A DNA stretch of 64,000 bases from Lachnospiraceae bacterium (GTDB lineage: Bacteria; Bacillota; Clostridia; Lachnospirales; Lachnospiraceae): contig JAFZLD010000021.1 in the NCBI GenBank assembly GCA_017553505.1, forward strand, positions 62,001 through 126,000. Reading direction: 5' to 3'. The notes under the pieces were generated by a model. The model was not told the origin of the DNA, did not search any database, and saw only the letters and a program-made list of their open reading frames with translations. Made by a program: the position numbers and the translations under genes. Of this stretch, positions 1 through 64,000 are shown in pieces (position 1 is the first letter of the stretch; each line of letters begins with the position of its first letter).

Positions 1-296
1 GGCACGGGAACTCCTCCAAAGACATGATTGCAAGACTTGAAACCATGGTGCTTAGCGGAATGGACATACCGCTTTACGCGATAAGGGGCCAGATAGCAAG
101 CGGAATAGATATAATGATTCACCTTGCAAGGCTGCGAAATAAACGAAGAGTGGTAAGTGAAATCTCTGAAATTGAAGGACTTAAAGACGGAGAAGTAAAG
201 CTTAATCCGCTGTATCGTTTCGAAGAGGGCGTACTGAAACCCGTGGGAACACTTCTTAACGCCGACAAACTAGAGGCAACGGAAAATGGATTATAA
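1..296 (+). CDS. tadA: Tad pilus secretion ATPase (CpaF/TadA), C-terminal fragment
   Basis: This is the end of the ATPase that powers assembly of Tad (Flp) pili from the cytoplasmic face of the membrane. The frame is already open at base 3, ahead of the first ATG at 24, and reads HGNSSKDMIARLETMV, the conserved block near the C-terminal part of CpaF/TadA proteins. The following IPLYAIRGQIASGIDI stretch also matches the family. The Walker motifs lie before the window, so the gene is partial here. Its stop overlaps the next start by 11 bases, as is normal inside a tad operon. Confidence 0.85.
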   Translation, partial: HGNSSKDMIARLETMVLSGMDIPLYAIRGQIASGIDIMIHLARLRNKRRVVSEISEIEGLKDGEVKLNPLYRFEEGVLKPVGTLLNADKLEATENGL

Positions 297-1023
297 AACT
301 TACGAATTGTCTAAAACAGAATATTTAAAGGGAGCGCTGATTTATATAAGTATGTGTGCTGTCGTGGCATATTTCTTTTACAGATCGGTAGTCGTATTTA
401 CGGTACTGCTCCCGGGATTCGTTTTCTTTGGCCGATTTTACAAGAATTATTTAAACGGGAAGCGAAAGAAAAAACTTTTGGAGGAATTTTCCGAAACCCT
501 CAACAGCGTAAGCGTAAATATGAGGGCCGGTTATTCAATAGAAAATGCGTTTTTGGAAGCCTATAAGGACATCAAACTGTTCTACGGCAAAGAAAGTCTC
601 ATGGGAGAGGAAATCTTACGAATAAGAAGGGGACTGGAAATCAACATTACCCTTGAAGAACTCGTAGACAATCTTTCCGCTCGAAGCGGGGCTGAGGAGA
701 TAGAAATGTTCTCGGATGTTCTTAAAAGCGCTAAAAGAAACGGCGGAAATATCACGGAGGTGCTTGCGGATACAGCTTCAAGGATACGGGAATCGATTTG
801 TGTTGACGCGGAAATTGAAACTATTATGGCAGAAAAAAAGCTGGAGTTACGTATCATGGAGGGGATGCCTTTTTGCATCCTGATGTATCTGAACATTACC
901 TCCGTCGGATATTTCGACGTCCTCTACGAGGGCATCTTCGGAAGAGTATTCATGACAGCAGCGCTTATCGTCTACGTGGCAGCTCTGATGCTTGGAAGAA
1001 GGATTATGAGGATTATTGTATGA
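286..1023 (+). CDS. tadB: Tad pilus inner-membrane platform protein, TadB-like
   Basis: A 245-residue membrane protein of the type II secretion F (GspF/TadB) family. It forms the membrane platform on which the pilus ATPase acts. Two hydrophobic segments lie at about residues 14-50, a cytoplasmic helical T2SF domain at about 65-190 (with the typical NMRAGYSIENAF-like helix), and two further membrane segments lie at the C-terminus. It is embedded between the ATPase fragment and the tadC-like gene, overlapping both by a few bases, so the three are translationally coupled. TadB and TadC are separated by gene order as much as by sequence; the family call is firm. Confidence 0.85.
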   Translation: MDYKTYELSKTEYLKGALIYISMCAVVAYFFYRSVVVFTVLLPGFVFFGRFYKNYLNGKRKKKLLEEFSETLNSVSVNMRAGYSIENAFLEAYKDIKLFYGKESLMGEEILRIRRGLEINITLEELVDNLSARSGAEEIEMFSDVLKSAKRNGGNITEVLADTASRIRESICVDAEIETIMAEKKLELRIMEGMPFCILMYLNITSVGYFDVLYEGIFGRVFMTAALIVYVAALMLGRRIMRIIV

Positions 1024-2204
1024 AGCAGGAAAAGAAAAGGACGATTGTATTGTCGATAGCTTTGTTTTGCCTTGGCATAGTATTGTTTCTTACCTCGGGG
1101 CGAAGCCCCACAGAGTTAACGTCCGCTGAAATAAAAAGAAATGAGCCGGGCAAGGGATCCAAGAGCATGGAACTTAGCGCGACAATCGAGGATGTCTATA
1201 TCGACGGAATCGATGTCAGGGTTGCGGAGCGTGAATATACCGCAGAGGAGTGCGAGGCACTTTTTACGGAGTGTAAAGACGAGTTGATTAAAGCGATTCT
1301 GTCAGAGAATGTCGACTTAAGCAAAGTCACGGAAGATTTGAATTTCGTGAAGGCGATTAAAGGGTATCCGTTTTCTTACGAATACGAGACCGACGCATCC
1401 GACAAGATTAATGCCGATGGGCAGATTACGGATGATAAGCCTTTTTCGGCGATAGTAAAAGTTATAGGAACTTACGGCGATTACAGAAATTCTTTTGCTG
1501 TGAAGATTAACGTATCGCCGAGTCGGTTGATTAAAGAAAGGGTATATAGAAAGCGGTTACTTCAGAGTATCGGGGAAAACGGGCAAGCGGAGACAGCTGT
1601 ACTTTTGCCCGGAGAAATTGATGGGGAAGCTGTTAAGTATACTACCGCGGGAGTTAAGCGAGAGCCGGCATTCCTGCTTCTTGGAACAGTGGCCGCGGCA
1701 GCAGTATTCCTTGGCTCGGCACAAGATGAAAAAGTGAAAAAGAAAGAGTTCAAGAAAGCGGTGCTGAGAGAATATCCGACTGTTCTTAGGAAGATTTCTT
1801 TGTACCTATCCTCAGGAATGAATCTAAGAAACATCTGGCAGGCGGTATATGAGGAAGGTGTTAAGAAAAAGGGGAAAGACCACCCATTTTATAAAGAAAT
1901 GGGTGTGTCGGTTAACGAACTTTCAAGCGGAATATCGGAAGGGCTTGTCTACACCAGATTTGGTGAAAGAATCAACGAACCCGAGATTATTAGATTCACG
2001 GCGCTTATGTCCCAGAACTTAAAGAAGGGCAGCAGCAAGTTAAAGGAACTTTTAGGTGAGGAGGTATCCAAAGCATTTATGGACAAGAAACAAAGAGCAA
2101 TCAAGGAAGGTGAAGAAGCGGGAACAAAGATGTTACTGCCGATGATGCTTCTTTTGATAGATGTAATGATTATCATAATTATTCCCGCATTCAGGGGAAT
2201 ATAG
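1020..2204 (+). CDS. tadC: Tad pilus inner-membrane platform protein, TadC-like with N-terminal insertion
   Basis: The start is taken at the ATG overlapping the previous stop (ATGA), because the 49 residues upstream in the same frame are read through the tadB-like gene. The resulting 394-residue protein has a membrane segment at about 10-26, a hydrophilic region of about 190 residues, a second membrane segment near 220-237, a T2SF-type helical domain, and a C-terminal membrane segment rich in Ile (about 375-392). It should be the partner of the TadB-like protein. The hydrophilic N-terminal region makes it longer than a typical TadC and is probably exposed outside the cytoplasm; I do not recognise it. 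Confidence 0.75.
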   Translation: MKQEKKRTIVLSIALFCLGIVLFLTSGRSPTELTSAEIKRNEPGKGSKSMELSATIEDVYIDGIDVRVAEREYTAEECEALFTECKDELIKAILSENVDLSKVTEDLNFVKAIKGYPFSYEYETDASDKINADGQITDDKPFSAIVKVIGTYGDYRNSFAVKINVSPSRLIKERVYRKRLLQSIGENGQAETAVLLPGEIDGEAVKYTTAGVKREPAFLLLGTVAAAAVFLGSAQDEKVKKKEFKKAVLREYPTVLRKISLYLSSGMNLRNIWQAVYEEGVKKKGKDHPFYKEMGVSVNELSSGISEGLVYTRFGERINEPEIIRFTALMSQNLKKGSSKLKELLGEEVSKAFMDKKQRAIKEGEEAGTKMLLPMMLLLIDVMIIIIIPAFRGI

Positions 2205-2216
2205 AAAGGAGAAAGA

Positions 2217-2384
2217 ATGAAGACATTTAAAGACTTCTTGAAAGAAGAAGACGGAATGGGAACTGTTGAGGTAATTTTGATTATCGTTGTGCTGGTGGCA
2301 CTCGTGGTCATCTTTAAGGCGCAGATTACAAAAATCGTGAATTCACTTTTTGAAAAGATTACCGAGCAGACTGACAAGCTGTGA
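2217..2384 (+). CDS. Flp-type pilin / class III prepilin
   Basis: A 55-residue ORF with a good Shine-Dalgarno (aaaggagaaag) 13 bases after the tadC-like gene. It has a short charged leader (MKTFKDFLKEEDG), then MGTVE followed by a run of about 18 hydrophobic residues and a charged tail. Cleavage after Gly13 would put Glu at position +5 of the mature peptide, the hallmark of type IV and Flp prepilins. The prepilin peptidase at 4618 would process it, making it the likely major subunit of the pilus. It overlaps the next gene's GTG start (GTGA). Confidence 0.8.
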   Translation: MKTFKDFLKEEDGMGTVEVILIIVVLVALVVIFKAQITKIVNSLFEKITEQTDKL

Positions 2385-3760
2385 AAAAGGGGTATGTAAC
2401 GGTTTTCTTCTCAATTGCAATCTACCTTTGCTTATCGTTGTTTATCGGCTTAATGTATGGGGCGAGAGAAAGTGCCATAAGAGCGAGAGCCAAGGAAGCG
2501 GCCGAGGTATCACTCAGATCGGTTTTGGGTGAATATCAGAAAGAATTGTGGCAGGAATACAATTTGATATTTGTGGATGCCACTTACGGATATGAAACGG
2601 ATTCTTTTATTTTGCCGGAGGAGCATTACGTCGGGTATCTTAACGAGAACTTCGACGAGGGAGGAGTATCCTTTCTTGGGGGAAGGGATTTATTGAAGCT
2701 TGAGGCATATTATGCGGAAACTGATGAGATTAGACTTGCTACAGATAATGACGGCGCTGCAATAAGGGCGCAGGCCGTAAACTTTATGAAGCATAAGTAT
2801 GCGGTGGGCTACATAGAGTCATTATATGAGTCGACCGCCACATACGAAGCGACATTTGATGAAGTTTCGAACCGGGAAGAAATAGCGGAAGAAGTACTCG
2901 AAAGTCCTGTTTTTGAGGAGTGGCAGGATGCTTATGGGAGCATGCTCACGGAGGAAAAAGAAGTATCACTCTTAAGTACTCTGAGGCTTGTATGCAAAGA
3001 TGTAAACAATATATCGGGAACAAGTGTTGACGGAACGCGTTTGGTAAGCGGAAGAGCGCTTAACAAGGGCAATTCAAAGAATGATAAAGAGTTCGATTTA
3101 GCGGACAATCTTTTTTTCAAAGAATATCTGATTAATTACACAAACAATTATCTGAATGAAGAAAAAGATACCGTTTTAAGCTATGAAACCGAATACCTCA
3201 TAGCAGGCAAAAAAACAGATTCTCACAACCTGGAAGCTGTAGTGAACAGACTCCTTCTTACAAGAGAAGCTATGAATATGGCTTCGCTTTATAAGGACGA
3301 AGAAAGAATCGATGCGGTGAGAAGCTTTGCGGAAGTGGCAACGGCAGCAGTATTACAACCGGAACTTGCGCCTGCGCTTGAAGCGGCGATTGTAAGTATA
3401 TGGAGTTTTGCCGAGAGCGTTAAAGATGTAAAGACCCTTTTAAATGGCGGAAAGGTACCGTTAATCAAGACTCATGACGAATGGAGAACTACATTAAGGG
3501 ATATCTTCAAAATCGGTAAGGAAGAAGAATACGATAGCGGATTGGCCTACAAGGATTATTTGAGGATATTCATAGATTTGACGGATTCAAAGACTCTTAC
3601 CAAACGGTTCTGCGACATATGCGAGTTAAACGTACAAAAGTGGACGGATAATGAGCGATTCAGGCTGGATTATTGCTTTGATAAATGGGCAGTGACGGCT
3701 TATTTGGAAAGTGAGTACGGATACGGATACACACTAAAAAGACAATACGATGTGGAGTAG
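2381..3760 (+). CDS. Tad-locus membrane-anchored protein (DUF5702-like)
   Basis: A 459-residue protein beginning at a GTG overlapping the pilin stop. It has one N-terminal membrane segment (FFSIAIYLCLSLFIGLMYG, about residues 8-27) followed immediately by an Ala/Arg/Glu-rich helix (RARAKEAAEVSLRSVLGEYQ) and a long hydrophilic, mainly helical exterior. This architecture, an uncleaved anchor followed by a helix, resembles TadG-like and DUF5702 proteins that accompany tad genes in Clostridia. The role is probably a minor pilus-associated protein exposed outside the membrane. The family name is from memory of similar proteins; the membrane topology is read directly. Confidence 0.6.
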   Translation: MKKGYVTVFFSIAIYLCLSLFIGLMYGARESAIRARAKEAAEVSLRSVLGEYQKELWQEYNLIFVDATYGYETDSFILPEEHYVGYLNENFDEGGVSFLGGRDLLKLEAYYAETDEIRLATDNDGAAIRAQAVNFMKHKYAVGYIESLYESTATYEATFDEVSNREEIAEEVLESPVFEEWQDAYGSMLTEEKEVSLLSTLRLVCKDVNNISGTSVDGTRLVSGRALNKGNSKNDKEFDLADNLFFKEYLINYTNNYLNEEKDTVLSYETEYLIAGKKTDSHNLEAVVNRLLLTREAMNMASLYKDEERIDAVRSFAEVATAAVLQPELAPALEAAIVSIWSFAESVKDVKTLLNGGKVPLIKTHDEWRTTLRDIFKIGKEEEYDSGLAYKDYLRIFIDLTDSKTLTKRFCDICELNVQKWTDNERFRLDYCFDKWAVTAYLESEYGYGYTLKRQYDVE

Positions 3761-3877
3761 GGGGTAACAGCGATGTCCTTCCCCAATTTTAAACATTAAT
3801 ATACAGAAAGGTATAAGTAATCTCCCGGAAAAAACCATTTGGCCGGGAAGGATGTCGCCGTTACTCCCTGTGAAAAT

Positions 3878-4636
3878 ATGAAAGAACAAAACGGTTCTGC
3901 GACGGTTGAAGCGCTGCTTGTTATGCCGATAGCGTTTTCTTTGGCCATGTGTCTGATATGGCTTATAAGAATCTTCGGAATTCACAGCGAGATCGGAGCA
4001 ATACTTAACGATGTGGGAGCAAGTTATGTGGAGAATTCATACCTGTATGATGCCTTAGAAGGCGATGAAGACGCGGGATTGGCTTTGTCGGATATATGTG
4101 AAGACATTATTACGGAAGGCGATCTGATGATGAGAATTAAAAATAGTTATGCTTACACGTTTATGGAGGATGTGTTCTGCGGAATCAATATTATGGGTGT
4201 TTCGGACTGCGTGGATATGTGGGCGGAGTATCAGATACAGCCGCCTGTAAGAATACCGGGCTACAAAGGAATCAGGCTTCATAACAGATTTTACTCGAAG
4301 AAGTTTACGGGCTATACACCTCCGGAGACTGACACGGAGATGGTCTACGTCACCAAGGGTTCGAAGGTGTATCACACTTCCCTTGACTGCACTGCGCTTA
4401 AGACGACTATAGAAGAGGTTTCTTTTGACAAACTGGATGAATACAGGAGTAATGACGGAGCCAGGTATTATGCATGTGAAAAATGCGGAAAGAAAGCGAA
4501 TCACGGAACGGTTTTGATAACACCCTACGGGAACAGATATCATACCTTACGTGATTGTTCGGAACTGAAATTGAATGTATTCAAGATTCCCAAAAGTGAG
4601 ATTGGAGGCAAAAGAAAATGCTTTTATTGCGAATGA
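3878..4636 (+). CDS. TadE-like pseudopilin with C-terminal duplicated His/Cys motif
   Basis: The N-terminus MKEQNGSATVEALLVMPIAF is a TadE-type pseudopilin signal: Gly then Glu, followed by a hydrophobic helix. I start at the ATG because the longer frame uses a TTG at 3839 and neither has a clear ribosome-binding site. The protein is 252 residues. Its C-terminal third carries two copies of a unit with Tyr-His, Asp-Cys and Leu followed by a Cys-x2-Cys pair (VYHTSLDCTAL...CEKCG, then RYHTLRDCSEL...CFYC), which could bind a metal. Ordinary TadE proteins lack this. The end overlaps the prepilin peptidase gene by 19 bases. Confidence 0.7.
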   Translation: MKEQNGSATVEALLVMPIAFSLAMCLIWLIRIFGIHSEIGAILNDVGASYVENSYLYDALEGDEDAGLALSDICEDIITEGDLMMRIKNSYAYTFMEDVFCGINIMGVSDCVDMWAEYQIQPPVRIPGYKGIRLHNRFYSKKFTGYTPPETDTEMVYVTKGSKVYHTSLDCTALKTTIEEVSFDKLDEYRSNDGARYYACEKCGKKANHGTVLITPYGNRYHTLRDCSELKLNVFKIPKSEIGGKRKCFYCE

Positions 4637-5070
4637 TTTTCGGCAAACTTGAGATGTGGCAGTGGATATTGATGGCAGCAGTCTTGATTCCATGCACAAT
4701 TAGGGATATACGAACCAAGAAAATAAACGGATACATCTGCCTCGCAGGAATTCTTACGGCGATTTTTGTACGTGAAAGGGTGCTTGGCGAAGCTGATTTG
4801 CAACTCATGACAGACATGATTCCGGGAATAGTTATGTACGTTGTAGCGTTTCTTTCCGGAGAAAAAATCGGTAAGGGAGATGCCCTGACTTTGATTTTTG
4901 TAGGTATTGTGGCAGGAGTTGAGACAGTACTATCGGCGTTGTTTGTTTCCCTGATGATTACTGCGATTTTGTCGAGCGTGTTGCTGGTACTCAAAAAAGT
5001 AAAGAGAGATACCAAGCTTCCGTTCCTGCCTTTTCTTTCAATAGGGGTAATTGCAGGAGGATTGATTTGA
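4618..5070 (+). CDS. Prepilin peptidase, TadV/CpaA type (A24 family)
   Basis: A 150-residue polytopic membrane aspartyl protease that cleaves the leader of Flp pilin and TadE-type pseudopilins. The two catalytic aspartates are visible: one in CTIRDIRTKKI after the first membrane helix, the other in the diagnostic GxGD motif (GKGDALTL). It lacks the N-methylation domain of full-length PilD enzymes, as expected of Tad peptidases. It lies between two of its likely substrates and overlaps both neighbours, consistent with one polycistronic transcript. Confidence 0.85.
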   Translation: MLLLRMIFGKLEMWQWILMAAVLIPCTIRDIRTKKINGYICLAGILTAIFVRERVLGEADLQLMTDMIPGIVMYVVAFLSGEKIGKGDALTLIFVGIVAGVETVLSALFVSLMITAILSSVLLVLKKVKRDTKLPFLPFLSIGVIAGGLI

Positions 5071-5528
5071 GAAGGCTTAAGGGTTCATTTACCGTGGAGG
5101 CGTCGGTGCTGGTGCCGTTTCTTCTGGTGGTGACGGTCATATTCATTTATCTGGGAATCTATGCCTACGATAAGACACTTATGATTCAGGACGTGAATGC
5201 AGTCGCCGCAATGGTACGAGACGAAAACTCGATTGGAAGAGATGACGTTGTTTCGGTTTGTGAAGGTGCTTTTGCCGAGATTAAAGAAGAGCACCCATAT
5301 CTTTCGATGAGTAACATTAAATTGGTGGTAACGGTAAAAGGAAGTAAAGTGTATCTGCAACTTACGGGTGATTGGAATATGCCTCTATACAAAGGATACA
5401 GTCGCAAGATGACTCAGGAACGAGAGGTTAAAAGGATTAACCCGGTTACCAAAATGTATTTAACCGAAAATATCAAAAGCTTGCTGGAGGAAACAGAAGA
5501 TGAAGACTCAGATGATTTACGAGATTAA
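5067..5528 (+). CDS. TadE-like pseudopilin
   Basis: A 153-residue protein starting at a TTG six bases after a perfect GCAGGAGG site and overlapping the preceding stop (TTGA). The N-terminus MRRLKGSFTVEASVLVPFLL is the TadE/TadF signature: Gly-Ser-x-x-x-Glu just before a single hydrophobic helix. The remainder is a hydrophilic domain ending in acidic residues. It is likely a minor pseudopilin processed by the prepilin peptidase encoded immediately upstream. It overlaps the next gene by 29 bases. Confidence 0.75.
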   Translation: MRRLKGSFTVEASVLVPFLLVVTVIFIYLGIYAYDKTLMIQDVNAVAAMVRDENSIGRDDVVSVCEGAFAEIKEEHPYLSMSNIKLVVTVKGSKVYLQLTGDWNMPLYKGYSRKMTQEREVKRINPVTKMYLTENIKSLLEETEDEDSDDLRD

Positions 5529-6225
5529 CAACACATATATGGAAATAGATATCGACGAATCGGAACCGACCAATGACTATAGGCAAAAAATGCTTGAGAA
5601 GAACAGAATCAAAAATGTTCTTGTTCCCGAGATTCGCACGGTTAATAATTACAGGAAATTATACGTGGATATCTCAGGCAAAGAAAGCCTGTTAAGCCGC
5701 TTCAACTCCCGCCTTGCCGACAGACAGGAAGTAAAAATGCTAATGGAGAGCATATATATGGTAGTGGAAAACGCCTCCAAATATCTTATTGGAGAAAGCG
5801 ATATAGTATTAAGGCCTGAATTCATATTCAGAAATCCCGTGACCAAAGAATATGAATTCCTGATAATACCGCATAAAGACAGCGAATACAAAGAAGTGGA
5901 AACGAAAGAACTCCTTCAATTTATCATGGCACACCTTGATAATTCTGACGAAAAACTTGTAAGTGCGATATATGGAATGTATGAGATGTATCAGAGTGCC
6001 TTCGCTGGTTTTGGTGCGGCGTTTGAGTTTTTTACGGCAGAAATCAAAGAAGAATTGCCGGAGGTTATTGAGGAACCCGCCGAAACCGATGCCTATGCGG
6101 ACAATATTATTTTGCATGTTCCCAGATATGTGCCGAGCTTAAGTGAGATCGGGGCGCTGGCGATGTGCTTTGCCGGGCTGGTGCTGATTGGATTTAATGT
6201 TTATCTCTCCATGATTAATGTTTAA
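5500..6225 (+). CDS. Tad-operon C-terminally anchored protein (DUF6382-like)
   Basis: A 241-residue protein with a cytoplasmic-looking N-terminal domain (about 1-195) and one C-terminal membrane helix (LAMCFAGLVLIGFNVYLSM). The N-terminal region resembles DUF6382, a domain found in Clostridia tad loci and often joined to FHA domains; no FHA domain is visible here. The 29-base overlap with the upstream TadE-like gene places it in the same operon. I cannot assign a biochemical role. It is probably the last gene of the tad operon, since the next gene is separated by 55 bases and unrelated. Confidence 0.55.
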   Translation: MKTQMIYEINNTYMEIDIDESEPTNDYRQKMLEKNRIKNVLVPEIRTVNNYRKLYVDISGKESLLSRFNSRLADRQEVKMLMESIYMVVENASKYLIGESDIVLRPEFIFRNPVTKEYEFLIIPHKDSEYKEVETKELLQFIMAHLDNSDEKLVSAIYGMYEMYQSAFAGFGAAFEFFTAEIKEELPEVIEEPAETDAYADNIILHVPRYVPSLSEIGALAMCFAGLVLIGFNVYLSMINV

Positions 6226-6280
6226 GGAATTAATTGAAAACCTTTTTGCCAATTGGTAAAATAATCTTGGGAGTATAGTT

Positions 6281-7348
6281 ATGACAAAAGGCATGGAGAA
6301 AGCATTAACTGAAAACGGTTATCGGAAGATGATAATGTCCGAGGAGAAAGAAGGTTGCCGTATTTACTACGACGTTATGAAGTCGCTCGTAAACGCGGTT
6401 ATTTTTGTGGACGCGGGCAAGTACGATAACGATTTTATTAAAAGCTTTCGTACGAGCCTTACGCTCCAGATGGGCAATGCCGGATATACGACTCACTATA
6501 TGACGGTCGTATGTCTTGATTCCGAGAGCCCGGCATACACTTCAGATTTATCGGTGGCCAAGCAGGTGTGCTCCGATAATGCGTTTTCGTGGGTATATGA
6601 TGTGGCTCAGCATAAGATATACATTTATGAGGGACAGGTTGAAGATTTCTACGGATTAAGAAGAATCCTTGACAATGCAGGCAGTTACGAAGGTGAGGCA
6701 GAGCCTGAGATACATGATGAGTATAGAGCGCCTTCTTTTAAGGACAATATGAAGGAAGCCGTCGCTACTTTTAAGGCACTTCCGAAGGTTACGGCAGGCC
6801 TCATTCTTGTGAATGTAATTGTCTTCGTAATATGTACTTTGACGGGGACAGTGTTATATAATGTAGGTGGATGCGGACTCAAGTTGATTGACAGTCCGAT
6901 TGCAGTATACAGAATTATTTCTTCCATGTTCTTACACATGGGATTGTTGCATTTAGTCAACAATATGATACTTCTTTTCTTCCTCGGCAACGTAGTGGAA
7001 AGAGAAGTCGGGTGGCTTACTTTTGCCGTGATGTACTTTGTTTCCGGTATCTGGGCCAATATCTCAATGTTTATCTATGAGATGGTCATCAAGCAGGACA
7101 TTGTGGTGGTGGGGGCCAGCGGAGCGATTTTCGGATTGCTCGGAGTGCTCTTTGCACTTGTTCTTTTTAAAAGAGTTACACAGCAGACTATGCCGCTTAG
7201 CAGAGTGCTGGTGGTTATTATGCTGAGTGTTTTAAACGGATTTTCCGATACCAATGTGGCTAACTGGGCGCACATCGGCGGTCTTATTGCAGGATTTATA
7301 TTCGGCGTGATTTATTGCCTTTTAAAGCCTAAGAAAAGGGGAGAATAA
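6281..7348 (+). CDS. Rhomboid-family intramembrane serine protease
   Basis: A 355-residue protein. Residues 1-165 form a soluble domain, then six or so membrane helices follow. The catalytic dyad is visible: Ser280 in VVVGASGAIFGLLG and His331 in NWAHIGGLIAGF. The HMGLLHLVNNM motif in an early helix is also typical of rhomboids. It cleaves substrates within the membrane. The soluble N-terminal part is larger than in minimal bacterial rhomboids and is not recognised. It is close to the following gene (3 bases), so they may be cotranscribed. Confidence 0.9.
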   Translation: MTKGMEKALTENGYRKMIMSEEKEGCRIYYDVMKSLVNAVIFVDAGKYDNDFIKSFRTSLTLQMGNAGYTTHYMTVVCLDSESPAYTSDLSVAKQVCSDNAFSWVYDVAQHKIYIYEGQVEDFYGLRRILDNAGSYEGEAEPEIHDEYRAPSFKDNMKEAVATFKALPKVTAGLILVNVIVFVICTLTGTVLYNVGGCGLKLIDSPIAVYRIISSMFLHMGLLHLVNNMILLFFLGNVVEREVGWLTFAVMYFVSGIWANISMFIYEMVIKQDIVVVGASGAIFGLLGVLFALVLFKRVTQQTMPLSRVLVVIMLSVLNGFSDTNVANWAHIGGLIAGFIFGVIYCLLKPKKRGE

Positions 7349-7351
7349 TCG

Positions 7352-8341
7352 ATGAAGATTAATATTTATTACGGCGGACGCGGACTTATCGACGATCCCA
7401 CACTTTTTGTAATAAATAAAATGCAGGCGGTGCTTGAGGAGTTACACGTAACCGTTGAGCGTTACGATTTGCACGAACTTAAGAATACCATCACCACCCT
7501 TCCGCAGACGCTTAAGTCAGCCGACGGTGTTATCCTTGCGACGACAGTAGAGTGGTACGGAATCGGCGGATATATGCAGTCTTTCCTCGATGCCTGCTGG
7601 CTCTACGCGGACAAGGAAAAACTGTCTAAGATTTACATGTGCCCCATCGTCATGGCTACTACCTACGGTGAGCGCGAGGGTAAGCTCAATCTTTCCAATG
7701 CCTGGGAAATACTGGGCGGACTTCCCTGCAGCGGTATCTGCGGATATATAGAGGATGTCGAGCTTCTTGAGAACGAAGACTACATTCGCCTCATCGAGAA
7801 GAAGGCTGAGAACATGTATCGTACCATCAGCCAGAAATTCCCGAGCCTTCCCGCTTCCAACCAGGCGGTTAAGCAGAAGGTCAACATGACCAAGAACTCC
7901 GACCTCACTCCTCAGGAGACTGAGCAGCTCTCCAAGTACGCTGCCGACGACGCTTACGTACAGCAGCAAAAAGAAGACATCTCCGAACTTGCGAGCATGT
8001 TCCGCAACATGATGGGTGTCACGGACAAGGAAGATTCCGAGAAATTCATCGCCGACTTCGAGAAGGCTTTTCATCCCGAAGACAGCACTGATGTAACATA
8101 TCTTTTCCAGATAGAAGGTCACAAGCTTCCGCTCTATATCACGGTAGAGAGTGGCGAAGTTAAATGTGTATACAAAGAAGCTCCCAAGGCTGATGTGGAG
8201 ATTTCAATTTCGGATGAGAAATTGACCGCCATCACCAAGGGCAACATGACTTTCCAGCGTGCTTTCATGGCAGGCGATATGCGCATGAAGGGCGACTTCA
8301 AAGCTCTGAGACTTCTTGATACACTGTTTGTTTTTGCATAA
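7352..8341 (+). CDS. Flavodoxin-like NAD(P)H reductase fused to SCP2-like lipid-binding domain
   Basis: A 329-residue two-domain protein. Residues 1-165 are a flavodoxin/NADPH-dependent reductase fold (MKINIYYGG start; SADGVILATTVEWYGIGGYMQSFLD resembles the flavin-binding loop). Residues about 215-329 look like an SCP2 sterol-carrier domain (the stretch from LPLYITVESGEVKCVY to the GDMRMKGDFKALRLLDTLF end is typical). The substrate is unknown. A hydrophilic linker joins the domains. It follows the rhomboid gene closely. The architecture is known in Clostridia, but the function has not been settled. Confidence 0.7.
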   Translation: MKINIYYGGRGLIDDPTLFVINKMQAVLEELHVTVERYDLHELKNTITTLPQTLKSADGVILATTVEWYGIGGYMQSFLDACWLYADKEKLSKIYMCPIVMATTYGEREGKLNLSNAWEILGGLPCSGICGYIEDVELLENEDYIRLIEKKAENMYRTISQKFPSLPASNQAVKQKVNMTKNSDLTPQETEQLSKYAADDAYVQQQKEDISELASMFRNMMGVTDKEDSEKFIADFEKAFHPEDSTDVTYLFQIEGHKLPLYITVESGEVKCVYKEAPKADVEISISDEKLTAITKGNMTFQRAFMAGDMRMKGDFKALRLLDTLFVFA

Positions 8342-8391
8342 TACGGGACGGAAACGTCCTGCCTATATATCCAATTCAGGAGGAATTAAAG

Positions 8392-8805
8392 GTGAAAAAA
8401 GACGATTGCATTTTTTGTAAGCTTGCCAACGGAGTATTTCCGACCAACAGTATCTACGAGGATGATTTATTCAATGTAATATTGGATGCCGCTCCCGCCA
8501 ATCCGGGACATGCGCTTATCCTTCCCAAAGAGCACTATCAGGACGTTTTCGAAATTGACGAAGAGACTCTCGGAAAGGCTATGATTCTTGCCAAGAAGAT
8601 TGCCACAAGACAGACCGAAGTATTAAAGTGCGACGGCGTTAACATTATTCAGAACAACAAGGAAGCTGCAGGACAGAGCGTTCCTCACTATCACCTTCAC
8701 GTAATTCCCAGATTCGTAGGCGATAAGCAGAAGATGCTTTGGACTCCAAGAGAAGCAGCCGACGATGAGCAAAAGAAAATCTGCGAAAAGCTTAAGATTA
8801 AATAG
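8392..8805 (+). CDS. HIT family nucleotide-binding hydrolase
   Basis: A 137-residue HIT protein, the normal length for a bacterial HinT-like enzyme, which hydrolyses AMP-linked phosphoramidates and similar nucleotides. The histidine triad is seen as HYHLHVIPR near residue 100. The N-terminal CIFCKLANG carries the Cys pair seen in zinc-bearing HIT proteins. It starts at GTG preceded by AGGAGGAATTAAAG. It is a housekeeping enzyme with no link to its neighbours. Confidence 0.92.
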   Translation: MKKDDCIFCKLANGVFPTNSIYEDDLFNVILDAAPANPGHALILPKEHYQDVFEIDEETLGKAMILAKKIATRQTEVLKCDGVNIIQNNKEAAGQSVPHYHLHVIPRFVGDKQKMLWTPREAADDEQKKICEKLKIK

Positions 8806-8856
8806 TTTGGGGACAATTCGGTACTTAGGGAAATCTATTAAAACGGAGGATTGCTG

Positions 8857-9840
8857 ATGAAACCCGATAAACTGATTGAATTATGCAAGAACAAAGTAGT
8901 ATGGATTCAGACCCATAATTTTCCCGATCCCGATGCGATTTCCACAGCTTTCGGACTCCAGAAACTTCTGGAAGAATACAATATTGATTCAAGAATCTGC
9001 CACGAAGGACAGATAGATAAGTTATCAAGCGTGAAGCTTCTTACTCTTTGCGGAATCGAGATGAGTCCGTATGACACTATTGTAAATGAGATGAAGCCTG
9101 ACGATATGATAATTCTGGTAGATTGTCAGAAGAACAACGGCAACACCACAGATTTTGTAGGTGACGAGCTCGCGGCAATCGACCATCATCCCACGGTAGT
9201 GCAGATAGATTACGAGTATTCGGACTTACGAATTACAGGAGCTTGTGCTTCCATTATAGCCGAGTATTATAAGGATTTGGATTTGGTTCCCGAGACTAAG
9301 GTAGCTACGGCTCTTATGTACGGTCTCAGAATGGACACACTTCAGTTAAGCCGCGGTGTTACGGAATTTGATATAGATATGCTGGGATTTTTATTCCCGT
9401 ATACGGACAGAAAGCTTCTTGCGGAGCTTGAGACCAATAACATGGAGTTCACCGATTTAAGAGCGTACGGTGAGGCTATCGAGAATGCGAGAGTATTCGG
9501 TAAGGTATGCTTATCCTTCCTCGATTTCATTTGTCCCGATGCGCTTGTTGCGGCGCTTAGCGATTTCTTCCTTGCACTTGCAGAGGCTGAGGTCGTAATA
9601 ATCTTTGCGAAACGCGACGGCGGATATAAGTTCAGTTTCAGAAGCGAACGTTCCGACGTTAATGCGGGCACTCTTGCGGCTGAGGTACTTGAAGGCTGGG
9701 GCAACGGTGGCGGACATGCCTCCATGGCAGGCGGCTTTGTTGCCAATGATAAGTTCCCGTCAACAGATATGTATCTGTTTGATGCTGTTCAGGAGAAAGC
9801 AATCGGCTTGATTAAGGAAAAGTATCCGCAAATATTGTAA
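8857..9840 (+). CDS. DHH/DHHA1 family phosphoesterase (NrnA-like)
   Basis: A 327-residue phosphoesterase of the DHH superfamily, which includes nanoRNases and PAP phosphatases that recycle short oligoribonucleotides and could finish degradation of pGpG from c-di-GMP. Motifs are visible: THNFPDPDAIS near the N-terminus, VDCQ, the DHH box AIDHHPT, and the C-terminal DHHA1 glycine loop GNGGGHASMAGGF. The ATG at 8857 is preferred to the TTG at 8851 because it lies seven bases after GGAGG. The exact substrate cannot be told from sequence. Confidence 0.85.
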   Translation: MKPDKLIELCKNKVVWIQTHNFPDPDAISTAFGLQKLLEEYNIDSRICHEGQIDKLSSVKLLTLCGIEMSPYDTIVNEMKPDDMIILVDCQKNNGNTTDFVGDELAAIDHHPTVVQIDYEYSDLRITGACASIIAEYYKDLDLVPETKVATALMYGLRMDTLQLSRGVTEFDIDMLGFLFPYTDRKLLAELETNNMEFTDLRAYGEAIENARVFGKVCLSFLDFICPDALVAALSDFFLALAEAEVVIIFAKRDGGYKFSFRSERSDVNAGTLAAEVLEGWGNGGGHASMAGGFVANDKFPSTDMYLFDAVQEKAIGLIKEKYPQIL

Positions 9841-9857
9841 GTCATAAAGGGGGAATT

Positions 9858-10493
9858 ATGACGGAGAATATTACTGTATTCAAACACAACAGCATTAAGA
9901 TTGCTACTGAAGTCGGCGCAATCTACGTCGATCCGTTTGAAATGGACGCAGCGCCTCATGATGCTGCGTTTGTGCTGATTACACACGATCATTACGACCA
10001 TTTCTCGGTTAAGGACATTGAAAAGGTAGTCAATAAGAATACCGTGCTAATCGTACCCAGGAAGATGGTGGAGAAGGCACGTGAAGCCGAGTCACTAGTG
10101 GCTAAGATTGAGACTGTTAAGCCTGAAATTTCTAAGAACATTGACGGCCTCGAGCTTGAGACTGTACCTATGTACAATATCATGAAGCCTTTTCATCCGA
10201 AGGCAGCTGAATGGGTCGGCTACATTGTTACGGTTGCCGGCAGGAGAATCTACATCGCAGGCGACATCGATGCAATCAAAGAAGCCAAGGACGTTAAGTG
10301 CGACGTGGCACTGGTTCCCGTAGGCGGCTTCTATACAATGGATGCCAAGAAAGCGGCGGGACTGGTTAACACCATGAAACCGAAGGTTGCGATTCCCGTG
10401 CATTACGGCAATTTGGTCGGAACTGCCAAGGACGGCGAAGAGTTCGCCAAGCTTGTAAAGGAACCGACTAAGGTTGAGGTTAAAATAAAATAG
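9858..10493 (+). CDS. Metallo-beta-lactamase fold hydrolase
   Basis: A 211-residue MBL-fold protein of the UlaG/YtnP-like short type. The metal-binding motif HxHxDH is seen as THDHYDHFS, and further ligands are likely at AGDID (about residue 135) and the late HYGN. GGGAATT precedes the ATG. Substrates of such stand-alone MBL proteins are usually unknown. It is the last + strand gene before the converging diguanylate cyclase gene, with a shared hairpin between them. Confidence 0.8.
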   Translation: MTENITVFKHNSIKIATEVGAIYVDPFEMDAAPHDAAFVLITHDHYDHFSVKDIEKVVNKNTVLIVPRKMVEKAREAESLVAKIETVKPEISKNIDGLELETVPMYNIMKPFHPKAAEWVGYIVTVAGRRIYIAGDIDAIKEAKDVKCDVALVPVGGFYTMDAKKAAGLVNTMKPKVAIPVHYGNLVGTAKDGEEFAKLVKEPTKVEVKIK

Positions 10494-10509
10494 AAAAACG
10501 CATAATAAT

Positions 10510-10537
10510 AGCGCCGGCTTAACCAAAAGCCGGCGCT
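10510..10537. terminator. Bidirectional hairpin between convergent genes
   Basis: An 11-bp perfect GC-rich stem (AGCGCCGGCTT and its complement) with a six-base A-rich loop lies between the convergent MBL-hydrolase and diguanylate cyclase genes. The U-tract is weak on both strands, but position and stem strength suit a shared terminator. Confidence 0.65.
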
Positions 10538-10553
10538 GATTCTATCTTCAGAA

Positions 10554-11852
10554 CTATTCTTTGTCTTCCTCAGGAATTTCAGCCACAATCTGGTTACGGC
10601 CGTGTTCCTTACCGTAGTAGAGCTTGGCATCGGCGGATTCGACGATGGCTTCGACATCACCGGAAGTACCGGCGCTTACACCCATGGTCATGGTAATCTT
10701 GATTTCATATCCTTCGGTGTAGACTATCATCGCGCGGATGTTGTCCGCGAGGCCTTCCAGAATCTTGACGGAATCTTCAACGTTTGAACGATCGAATATG
10801 AGAACGAATTCCTCGCCGCCCCATCGAGCTGCGAAGCCATTACCGATCATGGCTTTCTTAAGCTGGGAGGCGACTGCTTTCAGTACTTCGTCACCTGCGT
10901 TGTGTCCATAAGTATCGTTAACCTTTTTAAAAAAGTCGATATCGCAGATTGCAACGGAGAACGGGACACCGGTCATTTCTGAGCGGGCCGCTATTCTTGT
11001 AACCGCGGAATGTACGTAACGACGGTTGTTAAGGCCTGTAAGAGGGTCGGTCTCAACAGAGGCGCGGATGCTCTTGGCCATCTGAATAGAGGACTTCGTA
11101 ATATCACCGAGCTCGTCGGTTCTGCGTATGCACTCGGGAGGCATTTCGGCCGAAAGGTTACCGGCTGCGATACGTCCAAGGAAATCCTGAATCTTCTTTA
11201 ATGTATTGGTAACGCCTTTGGTGTATCCATAGGAAAAGAAAGCAACAAGCGCCATACCGGGTATAGCAAGAAGGAGCATGGGCCATACGGCGAGCATAAC
11301 TTTCTTCTTTATTTCGGTTGTTCTTTTGGCAACCTCGACCATACCTACCACAGAGTGATTGGAGTTACGGATGGGAGCGTAGTATACAAGGTATTCCTTG
11401 CCAAGGATGGGAACGTTCTTATAGAAGGCTTCGGCGCCGTTTCCGATAACCATGGCGGAAGTTTCTTCGTTGGCACTTATGCCGGAATAACGCTTTCCCG
11501 TCTCGGTCTTAAATGTGGTATGAACGCGTACATCCATGTATAGATACGAAACTTCGGTGTCGGTCTCACGAGCATAGGCATCTACGATTGAGTAGTCATA
11601 GGTGATATTCTCGTCGCCCTTGAATACGTCATATGTACCGCTTGAATTGGGTACAAGAGAGTAGTCACCCGGATAGGTCTTATCGTAGGTGATGATTATA
11701 TAGTGAGCCATGTCGGCCATATTGGTCTTAGTGGTGTTATAAAGGGTCTCCTTAAATCTAATGTAGCAAAAGATAGTCAGGGCTATTCCGAACAGAAGAA
11801 TCGGAACAACCGCGATGGTGAGCATCTTCTTGTAAATTCCCTTTTTTTTCAT
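10554..11852 (-). CDS. Membrane-bound diguanylate cyclase (Cache-like sensor, HAMP, GGDEF)
   Basis: A 432-residue enzyme that should make c-di-GMP from two GTP. It has an N-terminal membrane helix (about 10-30), an extracytoplasmic sensor resembling a single Cache domain (about 35-185), a second membrane helix (about 190-212), a HAMP-like linker, and a C-terminal GGDEF domain. The active-site motif reads RWGGEEF. The RxxD inhibitory site expected a few residues earlier is absent (the segment reads GNGFAAR), so product inhibition through that site is unlikely. The window contains two c-di-GMP riboswitches that this enzyme could feed. Confidence 0.9.
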   Translation of the reverse strand: MKKKGIYKKMLTIAVVPILLFGIALTIFCYIRFKETLYNTTKTNMADMAHYIIITYDKTYPGDYSLVPNSSGTYDVFKGDENITYDYSIVDAYARETDTEVSYLYMDVRVHTTFKTETGKRYSGISANEETSAMVIGNGAEAFYKNVPILGKEYLVYYAPIRNSNHSVVGMVEVAKRTTEIKKKVMLAVWPMLLLAIPGMALVAFFSYGYTKGVTNTLKKIQDFLGRIAAGNLSAEMPPECIRRTDELGDITKSSIQMAKSIRASVETDPLTGLNNRRYVHSAVTRIAARSEMTGVPFSVAICDIDFFKKVNDTYGHNAGDEVLKAVASQLKKAMIGNGFAARWGGEEFVLIFDRSNVEDSVKILEGLADNIRAMIVYTEGYEIKITMTMGVSAGTSGDVEAIVESADAKLYYGKEHGRNQIVAEIPEEDKE

Positions 11853-11865
11853 GTAACCTCCGCGC

Positions 11866-11905
11866 GATTGTGAAAAGCTTTACACAATCATCACCTCTCA
11901 TTATA
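11866..11905 (-). promoter_or_regulatory. Candidate promoter -10 and palindromic operator of the diguanylate cyclase gene
   Basis: On the - strand a TATAAT (complement of 11900-11905) lies upstream of the cyclase. Between it and the start codon is a gapped palindrome, GATTGTG-N10-CACAATC at 11866-11889, with an AAGCTT core. It falls at or just past the expected transcription start, where a repressor would block initiation. No convincing -35 is visible. It could instead form a 5'-UTR hairpin. Confidence 0.4.
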
Positions 11906-11983
11906 ACACAAATGAATTTACCAAAAGAAAATAGTCGGAAAATAGTGCATTTTGACGCTTGCGCATTGATAATAGCGGTGCTA

Positions 11984-11989
11984 TATAAT
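11984..11989 (+). promoter_or_regulatory. Candidate -10 box of the antiporter operon
   Basis: A perfect TATAAT sits about 40 bases before the preferred mnhE start. The upstream TTGACG (11952) is too far away for a standard 17-base spacer and TTGATA (11966) too close, so only the -10 is supported. Transcription would begin near 11996, leaving the GGAGG at 12014 inside a short leader. Confidence 0.4.
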
Positions 11990-12024
11990 TAAAGTTAGTG
12001 CTTAAGATTCTGTGGAGGATTGGC

Positions 12025-12495
12025 GTGTTTATACTGTTTTTTGTGTGTTGGATAGTCTTTAATCAGGCGTTCACTTTGGAAATCGCAATATTCGGTGTTG
12101 TATTGGCGGCGCTCATGCTTGCATTTGTGTGCCGATTTATGGATTATTCCATAAAGAAAGACTTTGTTTTGCTAAAAAAGTTCCCCGCAATGCTTGCATA
12201 TGCATTTGTTTTGATTTGCGAAATCGTCAAAGCCAATTTCAATCTCTTCAGACTTTTCTTTTTACATTCTAAAGATAAACGTGAGCCTGTCATGGTTACA
12301 TTCGAGAGTAAGCTTAAGACCCGCACCGCAAGAGTGTTTCTTGCCAACGCTATTACGCTTACGCCCGGTACCATCACTGTTAAGGTGAAAGGTAACAAGC
12401 TCACGATTCATTGCTATGACAAATCTCTGGCAAAAGGCCTCGATAATACTATATTTGAAAAGAAACTTTTGAAACTTGAGGAAGGGTGGGACTAG
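12025..12495 (+). CDS. mnhE: Cation/proton antiporter subunit E (MnhE/MrpE)
   Basis: A 156-residue membrane protein of the MnhE family, a small subunit of Mrp-type multisubunit Na+/H+ antiporters and related membrane-bound hydrogenases. Two or three N-terminal helices are followed by a soluble part with the typical RVFLANAITLTPGTITV motif. The GTG at 12025 is chosen because a perfect GGAGG lies six bases upstream; the frame is open from a GTG at 11998 that has no ribosome-binding site. It is the first gene of a ten-gene operon. Confidence 0.88.
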   Translation: MFILFFVCWIVFNQAFTLEIAIFGVVLAALMLAFVCRFMDYSIKKDFVLLKKFPAMLAYAFVLICEIVKANFNLFRLFFLHSKDKREPVMVTFESKLKTRTARVFLANAITLTPGTITVKVKGNKLTIHCYDKSLAKGLDNTIFEKKLLKLEEGWD

Positions 12496-12498
12496 CGT

Positions 12499-12828
12499 AT
12501 GAGTATTGAAGCGTTCTATGAAATATATGGCGTATTTGCTACGGTAGCCCTTATCGTTCTCGGTATTATTGCGCTTTTGTGTCTGCTCAGAGCGATAATC
12601 GGTCCGACACCCGCGGACAGAGTAGTGTCCATCAATATGCTCGGTACTATTACGATGTCGATGATTGCGATACTTCTTGTTAAGCTTCGCGAAGGGTATC
12701 TTGCCGATATCTGCCTTATTTACGCACTTATATCGTTCCTTGCGGTGATAGTTCTTTGCAAGGTTTACGTCGGCGCTTACCTTACGAAAAAGAAAGTGTT
12801 GGAGGAGCGAAAGAATGGAAACGGTTAA
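12499..12828 (+). CDS. mnhF: Antiporter subunit F (MnhF/MrpF)
   Basis: A 109-residue protein with three membrane helices and the MnhF signature RAIIGPTPADRVVSIN after the first helix. It is an accessory subunit of the Mrp/Mbh-type antiporter module. It starts three bases after mnhE and overlaps mnhG by 14 bases, which shows tight translational coupling. Confidence 0.9.
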   Translation: MSIEAFYEIYGVFATVALIVLGIIALLCLLRAIIGPTPADRVVSINMLGTITMSMIAILLVKLREGYLADICLIYALISFLAVIVLCKVYVGAYLTKKKVLEERKNGNG

Positions 12829-13174
12829 TCTTATCAGACTGATAATCGGATGCCTTTTTATCACTCTCGGAATCGGCGGCTTTCTTGTTGAAGTGTTGGG
12901 AGTGTATAGGCTTAAGTACGTGCTCGACAGAATGCATTTTGCGGGCAGCGGCGACACGCTTGCTTTTGCCGAGATTATACTGGGCGCGGTTATTATAAAC
13001 GGTTTTGATTTCACAAGCGCGAAGCTTGTGCTTGTACTTATATTCTTCTGGTTCGCATCTCCGGTTTCGAGCCATTTAATTTCAAGGCTTATCAATTATA
13101 CCGAGGAGAACAAGGAAGAGCATTTCCATGTATGCGACGAGGAAGAATCACGTCAACTCATAGACAAAGAATGA
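12815..13174 (+). CDS. mnhG: Antiporter subunit G (MnhG/MrpG)
   Basis: A 119-residue protein with three membrane helices. The region RLKYVLDRMHFAGSGDTL followed by a helix and FFWFASPVSSHLISR matches the MnhG/PhaG family. The C-terminal tail is acidic. It lies in the conserved E-F-G order of Mrp operons. Confidence 0.9.
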   Translation: METVNLIRLIIGCLFITLGIGGFLVEVLGVYRLKYVLDRMHFAGSGDTLAFAEIILGAVIINGFDFTSAKLVLVLIFFWFASPVSSHLISRLINYTEENKEEHFHVCDEEESRQLIDKE

Positions 13175-13186
13175 TGGTGCAATGAA

Positions 13187-13483
13187 ATGACAATACTTAT
13201 GTGTGTGCTGTTATCGTTCCTGGTAATTTGTGCGGTAGCGGTTAGTTTTTCAAAAAAACTGCTTAATTCGGTTCTGATATTTATGTCCTACAGCCTTATT
13301 ATGTCAGTAATCTGGATGCTTCTTGAGTCTCCGGACCTGGCTATTACCGAGGCTGCAGTCGGCGCGGGAATCACGAGTGTGTTGTTCTTCGTGACCTTAA
13401 ACCGAATTCATTCCATGTTCAAAGATGCAAGCGGCAAGAAGAAGGAGGTTAAGGAAGATGAAGAAAAGAAATCTGTTCAGTAG
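13187..13483 (+). CDS. MbhD-like antiporter subunit (DUF4040)
   Basis: A 98-residue protein with three membrane helices and the motif SPDLAITEAAVGAGITSVLFF, which is typical of DUF4040/MbhD, a part of MnhA that is a separate gene in Mbh-type complexes. The C-terminal 25 residues are highly charged. Its presence as a separate gene shows the operon is of the Mbh/Mrp-hybrid arrangement and not a classical seven-gene Mrp. It overlaps the next gene by 26 bases. Confidence 0.8.
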   Translation: MTILMCVLLSFLVICAVAVSFSKKLLNSVLIFMSYSLIMSVIWMLLESPDLAITEAAVGAGITSVLFFVTLNRIHSMFKDASGKKKEVKEDEEKKSVQ

Positions 13484-14423
13484 CCTTCTTGACTGGGTAT
13501 GGGAGAGCCGCAGCGATTTATACGAGAACATGACCATTCGCGACGATGACGAGGAAGTTAATGTCATCACCAAGGCCGAGCACAAAGAAGACATAGTTAA
13601 GGTCAAAGAAAAAGTATTTGACGCCGCCGACAGGGGTTCTTTCAGAAAGTGGAGATTCCTTTATAAGATTCTTGCGGTGGTATTCGCCGTATTTTTTAGC
13701 GCGGTATTGTTAATAACCGTAGGACAGCTTCCTAAGATCGGTGACATCAACAACCCCGCCAATAACGAGGTTGAGAAACGTTATATAGAGAAAGGTCTTG
13801 AGGAGACCGGTGCCACGAATATAGTTGCCGGTATGATTCTTGATTATCGTGCTTTTGATACTCTGGGTGAGTCGCACGTGCTTTTTGTGGCTGCCATTGC
13901 TGTAACGATTCTTCTTCGTCTTGATAAGAGCGAGAGAGATCCCGAGGATACCAAGATTACCGAGACTATTACAGAGGCGGAAGAAGAGGATAAGATATTC
14001 GAGCCGCACCATGACGCTATACTTCAGAAGGTAGCGATGCTTTTGGTGCCTATTATTATTCTGTTCGGAATATATGTAATACTAAACGGACATTTGTCGC
14101 CCGGCGGCGGATTCTCCGGCGGAGCAATTATAGGTGCGGGATTAATTCTGTATCTTAATGCTTTCGGATTTGAGAAGACCGAGCGATTCTTTAACGAAAA
14201 GGTTTATAAGACTGTAATTTTCTCGGGACTTGCTTTTTACGCATTGGCTAAGTGTTATGCGTTTTTCTGCGGTGCGAACGGTCTCGATTCACATATTTCA
14301 AAGGGTATCCCCGGACACATTTTAAGTGCGGGTCTTATCCTGCCGCTTGATATCGCGGTAGGTTGCGTGGTGGCTTGTACCATGTATGCTTTCTATGCGA
14401 TGTTCAGAAAAGGAGGTCTGTAG
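13458..14423 (+). CDS. mnhB: Antiporter subunit B with N-terminal MbhE-like part
   Basis: A 321-residue protein starting at an ATG ten bases after GGAGG; the same frame extends upstream to 13425 with no ribosome-binding site. The N-terminal half (about residues 65-160) resembles the MbhE-like segment (a helix, a loop, then GMILDYRAFDTLGE and a helix). The C-terminal half is a MnhB domain with the glycine-rich NGHLSPGGGFSGGAIIGAG motif and four helices. In some complexes these are separate genes, so this is a natural fusion in the antiporter module. Confidence 0.85.
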   Translation: MKKRNLFSSLLDWVWESRSDLYENMTIRDDDEEVNVITKAEHKEDIVKVKEKVFDAADRGSFRKWRFLYKILAVVFAVFFSAVLLITVGQLPKIGDINNPANNEVEKRYIEKGLEETGATNIVAGMILDYRAFDTLGESHVLFVAAIAVTILLRLDKSERDPEDTKITETITEAEEEDKIFEPHHDAILQKVAMLLVPIIILFGIYVILNGHLSPGGGFSGGAIIGAGLILYLNAFGFEKTERFFNEKVYKTVIFSGLAFYALAKCYAFFCGANGLDSHISKGIPGHILSAGLILPLDIAVGCVVACTMYAFYAMFRKGGL

Positions 14424-14424
14424 G

Positions 14425-14799
14425 ATGAATACGAACCTTCTTAACAACTATGCTGAAGCGGTTTCAATGATTATTTTTGCAATCGGTTTCACGAATTTGT
14501 TGCTTCACAAGAATCTTATCAAGAAGATTATCGGACTTAATATCATGGATACCGCGGTGTATCTGTTTCTTGCGCTGAAAGGCTATATTAAGGGACATGT
14601 TGCGCCTATCATTATTGATGGTGTGGTGGAGCCCGAAGCGTATATCAACCCGATTCCAAGCGGACTCGTGCTTACGGGTATCGTTGTGTCGGTTTCGGTA
14701 ACCGCGCTTATGCTGTCGCTTACCATCAGACTTTACAAGAGATATCACACACTCGACCTTGATGAGATATCCTTAAGACTTAAAAAGGAGGGATTATAA
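14425..14799 (+). CDS. mnhC: Antiporter subunit C (MnhC/NuoK-like)
   Basis: A 124-residue NuoK-like protein with three membrane helices. The motif NLLLHKNLIKKIIGLNIMDTAVYLF in the first two helices and PSGLVLTGIVVSVSVTAL in the third are typical of MnhC. The ATG at 14425 follows AAAGGAGG at good spacing and lies directly after the previous stop. The last base overlaps the next start (TAATG). Confidence 0.9.
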   Translation: MNTNLLNNYAEAVSMIIFAIGFTNLLLHKNLIKKIIGLNIMDTAVYLFLALKGYIKGHVAPIIIDGVVEPEAYINPIPSGLVLTGIVVSVSVTALMLSLTIRLYKRYHTLDLDEISLRLKKEGL

Positions 14800-16307
14800 T
14801 GCGCGACTTTGTGCAAAACTTTCCTCTTTTTTCCATAATACTTTGCCTGGTTTCATCATCGGCAAGTTCGCTTCTTAAGGGCAAGGCGGCCAAGTGGGTG
14901 AACACCGTGCTGATATGCGTGGTGGGAGCCATGTCGCTTACGCTTACGTTCTATTGTCTTGCTAACGGAAGCTTTACCTATACAATGGGTCATGTTCCGG
15001 CGCCTTGGGGCAACGAGGTGCGCGGCGGTGTGCTTGAGGGAGCCATGGGCACTTTCTTTTGCCTTATCATGCTTCTCTCTATGACCGGCGGGCGAAAGAA
15101 ACTGCTCGAAGAAGTTGAAGACACCAAGCAGAACCTGTACTACATCTTGGTTAATCTGATGCTGTGCTCGCTCATCGCGCTTGTGTATACGAATGACTTG
15201 TTCACGGCTTACGTGTTTGTGGAGATTAATACGATTTCGGCTTGCGGACTTATTATGATCAGACAGAACGGTCGTACCATTGAGGCGGCTGTAAGATATA
15301 TGATTATGAGCTTGCTCGGTTCCGGTCTGTTTCTTGTGGGAATATGCCTGCTCTATGATATTACGGGACACCTTCTTATGAGTAATATCAAAGAAAGTGT
15401 GCAGGCACTTGTGGAGTCGGGACAGTATGGCGAGCCGCTTCTTATTGCGATTGCGTTTATGATGATGGGTCTTGCGATTAAGAGTGCGCTGTTCCCGTTT
15501 CATGCGTGGCTGCCGGATGCTTACGGATATTCCACGATTTCGAGCGCGGCGATTTTGTCGAGCTTGGTATCGAAGGGATATATCTTCTTACTTATCAAAA
15601 TTATCTATAGAGTAATCGGATTTGAAGTGGTGCGTGAGTCGTTGCTTCTTAACGTTACGTTTGTTTTTGCGGGACTCGGTATTATATTCGGAAGTATCAG
15701 CGCGATGAGAGAAGACGATATCAGAAGAATGGTTTCTTTCTCGTCGGTTGCGCAGATTGGATATATTTATCTCGGAATCAGCCTCGGTACTCAGGCCGGA
15801 ATGGTGGCGGCTGTGTTCCAGATTCTTTCGCATGCGGCTACAAAGTCGATGCTGTTTATCTCGGCAATCGGTCTTACGGACGCATCCAACACCAGCAGAA
15901 AGTTTAAGGACCTGACGGGTTCGGCTTACAGAAATAAGATTGCGGGCATGGGATTTGCGGCAGGTGCACTTTCCATGGTGGGTATTCCGCTGTTCTCCGG
16001 ATTTATCAGTAAGCTTTTGTTTATGCAGGCGGCGGTTGCCAATTACGGTAAGATGTTGCCGACTATGATAGTGCTTGCAATCAGTACTATTCTTAATGCG
16101 ATTTACTTTATGAAGACGGTTGTGAGAATCTACTCGCCTGAGAGAGATTTGTATAAGGACCGCGAGGGATTCAAGGTTATACATACGCGTGAGCAGATTG
16201 AATATACTTGCACGGTTATTCTTTTTATAGCACTTAATGTGGCGCTGGGCCTTTGTTCGGGACCAATACTTGAGTTAATCGGTAAGGGTCTTGAGATGTT
16301 TGCGTAG
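14799..16307 (+). CDS. mnhD: Antiporter subunit D (MnhD/NuoN-like), copy 1
   Basis: A 502-residue polytopic protein of the proton-conducting membrane transporter family (NuoL/M/N, MrpA/D). Key ion-path residues are visible: Glu in the TM5 motif YVFVEINTISACG, and the Lys and His of GLAIKSALFPFHAWLPDAY. It is the copy most like standard MnhD. It is the first of four such large subunits in tandem in this operon. Confidence 0.88.
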   Translation: MRDFVQNFPLFSIILCLVSSSASSLLKGKAAKWVNTVLICVVGAMSLTLTFYCLANGSFTYTMGHVPAPWGNEVRGGVLEGAMGTFFCLIMLLSMTGGRKKLLEEVEDTKQNLYYILVNLMLCSLIALVYTNDLFTAYVFVEINTISACGLIMIRQNGRTIEAAVRYMIMSLLGSGLFLVGICLLYDITGHLLMSNIKESVQALVESGQYGEPLLIAIAFMMMGLAIKSALFPFHAWLPDAYGYSTISSAAILSSLVSKGYIFLLIKIIYRVIGFEVVRESLLLNVTFVFAGLGIIFGSISAMREDDIRRMVSFSSVAQIGYIYLGISLGTQAGMVAAVFQILSHAATKSMLFISAIGLTDASNTSRKFKDLTGSAYRNKIAGMGFAAGALSMVGIPLFSGFISKLLFMQAAVANYGKMLPTMIVLAISTILNAIYFMKTVVRIYSPERDLYKDREGFKVIHTREQIEYTCTVILFIALNVALGLCSGPILELIGKGLEMFA

Positions 16308-16324
16308 GAAGGAAGCAGGCAGTT

Positions 16325-17620
16325 TTGGATACGATGTTTACACTTTATCAATTTAATGACAGACTGGCTCTTTCTTATAAGATAGACAGAATCAGTATTA
16401 TCTTTCTCACGGCGGCGGTGATTCTATTTGCGTGCGCCGGAGTGTATTCCTGCTACTATATGAAGGGCAAGGAACACATGAAGAGATATTGGACATTCTT
16501 TGTGGGAGTGCTGTGCATTATTTCGCTTATGGCGTGCTCCGCGAATTTCTTTACCTTCTATGTGAATTATGAGCTTATGACGCTGCTGTCGTCGCCTCTT
16601 GTAATGCATGAGCAGACCAAGGAAGCGAGACTTGCGGGATTTAAGTACCTTATATACTCGTTCTTTGGCGCATATTTCGTGCTGTTCGGATTTTACGTAC
16701 TCAATAAGTATTGCGTGGATCTGACTTTCACCGAGGGCGGAAGACTTGACATGACGCTTGTGTCGGGTCATGAGGGGATAGTGCTTCTTGCGGTATTCTT
16801 CATGGTAATCGGCTTCGGAGTTAAGGCAGGTATGTGGCCGCTTCATTCGTGGCTGACGACTGCTCACCCTATCGCGGTGTCGCCTGCGAGCGCGGTGCTG
16901 TCCGGTGTGATTGTAAAGGCGGGCGTAATCGGTGTTATTCGTGCGATTTTCTATCTTGTGGGAGCGGATTTCGTGAAGGGCACATGGGTGCAGTATACGT
17001 GGCTTATTCTTATCCTGCTTACGATTTTGATGGGCTCGACCCTTGCTTATTTTGAAAAAGAATTAAAGAAGAGACTGGCTTATTCGACTATCAGCCAGGT
17101 GGCATATATTTTATTCGGACTTGCAATGTTTAATGCGACGGCTTACGAAGGTGCGCTTATGCAGTTTCTTGCACATGCTTTTGCCAAGTGCGCGCTGTTC
17201 ATGATTGCGGGCGTATTTATCATGCTTACGGGCTCTAAGAATGTGGAAAGCTTAAGAGGAATCGGCAAGAAGTATCCGGTGCTTTTATGGATGTTTACGA
17301 TTTGCTCGCTTTCTATGGTGGGAATTCCGCCTACAGGTGGATTCCTTGCGAAGTGGTATTTGATAGTGGGTTCGCTTGATACCGGGCGGCCTAACTTTGA
17401 CTGGGCGGGACCTGTGTTCCTGCTTATATCCGCTTTACTTACCGCGGGATATCTCTTTACGATTGTTATGCGTGGATTCTTTCCCGGTGAGGACTATGCT
17501 GATGACGGACGCGAGAAGGTTAAGTTGCCGTTGACCGTTTACATACCGATTGGCGTGTTAATGCTTCTGTGCGTTCTTGTGGGAATTATTCCCAATCTGT
17601 TTATGGGAGGTGGCATGTGA
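16325..17620 (+). CDS. NuoL/M/N-like antiporter subunit, copy 2
   Basis: A 431-residue polytopic protein of the same family. It keeps the TM5 Glu in NYELMTLLSSPLV and the Lys/His pair in GFGVKAGMWPLHSWL, followed by the conserved HPIAVSPASAVLSG loop. It starts at TTG (an in-frame ATG follows nine bases later) 18 bases after copy 1. Its stop overlaps the next start. Homology to the flanking copies suggests duplication within the operon and an extra ion-translocating unit. Confidence 0.85.
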   Translation: MDTMFTLYQFNDRLALSYKIDRISIIFLTAAVILFACAGVYSCYYMKGKEHMKRYWTFFVGVLCIISLMACSANFFTFYVNYELMTLLSSPLVMHEQTKEARLAGFKYLIYSFFGAYFVLFGFYVLNKYCVDLTFTEGGRLDMTLVSGHEGIVLLAVFFMVIGFGVKAGMWPLHSWLTTAHPIAVSPASAVLSGVIVKAGVIGVIRAIFYLVGADFVKGTWVQYTWLILILLTILMGSTLAYFEKELKKRLAYSTISQVAYILFGLAMFNATAYEGALMQFLAHAFAKCALFMIAGVFIMLTGSKNVESLRGIGKKYPVLLWMFTICSLSMVGIPPTGGFLAKWYLIVGSLDTGRPNFDWAGPVFLLISALLTAGYLFTIVMRGFFPGEDYADDGREKVKLPLTVYIPIGVLMLLCVLVGIIPNLFMGGGM

Positions 17621-19098
17621 TGAGTGCATATTGGATTTACTTTGCCATATTCTTCCCGATATTTGCAGGTGTATTGCTTATTCTTGCGCCTGTTAAGAAG
17701 CGTAATACCATGCTGGTAATTGCAGAGGCTATTACGATTATTACCGCGGTTGTTGCGTGGATGCTTATCATCAATCCTCCCGCGACAGGAGTGGTGCTGT
17801 TTAAATTCGTAGATAAATACACTATTTCTTTCAAGATAGACGGAATGTCGAGAGTTTTCGGCGCGCTTATTTCTTCACTGTGGCCACTCGCGACATTATA
17901 TGCGACTGAGTACATGGAGCACGAAGCGAGCGAAAAGACGCTCAAAGAAAAGACTTTCTTCGGAATGTACGTCATCACCTTCGGTGTTACCATGGCGATT
18001 GCTTTTGCCGACAACTTGCTCGCAATGTATTGCTTCTATGAAATGCTTACGCTTGTGACGATTCCGCTGATTCTGTTCACGTTAAGCGATGCGGCGATTG
18101 CAGCTACGAGAAAGTACATTGTGTATTCGCTCGGTGGCGCGGCTTTTGCGTTTATTTCACTGATATTCCTTATGGCATACGGGGACACGATTCAGTTCAC
18201 TCTCGGTGGCGTTATTCACGGAGAAATTCCGGACGGGCGTGAGAATATATTAAGACTTGTGTATGTGTTTGCGTTCTTTGGCTTCGGTGTTAAGGCGGCT
18301 TTGTGGCCGGTTAACTCTTGGCTTCCTCAGGCGGGTGTTGCGCCTACTCCTGTTACCGCGCTCCTTCATGCGGTTGCGGTGGTTAAGTCGGGTGCTTTTG
18401 CCATCATAAGACTTACATATTATTGTTTCGGAACAGAATTTTTGCGTGGCACCTGGGCGCAGTATCTTACCATGGGCGTAGCGATTTTCACAGTTGTTTA
18501 CGGCTGTTCCATGGCGGTCAAAGAAAGACATATCAAGAGGCGACTTGCTTACTCTACGATTTCAAATCTTTCGTACATTCTGCTCGGTGCGACTATGATG
18601 ACTCCTCTCGGAATGACCGGAGCGCTTACGCATATGGTATTCCACGGAGTTATGAAGATAGGTTCGTTCTTCTGCGCGGGTGCAGTAATTGCCAAAGCGC
18701 ACAAGAATTACGTATATGAACTCGAAGGCATGGCTAAGAGAATGCCTAAGGTATTCGTAATATTTACTGTCTGCGCGTTATCGCTTATGGGTGTTCCCGG
18801 ACTCTGCGGATTCTTCAGCAAATGGCAGCTTGCCAAGGCCGGAGTTGAGTCGGGTATGACTATGGGCTACATAGGAGTGGGAGCGATATTGATTTCGGCA
18901 CTTCTCACCGCGATTTATATGATGCAGATGGTACTAAGAGCATACTTCCCGGTGGAAGAGACGGAAGGCGAGAAGTGCGATCCTTCATGGCGCATGCTCG
19001 TTCCGCTTACGTTGTTTGCTTTGGCTTGTGTTTTGCTCGGGTTATTTAACGCGCCGGTTGTGGCGTTCCTTGAAAAGGTTGCCGGAGGATTGGTTTAA
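17620..19098 (+). CDS. NuoL/M/N-like antiporter subunit, copy 3
   Basis: A 492-residue polytopic protein; the ATG overlaps the preceding stop and follows GGGAGGTGG. The TM5 Glu is present (FYEMLTLVTIPLI) and Lys is present in GFGVKAALWPVNSWLP. The usual His of the PxHxW motif is replaced by Asn here, while the other three copies keep His. A late broken helix with HAVAVVKSG is conserved. It is a probable third ion-translocating subunit of the complex. Confidence 0.85.
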   Translation: MSAYWIYFAIFFPIFAGVLLILAPVKKRNTMLVIAEAITIITAVVAWMLIINPPATGVVLFKFVDKYTISFKIDGMSRVFGALISSLWPLATLYATEYMEHEASEKTLKEKTFFGMYVITFGVTMAIAFADNLLAMYCFYEMLTLVTIPLILFTLSDAAIAATRKYIVYSLGGAAFAFISLIFLMAYGDTIQFTLGGVIHGEIPDGRENILRLVYVFAFFGFGVKAALWPVNSWLPQAGVAPTPVTALLHAVAVVKSGAFAIIRLTYYCFGTEFLRGTWAQYLTMGVAIFTVVYGCSMAVKERHIKRRLAYSTISNLSYILLGATMMTPLGMTGALTHMVFHGVMKIGSFFCAGAVIAKAHKNYVYELEGMAKRMPKVFVIFTVCALSLMGVPGLCGFFSKWQLAKAGVESGMTMGYIGVGAILISALLTAIYMMQMVLRAYFPVEETEGEKCDPSWRMLVPLTLFALACVLLGLFNAPVVAFLEKVAGGLV

Positions 19099-20915
19099 TG
19101 GCGATTAGTGAGTTTTTTGGCGAGGGATTGTTGTTCACCCTCGGCGGATTGAAAACTTTATATATTATCGTGAGCCTGTTTGCTTGGATCATAAGCTTGC
19201 TTTTTGCGCCCCGATATTTAAGTCACGATAAGCATAAGGGCAGATTCTACGTGTTCAGCCTGATTACGCTTGCAGCTACTGTCGGAGTCTTTGCGGCGGG
19301 AGACTTGTTCACTCTGTTTACGTTCTTTGAAGTCATGTCTCTTGCTTCATACGTCTGGGTGGCTCAGGAGGAAAAGAACAAGGCTCTTAAGGCTGCGGAC
19401 ACCTACATGGCCGTAGCGGTTATCGGCGGACTTGTGCTTCTCATGGGTATTCTTTTGCTGTATACAAATGTGGGCACGCTTAAGCTGTCTGAACTTAAAG
19501 AGGCTTGCGAGACCGGCGGAAGATTCGGTCGCGGAAGAATATATGCGGCTGCTTTTTGCATGTTCTTCGGATTTGCAGCCAAGGCCGGTGCTTTCCCGAT
19601 TCATATCTGGCTCCCGAAAGCTCACCCGGTGGCTCCCGCACCTGCATCGGCACTTCTGTCCGGTGTGCTTACCAAAGCAGGTATCTTCGGTATTTTGATA
19701 GTATGCTATACGGTTCTTCCTGAGGATGCACTTTGGGGAAGCTTCGTGATGGGTATCGGTATCATTACGATGGTGCTCGGTGCCATGCTTGCGCTTTTCA
19801 GCACGGATATTAAGAGGACTCTTGCGTGCTCGTCCGTGTCACAGATAGGATTTATTATTGTCGGTTGCGCTTGCGGAACGCTTCTTGGTGCAGAGGCTGC
19901 GCTTGTACGTTACGGAATCGTTCTTCATATGGTTAACCATACAGTGGTTAAGCTGTGCGTGTTCCTTGTTGCCGGCGTAGTATATCAGAATTTGCACTCT
20001 CTTGATTTAAACGTTATCAGGGGATTTGGTAAAAAGAAGCCGTTCCTCGGACTTTCTTTTGCTCTCGGCGGAATGTCGCTTGCGGGTATTCCGGGATTCT
20101 TGGGATATCTATCCAAGACAGCGCTTCACGAAGGGCTACTCGAAGCGGGCGAAGTGCTTGGCAATGAAGTGATTGTCAAAGGCGTTGAGGCAATGTTCCT
20201 CTTCTCCGGCGGCTGTACGCTGGCATACATGCTCAAGCTTTTCACATGCGTATTTGTAGAAAAGAACGTTGATGCGGGCAAGCAGGAGAAGTATGACGGA
20301 ATCACTGATTATATGGGCATTGTACAGAAGGCGGCAGTAGCTATTCCCGCACTTTTGGTACTCGGTCTCGGAATTACGATTGCAATTCGTGACGAGTACT
20401 CGTTCTTTAACTTGGAAATCATGTCGGGAAGCTTTATTTCGATAGCTATCGGACTGTTTATGTATTTCGTATTCGTGCGCAAATTCCTTATGAGCAAGTC
20501 GGCTTACCTCAATCTGTGGCCGAAGTGGCTCGATGTGGAAGAGAAGGTCTACAAGCCTCTGCTGGTAACACTTCTTCCTACAGCGTTCGGATTCCTGATG
20601 CGCTTCCTTGATGAACTTGCGGACAGAATCGTTCTTTTGTTAAGAAAGACGGTATACCGCGACTCAAACTGGGCGCCCGAACGAATCGAGGGTACCTGGT
20701 ACACGCATCTTATCGGACATGCGGCAGACCTTGCCAAGTCGGTTAAGACCGGCGAGGTTTCATACGACATAGAGCACAAACTTGCGCTTAAACACATGGA
20801 GAATCAGGAGAACAAGTCGCTTGCGCAGCGTTCTCTTTCCTACGGATTGATTCTTGCTTGCGGCGGAATGTTTTTGATGTTAGGATTTATATTGTATTTG
20901 GTATTTGCAAGATAA
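19098..20915 (+). CDS. NuoL/M/N-like antiporter subunit, copy 4, with C-terminal extension
   Basis: A 605-residue member of the same family; the start overlaps the previous stop (TTTAATG). It has the TM5 Glu (FTFFEVMSLASYVW) and GFAAKAGAFPIHIWLPKAHP. After the antiporter core (about 1-430) there is an extension with further membrane helices at about 440-465 and 580-603 and a charged stretch between them. It is the longest subunit and may occupy the distal position that NuoL or MrpA holds. It closes the operon. Confidence 0.83.
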   Translation: MAISEFFGEGLLFTLGGLKTLYIIVSLFAWIISLLFAPRYLSHDKHKGRFYVFSLITLAATVGVFAAGDLFTLFTFFEVMSLASYVWVAQEEKNKALKAADTYMAVAVIGGLVLLMGILLLYTNVGTLKLSELKEACETGGRFGRGRIYAAAFCMFFGFAAKAGAFPIHIWLPKAHPVAPAPASALLSGVLTKAGIFGILIVCYTVLPEDALWGSFVMGIGIITMVLGAMLALFSTDIKRTLACSSVSQIGFIIVGCACGTLLGAEAALVRYGIVLHMVNHTVVKLCVFLVAGVVYQNLHSLDLNVIRGFGKKKPFLGLSFALGGMSLAGIPGFLGYLSKTALHEGLLEAGEVLGNEVIVKGVEAMFLFSGGCTLAYMLKLFTCVFVEKNVDAGKQEKYDGITDYMGIVQKAAVAIPALLVLGLGITIAIRDEYSFFNLEIMSGSFISIAIGLFMYFVFVRKFLMSKSAYLNLWPKWLDVEEKVYKPLLVTLLPTAFGFLMRFLDELADRIVLLLRKTVYRDSNWAPERIEGTWYTHLIGHAADLAKSVKTGEVSYDIEHKLALKHMENQENKSLAQRSLSYGLILACGGMFLMLGFILYLVFAR

Positions 20916-20967
20916 TTAATGGGGTAAGTACTTGGGTGCAGTGGGGATTGCACTTTTCGGAGGAGTT

Positions 20968-23811
20968 ATGATCAAACGGGTCTTGTTATGGGCAAAGACT
21001 ACGGATATATGGATTGTTTTGGCACAGATTTACACGGTATTTCTGTGCCTTTTTATGATAAAAAACGGACTGTACGGACTGGCTGAAAGCGACAAGTATG
21101 TGGGCTTGGCGGCGTTCGTGCTGCTGATGATTCTTTCTTTTAGATACAGTCTTTATAAACGATTTGTCTGGTGGGTTTTCGCGGTGTTCTTCGTTATGAC
21201 CTACATAAGCGGGTTTGTCGAAGGATTCGGTATCATGAGAACTTTCGGATCGTCCGTTCACAGAAACTGGTACATTTACCTTCTTGCAATGGTGGTCGCG
21301 CGCACCTTAAAGGAGCAAAAGAAAATGCGATGGCTCATTATACTCTTTTCGGTTCAGACCACAGCACTTGCAATTGTTTTCATAATATCCGTTATAAGCG
21401 CCACCAAAAAGCTTTTTAATTCCGACTATCAGGTATTTCACAGATTCGGCTCCTTTGTCAGCGGAAGATTGTCTACATTTTCTTCTTCCAACACTGCCGG
21501 GCCCGCCGCAGCGATATTGATTCTGCTGTCGGTGATCTTGATATACCTTTTGAAGGGCTTCAGATTCAGGATTTTAACAAACGTTTTTTTGGGAATATAC
21601 ATTGTAATAGGCTGGATAGCACTGGGACTGAGTCGCTCGCGAGGCGCCATTATTGCTACGTCAATCGGTTTGGGCGTTTTCTTTTTCACAATTATCTATG
21701 ACAGGATAAAGACCTATAAAATAAAAGCTTTCTTCGCAGCATCGGCCGTATGCGCGGGTGTCGCTTTGGTAAGTCTGGGAATATGTCTTGTTCCAAAGCC
21801 TGTGTTTGATGTGTGCGTTACTACCTACGCCGAGAAAATGCGCCCCGACCTGGCAGATTTGGTCAAAGAAAAAATGGAAGTGGCGGACGTCACGCACGGT
21901 CTGACCACACTTACCGACAGAACCCAGATTTGGACAGCTACGATTAACATGCTTGATGAGAAGCCGAGGCGCTGGGTTATAGGCATTACTCCTCAGAAGA
22001 TTCCGGAGACTTACGTTCTCGACATATATGAGGGCAGACCCGAGATAACCATTATGTCGGTGCATAACGGATACCTGGAGCAATTGTTCATATACGGAAT
22101 TCCGGGCGCGACTATTACGGCACTGCTGCTATGTATATGGATGGTACGCATCGTCATATGCGTTCTGTGGCAGAAGACCACGACGCAGGACAAGATTCTG
22201 GCGTCCCTGCCCGCGCTTGCAGTGGTAAACGCTATGGTAGAAGCATTTCTGTTTCCGTTTTATGTTATTTATCCGATTTCGTTTTATTTCTTTGTGGGCG
22301 AGGGGTGTCTTGAAGGAACTATGGAGAAAAAAGAAAAGAGCATTAAAGTAAGAATAATAATTGCGCTTTGCGTCATTTTGGGTATATCGGCGGTAGGTTA
22401 TATCACATATCACGCCTATACCGAAAGCGACAAAAAATACAGGTATGTGGCCGATTACGAAGCTGAGCCTCAGGACCCGAATGATTTCGTACGCCTGAAC
22501 ACTAATATCAAGAGCGAAATGATGTCGGCGGATTACTGGATTAATCTGAGGAATACCGGTGAGGCCAAAGCAAGCGGGGAAAGGCTTTCTTTGGCCGAAA
22601 TCGACAGACTTAATTACCTGAATCGCAGAATGATTACCACTGCCACCACATCGTTCTCGCTTTATGATGTGGGCGACTTGTTCTACTACAAGGTTGCAAA
22701 AACCTTCGTAGAAGATACAATGAAAACTGTCAATGCACCCGAGAAATTCCTCTTAAACGGCGTTCCCACGGACAAAGAATACTGGGAGTCTCTCGAGGAA
22801 AAAGCAAACATCGAAGCTATTGACTCAAGAATATCTGTCAAATTCGGTGTTTCCGTATGCAACAGCGTATTAAGAAGATACCCGACAGATGATAAAATAT
22901 ATTCTGTAGACTCCAACTTATATTATGACGAGATTGCACAGTCCGATTTGCTTCCTTTTATGCCGGTGGCTGTGTTGCATGAGTCTGCGGACGGCGAGTG
23001 GTACTATGTGCTTACTTACGGATACGGCGGATGGATTCGCAAGGAATGTATCGCTTTATATGAGACTAAAGATGAGTGGCTTTCTTTTGCAGAGGCGAAA
23101 GACTTTATAATAGTTACGGGCAAAGAACTCAGATTGCCCACAGACCCTTACGAGCAGGAACTTTCGGGCATGCTCGTGCCGATGGGAACCAAGCTTCCTG
23201 TAGTGGCTCTTAAGGATGCACCCGAGGATATTCATAATCGAATCGGTTTCGGTAACTATATTGCCAAGCTTCCAAAGAGAAATCAGGACGGAATGGTCGA
23301 AGACGTTTATGTGCTGATTCCTGCATCCGAAGATGTTAACCTCGGATACTTGCCGTTCACAGAGGAAAACGTAGCCAAGCTTGCGTTTAAGCACCTCGGC
23401 GCGGGATATGGCTGGGCCGGCGATAATAACGGTCAGGACTGCTCGGGATATGTAAGAGAAATCTACGGATGCTTCGGTTATAACATGCCGAGATCTGCGA
23501 AGGCTCAGGCAGATATGGAATGTACCGCTTCATATGATGTCGTAAAAAAGAGCGCTGATGATATAATGGAGATACTTAAGGATGCGCCTATAGGAACGCT
23601 TCTGTATTTCCCGGGACACATAATGCTGTACCTCGGAAACGAAAACGGAGTGGCTTATTGCATCAGCTCTGTAGGCAACTTTGCTAGGATACAGGACAAT
23701 GTGGCGGTTCAGAGAGAGGTAAATACAGTTGTCATCACAGATATGAACGACACCGTAAGAGCAGACGGAATCCCGTGGATTTCAAGCCTTACCAAGATAG
23801 TAATTCCGTAG
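20968..23811 (+). CDS. O-antigen-ligase-like membrane domain fused to SH3-like and NlpC/P60 peptidase domains
   Basis: The ATG at 20968 follows CGGAGGAG; an upstream in-frame TTG at 20932 has no ribosome-binding site. The 947-residue product has about twelve membrane helices (1-490) with the Wzy/O-antigen-ligase hallmark LGLSRSRGAIIATS and DRTQIW. A long extracytoplasmic region follows, with an SH3-like stretch (HESADGEWYYVLTYGYGGWI) near residue 675, and a C-terminal NlpC/P60 domain with Cys825 in GQDCSGYVR and His884 in FPGHIMLYLG. It could couple glycan polymerisation or ligation to peptidoglycan cleavage at the cell surface. The fusion is seen in one unbroken frame; the joint function is inference. 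Confidence 0.75.
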   Translation: MIKRVLLWAKTTDIWIVLAQIYTVFLCLFMIKNGLYGLAESDKYVGLAAFVLLMILSFRYSLYKRFVWWVFAVFFVMTYISGFVEGFGIMRTFGSSVHRNWYIYLLAMVVARTLKEQKKMRWLIILFSVQTTALAIVFIISVISATKKLFNSDYQVFHRFGSFVSGRLSTFSSSNTAGPAAAILILLSVILIYLLKGFRFRILTNVFLGIYIVIGWIALGLSRSRGAIIATSIGLGVFFFTIIYDRIKTYKIKAFFAASAVCAGVALVSLGICLVPKPVFDVCVTTYAEKMRPDLADLVKEKMEVADVTHGLTTLTDRTQIWTATINMLDEKPRRWVIGITPQKIPETYVLDIYEGRPEITIMSVHNGYLEQLFIYGIPGATITALLLCIWMVRIVICVLWQKTTTQDKILASLPALAVVNAMVEAFLFPFYVIYPISFYFFVGEGCLEGTMEKKEKSIKVRIIIALCVILGISAVGYITYHAYTESDKKYRYVADYEAEPQDPNDFVRLNTNIKSEMMSADYWINLRNTGEAKASGERLSLAEIDRLNYLNRRMITTATTSFSLYDVGDLFYYKVAKTFVEDTMKTVNAPEKFLLNGVPTDKEYWESLEEKANIEAIDSRISVKFGVSVCNSVLRRYPTDDKIYSVDSNLYYDEIAQSDLLPFMPVAVLHESADGEWYYVLTYGYGGWIRKECIALYETKDEWLSFAEAKDFIIVTGKELRLPTDPYEQELSGMLVPMGTKLPVVALKDAPEDIHNRIGFGNYIAKLPKRNQDGMVEDVYVLIPASEDVNLGYLPFTEENVAKLAFKHLGAGYGWAGDNNGQDCSGYVREIYGCFGYNMPRSAKAQADMECTASYDVVKKSADDIMEILKDAPIGTLLYFPGHIMLYLGNENGVAYCISSVGNFARIQDNVAVQREVNTVVITDMNDTVRADGIPWISSLTKIVIP

Positions 23812-23813
23812 AA

Positions 23814-23853
23814 ATAAAAAAGGATTATTCCAATCAAAATTGAAATAATCCTT
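23814..23853 (-). terminator. Terminator of tRNA-Ser
   Basis: A 10-bp stem (AAGGATTATT with its complement at 23844-23853) is followed on the - strand by a U-rich tract (complement of 23814-23819). It lies ten bases after the 3' end of the tRNA and also sits just after the + strand peptidase gene. Confidence 0.75.
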
Positions 23854-23863
23854 AATAGATAAG

Positions 23864-23949
23864 CGGAGTCGGAGGGATTCGAACCCTCGTGCCCCGGAGG
23901 GCAAACGCATTTCGAGTGCGCCCCGTTATGACCGCTTCGATACGACTCC
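23864..23949 (-). tRNA. tRNA-Ser (anticodon CGA)
   Basis: On the - strand a seven-base acceptor stem GGAGTCG pairs with CGACTCC, followed by discriminator G. The T arm reads GAGGGTTCGAATCCCTC, a perfect five-base stem with TTCGAAT. The anticodon loop CTCGAAA gives CGA, decoding UCG. There is a long variable arm (GCCCTCCGGGGC-like), as expected of a class II tRNA-Ser. CCA is not encoded. The total is 86 bases. Confidence 0.93.
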
Positions 23950-24047
23950 GTGCGTAATAACTATGTCATTATAGAATAGAGAATCGGGAAATGTCAACCG
24001 ATATTCAGAGCATGTTCTTTATACTATATAATCTTTGGAGGTAACTC

Positions 24048-25223
24048 ATGAGGAGGAGTCCGAATTACATTCTTAAAGAAATGCAAGGACACTATTATCT
24101 TATCCCCTTTGGGCAGGCAAGCGCAGATTTTTCAAAGGATGTTGAGGTCAATGAAGTCGGTGCGTTCATATGGAAACTGCTTGAGAACGATATGGAGGCA
24201 TCGGAAGTTGTGGATGCCTGCATGAAGGAGTATGAGTGTCCGCCCGAGCAGTACGACAACGTGAAGGCTGTTGTGGAGACTTTTTTTGACCAAATGTTTG
24301 AGGGCGGACTGCTTGTTTGGACCATAAAGCGTAAGCCGCTTCACGGCGATATTCTGCGTAAGTATGCCATCGCAGGCTTTAATGTGCATGTTACCGGAAG
24401 CCCGGATATAGATTTGTCCCCCTTGAATGATTACATTGCCAAGAGAATAAGGCCGGCGGATACACTGACGGTTAATATGGTGCGATTTACCAGAGAAGAA
24501 ATTGCTGAGAAAAGTGCAATTACCCCAGGTGAGACATTTATAACACAAAACGAAGCAGCGAATATTTACAGAGGTCCTTACGGATACAGGCTCGAGATTA
24601 AAGATTGCCAAAATGTTGCGAGAATATTGATCAATGAAAAAGGCGACTATGCCGTTATCGAGTATACGGAAGGCGATATTTCGGAAATGAGTCAGGAACT
24701 GTTTCTGGCAATCCGTGTGCCTTTTACATATTTTGCGGCCAAACACGGGCTGATAGCCATTCATTCGGCTTCCATAGTATACAAAGGCAAGGGCTGGCTT
24801 TTCTCAGGAAGGGCCATGATTGGAAAGTCTACGCATACGAATCTTTGGAAAAAGTACGCGGGTGTAAAAATTTTTAACGGAGATATGAACCTTTTGGGTA
24901 TCGAGAACAGTCTTATACATGTGTACGGTATTCCGTGGTGCGGAGAATCAGGCATTTCGGAGCCCGGCAAATACCCTGTTGCGGGAATAACATTCCTAAA
25001 GCAAGCGCCCGATAATCGGGTTACGGAATTGATAGGCAACGAGAGGGTATTAAAGATACTGAGGAGACTTTTCTCTCCCCTATGGAATGAAGAACTTCTT
25101 GGAAACTATGTTTTTTTTGCTCAAAACATTGCGGAAACTGTTTGCCTGTGTGAGCTTGAATGCACCGCTGATAAAAGGGCTTTTGAAGTAATGAAATCTT
25201 TTATCGACGAACAGGTTTTGTGA
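24048..25223 (+). CDS. PqqD-type RiPP recognition domain fused to HPr-kinase-like domain
   Basis: A 391-residue protein. Residues 1-95 look like a PqqD-fold recognition element (the NEVGAFIWKLLEND and EASEVVDACMKEYECPPEQ segments are typical), the module that binds leader peptides in RiPP pathways. Residues about 210-390 resemble an HPr-kinase-like P-loop domain: AIHSASIVYKGKGWLFSG, then Walker A GRAMIGKST at 254-262 and FNGDMNLL in place of the usual SDD. In lasso pathways related kinases phosphorylate the precursor tail, but there the recognition protein is separate. Its neighbours are a leader-bearing protein and an exporter, so it probably acts on that protein. Confidence 0.75.
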   Translation: MRRSPNYILKEMQGHYYLIPFGQASADFSKDVEVNEVGAFIWKLLENDMEASEVVDACMKEYECPPEQYDNVKAVVETFFDQMFEGGLLVWTIKRKPLHGDILRKYAIAGFNVHVTGSPDIDLSPLNDYIAKRIRPADTLTVNMVRFTREEIAEKSAITPGETFITQNEAANIYRGPYGYRLEIKDCQNVARILINEKGDYAVIEYTEGDISEMSQELFLAIRVPFTYFAAKHGLIAIHSASIVYKGKGWLFSGRAMIGKSTHTNLWKKYAGVKIFNGDMNLLGIENSLIHVYGIPWCGESGISEPGKYPVAGITFLKQAPDNRVTELIGNERVLKILRRLFSPLWNEELLGNYVFFAQNIAETVCLCELECTADKRAFEVMKSFIDEQVL

Positions 25224-25266
25224 TTTTGGGAAAATGTTACGTTTTCGTTAGAATTGTCTGAAAGCG

Positions 25267-25294
25267 TTGACACTTGATTCTCATGTGATATAGT
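25267..25294 (+). promoter_or_regulatory. Sigma-A promoter of the leader-bearing protein gene
   Basis: A perfect TTGACA (25267-25272), a 16-base spacer and TATAGT (25289-25294) lie 44 bases before the start codon. It gives the 150-residue protein its own strong promoter, separate from the kinase fusion upstream. Confidence 0.75.
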
Positions 25295-25337
25295 TTATAC
25301 AAGATTATAGGGGAAATGGTAGCGAAGGAGAATTGTA

Positions 25338-25790
25338 ATGGCAAAAGAATTTATCAGTCCAGCAATAGTGTCGTTAAGCCTTGAAGATACTGAAGGCTTC
25401 TTTTGCGTTCGTGGAAGCGGTCAAATTGATGAACCCAAGGGAGACTGGGATATCACTTGCAGATACGACGGACATAACACAGGTCACCACTCGGTAGTAC
25501 ATGTTCAGGCCAATCATCACGGCGATTATAGCGGTGAGTGCCTTACGATGACATTCAGACTTAATAACGGATTTAAGATGAAGGAAGTTAAGAACGCAAG
25601 CGGTACATGGGTAAGAAAGCTCTCCGAGAGCAGATTTACCATTACCAGAAACGGTCACTTCAATCCCACTGAGAGCGTTGGCTTCTGCTTTGAAATCGTA
25701 GTTGAAAACAGCCCTTATTACGGATCCATCGGTAAGACCGGTGAATACAGACCTTGCGATATTGAATGTGTGAGTTACACTTCGGCGTAA
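25338..25790 (+). CDS. Putative RiPP-type substrate: lasso-like leader on a CBM2-like domain
   Basis: A 150-residue protein with GGAG before its ATG. The first 20 residues match a lasso leader: KEFISPAIVSLSLEDTEG has F-x-x-P (compare the YxxP motif bound by lasso B1 proteins), hydrophobic residues in register, and Thr at -2 of Gly20. It aligns with the two precursors at 44172 and 44360, which have K-K-F, similarly spaced hydrophobics, D/E-T and also Gly20. The rest is a folded-looking domain with alternating hydrophobics (LTMTFRLNNGFKMKEV, then FNPTESVGFCFEIV) that resembles a CBM2-like beta-sandwich, and six cysteines in all. No Sec signal is seen. It is flanked by a PqqD-kinase and an ABC exporter. 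Confidence 0.6.
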   Translation: MAKEFISPAIVSLSLEDTEGFFCVRGSGQIDEPKGDWDITCRYDGHNTGHHSVVHVQANHHGDYSGECLTMTFRLNNGFKMKEVKNASGTWVRKLSESRFTITRNGHFNPTESVGFCFEIVVENSPYYGSIGKTGEYRPCDIECVSYTSA

Positions 25791-25821
25791 TTAAATTCTA
25801 TTTTTATATGACTATATTTCG

Positions 25822-25852
25822 GACGCACCACTGGTTCAGTGGTGCGTCTTTT
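25822..25852 (+). terminator. Terminator/attenuator between substrate and exporter genes
   Basis: A 12-bp perfect stem (GACGCACCACTG with its complement) with a three-base loop is followed by TTTT. The exporter start at 25863 lies ten bases on. It would keep most transcripts confined to the small substrate gene and let a minority read into the transporter. Confidence 0.85.
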
Positions 25853-25862
25853 GAGGCTAATA

Positions 25863-27644
25863 ATGCTTAAAAAAGTTAATCATTATGCCAAAAGAATAAA
25901 AGAAGGCCGACTGAAAGAAGTTATCGCGCAGTTAAAGTGGATTTACAGATATGCGCGGTCTCATAAGTTCGCGATAGGAATCTATACGCTACTAGGTTTA
26001 TCGGGAACAGTTGTATCTCTTTTGGGAAGCTTGGTTTCAAGAGACCTGGTAGATATTATTACCGGTCACAATACGGGTGCGCTCTTGACAACATTTTGCC
26101 TTATGATAGGCACGACCTTGGGAGGAACATTTATCGGACAGGCGTCCAGTTACATTTCTACCAAAGTAGGCATGACGGTTGACAATGAGATTAAGGCAAG
26201 CCTGTTTGACGATATAATGAATGTCGAGTGGGAATCGTTGTCCAAGTACCGTTCGGGCGAACTTGTCGCCAGATGGAACGGTGATGCATCCAGAATCTCT
26301 TCCGGTATCCTTAACATGATACCGAACCTTGTTATTTATATTTTCAGATTTTTCAGTTCTTTGATTTTGGTAATAAGATACGATGCTTCTTTTGCAATAT
26401 TTGCGCTTGCAGGCATTCCCATCAGCCTCTTTATTTCCAGAAGCAGTATGCGACGTATGCAGAAGAATAACATGGGTACGTTAAAGGTTTCTACGGAGCT
26501 TTCGGCGTTTAATCAGGAAACATTTGCGAATGTTCAGACGGTTAAGGCATTTGATATGCTTTCTTTGTACTCCAAGAGACTACGCGTCTTACAGAAGGAA
26601 TATCTGAACGTTCAGTTAAAATATCAGAAGGCAGAGATACTTAACGCTATTATTATGACTTTTGTATCGATGCTTGTTTCCTATTCCGCGCAGGGATGGG
26701 GAATTTACAAGGTGTGGAGCGGAGCCATTACATATGGTACCATGACAATGTTTATTACGTTGTCGACGACGCTTTCTTCCACAGTTAACAGTCTTCTCGG
26801 ACTGTTCCCTACTGCCATAGGTATAGCTAACTCGTCAAAACGACTTATGGATCTTACTAATCTTCCCAAGGAAGATTACGGTAACCGTGATGAGGTTAAG
26901 GCTTTCTTTGAGAAACATAAGGATGAGGGCGTGGGTTTGTCTATAAGAGACGTGACCTATGCGTATCCCAAAAGCGATATAGTATTTGAGAAAGTTTTTG
27001 CTGAAGCACATCCCCATGAAGTTGTTGCATTTGTAGGCCCTTCCGGCGAAGGAAAGACTACGATGTTAAGGTTTCTTTTGTCAATTATCCGTGCTCAGAA
27101 CGGTGAAGGATTTATATGTGCCGGTGACGGAACGCCCGAAAACGGCGGAGAATGTATGAAGTTGTCAGCTTCAGCAAGACAGTTATTCGCATATGTTCCG
27201 CAGGGCAACACCATGTTTTCGGGTACGATTGCCAGCAACATGCGTAACGTTAAGGAAGATGCAACCGATGAAGAGATAATCGAAGCGTTGAAGCTTGCCT
27301 GTGCCTGGAGATTTGTCGAGAAACTTCCCAACGGAATCAACAGCGAGATTATGGAGCGAGGCGGCGGATTCTCGGAAGGTCAGTCGCAGAGATTGTCTAT
27401 TGCGAGAGCTTTACTCAGAAAATCACCCATTCTTTTGCTGGATGAAGCAACATCTGCACTGGATATAGCAACAGAAAGGGAAGTATTAAAGAATATTATG
27501 TGCGATAATTACCCTAGGACCTGTATAGTCACTACGCACAGGCCTTCGGTTTTGAATGTTTGTTCAAGGGTATATTCCATAAGCGACAAGAAATGTACCG
27601 TCATGGACAAGGACGCAATCGAGAAGATGATTACGGATTTTTAG
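25863..27644 (+). CDS. ABC exporter (permease-ATPase fusion), RiPP/lasso-D type
   Basis: A 593-residue half-transporter. The membrane domain with about six helices occupies residues 40-320, and the ATPase domain has Walker A GPSGEGKTT, a signature reading FSEGQSQR (SEGQ in place of the common SGGQ) and Walker B ILLLDEATSALD. No C39 peptidase domain is present, so it would not cleave leaders itself. It resembles the exporter at 61344, which shares SEGQ and a YVPQGNT-x-FSGTI Q-loop region. It probably exports the leader-bearing protein encoded directly upstream. Confidence 0.85.
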   Translation: MLKKVNHYAKRIKEGRLKEVIAQLKWIYRYARSHKFAIGIYTLLGLSGTVVSLLGSLVSRDLVDIITGHNTGALLTTFCLMIGTTLGGTFIGQASSYISTKVGMTVDNEIKASLFDDIMNVEWESLSKYRSGELVARWNGDASRISSGILNMIPNLVIYIFRFFSSLILVIRYDASFAIFALAGIPISLFISRSSMRRMQKNNMGTLKVSTELSAFNQETFANVQTVKAFDMLSLYSKRLRVLQKEYLNVQLKYQKAEILNAIIMTFVSMLVSYSAQGWGIYKVWSGAITYGTMTMFITLSTTLSSTVNSLLGLFPTAIGIANSSKRLMDLTNLPKEDYGNRDEVKAFFEKHKDEGVGLSIRDVTYAYPKSDIVFEKVFAEAHPHEVVAFVGPSGEGKTTMLRFLLSIIRAQNGEGFICAGDGTPENGGECMKLSASARQLFAYVPQGNTMFSGTIASNMRNVKEDATDEEIIEALKLACAWRFVEKLPNGINSEIMERGGGFSEGQSQRLSIARALLRKSPILLLDEATSALDIATEREVLKNIMCDNYPRTCIVTTHRPSVLNVCSRVYSISDKKCTVMDKDAIEKMITDF

Positions 27645-27751
27645 GTAACCTTGTGCAGAAAGGCGTAATTGTATAGATAAAATGTTGAGTAAATACGATA
27701 AAATATCGATATAAGAAATTTTTACTTGTAAAAAGGGAAAGTGAGGATGGT

Positions 27752-29581
27752 ATGAGGAAGTCAATTAAGAAATTTTGCATGTTTCTTATTGCGGCAATTT
27801 TTATGGGCCGCGTGCTGATTAATGACATCGCATATACCAGAGCAGACAGCCTTTCGGAAGAGTCGCAGCCCGCAGTGGAGACTACTGTTGATGAAGCAAC
27901 AGGTGAGACTCCCGCGACTGAAGCTGTAGTTGTGAATCCGGATGAGCTGATTAATGTTGATGAGGAGGACGTTCCGGAAGCACCCGCACCGGTTACGGAT
28001 CCTGAACATAATGAAGACGTATCTTCCAACAATGAAGAAGATGTTACGCCTGTAGCAGACGTATCAGACAATGAACCTGTCGGCGATCCCGCAGGCGAGG
28101 ATGTGTCAGGTAGCGAGCCTGCAATTCAGGGTGACGTATCCGACAATGATGAGCCTGCAGTTACTCCCGGTGAAAATGATGTAACCGGTAATGAGCCTTC
28201 AGAGGATGTAACAGGCAATGAACCTTCGGAAGATGTTACCGGCAATGAACCGGCAGAAGAAGTTATTGTGCCTGATACTACGCCCCATACAGCTCAGTTC
28301 TATATTGTTGTACAGGCAGAGCTTGCTAATATCACTCCGGAAGTAACCGGCAAGGAACCCACCAACAATCCCGCGGCCAAGTACAAGGATGCCAAGATTT
28401 CCAAGGGCGGCAAGACCTTTGAACAGGTTATCAAGGAAGCTGCCGGCGACATCAAGAAGATTGATGCTGCCGTAGGTACCGCCAGAGCCAAGTTTGTGTT
28501 CCCTGCAGAGTACGCAGGCAACATTTCTGTAACAGAGTTCCTTGGCTCCAATAAGGTATATGAAGAGGGCGCATCTGCCGAATCCATCATTGAAGATGTA
28601 TTTGGCGTTAAGCTTAACAACATCGGAACATATTACAGCGAATTGAACGGAAACACCAAGACCGGAAACATTATTTATGCGTACGGTAAGATGCTTGACT
28701 GGTATGTTCTTAAAGATATGAACCAGCAGTATTGGCACGTAGACGGTTTCTATAATACTGCCAAGGTATATGTTGCTGATAAATATAAGTCATTTGGCGA
28801 AGCCGAAGAATATGAGTATAACGGCGCGTCCAAAGCTTCCGAGGTAGAAGCGGCCATAAAGAGCGCAGCTGAAGGCGTTGCAAGCGCACTTCCCGGAGAA
28901 CTTGTAATACAGAACATTTTGTATTACGATTCCGAGAACAATCCTTCGGAAGTAATTGAAGCGGGCACATACAAGGCAGTTGCGACTGTTAAGTATGTAT
29001 ATAAGGTTGAGGGAATTGATTTATATCATGACTTCTATTGCGAGAGCGATGCTTTCCCTGTAGAGTTCCCGATAACAGTTAAGGCGGCATCGGAGCCTAC
29101 ACCTACTCCTACGCCTACCCCCACGCCTACACCCACACCTACACCCACTCCTACACCCACGCCGACCCCTACGCCGACGCCCACTCCTACACCTACACCG
29201 ACCCCTACGCCGGAGCCTACACCTACACCTACTCCCGCTCCGGTACCCACACCTACACCGGTACCTGCACCTGCTCCCGAGCCTGAAGAGGTAGTTGAAG
29301 AGGAGCCTGTACCTACTGTTGAAGTAATTGAGGCAGTTGAGCCTGTTGAAGGCGAGAGCGAGGATTCTGAGCAGAAGGGACTTGTAATCGGTGACGGAGA
29401 TGTTCCGCTCTTTGACGGAATGGATATCACAGAAGATGAAGCTCCTTTGGCAGCTTTTGAAGGCGAATGCTGGATTCACTGGTTGATTCTTCTTTTGACT
29501 GTAGTATATGCCGCTTATGTAGTAATTCAGGCTATCAGAAATCGTAAGACTATTGAGTTGCTTACAGAAGAGGAGGAATAA
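27752..29581 (+). CDS. Large secreted, membrane-anchored surface protein with Pro-Thr repeat stalk
   Basis: A 609-residue protein. It has an N-terminal signal sequence ([18 protein letters not shown], about 6-25) and an acidic low-complexity region (30-175) containing three copies of a DVTGNEPSE unit. An unrecognised folded region follows (about 180-345), including a segment with [14 protein letters not shown], then a second Ig-like stretch (350-445). A PTPTP stalk spans about 447-506, and a C-terminal membrane helix ([19 protein letters not shown]) is followed by a basic tail. It has a GTGAGG site before the ATG. It is followed three bases later by a small membrane protein gene. Topology is clear; function is unknown. 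Confidence 0.7.
28168..28262 (+). repeat. Tandem DVTGNEPSE-coding repeat
   Basis: Three consecutive nine-codon units encode DVTGNEP(S/A)E in the acidic region of the surface protein, preceded by looser DVSDNEP and DVSGSEP forms. The copies differ at third codon positions, so the repeat is old or selected at the protein level. Confidence 0.75.
29094..29270 (+). repeat. Pro-Thr codon tandem repeat
   Basis: About 25 repeats of a six-base unit CCN-ACN encode an alternating PTPTP stalk with a few Glu, Ala and Val interruptions. Third positions vary, but length change by slippage is plausible. The opposite strand reads as an artefactual Gly-Val ORF. Confidence 0.85.
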
Positions 29582-29583
29582 GT

Positions 29584-29790
29584 ATGGAGAAGGCTAAGAG
29601 ACAGAACTTAATAAACTGCATAGTAACATTGGTCTTTTTCATTGCTTTGGCTGTTTGTTACTTCTTTTGGAAGTGCAAGTTAGACCTTCCTGTAACAATC
29701 GTTGCGGTAGCGATAGGAATTGCCGGATTGGTATTGTTGTTCGTGCAGAATAAGAAGATTAAAGAGTTATCTTCAGACACAGAAGAATAG
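29584..29790 (+). CDS. Small membrane protein with two helices
   Basis: A 68-residue protein with GAGGAGG three bases upstream in the end of the preceding gene. It has two hydrophobic segments (about 11-29 and 34-53) separated by WKCKLDL and a charged C-terminus. I do not recognise a family. The three-base gap shows it is cotranscribed with the surface protein, so it may help its export or placement. A terminator follows. Confidence 0.6.
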   Translation: MEKAKRQNLINCIVTLVFFIALAVCYFFWKCKLDLPVTIVAVAIGIAGLVLLFVQNKKIKELSSDTEE

Positions 29791-29805
29791 TTAAAAAATA
29801 CTTAA

Positions 29806-29836
29806 GGGGGCTTCTGCTATGAAGCCTCCGATTTTT
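29806..29836 (+). terminator. Rho-independent terminator
   Basis: A nine-bp stem (GGGGGCTTC with GAAGCCTCC, one G-U pair) with a six-base loop is followed by a short A then TTTTT. It closes the surface-protein operon. Confidence 0.85.
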
Positions 29837-29893
29837 GTGTTATAATATTCAAATGTTAATGTAGAGAATATTGACAAGAGAGTGTAACGGGAA

Positions 29894-30517
29894 ATGGAAA
29901 TTAAGGAAATATTGGGACCATTTTTGCTTAAGGTACCGTCGTATGCTTATTCGCACATTTACGATGTTGTGGTATATGAGATAGGCATATTGGCGGCTGT
30001 TTTGGTGTGCTTTTTTAAAGATCCAATTAAAAAAGCCAACAGGAAGGCTGTATTCCGTAGGACTGAAGTGGATATAAAGGCCAAAAGAGATGTGGCGGAA
30101 GAATCGTCTTTTTTGGTGCGTGCAGCTATTATGAACTATCGCAGACGTAATATGGTGCTCGTTGTTATTGCTGCATTATTAAGCGAAGTGCTGTTTCAAA
30201 TTTTTGCGCACTACTCTCCCAGAATAGAGCCGCTAACCGGCTGGACCTTTATAGCTTTGCTGGTCCCGGTTTCCGTATACTACTTTGTGGAAGTAATGAG
30301 CAACTGGATTGGGCGCATCGTTGGCGTGCTTTTAATAATAGCTGTCTTCTACGCGAACAGATTATACTGCATGATTAATGAGAATCACCATAAGACATGT
30401 TACGCAATAAAAGCTTTGGTGATTATATATGGAGTAATAGGAATAATAGTTCAGTTCTTTTTCGTTAAAAAATATAATAAACCCGTTAAAGATGAGAAAT
30501 CGTTGGAAGACGAATAG
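29894..30517 (+). CDS. Polytopic membrane protein of unknown function
   Basis: A 207-residue protein with five predicted membrane helices (about 22-42, 90-110, 118-135, 138-158, 168-190) and a charged loop (KKANRKAVFRRTEVDIKAKRD) between the first two. The start codon follows AACGGGAA, a modest ribosome-binding site. No motif is recognised. It lies 51 bases before the UDP-glucose dehydrogenase gene and could belong to the envelope polysaccharide region. Confidence 0.55.
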   Translation: MEIKEILGPFLLKVPSYAYSHIYDVVVYEIGILAAVLVCFFKDPIKKANRKAVFRRTEVDIKAKRDVAEESSFLVRAAIMNYRRRNMVLVVIAALLSEVLFQIFAHYSPRIEPLTGWTFIALLVPVSVYYFVEVMSNWIGRIVGVLLIIAVFYANRLYCMINENHHKTCYAIKALVIIYGVIGIIVQFFFVKKYNKPVKDEKSLEDE

Positions 30518-30568
30518 AGAAGTTGATTATTACCCGTAAAGGGAATAGTAAATCGGAGGATTTTGAGG

Positions 30569-31798
30569 ATGAAAATTGCAGTTGCAGGTACAGGTTATGT
30601 GGGATTATCCATATCGGTACTTCTTTCGCAGCATAATGAAGTTACTGCCGTAGATATTATCGAAGATAAGGTTAAGCTTATCAACAGTGGCAAGTCACCT
30701 ATTCAGGACAAGGAGATTTCGGAGTATCTTGCCGAGAAGAAACTTAATCTTAAGGCTACCACCGATGCTTCGGCAGCATACAAGGACGCCGATTTCGTAG
30801 TTATTTCCACACCTACCAACTACGATCCCAAGCTTAATTACTTTAACACCGAATCTGTTGAAGACGTTATCGAGAAAGTTCTTGCGGTTAACGACAAGGC
30901 TACCATGGTAATCAAGAGTACCGTTCCCGTAGGCTATACCGCCAAGATGCGTGATAAATATAACACCAAGAGAATCATTTTCTCTCCCGAATTCTTACGT
31001 GAAGGAAAGGCTTTGTACGATAACCTTTATCCTTCAAGAATTATTGTGGGCGTTGTTAAGACCGATTCCGAAATGGTTGAGAAAGGAAAGGCATTCGCTA
31101 ACCTCTTACTTGACGGCGCGATTAAGAAAGACGTTACCAGCCTTGTAATGGATTCTACGGAAGCTGAAGCTGTTAAGCTTTTTGCCAATACATATCTTGC
31201 GCTTCGCGTAAGTTTCTTTAACGAACTTGATACCTATGCAGAGGTGAGAGGACTTAATACCAAGGACATTATCGAAGGTGTCTGCCTCGATCCCCGTATC
31301 GGTAATCATTACAACAATCCTTCTTTTGGCTACGGCGGATATTGCCTGCCCAAGGATACCAAGCAGCTTCTTGCCAACTATCAGGATGTGCCCGAGAATC
31401 TTATCGAGGCAATTGTGGCAGCTAACTCCACAAGAAAAGATTTCGTAGCCGAGAGAATATTGGAAAAAGCAGGATACTACGAAGGTACCCACGGAAGAGA
31501 TGGCACACCCGGTCACTCGGTTGTAGTAGGTATCTACAGACTTATTATGAAAGCTAATTCCGACAACTTCAGACAGTCCAGTATTCAGGGCGTTATGAAG
31601 CGTCTTAAGGCTAAGGGCGCAGAGGTTGTAATTTACGAGCCCACGCTTTCCGATGCAGAGTTCTTTGGAAGTAAGGTTATCAATGATCTGGATGAATTTA
31701 AAAAGGTCTCCAAGGTTATCGTTGCGAACCGCTTCCAGCAGGAGCTTGAAGATGTAGCCGATAAGGTATACACAAGAGATCTTTATTCAAGAGACTAA
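30569..31798 (+). CDS. ugd: UDP-glucose 6-dehydrogenase family protein
   Basis: A 409-residue NAD-dependent enzyme that oxidises a UDP-hexose to the uronic acid, giving precursors for surface polysaccharide. The N-terminal Rossmann loop [14 protein letters not shown] and the active-site motif [11 protein letters not shown] with Cys259 are visible. The ATG at 30569 is preferred to TTG 30563 because its distance to GGAGG is normal. It heads a set with two glycosyltransferases and a lipoprotein. UDP-ManNAc or UDP-GalNAc dehydrogenase relatives cannot be excluded, but the short Ugd type fits best. Confidence 0.85.
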
Positions 31799-31820
31799 GA
31801 ATTTGTGCGGAGAGATAAAA

Positions 31821-33002
31821 GTGGAAAATTCGGTTAAAAATGTATTTATCATAGGCTCAAAGGGTATTCCTTCCAATTACGGCGGATATGAGTCATTTGT
31901 GGACAGACTTACTGCTTACAGAAAGTCTGATAAAATCGCTTACACGGTTGCTTGCGTTGTTGAGCCCGAGAAGTGGGACGGAACGGAAGGCTTCAGATAC
32001 AATGAAGCTGACTGCTTTAACATTAAGTTTAAGAAGATTGGTCCCGCGAGAGCAATTTTCTATGATGTTGATGCTTTTAAACACTGTATCAAGATTATTA
32101 AGGAACGTAAGATTGAAAACCCGATAGTATACGTGCTTGCGTGCAGAATGGGTCCGTTCTTTAAGAAATATGTTAAGCAGGTTCATAAGCTCGGCGGTAA
32201 GGTATTCGTTAATCCCGACGGACACGAGTGGCTTCGTGCCAAGTGGAGCGCTCCTGTAAGAAAGTACTGGAAGTTCTCCGAGCGTCTTATGGTTAAGAGC
32301 GCAGACCTTTTAATCTGCGATGCCAAGGCCATTGAGAAGTACATTCACGAAGAATATGACAAATACAAGCCCAATACCACATTTATTGCGTATGGCTCCA
32401 ATATAGACAAGTCCGAACTTTCGGACAACGATGAGAAAGTAGTCAACTGGTACAAGGAAAAAGACGTTCGTCCCAAGGACTATTATCTTGTGGTAGGACG
32501 CTTTGTACCGGAGAATAACTACGAGACCATGATTCGTGAGTTCATGAAGTCCGACACCAAGAAGGATTTCGTGCTGATATCGAATGTTGAGAATAATGCT
32601 TTTTACGCAGACCTTAAGGCCAAGACCGGTTTTGACAAGGATAAGCGTATTAAGTTTGTGGGAACCGTGTACGACAGAGAACTTCTTAAGAAGATTCGTG
32701 AGAATGCGTACGGATACTTCCACGGTCATGAAGTGGGCGGTACGAACCCGAGCCTTCTTGAGAGCTTAGGCAGTACCGATTTGAACCTTCTTTTGGACGT
32801 ATGCTTTAACAGAGAAGTCGGCGCCGACGGTGCGATCTACTGGTCCAAAGAACCCGGCGCACTTGCTTCTCTTATCGAGCGTGCCGACAAGATGACTCAG
32901 GAAGAGATTCACGAGATGAGCGTCAAGGCCAAGAACCGTATTTCGTCAGAGTACAGCTGGGACAAGATCGTTCATGATTATGAGGAAGTTTTTTTGAAAT
33001 AA
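31821..33002 (+). CDS. Glycosyltransferase (DUF1972/GT4, rhamnosyltransferase-like)
   Basis: A 393-residue GT-B enzyme. The N-terminus FIIGSKGIPSNYGGYESFVDRL is the signature of the DUF1972/Cps rhamnosyltransferase group, and the C-terminal half has HEVGGTNPSLLE, a typical donor-binding loop. The GTG at 31821 lies seven bases after GGAGAG; the upstream TTG (31803) in the same frame has no site. It probably transfers a sugar during assembly of the surface polysaccharide repeat on the cytoplasmic face. Confidence 0.8.
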   Translation: MENSVKNVFIIGSKGIPSNYGGYESFVDRLTAYRKSDKIAYTVACVVEPEKWDGTEGFRYNEADCFNIKFKKIGPARAIFYDVDAFKHCIKIIKERKIENPIVYVLACRMGPFFKKYVKQVHKLGGKVFVNPDGHEWLRAKWSAPVRKYWKFSERLMVKSADLLICDAKAIEKYIHEEYDKYKPNTTFIAYGSNIDKSELSDNDEKVVNWYKEKDVRPKDYYLVVGRFVPENNYETMIREFMKSDTKKDFVLISNVENNAFYADLKAKTGFDKDKRIKFVGTVYDRELLKKIRENAYGYFHGHEVGGTNPSLLESLGSTDLNLLLDVCFNREVGADGAIYWSKEPGALASLIERADKMTQEEIHEMSVKAKNRISSEYSWDKIVHDYEEVFLK

Positions 33003-33026
33003 CGACCGATTAGGGGGAATATCGGA

Positions 33027-34268
33027 TTGAAGATCTTAATGGTCAACAAATTCTTTTACATAAAGGGCGGCAGCGAGACGTATTATTTCGCGCTTAAGAG
33101 ACTGCTCGAGAGTAAGGGGCACGAGGTTATTGATTTCTCTATGAAGGATGAGAAGAACTTCGAGTCGCCTTATGCGGACTACTTCGTGGAAGCTGTGGAT
33201 TATAACGGTCCCAGCGGTGCGAAGGCTAAGATTCGTGCGGCACGGAACATAATTTATTCGAGAGAAGCCCGCGATAAGTTTGAGAAGCTTGTTAAGGATA
33301 CGAAGCCTGATGTGGTACACCTTCACATATTCCAGCATCAGTTGTCTCCGTCGATTCTTGATGTATGTAAGAAATACAATCTGCCGGTAGTTTATACCGC
33401 GCATGATTTGAAGATGTTATGCCTCAATTACGTTATGATGACTCATGGCAAGATTTGTGAGAAGTGCAAGGGCGGACACTATCTTAACTGTGCACGTCAG
33501 AAATGTGTTAAGGACAGCTTCTTCAAAAGCATGATTAATGTATGTGAAGGATATCTTCACAAGTGGCGTAAGAGTTACGATGCGATTGATTATATAGTGA
33601 CCCCGAGCGATTTTTATCGTAAGAAATTCATCGAGTTCGGAGTTGATAAAGACCGTGTGATTCACCTTGCGAACTTCCTCGACAGAGAGTGCCCGACGGT
33701 TAATAAGACTGAGGATAGCGAGCAGTATTTCCTGTATTTTGGAAGATTGTCGCGCGAAAAGGGTATCAATACGCTGGTCAAAGCATATGAGAAATATCTT
33801 GAGGCGGGCGGCAAGTCCGAACTTAAGATTGTGGGCAAGGGTCCTTGCATGGACGATATAAGTGCGCTTGTTACTGAGAAGAAGCTTGATTCGGTTAAAC
33901 TTTTGGGCTTTAAGAGCGGACAGGAGCTTATTGATGTAGTCGGCAATGCGAAGGCGGTTGTTCTTCCTTCCGAGTGGTATGAGAACGGACCTTATTCCGC
34001 TATTGAGGCCATTCAGTGCGGCAGACCCATAATCGGCTCGCAAATCGGCGGCATTCCTGAACTTATAGACGGAAACGGATTTTCTTTTGCCCATGGTGAC
34101 GTGGATGCGCTTGCTGAGATTTTAAAGACATTTCCGGAAACGGATACTGAGGAGCACAAGGCGCTTTGTGAGAAGTCACGCGAACTGTTTGCGCGTAATC
34201 ACATGGCAGACTCACATTATCCGGTTCTTGAGAAGATATACAATAAAGCAATTGATTTACACAAATAG
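33027..34268 (+). CDS. Glycosyltransferase family 4
   Basis: A 413-residue GT-B fold enzyme starting at TTG after AGGGGGAATATCGGA. KILMVNKFFYIKGGSETYYF at the N-terminus, YFGRLSREKGINTLVKAYE in the middle and PSEWYENGPYSAIEAIQCG near the C-terminus are GT4 hallmarks, the last carrying the E-x7-E-like retaining motif. An insertion with four cysteines (CEKCKGGHYLNCARQKC) occurs at about residues 141-157, as seen in some GT4 proteins. It is part of the ugd gene set. Confidence 0.88.
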   Translation: MKILMVNKFFYIKGGSETYYFALKRLLESKGHEVIDFSMKDEKNFESPYADYFVEAVDYNGPSGAKAKIRAARNIIYSREARDKFEKLVKDTKPDVVHLHIFQHQLSPSILDVCKKYNLPVVYTAHDLKMLCLNYVMMTHGKICEKCKGGHYLNCARQKCVKDSFFKSMINVCEGYLHKWRKSYDAIDYIVTPSDFYRKKFIEFGVDKDRVIHLANFLDRECPTVNKTEDSEQYFLYFGRLSREKGINTLVKAYEKYLEAGGKSELKIVGKGPCMDDISALVTEKKLDSVKLLGFKSGQELIDVVGNAKAVVLPSEWYENGPYSAIEAIQCGRPIIGSQIGGIPELIDGNGFSFAHGDVDALAEILKTFPETDTEEHKALCEKSRELFARNHMADSHYPVLEKIYNKAIDLHK

Positions 34269-34276
34269 GTGAAATT

Positions 34277-35983
34277 ATGAGATTGAAGAAAGCATTATTA
34301 AGTACATTAGTGGTGGGTATGATGGTGCTGACTGCGTGCGCACAGAGTGGTCCCGACTATACGGTTTGGATTCCGGACCAGAACATCAACGATTTAAATC
34401 TCGGAGACGACAAGGTAGTAACGCAGAGCAGCAGGGTTATTCCTTCGGAAGAGGAGTATACATCGGTAGATGAACTGGCCAAGAAATTGCTCAATCACGA
34501 GGATATTTCCGAAGCTGTGTACAAGAATCAGTTGATTAACGGTTCCTACGTGGATTTATCCGAAGCGATTTCGGGAAAGCGTACGATTATATATGTTTCG
34601 TCAAGCGAAGGTAACAACCTTAACGATGGCAGAACACCTGCGACACCCAAGAAATCATTTGAAAAAATGTCGCAAAGTGCAGGCGTAGCGGTGCTTCTTA
34701 AGTGCGGTGACACTTTTGAGATGAGCGACATGTTTTATGTGGGTGATAATACTGTATTCTGCAGTTACGGAGAGGGCCCCCGCCCTGTGCTCGATTTTTC
34801 TCAGAGGGTAGAGGAACCGCTCGTTAATGTTCGCGGTTATGAGAATATCTGGGCAGTTGATTTAAGCAGAACTGTTTTCTATAACAAAGAAAAGTCCGAC
34901 GAAAGCAACTATAACTTCGGACAGCTTTATTTGGACGATGAGTGCAACTGGAACAGACTTGTGGTATCCACCAAAGATATGCCCACAGCTAACTTTGCAG
35001 AGCTTCTCACCGAGCGCAAGGACAATTGCTGGGCAGTTGACTGGATGCACGGAGTACTGTATTTATACAGCGAAACCGACCCCAATGTGCATGAAGTAAG
35101 ACTGTCGAGCGCTCGTCACGGTTTGAATTTCAAAGAAATCAGAAACGCAATTGTGTCCGACATTGAAATCAAGGGAACCGGTGTTGACGGAGCTATTCTC
35201 ACCAACTGTACCGATGTTACCATCACCAATTGTCTGTTTAAGAATATCGGCGGTGCTTTGGCAGGCGGAACCACTCGTTACGGCGACGGTATACGTTTGG
35301 GAAACGTAGAGAAGAATATCACTATCAAGAACAATGTATTTGATAATGTCTTCAGCAGCGGATACTGTAACAAGGGCCTTGCGGTAACCGACAGGCAGGA
35401 AAATATCGTTGTTACCGGCAACATCTTTGCTCATTGTAACAGCGGAATAGAGCAATATGATGATTATCAGTGTCTTGTTCCCATCAAGGGCATGTCGATA
35501 GAGAACAATCTTGTATTTGAAACCTGCGATGTAACCAATCCTTCTTTTGGAAAGTATGTGGATGACAGAGGAACAATGACAAACGGTTTGGCTGAGGTTC
35601 CTTCATACAGAAATGATACGCTTTTTGATAAGAGCGCTTCTGCCACATTCGCAGCATACCAGTCGCCCAAGGAAGTCAAAATATCGAATAACGTGTTCTG
35701 GGGTACCACAAGATTCCTTATGCTTGTGGATGCGACTCACGGATATCCGGAAATAAGCGATAACTATTTCTTCTCAAGGTCGAATAGCGAGAGAGACTGT
35801 CTTTTTGGATATAGCGTGACTACAGATGCATCCGAAACGATGTATTTTGCCAAGCAGTTGCTGGAAGACACCAACAAAGAGAGTGTAGTAGTCGTATCTC
35901 AGGACGTAATAGATTCGTCTTATGTTCCGAGTGAATCATTGCAGGAACTTAAGAAAGTTCTGGGTAGCATTGTAGGCGAATAA
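34277..35983 (+). CDS. Secreted lipoprotein with right-handed beta-helix domain
   Basis: A 568-residue lipoprotein with signal peptide and lipobox LTAC (Cys21). From about residue 100 (IIYVSSSEGNNLNDGRTPATPKK, ... LLKCGDTFEM) it resembles the entrance of polysaccharide-degrading or -binding beta-helix proteins. Repeated coils follow: VTITNCLFKNIGG, ITIKNNVFDN, IVVTGNIFAHCNSG, VKISNNVFWG. It may cleave, epimerise or bind a surface polysaccharide. It is the last gene of the ugd set. The truncated gene at the window's end has the same entrance segment, so the two are paralogous in part. Confidence 0.75.
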   Translation: MRLKKALLSTLVVGMMVLTACAQSGPDYTVWIPDQNINDLNLGDDKVVTQSSRVIPSEEEYTSVDELAKKLLNHEDISEAVYKNQLINGSYVDLSEAISGKRTIIYVSSSEGNNLNDGRTPATPKKSFEKMSQSAGVAVLLKCGDTFEMSDMFYVGDNTVFCSYGEGPRPVLDFSQRVEEPLVNVRGYENIWAVDLSRTVFYNKEKSDESNYNFGQLYLDDECNWNRLVVSTKDMPTANFAELLTERKDNCWAVDWMHGVLYLYSETDPNVHEVRLSSARHGLNFKEIRNAIVSDIEIKGTGVDGAILTNCTDVTITNCLFKNIGGALAGGTTRYGDGIRLGNVEKNITIKNNVFDNVFSSGYCNKGLAVTDRQENIVVTGNIFAHCNSGIEQYDDYQCLVPIKGMSIENNLVFETCDVTNPSFGKYVDDRGTMTNGLAEVPSYRNDTLFDKSASATFAAYQSPKEVKISNNVFWGTTRFLMLVDATHGYPEISDNYFFSRSNSERDCLFGYSVTTDASETMYFAKQLLEDTNKESVVVVSQDVIDSSYVPSESLQELKKVLGSIVGE

Positions 35984-35999
35984 ATTGATGCAAAAGCGT

Positions 36000-36051
36000 G
36001 GGAAAAAGGCTCAATTAAAGGAAAATTAACCTGAATTGGTACCTTTTTCCC
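36000..36051 (+). terminator. Long hairpin downstream of the beta-helix lipoprotein
   Basis: GGGAAAAAGG at 36000 pairs with CCTTTTTCCC at 36042-36051, with further internal pairing (CAATT with AATTG). It lies 16 bases after the stop and immediately upstream of the riboswitch promoter. No U-tract follows except that inside the stem. Confidence 0.55.
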
Positions 36052-36052
36052 A

Positions 36053-36081
36053 TTGATTGTGAACAATCGGTCAGATATGAT
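36053..36081 (+). promoter_or_regulatory. Promoter of the first c-di-GMP riboswitch transcript
   Basis: TTGATT (36053-36058), a 17-base spacer and TATGAT (36076-36081) place the transcription start at about 36088, just ahead of the aptamer. Confidence 0.65.
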
Positions 36082-36094
36082 ATCACCATAGAAT

Positions 36095-36188
36095 AAGCGA
36101 CAAGGGCAAACCGTGCGAAAGTGCGGGACGCATAGCCTAGGGCCTAAAAGGGGTTAAGGATTCCTCATGGCAGCCTGGCAACCGAATT
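36095..36188 (+). promoter_or_regulatory. Cyclic di-GMP-I (GEMM) riboswitch 1
   Basis: The conserved GEMM-I core is visible: GGCAAACC, a stem closed by a GAAA tetraloop (CGTGC-GAAA-GTGCG), then GGACGCATAGCC, GGGCCTAAA and the closing ATGGCAGCCTGGCAACC. The GAAA loop and the GGCAGCC-type receptor are typical of the class. It binds c-di-GMP. A terminator follows at 36203, giving a plausible transcriptional switch for the transglutaminase-like gene at 36284. The gap 35984-36283 holds this element, its promoter and terminators, and no gene. Confidence 0.92.
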
Positions 36189-36202
36189 ATTTTGTGGAGC
36201 AG

Positions 36203-36231
36203 TCACTTGTATCTATACAAGTGATTTTTTT
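36203..36231 (+). terminator. Expression-platform terminator of riboswitch 1
   Basis: TCACTTGTA pairs with TACAAGTGA around a four-base loop and is followed by seven T. It lies 14 bases after the aptamer and 52 bases before the gene, so ligand binding could decide read-through. Confidence 0.88.
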
Positions 36232-36283
36232 ATGCAGTATTCATAGTAAATGCCCATAATTAGTTGGCGGACGATTAAGGAGC

Positions 36284-37891
36284 ATGAAGATGAAGAAAGA
36301 AAGAGCAATCGGAACACATTTTAAAAGAGTACTTACTCTTATTGCGGCATTTGTAATTACATTCGCGCTGTTCCCACCGATGATTTCGGAAGCGGCAACC
36401 GATTCAGCCAAAGTAGCATTCCGGAAGGAAATAATAGGCATGCTTTGCTCAGCAGATGAGACCACCCATGATGTTTCCAAATATCAGCTTTCCGGTGCGG
36501 ATGTGAACGGCATCTTTGGAAATCTTAAATATGACGACGAAACCAAGTGGCTGGTAGCGGCATATTATTCCAACTTGTATCTTAACTATTCGGTTGAAGA
36601 TGGCTATGTAAAGAGTGTTAACCTTGAGAACGTAGATAGCGATGCACTGGCAAGGTACAACAGGCTTGTTGAGAATGTTAAGAAGATAAAAGACGGAATA
36701 GAGCCTAAGATGTCGAATCTTGACAAGATCATCTATCTTCACGACAGCATTGTAGAGCTTGCTACTTATCAGATGGTGGCATATGAATCCTATGGTGCCG
36801 GCGGAGTTCTGGGAGATAAAAAGGGCGTTTGTGCCGGTTATACCAAAGCTTTAAACCTTTTATTAATTGATCAGAATATTATAGCTACGTACATGCGAGC
36901 CCCTTCTATCAGTCATGGATGGACTTCGATCTATCTTGACGGCGAATGGTATCATATCGATTCTACCTGGGATGATACCAGAAGCGCCAAGAAAGGGCAG
37001 ACTTCACATCAGTTTCTTTTGCGAAATGACAGCGAATTCGTAACCAATGACAATAATTCCCATGTGGCATGGGAAGTGTACGATTTTGACTTTGAATATA
37101 CATCGACATCAACGCGCTTTAGTAACTGGTATGTTCATGACATAACAGGCAAGATGGCCTTTGAAAACGGGTACTGGTACTACGTAGATTCCGGGACCAA
37201 CAGTATTATGCAGAACACTGCGGAGGGCGGCAATGCCAAGGTTATTCTTGACGGAACAGGCAGGGGAACGATTACACTCGTAGATGCAACCCCAAGCGGA
37301 ATTACCTATCTGGAAAACGGAACGACCAAAACCGCAGGGTATGAAGCAAATACGACTCAGAATAATACAACTGTAACAGGTACCAAGGCAACCGTATATC
37401 TGGCCAAAGAAGGAAGCTCGACCTATACCGCAGCAGGAACCGCAATGCTTAAAGAAGCCAAGACCAGCAAGAACAGTGATGTGGTGACAGGTAATATTCT
37501 TTCGCTGCCAAACCTCAGTAAATATGTTGCAAGTAACCAGTACGTTAAATGGACAGCTATAACAAAATCCTCTTCGGGAAAGTTTTCTTTGAAGGGAACG
37601 ATTTATACATCCGCGGTACAGAATGAGCCGGTAGTCGAAGAAGAGACTGTCAAGCCGACTGTATCAGCTACTTTCTATCTAAAGGGAATAGGTTCAACAT
37701 CGTACAAAGAAATCGGAAAAGGCTTATTATACAAAGATGAGACAAGCAGCAATACTGCCAAGATTACAGCCAATATCGGGCAGCTCCCCAATGTGTCATC
37801 TTACCTTAAAGACGGTGAGTATATAGTGTGGACCAAGATATCCAAGTCCTCAAGCGGAAAGATCAGCGTCAAGGGCGAGATAAGAAAATAA
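36284..37891 (+). CDS. Secreted transglutaminase-like protein, c-di-GMP controlled
   Basis: A 535-residue protein with an N-terminal signal (VLTLIAAFVITFALFPPMISEA). The transglutaminase-like (PF01841-type) core has Cys183 in GVCAGYTKAL, His211 in SHGWTSIY and Asp226 in HIDSTWDD, the usual catalytic triad. The C-terminal half has two similar beta-rich modules (the KATVYLAKEGSSTYTAAGTA and SATFYLKGIGSTSYKEIGKG stretches, each ending in KW/WTKI-SKSSSGK). It may crosslink or cleave surface proteins. The riboswitch upstream ties expression to c-di-GMP. The paralogous arrangement at 40 kb suggests a family of such genes. Confidence 0.85.
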   Translation: MKMKKERAIGTHFKRVLTLIAAFVITFALFPPMISEAATDSAKVAFRKEIIGMLCSADETTHDVSKYQLSGADVNGIFGNLKYDDETKWLVAAYYSNLYLNYSVEDGYVKSVNLENVDSDALARYNRLVENVKKIKDGIEPKMSNLDKIIYLHDSIVELATYQMVAYESYGAGGVLGDKKGVCAGYTKALNLLLIDQNIIATYMRAPSISHGWTSIYLDGEWYHIDSTWDDTRSAKKGQTSHQFLLRNDSEFVTNDNNSHVAWEVYDFDFEYTSTSTRFSNWYVHDITGKMAFENGYWYYVDSGTNSIMQNTAEGGNAKVILDGTGRGTITLVDATPSGITYLENGTTKTAGYEANTTQNNTTVTGTKATVYLAKEGSSTYTAAGTAMLKEAKTSKNSDVVTGNILSLPNLSKYVASNQYVKWTAITKSSSGKFSLKGTIYTSAVQNEPVVEEETVKPTVSATFYLKGIGSTSYKEIGKGLLYKDETSSNTAKITANIGQLPNVSSYLKDGEYIVWTKISKSSSGKISVKGEIRK

Positions 37892-37912
37892 ACAGAATTA
37901 TAGAGAAAAAAT

Positions 37913-37946
37913 AACTCCTTCTTTGAGATTCAAAGAAGGAGTTTTC
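37913..37946. terminator. Bidirectional terminator
   Basis: A 13-bp perfect stem (AACTCCTTCTTTG with its complement) and a five-base loop lie between the transglutaminase-like gene and the convergent PqqD-like gene. The + strand continues TTTT (counting the stem end), and the - strand has a long U-rich tract. Confidence 0.88.
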
Positions 37947-37949
37947 ATA

Positions 37950-38213
37950 TCAGATAAAGTTATATTCTTCCATCTTACCGAGGAAATCCATTACGGACTG
38001 CGTACAAACCTCACGACTTACATCGTATTCGGCAAGCAGTCTCTCAACTATTTCATTGGGAGAAATCTCTTCGCCGAGCATATCCCAGATATCGTTGCCG
38101 CATCCTTTGATGATGAAGTACTTACCGGTTTCAAAATCAACCATAACCTTTTCGCCGTCAAGCTCTGTGACATTAATGTCCTTGGTAAGCTTGATCTTCT
38201 TATCCATTTCCAT
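37950..38213 (-). CDS. PqqD-like RiPP recognition protein (lasso B1 type)
   Basis: An 87-residue protein that is the full length of a PqqD/lasso B1 domain. It has DGEKVMVDFETGKYFIIKGCGNDIWDMLGEE followed by a helix-turn-helix (SPNEIVERLLAEYDVS), the classic order of beta strands and recognition helix. In lasso-peptide pathways such a protein binds the leader and delivers the precursor to the B2 protease. It is encoded 25 bases after the B2-like gene on the same strand, which supports the pairing. Confidence 0.85.
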   Translation of the reverse strand: MEMDKKIKLTKDINVTELDGEKVMVDFETGKYFIIKGCGNDIWDMLGEEISPNEIVERLLAEYDVSREVCTQSVMDFLGKMEEYNFI

Positions 38214-38238
38214 TTACACAAATCCCTTTCCGATCGCT

Positions 38239-38682
38239 TTATTTGCTGAACTTGTCAACCATTGCATAACCTTCGCCGTTACCTCCGGTTATGTACTTCT
38301 CCCCGCATCTGAGCCAGGAATGAGCGACCATTTTCTTGTCCTGGTCGTAGCCACAGCCTAAGTACAATGTGCTGTGTATTCCTTTCTTGGCAAGGAGAGT
38401 CTGAGCTGTCCAGGCTCTTACGAGACACTTGCTCTCCCAGGAAGTCTTACCGCATACCTGAGATACGTTGTAAGACACCTTCCAGGCGTATGTATAATGC
38501 TCTTCAGTGTCCGTAGCGGGCGATTCAACGCCTCTTTCTCCCCAGTTGTCCTTGAGCTTTTCCGTATTCATATGAAGAATTTTAAATCGATAAACGGCGG
38601 AATAATACCAGCACTGAAGTGAAAGCCATTTATCATTGTTGTAGCGGAAAAATCGATAAACTCTGGTAAAAGGGTTACGCAT
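38239..38682 (-). CDS. Lasso peptide B2-type transglutaminase-like protease
   Basis: A 147-residue member of the lasso B2 family (PF13471-like). It removes the leader from the precursor before cyclisation. Cys86 in WESKCLVRAWTAQTLL and His121 in VAHSWLRCG are the catalytic pair, and the C-terminal ITGGNGEGYAMVDKF matches the family. The ATG at 38682 is chosen because GAGGTGG precedes it; the frame extends to 38703. Its gene precedes the B1-like gene. The two together are divergent from the tail-kinase gene. Confidence 0.85.
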   Translation of the reverse strand: MRNPFTRVYRFFRYNNDKWLSLQCWYYSAVYRFKILHMNTEKLKDNWGERGVESPATDTEEHYTYAWKVSYNVSQVCGKTSWESKCLVRAWTAQTLLAKKGIHSTLYLGCGYDQDKKMVAHSWLRCGEKYITGGNGEGYAMVDKFSK

Positions 38683-38715
38683 AACCACCTCATAATAATA
38701 CAAAATTACGATACG

Positions 38716-38744
38716 ATTATATTACAAAAAACTGAAAAAAACAA
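38716..38744 (-). promoter_or_regulatory. Promoter of the B2-B1 pair
   Basis: On the - strand TTGTTT (38744-38739), a 17-base spacer and TATAAT (38721-38716) lie 34 bases upstream of the B2 start. It overlaps the intergenic region shared with the + strand kinase gene, so the two transcripts could be controlled together. Confidence 0.55.
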
Positions 38745-38782
38745 GAAATATCGGGAGCTCCGAGAGTCAGTGGCCGGGGCGG

Positions 38783-38811
38783 TTTCCAAAAGAAGTCGCA
38801 TGGGTTATAAT
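38783..38811 (+). promoter_or_regulatory. Promoter of the lasso tail kinase gene
   Basis: TTTCCA (38783-38788), a 17-base spacer and TATAAT (38806-38811) lie 43 bases before the kinase start. Only the -10 is perfect. Confidence 0.5.
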
Positions 38812-38853
38812 AAAAGCGTCTTAAGCGGAATGTAAGAAAGGACTACCCGGAAT

Positions 38854-39792
38854 ATGTACAATTACAGAATGTATGGCATGCGAATAATTTCAGACAGGGA
38901 AATTTTCCAGCTTCTGGCTGAAGAGAAAGCGCTTGAGCTTGATGCGCGTGAAGGCCTGGAAAATAACAATCTTCCTACCGTCTATATTCAAAAAGGCGTG
39001 ACCGAAGAAATGAAGACTCGCGACAAAGACGGCGACAAATGGGGCATCGATTCGACCGACAGCTGGATATCCAATAAGACTGCCTGGATTAACGTCCTTA
39101 ACGGTGACCACATCTGCTATGAAGTGAAGCCCGAGGGCGAGGACTCCAAACTCAATTCATATCTTCTGGGCTTCGGCATGGCACTCATCGCTTTGCAAAA
39201 GAAAATTCTTCCCATACATTCAAGCGGAATCATGCGTGGCAATAACGCAATCCTTATTTCGGGTGACAGTGGTGCGGGCAAGTCTTCTTTGACTGCGGCA
39301 TACATAGACAAAGGCTTTGACTTAATGGCAGACGATGTTACCTACATAAAGAAAGGCGATGACTCACTGCCATACGCATATCCTGCTTTCCCTTATCAGA
39401 AATTGTGCAGGAACGAAGTCGAGAAACGTCACCAAGGAGAAGAAGGCTTGGTATATATCGGTGAGGAAAAGGACAAGTTCCTGGTTCCTTGGAGAGGTAA
39501 CTACACGGCCGGTTCGAGACCGCTTAAGGCAATTATTTATATGTCCAAGTATCAGGGCGATAAATTACTTATTGAAGAAATAAAGGGCTTTGAAAAGTAT
39601 CTGGTATTATCAAAAGCTTTATTTATGATTGCACTCATAGGGGAAAAGGCTTATCAGAAAGAAATCGGTGAGAACGTAATGTGGCTTGCTTCAAAGATTC
39701 CGGTTATCGGAGTTTTGCGCCCGGACGGCAAAGATACGCTCTCCGAGATCACCGAAGAAACCATGAAAATGGTGGAAAAATATTTGGGTTAA
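38854..39792 (+). CDS. HPr-kinase-like protein, lasso tail-kinase type
   Basis: A 312-residue protein with a Walker A GDSGAGKS at 137-144, an upstream IHSSGI at 121-126 and a downstream ADDVTYI. It has the shape of the kinases (PadK/ThcoK group) that phosphorylate the C-terminal serine of certain lasso precursors. YPAFPYQKLCRNEV follows, as in the family. It sits between the B2/B1 pair and the cyclase. The candidate target is the C-terminal serine of the precursor at 44172, which ends in Pro-Arg-Ser. That assignment is inference. Confidence 0.8.
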   Translation: MYNYRMYGMRIISDREIFQLLAEEKALELDAREGLENNNLPTVYIQKGVTEEMKTRDKDGDKWGIDSTDSWISNKTAWINVLNGDHICYEVKPEGEDSKLNSYLLGFGMALIALQKKILPIHSSGIMRGNNAILISGDSGAGKSSLTAAYIDKGFDLMADDVTYIKKGDDSLPYAYPAFPYQKLCRNEVEKRHQGEEGLVYIGEEKDKFLVPWRGNYTAGSRPLKAIIYMSKYQGDKLLIEEIKGFEKYLVLSKALFMIALIGEKAYQKEIGENVMWLASKIPVIGVLRPDGKDTLSEITEETMKMVEKYLG

Positions 39793-39990
39793 TATTTTTC
39801 TTTTGCTGTGTAATAAATCATTAATTCTACAGAAACAAACCATTAATGGGGTATCTGTATGATGTGCTTGTGTAAGGTCGATGAAGCACAATGGAATTAC
39901 TTTAAAAGAGTTGATTATTAGAAAAATTTCATAAATGTTTCAAAAATGTTTGAAAATTTGAAATAAATCAACAAATTTTATATAATTCCA

Positions 39991-40020
39991 TTGACAGAGT
40001 TTACATAAGTGTGGTAATGT
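39991..40020 (+). promoter_or_regulatory. Promoter of the second c-di-GMP riboswitch transcript
   Basis: A perfect TTGACA (39991-39996), an 18-base spacer and TAATGT (40015-40020) precede the second aptamer by about ten bases. The AT-rich stretch 39793-39990 upstream contains no gene that I can see. Confidence 0.65.
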
Positions 40021-40029
40021 AATAAAGTC

Positions 40030-40112
40030 AACCGAAACGGCAAACTCATTGAAAAGTGAGGACGCAAAACCGAGGGCCTAAAGCGTGATGCTATGGTAGT
40101 CTGGTTTCCGAA
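40030..40112 (+). promoter_or_regulatory. Cyclic di-GMP-I (GEMM) riboswitch 2
   Basis: The GEMM-I core is seen as ACGGCAAACTC, a stem closed by GAAA (TCATT-GAAA-AGTGA), GGACGCAAAACC, GAGGGCCTAAA, and the closing ATGGTAGTCTGGTTTCCG. The sequence differs from riboswitch 1 in most stems but keeps the conserved bases, so it is an independent copy. A terminator at 40125 follows. It controls the transglutaminase-like gene at 40206. Confidence 0.9.
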
Positions 40113-40124
40113 GTGTGTTTTACG

Positions 40125-40159
40125 AAACTTGCCGAAGTGGAGAATAGGCAAGTTTTTTT
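40125..40159 (+). terminator. Expression-platform terminator of riboswitch 2
   Basis: AAACTTGCC pairs with GGCAAGTTT across a 13-base loop and runs into a T-tract. It lies between the aptamer and the AGGAGG of the gene. Confidence 0.85.
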
Positions 40160-40205
40160 AATTTTAAACTCACTTCAGGATTTTTTTCAAACAGGAGGCG
40201 GAGTA

Positions 40206-42110
40206 ATGAAAAAATCAAGAAGATGTGGGTTGGGCACGACTATATGTCGGGGATTATTGTTTGTTTTGTTAGCAGTATGTTTCTCTACTGCACCTAAGGC
40301 ATACGCACAGGGTGGAGACCTTGCGAATGCAAATATCAATACGATTTCTGCATGGGAGACCGGATACATTGTAGACAAGACCGGAGCAGAAGATGTTAAT
40401 AAGCGCAGAATACGCACTAACGATTTCTATACGCTCGGACACGATCAGTACGAAGTATCTGTATCGAACAGTGAATTTACTGTAAGAGCTTTCTATTATG
40501 ACGATAACAAGTCTTTCTTGTCATCTGAAAAGTTATACGACGGTTACGTAATTACCAAGAGCGACAACGCCAAGTATGTAAGATTTGATTGCAGAAAGAA
40601 CGAATCCGAGAAGTCAATGTCTCTCGGACAGTTCGCAGCAGTTGTAGGCTCTAAGTTAAAAGTCAACTTCTCAGCAATTATTCAGCATGAATCGGCTTTC
40701 ATTATTGACGAGGAATATGTTGAAGAAGAGCACGAACTTTTTGATGAAATCAACGTAAAGTCTATTTCCGGCTGGACAGCAGCAGGTATGGACAGCAAGA
40801 CAGGTAAGGTTGTTACCAATAAGAGAAGACTTGTTTCCAACGACTATTTTGCTATTTACGATCAGACATTAAGTGTTTCTTTTAATAAGACCGGATTTAA
40901 AGTAGAAGTATACGAGTACGACAGCAATAAGAACTTTATAAAGATGACCGTTGCAACCAACGGTACTGAAATTGACGTAACAGATAAGACACGTTTTGTA
41001 AGATTTTGTTTGTACAGAACCACTAACGAGAAGAGCTTATCTCTCGGACAGTGGAGCTCATTATTTGGCCAGGGATTAACATTATCCGTAGAAGCTGAAG
41101 AAGCAACCGATAACGTATATGTTCCTGCACCTAAGGCAGCTCCTAAGCCTGAACCTAAACCTGCATCAACACCTCATGAGGCAGTTTACAATGAGATGAA
41201 GCAGATGCTTATGACCGGCGACATGACCCGTCATGATATTTCCAAGTATGGTTTGGATATTTATGAAGTAAGAGCCATTGCAGACGAACTTAAGCAGGGC
41301 GAAGGCTATTATTACTTTGCTAATTCAAACACTATGTTTTTAGGCGATTTCAGCCTTAAGAACAATATCTGCAACACCATGCGTTTTGAAGGCATGGATG
41401 GAGATTTCGTCAACAGATACAATCGTATGATGAAGACCTTGGAAGAGATTAAGTCCATGACTACTTCTCAGATGAGCGATCTTGATAAGGTTATTCTCGT
41501 ACATGAGTATATTGTTACTCATACATATTATGAAAAGACTTCTCTTACTATGGGTTGCGCAGGCGGTATCCTTGGCGACGGACACGGATTATGCACAGGT
41601 TTCTCAAGAGCATTTAACGCAGCTTTAAGATATATCGGTGTTGAAACCAGATATGCAAGCAGCGACGAAATGAATCACGCATGGAGCCTTGTTAAGATTG
41701 ACGGTCAGTACTATCACGTAGATTGTACATGGGATAATACCACAGAAGAGAAGAGCGGATATGTAGGACACAATTATCTTCTTGCAAGCGATACAAGATT
41801 TACTAAATCCATTCCCGGAAGACATTACAACTGGGTGGTAAGAGATGCCAATTACGCTTCAGACATTAAGCTTCCCGCTACCAGCACCAAGTTTGACAAC
41901 TGGTTTGTTCATGACGTAAAGAGCCTTATGGTTTATTACAATGGCTACTGGTATTATGCAAGCGGAAAGAGTGTTAAGAGAAGCGATGCGTATGGAAACA
42001 GCATGGCTACCGTTTTGACAGATACAGCTAACGTTAGTATAATAGGTGTGTCTCAGGGGAAATTACAGTACAAGGTTAACGGAGTAGTTAAGACACTTAC
42101 CTTAAAGTAA
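40206..42110 (+). CDS. Secreted transglutaminase-like protein with two repeated N-terminal modules
   Basis: A 634-residue protein; the start at 40206 follows CAGGAGGCGGAGTA (the frame is open from 40113, inside the leader). A signal peptide (about 1-40) is followed by two similar modules of about 110 residues, ending EKSMSLGQF and EKSLSLGQW, a Pro/Lys-rich linker, and a transglutaminase-like domain with Cys463 in GLCTGFSRAF, His491 and Asp506. A related EKSMSLGQW module occurs in the gene at the window end. It is under the second c-di-GMP riboswitch. Its relation to the 36 kb protein is close in the catalytic domain only. Confidence 0.85.
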   Translation: MKKSRRCGLGTTICRGLLFVLLAVCFSTAPKAYAQGGDLANANINTISAWETGYIVDKTGAEDVNKRRIRTNDFYTLGHDQYEVSVSNSEFTVRAFYYDDNKSFLSSEKLYDGYVITKSDNAKYVRFDCRKNESEKSMSLGQFAAVVGSKLKVNFSAIIQHESAFIIDEEYVEEEHELFDEINVKSISGWTAAGMDSKTGKVVTNKRRLVSNDYFAIYDQTLSVSFNKTGFKVEVYEYDSNKNFIKMTVATNGTEIDVTDKTRFVRFCLYRTTNEKSLSLGQWSSLFGQGLTLSVEAEEATDNVYVPAPKAAPKPEPKPASTPHEAVYNEMKQMLMTGDMTRHDISKYGLDIYEVRAIADELKQGEGYYYFANSNTMFLGDFSLKNNICNTMRFEGMDGDFVNRYNRMMKTLEEIKSMTTSQMSDLDKVILVHEYIVTHTYYEKTSLTMGCAGGILGDGHGLCTGFSRAFNAALRYIGVETRYASSDEMNHAWSLVKIDGQYYHVDCTWDNTTEEKSGYVGHNYLLASDTRFTKSIPGRHYNWVVRDANYASDIKLPATSTKFDNWFVHDVKSLMVYYNGYWYYASGKSVKRSDAYGNSMATVLTDTANVSIIGVSQGKLQYKVNGVVKTLTLK

Positions 42111-42129
42111 TATTGAATCAGTTTATACG

Positions 42130-42164
42130 AATCCCGAGATTCTTAAGAATCTCGGGATTTTTTT
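42130..42164 (+). terminator. Strong terminator before the cyclase gene
   Basis: A 15-bp palindrome centred on TTAA (AATCCCGAGATTCTT with its complement) is followed by T8. It overlaps the region directly before the AGGAGG of the lasso cyclase gene, with no promoter visible between them. Confidence 0.92.
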
Positions 42165-42177
42165 AGGAGGAATATAT

Positions 42178-44085
42178 ATGTCGGCAATATGGGGTGCAAT
42201 CGATTTTTCCGGCCGGGAAATATCGGAGAATACCAAGGAAATTTTGAAAAAAGCATTTGACGACTGCGCAATAGACCGTATGTCCGAGCTTTCATCGGGT
42301 AACGTCTATATGGGCTGCGGCCTTCAGTATTTCACGCCTGAAAGCAAGAACGAAAAGCTTCCGACGGAGCAAAAAGGAGTATTCTACACAGCCGACGCTG
42401 TTCTTGATAACAGAGCCGAAATGTGCGCTAAGCTGGGAGTTACGGATATGCCGGAACTTGCTGACGGCGAGATAATAAGACTTTGCTTCGAACGTTTCGG
42501 CGAATCCTGCCTTAATGAACTTCTCGGTGCATATGTTTTTGTACGCTACGACAACGCTGCGAAAACGGTCGATATTGTGGCCGATGCAGTAGGTAACAGA
42601 TTTATTCAGTATTTCTGCGAGGACAATATATTTTATTTTTCCTCGTTAAGGACGCCTCTTGAGAAGCTTAAGAAAGAGGTTAAGGTTAATAAAGAATGGA
42701 TTGCTTTCTACTACGGAGTCAATTCGCTTGATACATTCTATGACGGCGAAAGCACGATAATTGAAGGCATAGACAGAATAGCACCCGCTCACCACATAGT
42801 AATTAAGAATGGTGAGATGGCAAGAAATTATTTGTACTGGGACGTAAGTAAGATAAAGCGTAAGTTTAAAGGCAAGTCTGATTCCGAGTACAAAAAAGAG
42901 TTTGTGGACTTATACAGAAAGTGTGTTACCGATACACTCAGAACCGATGAAGAAGTGGCTATTTTCCTAAGCGGAGGATACGATTCCACGTCGGTTGCCT
43001 GCCTTGCGGCGCCTGCTCTTAAGGAAAAGGGTAAAACGCTTCACTCATTTACTTTTGTGCCTGATGAAGAATTTGTATACGATGGGCCGAAGGGCAAAGA
43101 AGCCAATGAGTTTGAAAGCGTTAAGAAAAACGTTGAATTTCTGGGAAATGTCGAGTGTAATCCCCTTAACCTAAAGGGAATTGACATGTGGGAAGCGCGC
43201 AAGGAATACAATCATGTAACGGAACTTCCCTACAAATCCCCGGAGAATATGATATGGCTGTATAAAGGTTACAAGGAAGCCAGGAAGAAAGGCGCAAGAC
43301 TGATTCTGTCGGGTGCTTTCGGAAACGGAACCGTATCTTATAATAACCTTTTGCAATATCTTATCTGGATGGTTACCCATTGTAAGTTCAGGAAATATAT
43401 ATGGGAACTTAAGGCGTTCCAAAGACGTTACGGTTCCAGCAGAATGCATATTATTAAATCCACATTGGATGGAATCTTTAAGGGTGCATTGCCGGAACAG
43501 GTCCAATTGGAAGCGTACAAAGGCAGCTATGCATACGAATCCTTCCTTGAGGAGTATGGTGCTATACGCATAATTAAGGAAAACGATAAACTTACCAAAA
43601 AGTCATATACCAATGCGGAAAAGCATCATGCGTTGTTCCTGCCGGCTCTTAACTTCAGACATTACGGGGAATTTCCTTTTAAGAATTCTTTATATACCGG
43701 AGTTTTGTTCAGGGATCCCACAAGAGATAAGAGAATGGTTGAATTTGTAAAGGGTATTCCTTTCGACCAGTTTACTCATAACGGCTATACCAGAAGACTG
43801 ATAAGAGATTACCTGCAGGAGTATATGCCACCGGAGTTCTTCATCCATCATCCCTTCGGAATTCAGAGCGCGGACATGAAGTATGTGTTTGAAAAAGAAG
43901 GCGATAAGCTTATTGAAGAATGGAAGTCCATAGTGACTTCGCTTGACGACAAAGGTGTTGTTGATAAGGCTAGACTGCTTGAGGACTTGAACACAAAAAG
44001 TATGAAGGAGTTTAGTTATGTTGATATTATGAGGCTCTTTTATACCATAAACGCACTAGAATATATTAATGATTACGAAATGTAA
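42178..44085 (+). CDS. Asparagine-synthetase-like lasso cyclase (C protein)
   Basis: A 635-residue enzyme. The N-terminal third is a glutamine-amidotransferase-like domain that begins MSAIWGAIDFSG and so lacks the catalytic Cys2 of true asparagine synthetase B. The ATP-binding PP-loop is SGGYDS at 265-270. Lasso cyclases use ATP to activate an Asp or Glu side chain and close the ring on the core's N-terminal amine. Two precursor genes lie immediately downstream, and B1, B2 and kinase genes are within 6 kb. The length matches known C proteins. Confidence 0.85.
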   Translation: MSAIWGAIDFSGREISENTKEILKKAFDDCAIDRMSELSSGNVYMGCGLQYFTPESKNEKLPTEQKGVFYTADAVLDNRAEMCAKLGVTDMPELADGEIIRLCFERFGESCLNELLGAYVFVRYDNAAKTVDIVADAVGNRFIQYFCEDNIFYFSSLRTPLEKLKKEVKVNKEWIAFYYGVNSLDTFYDGESTIIEGIDRIAPAHHIVIKNGEMARNYLYWDVSKIKRKFKGKSDSEYKKEFVDLYRKCVTDTLRTDEEVAIFLSGGYDSTSVACLAAPALKEKGKTLHSFTFVPDEEFVYDGPKGKEANEFESVKKNVEFLGNVECNPLNLKGIDMWEARKEYNHVTELPYKSPENMIWLYKGYKEARKKGARLILSGAFGNGTVSYNNLLQYLIWMVTHCKFRKYIWELKAFQRRYGSSRMHIIKSTLDGIFKGALPEQVQLEAYKGSYAYESFLEEYGAIRIIKENDKLTKKSYTNAEKHHALFLPALNFRHYGEFPFKNSLYTGVLFRDPTRDKRMVEFVKGIPFDQFTHNGYTRRLIRDYLQEYMPPEFFIHHPFGIQSADMKYVFEKEGDKLIEEWKSIVTSLDDKGVVDKARLLEDLNTKSMKEFSYVDIMRLFYTINALEYINDYEM

Positions 44086-44171
44086 CAGTTGTGTAAGAAT
44101 CATTTACATTGCCTGCATAAAATGTTTTACTTAGTACAACAAAACAAACACCACATTTGGAGGATAACGAA

Positions 44172-44333
44172 ATGAAGAAATTTGAAGTTGCAGAACTCGT
44201 AGTTTTAGATTTAGCAGATACAGCTTTCGGACCCAGCGATCCTACATTCGTTGACGATCTTAAGCACGCTGTAACCGATAACGACGGTAACATTCTTGGT
44301 TGGGAAGAAGAATACGGCCAGCCTAGGTCATGA
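44172..44333 (+). CDS. Lasso-type precursor peptide 1
   Basis: A 53-residue peptide with TTTGGAGG upstream. The leader (1-19) is MKKFEVAELVVLDLADTAF, followed by Gly20-Pro21. If the core starts at Gly20, Asp28 is core residue 9, giving the common G1-D9 nine-member ring, with a long tail that includes AVTDNDGNILGW and ends in Pro-Arg-Ser. A C-terminal Ser fits phosphorylation by the nearby kinase. Thr is at -3, not the textbook -2. The core start is inference; the homology with the next gene is plain. Confidence 0.75.
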   Translation: MKKFEVAELVVLDLADTAFGPSDPTFVDDLKHAVTDNDGNILGWEEEYGQPRS

Positions 44334-44359
44334 TAAGAAAAGAGGAGGAGATTACTACT

Positions 44360-44530
44360 ATGAAGAAGTTTATTAATGCAGAACTCGAAGAGATCAAGAT
44401 TGCAGAAACCGCTATGGGACCTCAGAACCCTGAAGAGCCCGATGATGTAAAATATGCTGTAACCGATGAAGAAGGCAACATTCTTGGTTGGAGAGCTACT
44501 TTCGGTAACAACGGTACTAAGAGCGTTTAA
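44360..44530 (+). CDS. Lasso-type precursor peptide 2
   Basis: A 56-residue paralogue with AGGAGGAG at good spacing. The leader MKKFINAELEEIKIAETAM precedes Gly20-Pro21. Asp28 is again core residue 9, with Glu25-Glu26 as alternative ring residues. The tail AVTDEEGNILGW is almost identical to that of precursor 1, and the end (NNGTKSV) places Ser next to last. It follows precursor 1 by 26 bases in the same transcript. Two variants under one cyclase suggest a family of products. Confidence 0.75.
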   Translation: MKKFINAELEEIKIAETAMGPQNPEEPDDVKYAVTDEEGNILGWRATFGNNGTKSV

Positions 44531-44552
44531 TAGTTGCTTGAAAAGTAATATG

Positions 44553-44582
44553 AAGAGACCCTTGAATGGGTCTCTTTTTTTT
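44553..44582 (+). terminator. Terminator of the precursor genes
   Basis: A stem of nine pairs (AAGAGACCC with GGGTCTCTT) is followed by T-rich sequence directly after the second precursor. Confidence 0.88.
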
Positions 44583-44636
44583 GAAAACAATGCATTTCTT
44601 AAGGGTTAAGTCCATAAGAGCCGGTATGTCATCAGA

Positions 44637-44665
44637 TTGAATTAGAGCCGAAAATATGGTAAAAT
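44637..44665 (+). promoter_or_regulatory. Promoter of the polysaccharide operon
   Basis: TTGAAT (44637-44642), a 17-base spacer and TAAAAT (44660-44665) precede the polymerase-like gene, leaving a leader of about 30 bases. It lies downstream of the precursor terminator, so it probably drives the long operon to the window's end. Confidence 0.6.
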
Positions 44666-44701
44666 TAGAAGTCAAAGTGTATTCATGAGCGGAGAGTTTT
44701 T

Positions 44702-45964
44702 GTGAAGTTTAAAATATATAAAAGACATTGGCTTTTCTCGATAGTATATTTCGTTTCACTTGAAATATTGCTGCTTAATCAGATTAATGAATTGCCGATG
44801 GCGGACATACTCAGAAAAGTAAAATATCCGTATGTTTTCTTTATTTTTGTGCTTGTAATATTTAACGCAAGAGTAAAGAGAGGCATCAAAGCGGCACTGC
44901 TTGTTATGACGCTATACATAGCACATGCAGTTCTCTTTGGCTATGTGTTTGTCAATGATTTGGTGGCTACGCATATTGTTGACAATGCTTCACAGATGAT
45001 ATGGTATTTGCTCTTCGTACTGGTAACCTTTTTATATGTATCACAGAACAACTTCTTTAAAGGCTTTATCAATTTAAGTTTTTACGCCTGCGGATTACAG
45101 CTTTTTATAGGTTTGATTCACCACAGGAATAATATAGTTAACCCTTTATGGGCGCTTGTGCATGCTTTTACCGCAGACATACGATTCAAGAATTCCTTTG
45201 GTTTCGTCCATGCAGGTTATACGGCTAATGCCGCTTTCCTGGTTTTGGTGTTATCGCTCTTTTTCTTTGAGATATACCGCGGTACCGAAAACTTTAAAAA
45301 GCTTTGGTTTTGGGCATCGTTTCTTGCGATAGATGCGGTAGCCGGATTGGAACTTTGTGCGGCGGCCGAGAGATCCGGTATTCTCAGTACTGCTATTGTA
45401 TTTGCAGTGTATATCGTATTTGTGTTACTTCGTATCAGAATCGAGAAGAAGACTCTTCTGGGATTTGTTCTTATCGGAATTATTGTAATTGTGGCGCTTG
45501 AAGCTTCCGGTACATTTCAGGAGATATGGGGCAAGTCCAACCGAGACTTGAATATTACCGTCAATTATCCGTTGTTTAAAGCATACGGAAGTCCATGGAC
45601 GGGCCTCGGATTTGTCGAAAATGCGGCGTTCCATGCCGACAGAAATCTGTTCCCGATGGCTACCAGCTCCCTCGATATGTATTACGTATATATTTACTTC
45701 TCAACAGGACTACTGGGAAGTCTCATGATTGGTTTAGCCTTGCTGACCATCACTGTTAAGTTGTTGATTAATAAGAGGACAGGGTTGAATATTCTGGCGA
45801 TTGGCTTCTGGCTTGCAATGCTGTTCTTTGCATTTTGGCAGAGTAACATGTTTACGCACAGATATATTTCTTCTTATGTGATTTCGACTATAATCTTATG
45901 CACTATGAGTAATGACTGTTGTTTAGGAGAGGATGAATGTACAAGTACAGAGCTTACGGCTTAG
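44702..45964 (+). CDS. O-antigen polymerase/ligase-like membrane protein
   Basis: A 420-residue protein beginning at GTG after GCGGAGAG. It has about eleven membrane helices and a central hydrophilic loop before the last three (GSPWTGLGFVENAAFHADRN), as in Wzy-type proteins. The AAERSGILSTAIVFAVYIVFVLL stretch matches the (S/E)RSG/A motif near the active region of such proteins. It would polymerise repeat units outside the membrane. It overlaps the following kinase gene by 28 bases. A second Wzy-like domain exists at 20968. Confidence 0.7.
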   Translation: MKFKIYKRHWLFSIVYFVSLEILLLNQINELPMADILRKVKYPYVFFIFVLVIFNARVKRGIKAALLVMTLYIAHAVLFGYVFVNDLVATHIVDNASQMIWYLLFVLVTFLYVSQNNFFKGFINLSFYACGLQLFIGLIHHRNNIVNPLWALVHAFTADIRFKNSFGFVHAGYTANAAFLVLVLSLFFFEIYRGTENFKKLWFWASFLAIDAVAGLELCAAAERSGILSTAIVFAVYIVFVLLRIRIEKKTLLGFVLIGIIVIVALEASGTFQEIWGKSNRDLNITVNYPLFKAYGSPWTGLGFVENAAFHADRNLFPMATSSLDMYYVYIYFSTGLLGSLMIGLALLTITVKLLINKRTGLNILAIGFWLAMLFFAFWQSNMFTHRYISSYVISTIILCTMSNDCCLGEDECTSTELTA

Positions 45965-46890
45965 TTTTTGAATCAGATGTAGAGTTGGATGAATGTGAAC
46001 CGATTGATGCCGGTGTACCTGCCGACGTTACCATAAGGTATAGCGATTTGCAGGACATGGTGGATGAATTGGGAGCCTGCGAAGGAGTTATGTCCAAGCG
46101 ATTAAGTCCGGACGGAGAAGCTCCTTCAAGATTTACCAAGAATGTCGGTAATGCATTTTACGCGTATCTTGTCGGAGAGTTGTACATAAAGGTTTCCAAT
46201 TGGAACCTGATTGAATATAAACCGCTTATTGACGTGGAATCCATGGATTTTCATCAGTGGATGCTTTGTTACGTCATGACGATAGCACTTATTAAGAAAC
46301 ATGAGATTATTATCCACTGTGCAGGCCTTCTGGTGCCGGGCACGGATAATGCGGTACTTGTATGCGGAGACAGCGGTGCCGGCAAATCTACCATATCCGA
46401 TGCTCTTCTTGACAGAGGAATGTTATTTGTTTCTGACGACTCCGTAAGAGTCGGACTTGAGAACGGTGAGGCCAAGGTATACGGATCTTACAGACAGCGC
46501 AGACTCTGTGAAGATGTGGTGGAAAGATGCGGATACGATAAGGATTTGCTTCGTTATTTTGAAGACGGCTTTAAGAAGAAATGGGCGCTTATCGTACGCG
46601 ACGGTTATTATGGCGGAACGCCTCATAAGTTAAAATATCTGTTCTTTTTAAGCCTTAAGGAAGACGGAGAGCTTGAATTCAAAGAGGTTTCGGGAGCAGA
46701 CAAAATTAAGCAAATAATGCGTGCTTTGTATAAACGCGATGTATATAAGTCAGAGGGTCTTAGTACAGAACTGTTTATCAAATTCGCCAATATAGCCAAG
46801 GACGTGAAAGTATACAGAATAGAAAGACCGATTAACGGAATGACTGTGGACACAATAACCGATACAATCATGAAACTGTGTTCCGAGTAA
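45937..46890 (+). CDS. HPr-kinase-like protein, third copy
   Basis: A 317-residue relative of the 38854 kinase: Walker A GDSGAGKS at 144-151, IIHCAGLL upstream and FVSDDSVRV downstream. The N-terminal YKYRAYGLVFESDVELDE resembles YNYRMYGMRIISDREI of the other copy. It overlaps the polymerase-like gene by 28 bases and so is cotranslated with the polysaccharide operon, 1.4 kb after the precursors. It may be a second tail kinase. A different substrate is possible. Confidence 0.75.
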   Translation: MYKYRAYGLVFESDVELDECEPIDAGVPADVTIRYSDLQDMVDELGACEGVMSKRLSPDGEAPSRFTKNVGNAFYAYLVGELYIKVSNWNLIEYKPLIDVESMDFHQWMLCYVMTIALIKKHEIIIHCAGLLVPGTDNAVLVCGDSGAGKSTISDALLDRGMLFVSDDSVRVGLENGEAKVYGSYRQRRLCEDVVERCGYDKDLLRYFEDGFKKKWALIVRDGYYGGTPHKLKYLFFLSLKEDGELEFKEVSGADKIKQIMRALYKRDVYKSEGLSTELFIKFANIAKDVKVYRIERPINGMTVDTITDTIMKLCSE

Positions 46891-46905
46891 ATTGGGTGAA
46901 GAAAG

Positions 46906-48006
46906 ATGAAAAACGTATTACATGTAATGAACTACAGTGCTTCATACAGAGGCAATTTTATTGAATCACTGGAGAATCTTGACAGTGAACTTAAGAAGGA
47001 CGGCGCCGGAAATATGTATCTTTTCTGCGCGCAGGCCAAGATTAACGATTCTTCCGTGTGGATAGAGGAAATGAAGAGCCGCGGATGCGTAACCGAATTT
47101 CTTACGGACGATACGATGGAGAACATTAAGCTTATCAGACGCCTGATAGAGCAGTATTCCATCGGATTGGTACATACGCATTTTATTACCATGCAGCAGT
47201 TTCTTGATGTCAAAAAAGCTGTTCCGAAGCAGATTCCGATTGTTATGCACATGCACAATCACTCTGTGCAGGGAAGTCTTCCGAAGGAAATCATCAGACG
47301 GTTTATATACAAGAGATGCATTTTCCTTGCTTGCAGCGATTCTGTGTTTGAGAGCATCAAGCGCGATTATCCCGGCAATGAGAAATATGAAATCGATAAC
47401 GGTGTTAACTTCGCAAGACTCGATAATTACTCTGAGGTTTCAGCGGACGAGTACGGAGTTAAGCCCGATGCTTCCAAGTTCTTAATCTTCGGCTTTGACT
47501 TCTTAAGAAAGGGCGTAGACCTTGCGGTTAAAGCTATAGATGATTTGAGAAAAGAAGGAAACGACTATTACTTACTGATTTCTTTGTCCACCAATTTTGA
47601 AAGTGTTAAAGAAAAGATTAAAGAAATTCTCGGCGAGATTCCGGACTGGGTTAAGGTTATCAAGGCCCGTAATGACGTGGCTACACTTTATAATTACGTT
47701 GATGTTTTTCTTTCGCCCTCAAGAGAGGAAGGATTGCCTTATTCCGTAATCGAAGCGGGTTATTCCAAGTGCAGCGTTGTATTAAGCGATATTTCGGCAC
47801 AGAAGAATCTGAAGCTTAAGTACGGCTACTGGTTTGAAAGCGAGAACGTTGAAGACTTCAAGAAGAAGATTCTTCAGGCGGAAAGAGAACACGCGGAGAA
47901 GTTAAGCAATCTTGAAAGTGTACACGACTATATGCGTGAGAACTACGCTCTTGCCAACTGGAGTAAGAAAGTAGTGGAATTGTACAAGAAGATTTTGGAG
48001 AGATAG
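46906..48006 (+). CDS. Glycosyltransferase family 4
   Basis: A 366-residue GT-B enzyme. The C-terminal donor-binding motif SPSREEGLPYSVIEAGYSKC and HTHFITMQQFLDVKK in the first domain are typical. The acceptor is unknown. It starts at ATG 15 bases after the kinase gene. Confidence 0.85.
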   Translation: MKNVLHVMNYSASYRGNFIESLENLDSELKKDGAGNMYLFCAQAKINDSSVWIEEMKSRGCVTEFLTDDTMENIKLIRRLIEQYSIGLVHTHFITMQQFLDVKKAVPKQIPIVMHMHNHSVQGSLPKEIIRRFIYKRCIFLACSDSVFESIKRDYPGNEKYEIDNGVNFARLDNYSEVSADEYGVKPDASKFLIFGFDFLRKGVDLAVKAIDDLRKEGNDYYLLISLSTNFESVKEKIKEILGEIPDWVKVIKARNDVATLYNYVDVFLSPSREEGLPYSVIEAGYSKCSVVLSDISAQKNLKLKYGYWFESENVEDFKKKILQAEREHAEKLSNLESVHDYMRENYALANWSKKVVELYKKILER

Positions 48007-48007
48007 C

Positions 48008-48733
48008 ATGTACGACAAAGTAGTAAGTCTGGGATACAATTGCGAAGTGTCTTTCAGAATAGAAGACTATTTCGGTTCGATAGATGCGATGCCTTTTTCG
48101 TGGAGCTTTACGCTTAACAGAGATAAATTCGCCGATGCCATGAGGGAGCCCGAGAAGCTTTTAAGCGAGGGCATTACGGTCAGAGACGACCACATGCTCA
48201 TGTGTAACAGGTATGAGCTTAAGTTCCATCCCAGATATTCGATTTTCCCGCAGTTCGGTGAATATACCGAAGAGCAGCTGACAGAAGCTACGGCGGAGCT
48301 TACGGACAGAGTTAAGCATCTTGCGGATAAGTTTAACAACCTTTGCAACAGCGATTTAAGAACGCTTTTCGTGATGAAGGTTGAAGATAAAGGTACGGAG
48401 GACAATAAGAAGTACATTGAGTCCGTTCTCAATACATTGAATACCAAGTATGTTTCCGGCAATTTTACTTTGGCGGCGGTAGTGCTTGAGAGTGCTGTGA
48501 ATGATGATATTCTGGCGCTTGCATCCGACAAGGTTAAGATTTTCTCGGTTAAGAAATTTGCTCCGATTAAGCACACCAATATCATGGGTGACATGAGCGG
48601 ATGGAAGTACATTTTCTCCGTATTGGAGCCCGACTTGGCCGGTAAGAATAAGTTCTATTCGAAAGTAAACGCAAGAAGGCGTAAATGGTTTTTTGAAACG
48701 CTCAAAAGAAAGCTTAAGATTGGCGAGAGATAA
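48008..48733 (+). CDS. DUF1796-like putative papain-like cysteine peptidase
   Basis: A 241-residue protein starting MYDKVVSLGYNCEVSFRIEDYF, the mark of the DUF1796 family, in which the Cys of GYNC is thought to be catalytic, with His later (LKFHPRYS at about residue 76). Such proteins are often found in surface-glycan gene clusters. It starts one base after the previous stop. The peptidase name is by fold prediction in the family; no substrate is known. Confidence 0.65.
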   Translation: MYDKVVSLGYNCEVSFRIEDYFGSIDAMPFSWSFTLNRDKFADAMREPEKLLSEGITVRDDHMLMCNRYELKFHPRYSIFPQFGEYTEEQLTEATAELTDRVKHLADKFNNLCNSDLRTLFVMKVEDKGTEDNKKYIESVLNTLNTKYVSGNFTLAAVVLESAVNDDILALASDKVKIFSVKKFAPIKHTNIMGDMSGWKYIFSVLEPDLAGKNKFYSKVNARRRKWFFETLKRKLKIGER

Positions 48734-48735
48734 TC

Positions 48736-49761
48736 ATGAAAACTATAGGCTTAATCAATATCTGGTTCGGTAAATTGCCCGAGAGCTTTCCGCTTTGGAT
48801 TAAATCGGCCAAGCTGAACCCGACGATAGATTTTTATATAGTGACCGATCAGGATGACAAGTGGCACGTAGACAACGTGACATTCATCAAGAGTTCTTTG
48901 GCTGAAGTTAAGGAAACTTTTGAGAAAGAACTCAACATGCACATTAAGCTTAAGCACCCCTATAAATTGTGCGATTTTAAGCCCGTTTGGAGATTTGCTC
49001 TCGGTGAGCGGATTAAGAAGTACGATTTTTGGGGAGTATGCGACCTTGACGTTATCTGGGGAGATATCAGAGCATTTATAACCGATAAAGTCCTCGAAGG
49101 TTATGACAAGATTTTTGATGCCGGTATTTTCCAGCTGTACAGAAACTGTGATGAAATGAACAATCTGTACAAGCGCAGCACAGAGCGCGACAGCATGTGT
49201 TATTCATACAGAAAAGCATTCAAGAACAACTACGCATGCTATTTCGATGAATACATGGGCATGAGCATTCTCGCGTGGCTCCACATGAACGACCGTGTTC
49301 TCCGCGATCAGAAGACGGAAACGGTGTTACAGGATTTTGACTGGAAGAGCCTTGAATTTAAGTCCTACATCAGTAAGAAAAGCTTTATTTTCAAGTGGGA
49401 CAACGGTAAGTTATACAAGTATTTCGTAGATTCAAAGGGAATCATAGATGAAAGCGCTGAGCCTCAGGAATATGGCCTCGTTCATATTCAGAAGCGCAGC
49501 ATGAATCTTACTTTTGACGTAAGTGATTTAGGCAATATTACGACGTATTGGATTTATCCCAATACCTATTCTTTGGACAGACCGTCCGGCGAGCTTTACA
49601 GCGAGGAGGAAAAGGTTCAATACGCCCAGAAAATTGCCAAGAGTGATAAAGACAAAAGAATCGCCAATCTTAAAAGAAACGGCGCTTTAGACTATATTTC
49701 ACATTATTTAACCAAAAAACGAGTACTTAACTTTATAAGAACAGTAAAGAAGTTTTACTAG
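48736..49761 (+). CDS. Putative glycosyltransferase with DLD motif
   Basis: A 341-residue protein. The N-terminus [22 protein letters not shown] and [16 protein letters not shown] with an Asp-x-Asp motif look like a GT-A-type enzyme of the DUF6625-like group. HLxHIQKR-like residues ([10 protein letters not shown]) occur near residue 250. It lies two bases after the DUF1796-like gene. The family call is moderate. Confidence 0.6.
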
Positions 49762-49769
49762 GAGGAAGC

Positions 49770-51203
49770 ATGTTAAAAGAAACCAAGGACTTTGTAATGA
49801 TTGACTTAACGGGAGTATTCAGAACGATTATCAAGAAATTCTGGATAATAGTTCTTGCTGCCGCTATAGGAGCAGGTGCCGCAGGTGGTTACGCTTCAAC
49901 CATTAAGACAACACCGATGTACCGTTCTACGGCTAAGTTGTATGTTACGGGTGTTTATTCGGCAACCGTATCATCATCTTCCATAGCAGCAGGACAGGCG
50001 ATTTTATCAAGTTACTATAACATCCTGGAAAGTAAGCCGGTGTTGACAACAGTTATTGAAACACTTGGATTAAATATGTCATACAGCCAGTTAAAGTCCT
50101 GCCTTTCGGAGAAAAGCATTTCCGGTACATGTATGGTAAATATTTCCGTATCATTTCCGGATCCCGAATGGGCCAAGGCTATTGTGGATGAGCTTATAAA
50201 GATTTCCTCCCAGTATTCATACGATATCATGGGAATGGCTCCGCCTGTAGTTGTTGAAGCGGCTTCGGTTCCCAATTATCCGTTCAATATTCAGTCCAGA
50301 GTTAAAAAATACGCTGTATTCGGTGGTGCCGGGGCAGGCTTACTTGCGCTTATCGCAGTATTGTTCTTCACATTGACTGATAACAAAGTTCGTACCAAGA
50401 ATGACGTAGAGTGGAAGACCAAGCTTAACGTTAAGGCTGTTCTTCCTTACGATAAGGGCGAGAAGACAGCTAAGTACGTTAAGAATTCCATGAGATATTT
50501 CTACTCGGAATTATGTGCGGAAGAAGAAACGCCTAAGGTTGTTACCTTTGTAAGTTTCAAAGAAATCGAGAAGCGTAAAGTAATCAAAGAACTTGCCAAG
50601 TTCCTTACAGAAATCGGCAAGAAGGTCGTTGTTGTAAATACCAACATGATTTCTGTTAAGAAGGATAAGCCTGCAACAGCTGCAGAGGCTACACCTGAAG
50701 TCAAAGAAACCAAGGGTGGCGACAAGAAGGACAAGAATAAAAAGTCCGACAACAAGCAGGAGAATAAATCAACCGAAAATGGCCTCGTAGAATATCTTAA
50801 CGGTGAAATCGGTAACCTTGACGATATTATCGAGGACAAGGACGGTGTTGCAAATATCGCAGCCAAGGCTGAAGCTCTTAACTCTTACGAATTGCTTAAG
50901 GGCGATAAGGCTAAGCAGTTGTTTGACGAGTTAAGAAACCGTTACGACTTTGTATTGGCTGATACCGTAGGATTCGAAGCGGCTAATGATGCAGAAGCAG
51001 TATTCGGATATTCGGATGCTGTATTTTCGGTATTTGCCTGTGGTAAGACCACTCTTAAGCAGGCAGAAATGCTCTCCGAAAGATTTACGGAGAAAGAAAA
51101 GAACAGCGGTGCAATCCTTGCCGATGTTAAGGTTAACAAGAGCAAATCTTTTGCCAAGGATTATGGCAAGTATGTAGGAATGTTTAACAGGAGCGGCAAA
51201 TAA
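49770..51203 (+). CDS. Wzz-like polysaccharide co-polymerase fused to degenerate BY-kinase-like domain
   Basis: A 477-residue protein. Residues 1-215 form a Wzz/CapA-type chain-length domain with a first membrane helix ([20 protein letters not shown]), a periplasmic part and a second helix ending near 210 ([11 protein letters not shown]), with the typical VPNYPFNI motif just before it. The cytoplasmic tail resembles a CpsD/Wze P-loop kinase ([33 protein letters not shown]), but Walker A has no GKS/GKT: the loop reads [11 protein letters not shown] Lys-rich linker splits the domain. It may regulate chain length without kinase activity. Confidence 0.75.
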
Positions 51204-51956
51204 ATGTCTATACCTCATATCATTCACTATTGCTGGTTTGGCGGTAACGAAAAGCCCGATAATATAAAGGCATTCATCGCAGGCTGGAAGGAGAAGATTC
51301 CCGACTACGAATTTGTGGAGTGGAACGAATCAAACTTCTCGATTGACGATGCTCCCGAGTATGTTAAGGAAGCATACAGTGTTAAGAAATATGCCTTTGT
51401 AAGCGACTATGCGCGTATTAGAGCGCTTAACGAGCAGGGCGGAATATATTTCGATACCGACATAGAGCTGGTGAAACGTTTCGATGAGTTGCTGGAGGGA
51501 CACGAGATGGTCCTTGGCTTTGAAAGCGACAGGTCTCTTGAGACTGCATTTATCGCATCATCACCCGGCAATAAATACATAAGCACTTTCCTTAAGACTT
51601 ATGAGAACAGACACTTCATCAATCCCGACGGAAGTTATGACATGTCTGTTATAAACGAACATTTCAGCAATTGCATGGAGAGTTTCGGCGTCAATCTGGA
51701 TTGTGAAGACTTGCAGCAAATTGACAACGGAGCGGTTGTTGTTTATCCGAGACCTTTTTTTGCGGCGTTTGATATAAGCAATTGGCACATTAAACCTACG
51801 GCTGAGACATATACTATCCATCATATGAATTCAAGCTGGAGTACTTCTAAGAAGAAACTGTACTTCGGAGTGATTCACTTCTTACAGAAGATTCTCGGAT
51901 TTGATGGGTATGACAAGCTTAAGGGTGCGTACGACAAGTTAAAGAAGAAGAGATAA
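51204..51956 (+). CDS. Glycosyltransferase, GT32/OCH1-like (DXD)
   Basis: A 250-residue enzyme of the sugar-transferase family with the DXD motif. MSIPHIIHYCWFGG at the N-terminus and VSDYARIRALNEQGGIYFDTDIEL with DTD are diagnostic. HHMNSSW near the end is the usual late His. It starts directly after the Wzz-like stop and overlaps the next ATG. Confidence 0.88.
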   Translation: MSIPHIIHYCWFGGNEKPDNIKAFIAGWKEKIPDYEFVEWNESNFSIDDAPEYVKEAYSVKKYAFVSDYARIRALNEQGGIYFDTDIELVKRFDELLEGHEMVLGFESDRSLETAFIASSPGNKYISTFLKTYENRHFINPDGSYDMSVINEHFSNCMESFGVNLDCEDLQQIDNGAVVVYPRPFFAAFDISNWHIKPTAETYTIHHMNSSWSTSKKKLYFGVIHFLQKILGFDGYDKLKGAYDKLKKKR

Positions 51957-52990
51957 TGGATACTACCAAGGGGATTAAAAGAGTCGACAGTGTCGATATT
52001 TTGAGAGCGGTCGGAATACTCATAATGGTAATGGGGCATGTTGGGTTTGGAGGTGCGTTTGACCGATATATCCATTCTTTTCACATGCCTGTTTTTTTCC
52101 TGATTTCAGGATTCCTGTATGTTTCCAAGCCGGAAGTCGGCGTGGGCAAGAGAATTTTGAAAAGGGCAGGGCGACTGTTACTTCCCTATGTGTTCTATGC
52201 GGTAATTAACTATATTTTCTGGCTGATTCTCGAGTGTAAGGATTATTCGTTATGGTATGAGCCCCTTGTAAAGGTTGTTACTTACAATACCAAGGATCTG
52301 CCGATATGCGGAGCTTTGTGGTTCCTTACGGCCATGTTTTTTGCCGAGGCATATTATATGTTGCTCGACAGCGCCATTAAGAATTCAGTGGTCAGAAGCG
52401 TGACGGTTATTGTGGTGGCGGTGGCTGCCTCGTTCTTACAGAACAGCACGAGCTTCAGATTGCCGCTTACTATAGATATTGCAGTGATTTGTATGGGCTT
52501 CCTTGAACTGGGAAGATTATGCAAAAAGCTTGACGAAAGTTCGCTTATTAAGAAGATTTCCGGCAGCAGAATTATCTTGTTTGCAGTCGGAGTTGTATTA
52601 CTGGCGGGAAACGCGGTGCTTTCTTTTGTCAATGAATACGTGAATATCAAATCGGGCTGGTATGGATTCGTGCCGTTATTCTGGGTTAACGCTTTGATAG
52701 GCTCGGCAGCGTACCTTGCGTTCTCGGTATGGTTCGATAAATCGGCCAAAGAAACTAATGTGATTAAAAAGGCACTGGTTAACATCGGTCGCCGTTCTAT
52801 GATATTTTTGGGCCTTAATCAGTTGGTGATATTGCTAGCGGTAAAGGGATATGGATTGCTCAGATTGACGCTTAATGCATATATTGCGGGCGCGATAGTC
52901 TTGGCGATATCGGTAATAATTTTGTATATACTCTGCCTTTTGGCAGAAACTATAAAGAATGAGAAGTTTAGAAAGCTCTTGGGAATTTAA
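51956..52990 (+). CDS. Acyltransferase family 3 membrane protein
   Basis: A 344-residue protein with about ten membrane helices. It starts with the RVDSVDILRAVGILIMVMGHV motif of family 3 acyltransferases, in which the histidine of MGH is in place. HSFHMPVFFLISGFLY follows, and the mid-protein GALWFLTAMF is also characteristic. It would add acetyl or similar groups to sugars of the surface polysaccharide. It ends 9 bases before the next start. Confidence 0.88.
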   Translation: MDTTKGIKRVDSVDILRAVGILIMVMGHVGFGGAFDRYIHSFHMPVFFLISGFLYVSKPEVGVGKRILKRAGRLLLPYVFYAVINYIFWLILECKDYSLWYEPLVKVVTYNTKDLPICGALWFLTAMFFAEAYYMLLDSAIKNSVVRSVTVIVVAVAASFLQNSTSFRLPLTIDIAVICMGFLELGRLCKKLDESSLIKKISGSRIILFAVGVVLLAGNAVLSFVNEYVNIKSGWYGFVPLFWVNALIGSAAYLAFSVWFDKSAKETNVIKKALVNIGRRSMIFLGLNQLVILLAVKGYGLLRLTLNAYIAGAIVLAISVIILYILCLLAETIKNEKFRKLLGI

Positions 52991-52999
52991 GGAGGAATA

Positions 53000-53902
53000 A
53001 TGGATAACAATATCCTGGTGAGTGTAGTAATACCTACATACTCAAGAAACACAACATTGAAGCGCGCAATCGGAAGTGTGCTTAAACAGACATATACGAA
53101 TTTCGAAATAATAGTGGTAGACGATAATCCGGCGGAATCCGAATGGAGAGCCAGCACAGCCGCTATTATGGCGGAATACACAGACCCTCGCGTGCGCTAC
53201 GTACAGAACGAAAGAAACATGGGCGGCGGTCTTACCAGAAACCACGGAATACAAGAGTCTAAGGGCGAATACATCGCGTTCCTGGACGATGATGACGAGT
53301 ATTATCCCGAGAGAATAGAGAAACAGCTTAAGAAATTCCTCGAGAGCAACAATGATAAGCTTGCGCTGGTATATTGCCATGCGAAATTCATCAATAAAGA
53401 CGGTTCATCCAATTATTCGGACAGAAGAAATTTCCACGGAAATTGCCTGTTTGAAGCTATGGCGGAGAACTGTATTGCGGCTACATCCCAGTGGATGGTT
53501 AAGAAGGCTCCGCTTGTGGAAGTAGGATGCTTCCCTGATGTTCCCTGCAAGCAGGATTCGCAGACCATTTTAAGGCTCCTTAAGGCCGGCTACGAAGTTG
53601 ACGTTGTTCCGGAAGAGCTTTCTTTGTACTATAACGCATCTCACATTATCAGCGGTGCCAAAGAACGCAACATCCGCGGCGAAGAGATGTACAGAACCGA
53701 GTGCAGAAAACTTTATTACCTTCTTGAAGATTGGCAGATTATGAAGGTTGAATACAAGTTTGCCGAGCAGTTCTACAGATACTTCTTCCACAACAAGTGG
53801 AAGGATAAGATGAAATACGAGCTGGATATAATGTCTAAGCTCGATCCTAAGGCTGCAAGAATTTTCAAGCTGAAGGAAATATATCATAAGATCAAGAAGT
53901 AG
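53000..53902 (+). CDS. Glycosyltransferase family 2
   Basis: A 300-residue GT-A enzyme with GGAGGAATA before ATG. VSVVIPTYSRNTTLKRAIGSVLKQTY and IVVDDN, then FLDDDDEYYPERI with the DDD/DXD motif, make the assignment clear. Its C-terminal 100 residues are helical and basic. Confidence 0.9.
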   Translation: MDNNILVSVVIPTYSRNTTLKRAIGSVLKQTYTNFEIIVVDDNPAESEWRASTAAIMAEYTDPRVRYVQNERNMGGGLTRNHGIQESKGEYIAFLDDDDEYYPERIEKQLKKFLESNNDKLALVYCHAKFINKDGSSNYSDRRNFHGNCLFEAMAENCIAATSQWMVKKAPLVEVGCFPDVPCKQDSQTILRLLKAGYEVDVVPEELSLYYNASHIISGAKERNIRGEEMYRTECRKLYYLLEDWQIMKVEYKFAEQFYRYFFHNKWKDKMKYELDIMSKLDPKAARIFKLKEIYHKIKK

Positions 53903-53915
53903 TTTGGAGACAGAA

Positions 53916-55445
53916 ATGGGACGCACTCAAAAAAGTATTAAAAATATAGCGGTCGGTATTGCTGCGCAGATAGTAACGACAATCGTAACCTTTATCACCA
54001 GATCGCTTTTCGTTAAAATGCTGGGCGATGAGGTTAACTCATTAAACGGCTTGTTTCATGAAGTAGTAATGAACCTTTCACTTGCTGAGTTGGGTATCGG
54101 TTCCGCAATAGTTTATAACCTCTATAAGCCTCTTGCGGTACGCGATGAGAATAAGATCAGTGAGTTAATGACATTTTACAAGAATGTGTACAGAGTAATC
54201 GCTGCGGTTCTCATGGGACTGGGCGCGATTGTATGTATATTCGTACCGGTTCTTGTTAAAGATTTGCATTTTACCAACAGCTACATGCGCATGATTTTCA
54301 TGCTCTTCGTAGTCAATATTTCCACATCGTATCTGTTCTCGTATAAGATATCGCTTTTGGGAGCAGACCAGAACAATTACCTGTATTCTTTTTACAACTC
54401 ACTGCTCGGAGTATTCCAGGCTGTAGTATATGTAATCGTTCTTATTCTTACTAAGAATTACGTAGTATATCTTGTTGCCAACATCGTTACCACACTTGCC
54501 AAGAACTACTACATTTCTTTACAGATTGATAAGCGGTACCCGTTCCTGACGAACAGGAAGCTACCCAAAGAGGATAGAAAAAAGATCTTTGATAACGTTA
54601 AAAACATCTTTATCAAAGAAGTATCCGGTAAGGTAACAAGCTCCACCGATAACATCCTTATTTCAGTCCTCGTAAGCTCTCTTATGGTAGGTAATTACTA
54701 TTTCTACTCATCGATTATTACGGTATTTAAGCAGTTAACCGAGCGTGTCGACAGAGGCTTGAGACCGAGTATGGGTAACCTTTTCGCAATCGGTGACAAA
54801 GAATCCTGTAAAGGCGTTCTTAACAAGCTTACCTGGGGCTACGGAGTGTTCTCGATATTCTGCGCCACTTGCTTTTTCACGTGCGTAGAACCGTTTATTT
54901 CTTTCTGGGTAGGCCCTAAGTACATTCTTGATAAGTATGTACTGATTATTCTTACGCTGAATTTGTTTGCTTATATAGTATGTAAGCCTATTTATGCTGC
55001 TATGCACGTAAGCGGATATTTCGTACATGGTAGGAATATTTCAATCGCAGGTACTGTAATTAACCTTATCGTCTCTGTTGCATTCGGTTATTACACAGGT
55101 ATTTTCGGTATTTTCCTCGGAACCTTCTGCACATACTTAATTCAGACCGTTCTGAAGGTTTACTACATTTATAAGCTGAAATTCAATGAATCTTCATCAA
55201 AGTACTTATTTACCTTGCTCTACTACACTGTATTTCTCGGAGCTTTGATGGCACTGTGCGGATGGATATGCTCTTACGTACATACAGGCATATTCATTGT
55301 CGACTTCCTTATCTGCGGCGTTATTACGGCAGGTATTGTTATAGGATTGGTCATTCTCATATACCACAATTCCGAATACTACAAGTATTACAAAGACCTG
55401 GTGGTTCAGTACTTAAATAAGATGAAGAAAAAGAAAAGAGGCTGA
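53916..55445 (+). CDS. Polysaccharide flippase (Wzx-like)
   Basis: A 509-residue protein with about fourteen membrane helices and the MATE/MVF-like Wzx pattern (SIKNIAVGIAAQIVTTIVTFITRSLFVKMLG at the start). It would flip lipid-linked repeat units to the outer face. The ATG at 53916 follows TTGGAG at six bases; a TTG at 53904 in the frame is less likely. It pairs with the polymerase at 44702 and the Wzz-like protein at 49770 as a Wzx/Wzy system. Confidence 0.85.
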   Translation: MGRTQKSIKNIAVGIAAQIVTTIVTFITRSLFVKMLGDEVNSLNGLFHEVVMNLSLAELGIGSAIVYNLYKPLAVRDENKISELMTFYKNVYRVIAAVLMGLGAIVCIFVPVLVKDLHFTNSYMRMIFMLFVVNISTSYLFSYKISLLGADQNNYLYSFYNSLLGVFQAVVYVIVLILTKNYVVYLVANIVTTLAKNYYISLQIDKRYPFLTNRKLPKEDRKKIFDNVKNIFIKEVSGKVTSSTDNILISVLVSSLMVGNYYFYSSIITVFKQLTERVDRGLRPSMGNLFAIGDKESCKGVLNKLTWGYGVFSIFCATCFFTCVEPFISFWVGPKYILDKYVLIILTLNLFAYIVCKPIYAAMHVSGYFVHGRNISIAGTVINLIVSVAFGYYTGIFGIFLGTFCTYLIQTVLKVYYIYKLKFNESSSKYLFTLLYYTVFLGALMALCGWICSYVHTGIFIVDFLICGVITAGIVIGLVILIYHNSEYYKYYKDLVVQYLNKMKKKKRG

Positions 55446-55449
55446 CATA

Positions 55450-56112
55450 TTGAACATAGTTGAATTCGTAGGATTGCCGGGCTCCGGAAAGAGTACGATT
55501 TGCAAGAAATATGAGTATAGTCTTAAAAAACGGCAGTTTTTAGCTACCAATGTACAGGTTCAGGCATTAATGTTACGCGGAGTCAAAAGAAGACTTGTCT
55601 ACTTCGCGGTTCACTATTATCCGAAGTGCAGAAAGGTAGCCGCTGCAGCTAAAAAATACGTTCCAAACTTAAAGGACAAAGAAGTCAAAGCCTGGATTTT
55701 TCGCATGAAGCAGATAGTTTATTTGCTTGATAAATACGAGAAAGAAGGACTTGAATACGCTGTGATGGATGAGGGTTTCATTCAGTTCATCACATCCTTA
55801 TGTCATGATGAAGCAATGCCGGCTCCGATGATGGATTTTGCCAAGGCAGTAATGGACATCGTATACACCGGCCGCAATTGCAAATTCATATACGTTGAGA
55901 CAGACAAAGAAGAAATAATTAAGCGCATCCGCGAAAGAAACCGACCCGGAGATCGATTCCTTTCCGACAGCGATGAGGTTATGATGGGGAGACTCGAGCT
56001 TAAGGAGAATAACCTTCTTAAATGTCTTGAGTTATTGGATGATTCTTTGATTAAGAAGGTCCATCTTGAAGGGGAAATAAAGTTGGCGGAACTGGTAGAA
56101 ATGCTCGAGTAG
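55450..56112 (+). CDS. P-loop NTPase/kinase-like protein
   Basis: A 220-residue protein starting at TTG. Walker A GLPGSGKST is at residues 8-16; a possible Walker B is YAVMDEGFIQF. IYVETDKEEIIKRIRERNRPGDRF resembles the LID region of thymidylate/adenylate kinase-like enzymes. The substrate is unknown. Position in the operon suggests sugar or lipid phosphorylation, but this is not shown by the sequence. Confidence 0.65.
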   Translation: MNIVEFVGLPGSGKSTICKKYEYSLKKRQFLATNVQVQALMLRGVKRRLVYFAVHYYPKCRKVAAAAKKYVPNLKDKEVKAWIFRMKQIVYLLDKYEKEGLEYAVMDEGFIQFITSLCHDEAMPAPMMDFAKAVMDIVYTGRNCKFIYVETDKEEIIKRIRERNRPGDRFLSDSDEVMMGRLELKENNLLKCLELLDDSLIKKVHLEGEIKLAELVEMLE

Positions 56113-56141
56113 CAAAAGCTAAGGTGTTAAGAGGGAAACGC

Positions 56142-57260
56142 ATGGACGGGTTATTCAGATTAAGGGACTTCGTAGTAAGGCACACGTACGTAAACGGTGC
56201 AAGACTGCATAAACTTGACAAAAAAATAGAAGACAGAGAGCGTCCCATGAAAACGGATGCTCTTGAAAGACTGAGAAAAATATATAAACCTCCGGTATTT
56301 TCCTGCGACAGAACCAATGTAATCGGTGAGGCTAAGTACAATCTTCAGATTATTATTCCCATGTACAATGTTCAAAGATATGTGATTGCCTGCCTCGATT
56401 CAATCTTCTCGCAGAATACGAAATACACGTACAAAGTAATTGTGGTAGACGACGGATCCACAGATTCGGCGACTGCTTTAATTACCGACAAATATAAAGA
56501 CAAAAACATCTCAATACTTAAGCAGCGTAACAAAGGTACCGCAGCCGCAAGAAACATAGGCTTTGCGGAAATCGAAGCTGACTATGTGATGTTCGTTGAT
56601 GCAGACGACATACTTAAGCCGGGAGCAATTGAGACCTTACTTAGTGCAGCGTATGAGCATAATGCCTGCATAGTGGAAGGCGGATACGAGAACTTCTCAA
56701 GAGGCGTTCCGATTTCCCTCGTTCACAACGAAGGTGAAGTGGAAGAGCCCTGCGGACTTTTCTGGGGATTTGCCTGGGCTAAGGTATTCAAGGCAGAGCT
56801 TCTTTCGGATGTCTGCTTCCCCGACGGATACTATTACGAGGACACCATCGTATCGTACATTCTGTATCCCAAATGCTCTAAGGCATATGCGGTTCGCGAC
56901 GTAGTATACCGCTATAGGAGAAATCCGAGAGGATTCTCGAGAATCAGGGGTAACGACGTTAAGCTGTTAGATTCTTTCTGGGTATTCTATTACGTATTAA
57001 AAGTAATGGGAGAACGCGGAGTTAAGATATCTCAGGGAATTTATGAGTCCATTCTTCGCAGCATGGTTAACTGTTGCAAACGCCTTCTTTTTATGAATGA
57101 CGAAATCAGAAAAGAAGTGCTGAATGCATTCGCGGAAATATTGTCGACTGACTTCAAAGGATTCAAATGTGAAGAGTCAGACCTTGCAATATTCGAGAAA
57201 ACCGTAAGAAACAACGACTATTATAAGTTCAAAAGAATACTGGTGTGCATGAGAGAATGA
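56142..57260 (+). CDS. Glycosyltransferase family 2 (with C-terminal extension)
   Basis: A 372-residue GT-A enzyme. The ATG at 56142 is six bases after GAGGG; the frame runs from GTG 56124. The catalytic fold begins at about residue 65 (LQIIIPMYNVQRYVIACLDSIFSQ) and has VVDDGSTDSATAL and FVDADDILKPG with the DXD motif. The N-terminal 60 residues precede the usual domain start. It ends overlapping the GT8 gene start. Confidence 0.88.
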   Translation: MDGLFRLRDFVVRHTYVNGARLHKLDKKIEDRERPMKTDALERLRKIYKPPVFSCDRTNVIGEAKYNLQIIIPMYNVQRYVIACLDSIFSQNTKYTYKVIVVDDGSTDSATALITDKYKDKNISILKQRNKGTAAARNIGFAEIEADYVMFVDADDILKPGAIETLLSAAYEHNACIVEGGYENFSRGVPISLVHNEGEVEEPCGLFWGFAWAKVFKAELLSDVCFPDGYYYEDTIVSYILYPKCSKAYAVRDVVYRYRRNPRGFSRIRGNDVKLLDSFWVFYYVLKVMGERGVKISQGIYESILRSMVNCCKRLLFMNDEIRKEVLNAFAEILSTDFKGFKCEESDLAIFEKTVRNNDYYKFKRILVCMRE

Positions 57261-58012
57261 AAAAGGCTTACGTTACAATACTGTCATCAGACGGATTTGT
57301 GAAGGGTGTGATAGCCTTACACAAAGGACTAAAAAGATATAGCCGGGAAGAATTCGCAGTCTTTACGGGGCCGGAAGTGTCGGAGCCTGTTAAAGAAGAA
57401 CTTCGTAGGAACAACATCAACATCATTGAAGTGGACGAGCCTTCAATCGATTTAAGCGGTGTTAACGATGTTCAGTTACGAGACAGATGGATTAAGACGC
57501 TGTTTAAGCTCGTCGTATTTAAAGATTACGGCTACGAGAAGCTTGTATACCTCGACAGCGATTTGCTGATAAGGGGCAGTCTTGATGAGTTGTTTGATAA
57601 GCCTGCGATTTCGGCGGTATCCGATAGGGCATTTTTCCCGCAGTTTTCAAGAGGCGGACTCAATGCGGGCGTAATGGTTATAGAGCCTGATGAGAAGCTC
57701 TACGAAGCTTTGTGTAAGGAGATACCTAAAGTAGCAGCGAAGGGAACGGCTTTCGGCGACCAAGACGTGATAAACAGTTATCTGTCCGAATGGGACAGCG
57801 AGGCCGAGTTGCATTTGGATATAGCCTACAATACGTGTTTCTACGATTGTGAGAGAGTAGATAATCCCAAGGTAGTCCACTTCATACTGGAGAGTAAACC
57901 GTGGATGTGGAGCCGCAAGGATATCTTACTTAAGAAGATAAAGTGGTTTGTAAAAGGTAAAAGGAAGCAGATTAAGTATTTAAACGAATATTTGAATCTA
58001 CCGGAGGAATAG
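57257..58012 (+). CDS. Glycosyltransferase family 8
   Basis: A 251-residue GT8 enzyme, with the ATG overlapping the previous stop (ATGA). KLVYLDSDLLIRGSLDELF carries the metal-binding DXD, AFGDQDVINSYL and KVVHFI are the other usual GT8 motifs. It would add a sugar such as glucose or galactose with retention. Confidence 0.9.
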   Translation: MKKAYVTILSSDGFVKGVIALHKGLKRYSREEFAVFTGPEVSEPVKEELRRNNINIIEVDEPSIDLSGVNDVQLRDRWIKTLFKLVVFKDYGYEKLVYLDSDLLIRGSLDELFDKPAISAVSDRAFFPQFSRGGLNAGVMVIEPDEKLYEALCKEIPKVAAKGTAFGDQDVINSYLSEWDSEAELHLDIAYNTCFYDCERVDNPKVVHFILESKPWMWSRKDILLKKIKWFVKGKRKQIKYLNEYLNLPEE

Positions 58013-58019
58013 TGAAGTA

Positions 58020-59030
58020 ATGGGAAGCCTGATTTCTGTAGTAGTTCCTGTTTATAACGTTAAGCAGTATCTTGATGACTGTATGGAGAGTATAGTTCAT
58101 CAGACCTATGAGAATATCGAGATCATCCTGGTGGATGACGGTTCTACGGACGGTTCCGGAGAAATGTGCGATGCGTGGAAGGAAAAAGACGCGCGTATTA
58201 AAGTCGTTCATCAGAAAAACGGAGGACTCAGCGCCGCAAGAAATACAGGTATTGAGGCTTCGACGGGAGAGTATATCGTTTTTATCGACAGCGACGATAT
58301 GTTTGAAACCGATGCCGTTATGAATCTCTATAACTGCGCGACTTCTTTGTCCGCAGACCTCGTAGTGGGACAGGGATTAAGAGTAGACGAAAACGGAGAG
58401 CGCATAACCGAAGGCAAATACGCGGACGTATACGAGCCCGGCGGCGAAGAATACGTTATTTCCAAAGAAGAATTCTGGAAGCACTTCTCCGATAACTTAT
58501 ACTTCATCGTAGCCTGGTCCAAGTTATATAAGAGAGAACTTTTCAAGCATGTTCAGTTCCCCGTAGGCCAGATTAATGAAGACTTTGCAATTGCTAAGCC
58601 CTTAATCGAGAACGTCAACACCATTGCCTACATGGGCAAAAGAATGTACAAGTACCGTATCAGACAGGGCAGTATCATGCGCAGTCCTTTGTCCGAGAAG
58701 AACTTATTCTTTTTAAACGAGCGCATCAAACTGATGCAGTACATTCTCGACAATGATTTCTCGGCTCAGGGTAAGTACTATATCTGCAGAATTCAGTTCT
58801 CGGCTGCTATGGAAGTGCTCGAGAGATGCTTTAGCGAATTAGATACCAAGGATAAGAGAATCAAGAATCTCCTGGTAGACATTTATAAAGGCTACAAGCC
58901 CATGGCGAGAGTTCTTCTTAAGGGCATTGACGGAAGCGTTAATCCGGATATGTCTACGAAGATAACATTGCATTTGTATCTTATTAGTCGTGTGGGATAT
59001 TTCTTCTTCAGAAGAATTAAAAAGAAATAG
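58020..59030 (+). CDS. Glycosyltransferase family 2
   Basis: A 336-residue GT2 enzyme. SVVVPVYNVKQYLDDCMESIVHQTYENI, VDDGSTDGSGEMCDAW and IDSDDMFETDA are typical in order. It is similar to the next gene (59081), sharing CD/NEWAAKD-type and NGGLS-AARN segments, so they are probably a duplicated pair. Confidence 0.92.
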   Translation: MGSLISVVVPVYNVKQYLDDCMESIVHQTYENIEIILVDDGSTDGSGEMCDAWKEKDARIKVVHQKNGGLSAARNTGIEASTGEYIVFIDSDDMFETDAVMNLYNCATSLSADLVVGQGLRVDENGERITEGKYADVYEPGGEEYVISKEEFWKHFSDNLYFIVAWSKLYKRELFKHVQFPVGQINEDFAIAKPLIENVNTIAYMGKRMYKYRIRQGSIMRSPLSEKNLFFLNERIKLMQYILDNDFSAQGKYYICRIQFSAAMEVLERCFSELDTKDKRIKNLLVDIYKGYKPMARVLLKGIDGSVNPDMSTKITLHLYLISRVGYFFFRRIKKK

Positions 59031-59080
59031 ATTGTGACATGTCGGCGGAAGTCCGTTTGTGAGAAAGAGAACATATTGTA

Positions 59081-60058
59081 ATGGGAGCAGAAAGCAACAG
59101 GGTAGAAGTATCGATTATAGTGCCGGTTTATAATGTGTCCGCATATTTGAACCGGTGTATAGAGAGTTTGGTAAGCCAATCCTATGCGAATATCGGCATT
59201 ATCCTCGTGGATGACGGTTCTGCTGACGGCTCTTCCGAAATATGTAACGAATGGGCTGCTAAAGACCCAAGAATCCGTGTCATCCATAAGCCCAACGGAG
59301 GCTTGAGTTCCGCGAGAAATGCCGGCCTTGAAGTTGCGAACAGCGAGTACGTGGCATTCGTAGACGGCGACGATTTCGTGGATGCGGGATATGTAGAGAA
59401 ACTTTTTAAGAGCGCCCGTGAGAACAGTGCCGACATTACCATCTGCAACTACAGATTTGTGGATGAAAACGGCCACGAAATCAGTAACGATAATTATACC
59501 CGCTATACAAGGCAGGGTTCTTTTGACTCATATGAAGCCCTTAGGCTTTTTGAGGATAAAAGCTACAGAACTTTTTTTGACGTAGTCTGGAATAAGCTTT
59601 TCAGGCGAGAGCTGTTTGAAGGGGTCAGATTCCCCGATGGAATCAGCATTGTGGAAGATATTGCGGTCATGCCCGTTCTTTATCATAGGGCGGCGACTTT
59701 GAGTGTGGTTGACGATGGGCTGTATAATTATGTGTATAGGGTCGAAAGCCTGTCGCATGCTAAGCGTGACAAGCAGGCGGACCTTAAGCTGAGGATTCCT
59801 GTTATGGAAAATCGGCTTGCTCTGTACAGGGAGTGGAATATTAAGGAATTGTGCCTTTCGCATATTATTCACATGTATCCTATGATTAAGGAATCTGCGG
59901 ATTACACGAAGGCAGATTTACGTTCGCTTCAGAAGCAATACAGAGCGGAATACGGCAAAGGAAAATATCACAATACTCCGTCACTGTCACGGAGAATAAA
60001 ATATATGGCGGCGGCAATAAGCCTTGATTTATACAATAAACTTGCCGGAGCCAAATAA
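59081..60058 (+). CDS. Glycosyltransferase family 2
   Basis: A 325-residue GT2 enzyme. SIIVPVYNVSAYLNRCIESLVSQSY, VDDGSADGSSEICNEWA and VDGDDFVDAG are clear. It resembles the 58020 protein over the first 110 residues. The 50-base gap before it is the longest inside this part of the operon. Downstream is the nucleotidyltransferase gene with AAAAGGAGAATCGGAA spacing. Confidence 0.92.
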   Translation: MGAESNRVEVSIIVPVYNVSAYLNRCIESLVSQSYANIGIILVDDGSADGSSEICNEWAAKDPRIRVIHKPNGGLSSARNAGLEVANSEYVAFVDGDDFVDAGYVEKLFKSARENSADITICNYRFVDENGHEISNDNYTRYTRQGSFDSYEALRLFEDKSYRTFFDVVWNKLFRRELFEGVRFPDGISIVEDIAVMPVLYHRAATLSVVDDGLYNYVYRVESLSHAKRDKQADLKLRIPVMENRLALYREWNIKELCLSHIIHMYPMIKESADYTKADLRSLQKQYRAEYGKGKYHNTPSLSRRIKYMAAAISLDLYNKLAGAK

Positions 60059-60072
60059 AAGGAGAATCGGAA

Positions 60073-61341
60073 TTGAATAAGCTTTATGAGGATGTGTTCG
60101 CACTGGCTCGTGCCGGAATATGGGGCGATGAAATAAAACTGTCGGGTGAGTCGGACTGGAAAGTTTTATATGAGAAGTTAAGAAAGAGCAAACTTCTTCC
60201 GCTTACTTTAAATGCAGTTTCAAAGCGTATCGAAGAGCTTAATATACCTGCAGAGATAATGGATTCCTGGAAGAAGGACAGCTCTTCAAAGGTTTTAAAT
60301 CAGATGTATAAGTATTCCGAGATTAAGAAGATAATCGCGGAAGGTGACAAAAGAAACTTAAAGCTTATTATGTTTAAGGGAATCGGTGTGGCAACTCTCT
60401 ATCCGGACCCCAACCAGAGATTTTCTTCCGACGCGGATATACTGGTGTATAAGGCAGAACAGTCTAAGGCAGAGGAATTGTTAAGAGACCTCGGCTACTT
60501 CTATACAGACGAAGGTGCCAAGGAACACGTTCCGGTATTCGAGAAGTACGCGGGACCGATGTTCTCTAAGATTGAGCTTCACGATTGCCTCTGGGAAGAT
60601 TATGAAGGCAAGCAGGCCAAGGTGCTTGAGAGCTTACGCCTCGACGCCGAAGACACTTTAATTAAAGAGAAGTTTATGGGCTCCGAGTATTATTCTCTCG
60701 GAATTACGGAGCACTTTATTTATCAAATTTTCCATATTGTTAAGCACTTATTCTTCGAGGGAATAAGCTTAAGATATTTTACGGATGTTTCGCTTTTTGC
60801 CAATAAATATAAGGATGCGATAAACTGGGACAGGGTAGTCGAGTCCATGAAGCTTCTTCACTATGAGAGGTTCTTGGAGTGTATTGTGGTTATCTGTAAG
60901 GAGTACCTTAATATGTCGGCAGACATTCCGGTTAACGGAGACGTTACGGAGGAGATGAAGGACCTTCTTATAGAGGATGTGCTCGGTGAGAAGGAGCAAA
61001 GCGGTAACGTTGATATGTACGAGACCATCAATTTCCTTGAGACGTACTTTATGCGCGCAAGCGCCGTTAAGGAATCAAAGTTCCAGCAGAGACGCAAACA
61101 GATACTTCCGCTTCCTTCGGAACTTCACGAAAGGTATTCGTACGCCAAGAAATGCCCTGTTCTTTTGCCGGTGGCGTGGGTACACAGAATTGTATTCTTT
61201 ATAGGCTACGCGATTAAGGGCAAGAAAAAGGGTAAGAACGGAACAGAAGCAATGAGACGTTCAGAGGTCAGACTGAATCTTATGAAGAAGCTTGACCTCA
61301 TGGATACAGACAAAGATTTAAAAAACCAAAAGGGGAATTGA
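60073..61341 (+). CDS. Nucleotidyltransferase-family protein (PF14907-like, lasso N type)
   Basis: A 422-residue protein starting at TTG after AAAAGGAG. KGIGVATLYPDPNQRFSSDADILV matches the core of the uncharacterised nucleotidyltransferase family PF14907, with a D-x-D pair (SDADIL). HIVKHLFFEGISLRYFTDVS also fits the family. Proteins of this type occur in lasso clusters, where one is known to modify a phosphorylated tail with sugars (PsmN in pseudomycoidin). Here it directly precedes an ABC exporter. Either lasso decoration or polysaccharide work is possible. Confidence 0.7.
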   Translation: MNKLYEDVFALARAGIWGDEIKLSGESDWKVLYEKLRKSKLLPLTLNAVSKRIEELNIPAEIMDSWKKDSSSKVLNQMYKYSEIKKIIAEGDKRNLKLIMFKGIGVATLYPDPNQRFSSDADILVYKAEQSKAEELLRDLGYFYTDEGAKEHVPVFEKYAGPMFSKIELHDCLWEDYEGKQAKVLESLRLDAEDTLIKEKFMGSEYYSLGITEHFIYQIFHIVKHLFFEGISLRYFTDVSLFANKYKDAINWDRVVESMKLLHYERFLECIVVICKEYLNMSADIPVNGDVTEEMKDLLIEDVLGEKEQSGNVDMYETINFLETYFMRASAVKESKFQQRRKQILPLPSELHERYSYAKKCPVLLPVAWVHRIVFFIGYAIKGKKKGKNGTEAMRRSEVRLNLMKKLDLMDTDKDLKNQKGN

Positions 61342-61343
61342 CA

Positions 61344-63023
61344 GTGGGAAGAGTAAAAGAATTATGGCAAGACAGAGATAATCAGTTAAGGTACATGAAA
61401 TGGCTTATGTTCTACTCCAAGCCCTACGCATTTAAGATTCTCCTGCTGATGGGAATAGACCTTCTTGCGACGTTTGTGTCACTGAAGATGGTTACCATTT
61501 CAAAGACCATTATCGATAATGCCACAAACGGGCAGGGATTCAAGACTGCTATTATCGTATACGTAATACTCATGCTTTCGATGCAGGCAGTAGGTATTGT
61601 TACAGGTATAATGTCTACGATGCTTAACGAAAAGTTTGGCTTCGGTATCCGTAAGCAGGTATACGAGAAGATAATTCGTTCTCACTGGCTTGACATTAAG
61701 AAGTATCATACCGGAGACCTCATGACGAGACTTACATCGGATGCGGGTGCAATCGCAGATGGTATCGTAAATACTATTCCGAGTGTTATCAGGCTGGTCA
61801 TTGAGTTGATTTTGGTATTCTTTACTTTATACAACTATTCAAAAATGCTTGCGCTGTTTGCGTTATTGGTGGCGCCGGTTTCGGCAATCACATGCTGGTG
61901 GCTCGGCCGCAAGCTTAAAAGACTTCAGGTTAAGGTTCAGGAGTCTGAGGCGGCATATCGTTCTTTCTTACAGGAAAGCATGGCCAATCTTTTGATTGTA
62001 AAAGCATTTGCCAACGAAGACTACGCAGCAGAAAGACTTACCGATTTAAGAGAGAACCGCTTTTACTGGGTGTTCAAAAGAACCAAGCTCAGTATGGCAA
62101 GTTCTACCGTAATGGGCTTAAGCTTTCAGCTTGGATACATTGCCGCTTTCACCTATGGTGCATTGCAGGTTTCGACAAAAGCGATAACATATGGTACCAT
62201 GTCGATATTCCTTGCACTTGTTAACAGAGTGCAGGCACCTATTCTGGGTCTTGCCAAGACAGTACCCCAGGTGGTATCTATTCTTGCATCCGCAGGACGT
62301 GTTATCGAGATTCAGAATATTCCGGAAGAGAAGAGCCTTCCTGTTGAGATGGCTCGTGAGAATATCGGTGTTAAGGTTAATGACCTTACATTCGGTTACA
62401 CTGACGAGACAGTATTTGAAAACGTTAATCTTGATATTAAGCCCGGTGAATTCGTAGCTATTATCGGTGAATCGGGAATAGGTAAGACCACTTTGGTACG
62501 AATTATCATGTCGTTTACCAGCAGTCTGACCGGTAGCGTAGATTTCTACAATACATACGGAGAAAGCTTGGTTGCCAATTCCGGCACGCGTGAATTCATC
62601 GCCTACGTACCGCAGGGTAACACACTTTTTAGCGGTACCATCAGGGAGAATATCAGAATGGGTAAGCTTGATGCCACCGATGAGGAAATGTGGGAAGCAT
62701 TGAGACTGTCATCAGGCGAAGAATTCGTAAGAAATCTTCCCGGCGGACTCGATTGCGTAATTGGTGAGCGAGGACACGGTATATCGGAAGGTCAGGCACA
62801 GCGTATCGCTATTGCCAGAGCCTTTGTCAGAAAGTCACCTTTCCTTATCCTCGACGAAGCAACATCATCACTTGATGAGAATACTGAATTGCAGGTACTT
62901 AAAGGCCTTCAGGAACTTTCTCCCAGACCGACCTGCCTTATCATTACTCACAGAAAGAGCATTCTTCCTATCTGTGACAGAGAAATCAAGATTGAGAACA
63001 AGAAAATAATCATCACGGAGTAA
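61344..63023 (+). CDS. ABC exporter, permease-ATPase fusion
   Basis: A 559-residue half-transporter. The GTG at 61344 is eight bases after AGGGG; the overlapping TTG at 61338 is too close. The membrane domain spans about 20-310. The ATPase has Walker A GESGIGKTT, signature ISEGQAQR and Walker B LILDEATSSLD. It resembles the exporter at 25863 in motif spelling and in the YVPQGNT-x-FSGTI segment, which suggests a common origin. No peptidase domain is seen. It may export the lasso peptide or another modified product. Confidence 0.85.
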   Translation: MGRVKELWQDRDNQLRYMKWLMFYSKPYAFKILLLMGIDLLATFVSLKMVTISKTIIDNATNGQGFKTAIIVYVILMLSMQAVGIVTGIMSTMLNEKFGFGIRKQVYEKIIRSHWLDIKKYHTGDLMTRLTSDAGAIADGIVNTIPSVIRLVIELILVFFTLYNYSKMLALFALLVAPVSAITCWWLGRKLKRLQVKVQESEAAYRSFLQESMANLLIVKAFANEDYAAERLTDLRENRFYWVFKRTKLSMASSTVMGLSFQLGYIAAFTYGALQVSTKAITYGTMSIFLALVNRVQAPILGLAKTVPQVVSILASAGRVIEIQNIPEEKSLPVEMARENIGVKVNDLTFGYTDETVFENVNLDIKPGEFVAIIGESGIGKTTLVRIIMSFTSSLTGSVDFYNTYGESLVANSGTREFIAYVPQGNTLFSGTIRENIRMGKLDATDEEMWEALRLSSGEEFVRNLPGGLDCVIGERGHGISEGQAQRIAIARAFVRKSPFLILDEATSSLDENTELQVLKGLQELSPRPTCLIITHRKSILPICDREIKIENKKIIITE

Positions 63024-63025
63024 TT

Positions 63026-64000
63026 ATGGCCAAAAAATGGATTACAAGAGTGCTGGTTCTTCTGATAGTCGGCTTTATAATGTTTAAGACAAAAGCGCTT
63101 TTTGACGACATTGCCGACGGAACTTATGCCCATGAAATACTTACTTACGAAAATGTATATGGACAAAGTGGATCGGGAGGCAAAGCAGAAAGTAAAAAGA
63201 ATAATTCGAGTACAAGCACCGCATCTTCATCAAGTGCTTCATCGGAGACCTCGGCGGATGTTTCCGCAAGCGAGCCCGAAGTAACTTATGAGCCGTCAGA
63301 AAAGACGGGAGATGACTTCTATATCGACCTCGGTCATTACGTGGTGTGGGAATCGGGAGAGTATTCCAAAGATAACGGCGAAAAAGCTGATAATAAGCGA
63401 AGACTGAGATATCCCGAACTTATACAGATTGAATGCCCCAAATACCTGATACAGTTAAGCGACGGCTACAAATTACGGATATGCGAATACAATGAGGCCA
63501 AAGAATTCATACGAAGCGTCAGTCTTGAAGACGGAGACAGCTTCCTTCCTACCAAAGACGGTGAATTCTTCTCTGTTTCAATCATTAAGAAAGAAGGAGA
63601 GAAATCGATGTCCTTGGGGCAGTGGAGTGCGGCCTTTGGAAAGGGTATCGAAGTCATTATATGTACCGAGAAATGGGTAGATTATTCCGCTTCTGATTTG
63701 GGTGATCTGATAACGGGAAGCACAAGAGCGATAAGAAGCCAAAGCTTGTCAGACCTTCTTTTGACGGGACGGGACAGCGAGTTGGCAAGTGCTTTGTGGG
63801 CTTACCAGATTGATAGCGGAATATATTCACTAAACGGTGAAGAGCTCAATAACGGCAATCCGACATATTATGTCTCTTCAAGTGAAGGCGATGATAACAA
63901 TTCGGGACTGAACCCTGAGAATCCTAAAAAAAAACTTGATGGATTTTCGGGGATGTCCAATGTAAATATACTTTTAAAGTGTGGGGACACTTTTAAGGTA
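63026..64000 (+). CDS. Secreted modular protein with beta-helix entrance (truncated by window end)
   Basis: An open frame of 325 codons from ATG 63026, two bases after the exporter stop, running off the window. It has an N-terminal signal-anchor (WITRVLVLLIVGFIMF), a Ser/Thr-rich linker (about 55-85), and a module ending EKSMSLGQW at about 200 that matches the repeats of the 40206 protein. The last section, YYVSSSEGDDNNSGLNPENPKK and ILLKCGDTF, matches the beta-helix entrance of the 34277 lipoprotein. It is therefore a chimera of parts found elsewhere in the window. There is no ribosome-binding site stronger than CACGGAG. Confidence 0.75.
   Translation, partial: MAKKWITRVLVLLIVGFIMFKTKALFDDIADGTYAHEILTYENVYGQSGSGGKAESKKNNSSTSTASSSSASSETSADVSASEPEVTYEPSEKTGDDFYIDLGHYVVWESGEYSKDNGEKADNKRRLRYPELIQIECPKYLIQLSDGYKLRICEYNEAKEFIRSVSLEDGDSFLPTKDGEFFSVSIIKKEGEKSMSLGQWSAAFGKGIEVIICTEKWVDYSASDLGDLITGSTRAIRSQSLSDLLLTGRDSELASALWAYQIDSGIYSLNGEELNNGNPTYYVSSSEGDDNNSGLNPENPKKKLDGFSGMSNVNILLKCGDTFKV

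Follow-up and report, generated by a model that had tools for sequence, protein, structure and literature searches.

A lasso-type leader on a predicted CBM2-fold protein, encoded beside an RRE-kinase fusion and an ABC exporter in a rumen Lachnospiraceae bacterium

The cassette described here comes from a rumen bacterium of the Lachnospiraceae and consists of three genes at 24048..27644 (+ strand) of the window, i.e., the whole stretch of 64,000 nucleotides analysed; upon re-checking of the coordinates, the genes sit where a preliminary description of this DNA had placed them. The first (24048..25223, +) encodes a fusion of 391 aa that joins a PqqD-type recognition domain (RRE) to an HprK-like kinase domain. 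The former was confirmed by Pfam, since about residues 32-89 (24141-24314, +) match PqqD (PF05402) with 35.5 bits against a cut-off of 23.4 (E 1.2e-8). Among PDB profiles it matched TbiB1 (5v1u, 8e-4) and LppB (9x8z, 0.0025) and, more weakly, PbaB1 (9x90, 0.033) and TfuB1 (6jx3, 0.43), and as judged by sequence it can be classed as an RRE of the lasso/LPP type. The kinase-like P-loop region lies at approximately residues 226-345. This half has no Pfam match, Hpr_kinase_C included, and only weak NCBIfam matches; its HPr-kinase-like nature was upheld instead by hhalign, in which its profile matched 38854, the HprK-like protein in the window's lasso cluster (probability 95.8, E 7.3e-9). The P-loop pattern is present in 81/81 collected fusions, the one in the window included, and NGDxN in 80/81, while the PWCG motif found in all 81 proves nothing because it was the search pattern used to collect them. 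A single frame covers RRE and kinase in 79 of the 80 related loci, and an additional, separate short RRE-like ORF is present in 17 of the 80, so that in these another RRE besides the fused one may read the leader.

The second gene (25338..25790, +), preceded by the Shine-Dalgarno sequence AAGGAG and supported by homologues, encodes a protein of 150 aa in which no Sec signal peptide was seen by eye. A promoter-like site 5' of it, TTGACA-16-TATAGT (25267..25294, +; 11/12 matches), is weak on its own because shuffled sequences average 8.9 such sites and the region has 10. Residues 1-19 (25338..25394, +) form a lasso-type leader, recognised by its register, with a proposed cut between T18-E19 and G20; the leader in the window reads FISPAIVSLSLEDTEG. 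It is followed by the conserved 'SG' junction, Ser27-Gly28 (25416..25421, +), and by a predicted CBM2-like beta-sandwich at residues 36-149 (25443..25784, +). AlphaFold predicts the core to fold as a domain of ~115 residues, and, together with the search of PDB folds, it models both cargo classes examined as a CBM2 fold with a low-confidence leader (13 and 21 sequences; pLDDT 71.3 and 72.9, moderate confidence). Residues 1-33 of the 150-aa protein have pLDDT <50 and no secondary structure, so residues 1-20 are not packed into the predicted domain; in the second cargo model, a short strand lies at residues 22-25, within the leader region. The protein is thus predicted to have the CBM2 fold, in agreement with the earlier view of its ~130-residue remainder as a beta-sandwich and not a short core. 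The window protein has no match to Pfam CBM_2 (PF00553), and two relatives' cargos (L106 and L142, both CBM_2) are the only ones over any Pfam cut-off among the cargos scanned, none of which passed any NCBIfam cut-off. An identity as DUF1521, which we take to be an autocleaving domain, was dropped because the match was below the Pfam cut-off (17.2 against 23.6 bits) and the fold search led to CBM2.

Between the substrate and exporter genes lies a 13-bp hairpin (25821..25849, +) of -23.3 kcal/mol (z -5.25). The terminator previously placed here is only partly sustained, in that the hairpin is strong but has only four T 3' of the stem and is not listed by the terminator scan; it may be a terminator or a processing hairpin. 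The third gene encodes an MsbA-like ABC exporter matching Pfam ABC_membrane and ABC_tran, with MsbA_rel as the best NCBIfam model, below its cut-off. The GTG listed as its start (25839; 601 aa) falls within the hairpin, and the ATG at 25863, preceded by GAGG, is the likelier start by sequence, giving a protein of 593 aa (25863..27644, +). No C39 peptidase domain was found on the exporter with Pfam or NCBIfam, the NCBIfam peptidase-exporter models matching it only from their membrane region onward. The six PADLOC matches to the exporter all fell on its ATPase part, and PADLOC matched neither the fusion nor the 150-aa protein. Transport of folded proteins of 130 residues is, to our knowledge, not described for exporters of this type.

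The same window also holds a lasso cluster, which stands separate, 10-17 kb beyond the cassette, with a B2-type leader peptidase (38239..38703, -; Pfam Transglut_core3, 8e-16) and a macrolactam synthetase, both absent from the cassette itself. Adjoining B2 is a probable B1, a discrete RRE of 87 aa (37950..38213, -) called from its ORF and hhalign, in which it matched the fusion RRE with E 1.2e-4 and a probability of only 55.6. The B2 is the only PF13471 match in its own genome at E 1e-4, and B2 and the C protein each match one ORF in 1/81 sources, the window being among the 81. An NTP_transf_5 gene lies 32 kb beyond the cassette (60073-61341) and none beside it. The two lasso precursor ORFs, A1 (44172..44333, +; start MKKFEV) and A2 (44360..44530, +; start MKKFIN), are close to the published lasso precursors 1 and 2, respectively, of YSD2013 (PMC7533575).

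The likeness of the tagged protein's leader to these two precursors is real. With the aromatic residue as anchor, F0, P/A3, hydrophobic residues at 5, 8 and 10, T13 and G15/16 are common to all three, and the leader has 7/7 register positions, these features and the 'SG' pattern having been defined after the leaders were read; Fisher values obtained with them serve for description only. However, the alignment from residue 1 originally proposed does not hold: the register starts from Phe, because F and T are shifted by one residue toward the C terminus relative to the lasso precursors, and the leader end T-E-G is one residue shorter than the lasso T-A-x-G. Among the 90 collected proteins, [YF]xxP is present in 86 leaders and 'SG' directly follows the leader motif in all 90, the pattern being loose. 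The leader is, moreover, conserved separately from the domain. When 400 pairs were sampled with one member in cargo cluster 1 and the other in cluster 2, identity was 55.4% for leaders and 22.0% for cargos (shuffled 21.5%), and in 18 same-locus pairs with different cargo the values were 70.5% and 22.3% (shuffled 21.6%); cargos of the small clusters were slightly closer to cluster 1 (24.8% against 22.9% shuffled). Clustering was by single linkage at E 1e-3, which may chain, and placed 69/90 cargos in one cluster. The leader likeness is more than chance, as many relatives conserve the leader, which does not vary freely among homologues. Two matches of the homologue search (L017 and L019) were dropped as spurious, on account of stops in the frame and of a position antisense to a long ORF, which left 15/17 genomes.

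The leader matched in 26/397 genomes, and the association with PqqD-kinase genes is strong: among the matches listed, a fusion that reaches E 2e-90 is accompanied by a leader match in all 23 genomes that have one, and in 20 of these fusion and leader protein share a contig, no more than 4 kb apart. We drew the line at E 2e-90, and at most four candidates were scored per genome. Two full-length weaker fusions lack a leader match (G023, 6.3e-59, in a genome 60% complete, and G049, 2.1e-48), bringing the count to 23/25 among the matches listed, and three of the 26 leader genomes have no fusion at E 2e-90 (G121, a 20-aa frame; G047, partial; and G146). Around the 80 named fusion loci, the exporter was found in 79, the leader protein in 64 by HMM and in 73 after reading, an LppS-like peptidase in 59 and NTP_transf_5 in 45. 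Of 291 genomes of the class searched with the leader HMM for matches beyond the Lachnospiraceae, two matched, both Lachnospiraceae, a search that divergent tagged proteins could escape.

The statement that no protease is present thus holds for the cassette and not for the family, since most related loci have an LppS-like peptidase and most genomes of the window's kind have a peptidase of the lasso-B2 type in its stead. In 13 window-type loci the stretch fetched contained no such peptidase (SpI); the lasso register (6 or 7 of 7) was found in 10/12 of their proteins, or in 11/13 with L167, against 0/70 among the proteins of the 59 SpI-bearing loci. The same 11 genomes have PF13471 over its cut-off and the other two do not, compared with 1/14 SpI-bearing control genomes, hand-picked from the 59 loci, and 10/190 genomes of the family, those of the window and of L105 included. 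Within one clade, L105 has both the lasso-type leader and B2, and L112 and L120 have neither. Because the 13 genomes are not independent, 8 being Butyrivibrio or a close relative, the switch rests on approximately three lineages. B2 in other genomes was called by Pfam, and the B2 frame of L141 has only 81 aa. Lasso precursors lie beside B2 in 5/10 genomes, the other five loci yielding none resembling one; they were picked by a register-demanding pattern, so that only the two precursors in the window are independent. Three of the 13 genomes, those of L167 and of the window among them, have an SpI-like domain away from the locus; in the window's genome there is a single distant SpI/SipW-like (LppS) match, on another contig.

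The preliminary description knew of no system of this shape, a claim overtaken by LPP (Popov et al. 2026; PMC13381572, May 2026), which has most of the architecture and for which RRE binding, phosphorylation and leader cleavage were shown experimentally. LPP loci resemble ours in being polysaccharide loci, often with lasso clusters, that combine an RRE, an HprK-like kinase and an MsbA-like exporter (in the window, kinase and exporter are assigned by sequence), and most related loci share the SpI-like peptidase, roughly half also having NTP_transf_5; common to both, too, are precursors of 35-200 aa whose YxxP leader is conserved and whose C terminus varies. Unlike LPP, the window cassette has its RRE fused to the kinase and not discrete, lacks the LppS found in the LPP cluster, and belongs to a family whose cargos are CBM2-fold or Cys-rich proteins where a 45-residue core was shown. 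The LPP leader logo YxxPxVLxHQxIxFETxxS is replaced here by YxxPvvl...EGvYAaSG or the lasso type; by eye, the window leader does not have the LPP motif and its relatives have YxxP without FET. The words 'Clostridi', 'Lachnospir' and 'folded' are absent from the main text of PMC13381572. Paeninodin-type lasso pathways (HprK kinase, NTP_transf_5) share the leader register F/W..P/A..L.L..TA.G, the RRE, the kinase and the exporter, but the cassette has no Asp/Glu at core positions 7-9 and no cyclase, and its core is a folded domain. Unlike CBM2 modules for cellulose or chitin, the window protein is free-standing and has no enzyme attached. RRE-fused tailoring enzymes (PMC7470986, PMC12710340) likewise join an RRE to a modifying enzyme, and the word 'kinase' is absent from both main texts. 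Apart from LPP, no RRE-HprK fusion or folded RiPP cargo was found in the literature searched, main texts being its scope.

What was computed here is a modular leader, a predicted fold, a gene association and a leader type that tracks the peptidase. On these grounds we regard the cassette as probably an LPP-type RiPP pathway in a form particular to Lachnospiraceae, with a folded CBM2-like protein as its 'core'. The leader complexes of LppB and lasso B1 have been solved, and YxxP is seen in solved RRE complexes; by likeness to these proteins, the fusion RRE would bind the 19-20 residue leader via F/YxxP. The fused kinase domain would then, as LppK suggests, phosphorylate a Ser near the leader junction, most likely Ser27, a candidate by likeness to Ser3 of LppA. 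The leader would be cut by the LppS-like peptidase in most relatives and, as the co-variation suggests, by lasso B2 in trans, ~10 kb beyond the cassette, where LppS is missing and the leader is lasso-type. The MsbA-like exporter would secrete the protein, which may belong functionally to the polysaccharide locus and bind carbohydrate, in the matrix or at the surface; attachment to the surface glycan would be compatible with that locus and the CBM2 fold. The earlier idea of an address tag therefore stands insofar as a CBM2-like domain bearing an RRE-type leader is encoded next to the PqqD-kinase fusion and the ABC exporter, and not in its novelty as worded.

The best surviving alternative, which we find somewhat unlikely, keeps the same kinase-exporter system and supposes that the window-type leader is retained or cut by another signal-peptidase-like enzyme, its lasso likeness reflecting ancestry. 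Given the kinship of lasso and LPP RREs, leaders of the lasso type may have come first, and both the missing SpI in the 13 loci and the SpI-like domains elsewhere in three genomes suit this explanation; against it, the leader type agrees with the presence or absence of B2 in 13/13 genomes, the change within the clade of L105 included, and PF13471 is scarce in the family. Rather less credit is given to an HprK-like domain that is a pseudokinase or another nucleotide-using enzyme, leaving the fusion as only a chaperone or address reader: the missing Hpr_kinase_C match speaks for it, but the near-invariant P-loop and NGDxN patterns, the hhalign match to the lasso-cluster HprK and the phosphorylation by LppK (PMC13381572) argue otherwise. 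That the leader is a double-glycine-like export signal for the ABC transporter alone, with the RRE-kinase acting elsewhere, is improbable, since the near-constant exporter and the E-G near leader ends are outweighed by the exporter's lack of a C39 match, by the RRE-complex motif [YF]xxP in most leaders and by the leader protein in every strong-fusion genome among the matches listed. An ordinary long-tailed lasso precursor, cyclised by the lasso C protein, is scarcely credible despite its lasso-type leader and the Gly that opens its core, as Asp/Glu at core positions 7-9 occurs in 0/9 such cargos (the window has GSG) against 2/2 lasso precursors in the window, and the core is predicted as a folded domain.

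RiPP leaders are known handles for short peptides. Beyond the LPP-type reading of this cassette, we put forward more tentatively, as a possibility somewhat short of even, that the Lachnospiraceae generally address folded proteins, both carbohydrate-binding and Cys-rich ones, by RiPP leader recognition and independently of Sec, in a system in which one RRE-kinase fusion reads an exchangeable tag that evolves to fit an LppS-like or a borrowed lasso B2 peptidase. If the tag fits whichever peptidase the genome offers, two RiPP pathways would share a protease and not be insulated, where Popov et al. stress insulation between lasso and LPP pathways (PMC13381572). The leader-peptidase co-variation is a direct route to ask whether they share one, and the cassette may supply LPP-type pathways with a product amenable to expression, crystallisation and glycan-binding tests. 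The claim has as its basis a conserved leader on dozens of CBM2-type or Cys-rich proteins of gut and rumen Lachnospiraceae, nearly always with the fusion and the exporter, and, if true, it would mean a route of protein modification and secretion in very common gut bacteria.

The window is part of contig C25 of a Lachnospiraceae genome (G000) near Lachnospiraceae bacterium YSD2013, which is listed among ruminal bacteria (PMC7533575), and its ORFs, many of them glycosyltransferase-like, read as a polysaccharide locus. Its cassette has three genes. The first (24048) encodes a 391-aa fusion, in which Pfam places a PqqD/RRE domain at the N terminus and the C-terminal half resembles HprK; the second (25338), with a Shine-Dalgarno sequence and a promoter-like element ahead of it, encodes a 150-aa protein; and the third (25863), beyond one hairpin, encodes an MsbA-like ABC exporter for which Pfam and NCBIfam gave no C39 peptidase match. 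Directly after the exporter, a secreted-looking protein of 609 aa (27752-29581) combines an extended (PT)n repeat with a hydrophobic segment near its C terminus, and DNA identity to the YSD2013 locus (L090) drops across it, from 96.4% in the cassette to 86.9% from 28.7 kb on. Between a Wzy/NlpC-P60 gene and the cassette lies a minus-strand tRNA-Ser (cga) (23863-23949), with a perfect TTGACA-18-TATAAT (23997-23968) immediately upstream on the same strand. About 10 kb past the cassette starts a lasso cluster with a probable discrete RRE, B1 (37950-38213), the leader peptidase B2 (38239-38703), an HprK-like protein (38854), a cyclase (42178) and precursors at 44172 and 44360; two secreted-looking transglutaminase-like proteins, by ORF reading, flank its B1/B2 genes (36284-37891 and 40113-42110).

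As a query, the 150-aa protein matched 3 of 250 family genomes, its own included, and a profile of those three homologues matched 17 of 397, two of them spuriously; the homologues have in common a leader, approximately M.kYekPvvl.n..laEGvYAaSG, followed by divergent sequence. A profile of the 28-residue leader matched 26/397 genomes. Among the matches listed, all 23 genomes (of 397) with a fusion at E 2e-90 or better also had a leader match, on the same contig and at most 4 kb away in 20 of them, 36 kb away in G135, and on separate contigs in G240 and G389; three leader genomes (G047, G121 and G146) had no fusion at that threshold, and two (G023 and G049) had full-length but weaker fusions and no leader match. 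The G146 genome is 68% complete, without a detected fusion, and its leader-tagged protein (L051:1504-1893) has a ubiquitin-like cargo (Pfam ubiquitin E 1.3e-4; 22.1 bits, below the cut-off of 25.4). A scan of 84,980 species yielded 93 fusion relatives, and among the best 80 of these loci the exporter was present in 79, an LppS-like leader peptidase (SpI) in 59 and NTP_transf_5 in 45. A leader protein was present in 73 of the 80, 64 of these found by HMM and nine added by reading (L138, L139, L141, L146, L148, L150, L153, L159 and L167). Of the seven loci lacking a leader protein, L127, L132 and L133 lie on contigs just about 4 kb long. Two fusion loci, L157 and L164, come from MAGs labelled uncultured Bacteroides, which are probably mislabelled or mixed bins; their fusions cluster with those of Lachnospiraceae. 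The cassettes of L023 and L024 (G213 and G359) adjoin genes that we take to resemble those for PelF and PelG in operons of the Pel polysaccharide type.

The 90 collected cargos (L167 left out) fell into eight clusters, of 69, 13, 2 and 2 members and four singles. The note had asked whether the leader is conserved separately from the domain, and it is: between clusters 1 and 2, leaders were 55.4% identical and cargos 22.0% (21.5% for shuffled cargos). The corresponding values were 56.5%, 24.8% and 22.9% for the small clusters against cluster 1, and 70.5%, 22.3% and 21.6% for 18 same-locus pairs with differing cargo; inside cluster 1, they were 58.0%, 31.2% and 20.7%. Judged from these alignments, the leader is a modular tag. 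Cluster 2 is a Cys-rich class (e.g., L026:5405-5767 and L025:10366-10710, the same as L103 and L104 on second calling) that bears the same leader and has the approximate pattern CDS.YM.GV...FGCLGCPA...CGL...SYD.DNG.R.P.WE..G; it often shares a locus with a CBM2-type cargo, and no Pfam family was found for the three members scanned. The cargo is very unlikely to be a lasso peptide itself: Asp/Glu occurred at core positions 7-9 in 0/9 cargos examined.

Positions 31-92 of a seven-fusion profile matched the solved RREs TbiB1 (E 8e-4), LppB (0.0025), PbaB1 (0.033) and TfuB1 (0.43). The P-loop pattern was found in 81/81 fusions and NGDxN in 80/81, and RRE and kinase lay within one frame in 79 of the best 80 of 93 loci, 17 of which have an additional short RRE-like ORF. 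In L148, from a Butyrivibrio MAG, the first ~56 fusion residues sit in a separate 59-aa frame (327-503), apparently a frameshift or assembly error; this piece, which overlaps the fusion, was not counted as an eighteenth such ORF.

The closest known system is that of the linear polyphosphorylated peptides (LPP), whose clusters lie in Bacillota capsule loci and encode a precursor of 35-200 aa with a YxxP leader, a discrete RRE, an HprK kinase that repeatedly phosphorylates core Ser3, the SipW-like LppS, which cuts the leader with RRE help, an NTP-transferase and an MsbA-like exporter; their final product and role are described as unknown (Popov et al., Nat Commun 20 May 2026, PMC13381572). A term search of the main text of that paper found no mention of Clostridia, Lachnospiraceae or "folded". 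In its mode of action, the system of Lachnospiraceae is most likely LPP-like. The cassette is not simply an LPP: its RRE is fused to the kinase, its leader logo differs and, in the window, it has no LppS.

Thirteen loci with the window's cargo type had no SpI in the fetched stretch, some stretches ending at contig ends (L090, L148 and partly L120): L090, as proxy for the window's own genome, L091, L105, L112, L120, L136, L138, L139, L141, L146, L148, L150 and L167. A lasso register of 6 or 7 of seven leader positions, counted from the aromatic residue, a pattern written after the leaders were read, with Thr at +13, was found in 10/12 of their leaders, and as L167, read separately, also fits, 11/13 loci have a lasso-type leader; the register occurred in 0/70 proteins from 59 SpI-bearing loci. 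The exceptions, L112 and L120, are exactly those whose whole genomes lack PF13471, the B2 family, over cut-off, which was present in 11/13, the window's own genome here replacing that of L090 (in the genome of L141 as a frame of just 81 aa), in 1/14 chosen SpI-bearing controls (with sub-cut-off matches in three more) and in 10/190 family genomes, with E 1.2e-15 or lower in eight of the 10, the window's own and that of L105 included. An SpI match anywhere in the genome was obtained for 3/13 (the window's own, L120 and L167) vs 14/14 controls. In the kinase tree the 13 loci occupy three places, with well-supported branches forcing at least two changes, and since L105, L112 and L120 form one clade, leader type and B2 change together inside it. 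In SIG300 (L105), lasso and cargo leaders both have Ala at a position that is mostly Pro elsewhere. We infer that the lasso B2 removes the leader tag in window-type cassettes. Counting against this are that 8/13 of the genomes are Butyrivibrio-like near relatives, that Thr and Gly stand one residue closer together in the window leader, and that the genome of L167 carries both B2 and SpI. Another point against it is that eight other SpI-less loci (L094, L095, L108, L127, L131, L153, L154 and L163), several on short contigs, showed no lasso-type leader, having ordinary Y-type leaders or none found.

The window's own genome also holds a separate RiPP-like cluster (L170, contig C22:230001-250000, about 1577-13054) in which three radical-SAM-like genes and an 87-aa PqqD-like protein were recognized by eye. 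It further includes two ABC transporters and a protein of 463 aa in which a Peptidase_S24/SpI domain is fused with NTP_transf_5; this fused peptidase could act in trans as well.

The tagged-protein system is real, widespread in Lachnospiraceae and unusual, and is a new form among the RRE-guided systems of the LPP/lasso group, one whose cargo is folded and of CBM2 type. Homology and context suggest leader binding, phosphorylation, for which Ser27 would be the site, cleavage, export and glycan binding. Together, the cassette and the lasso cluster offer a testable case of one protease common to two RiPP pathways.
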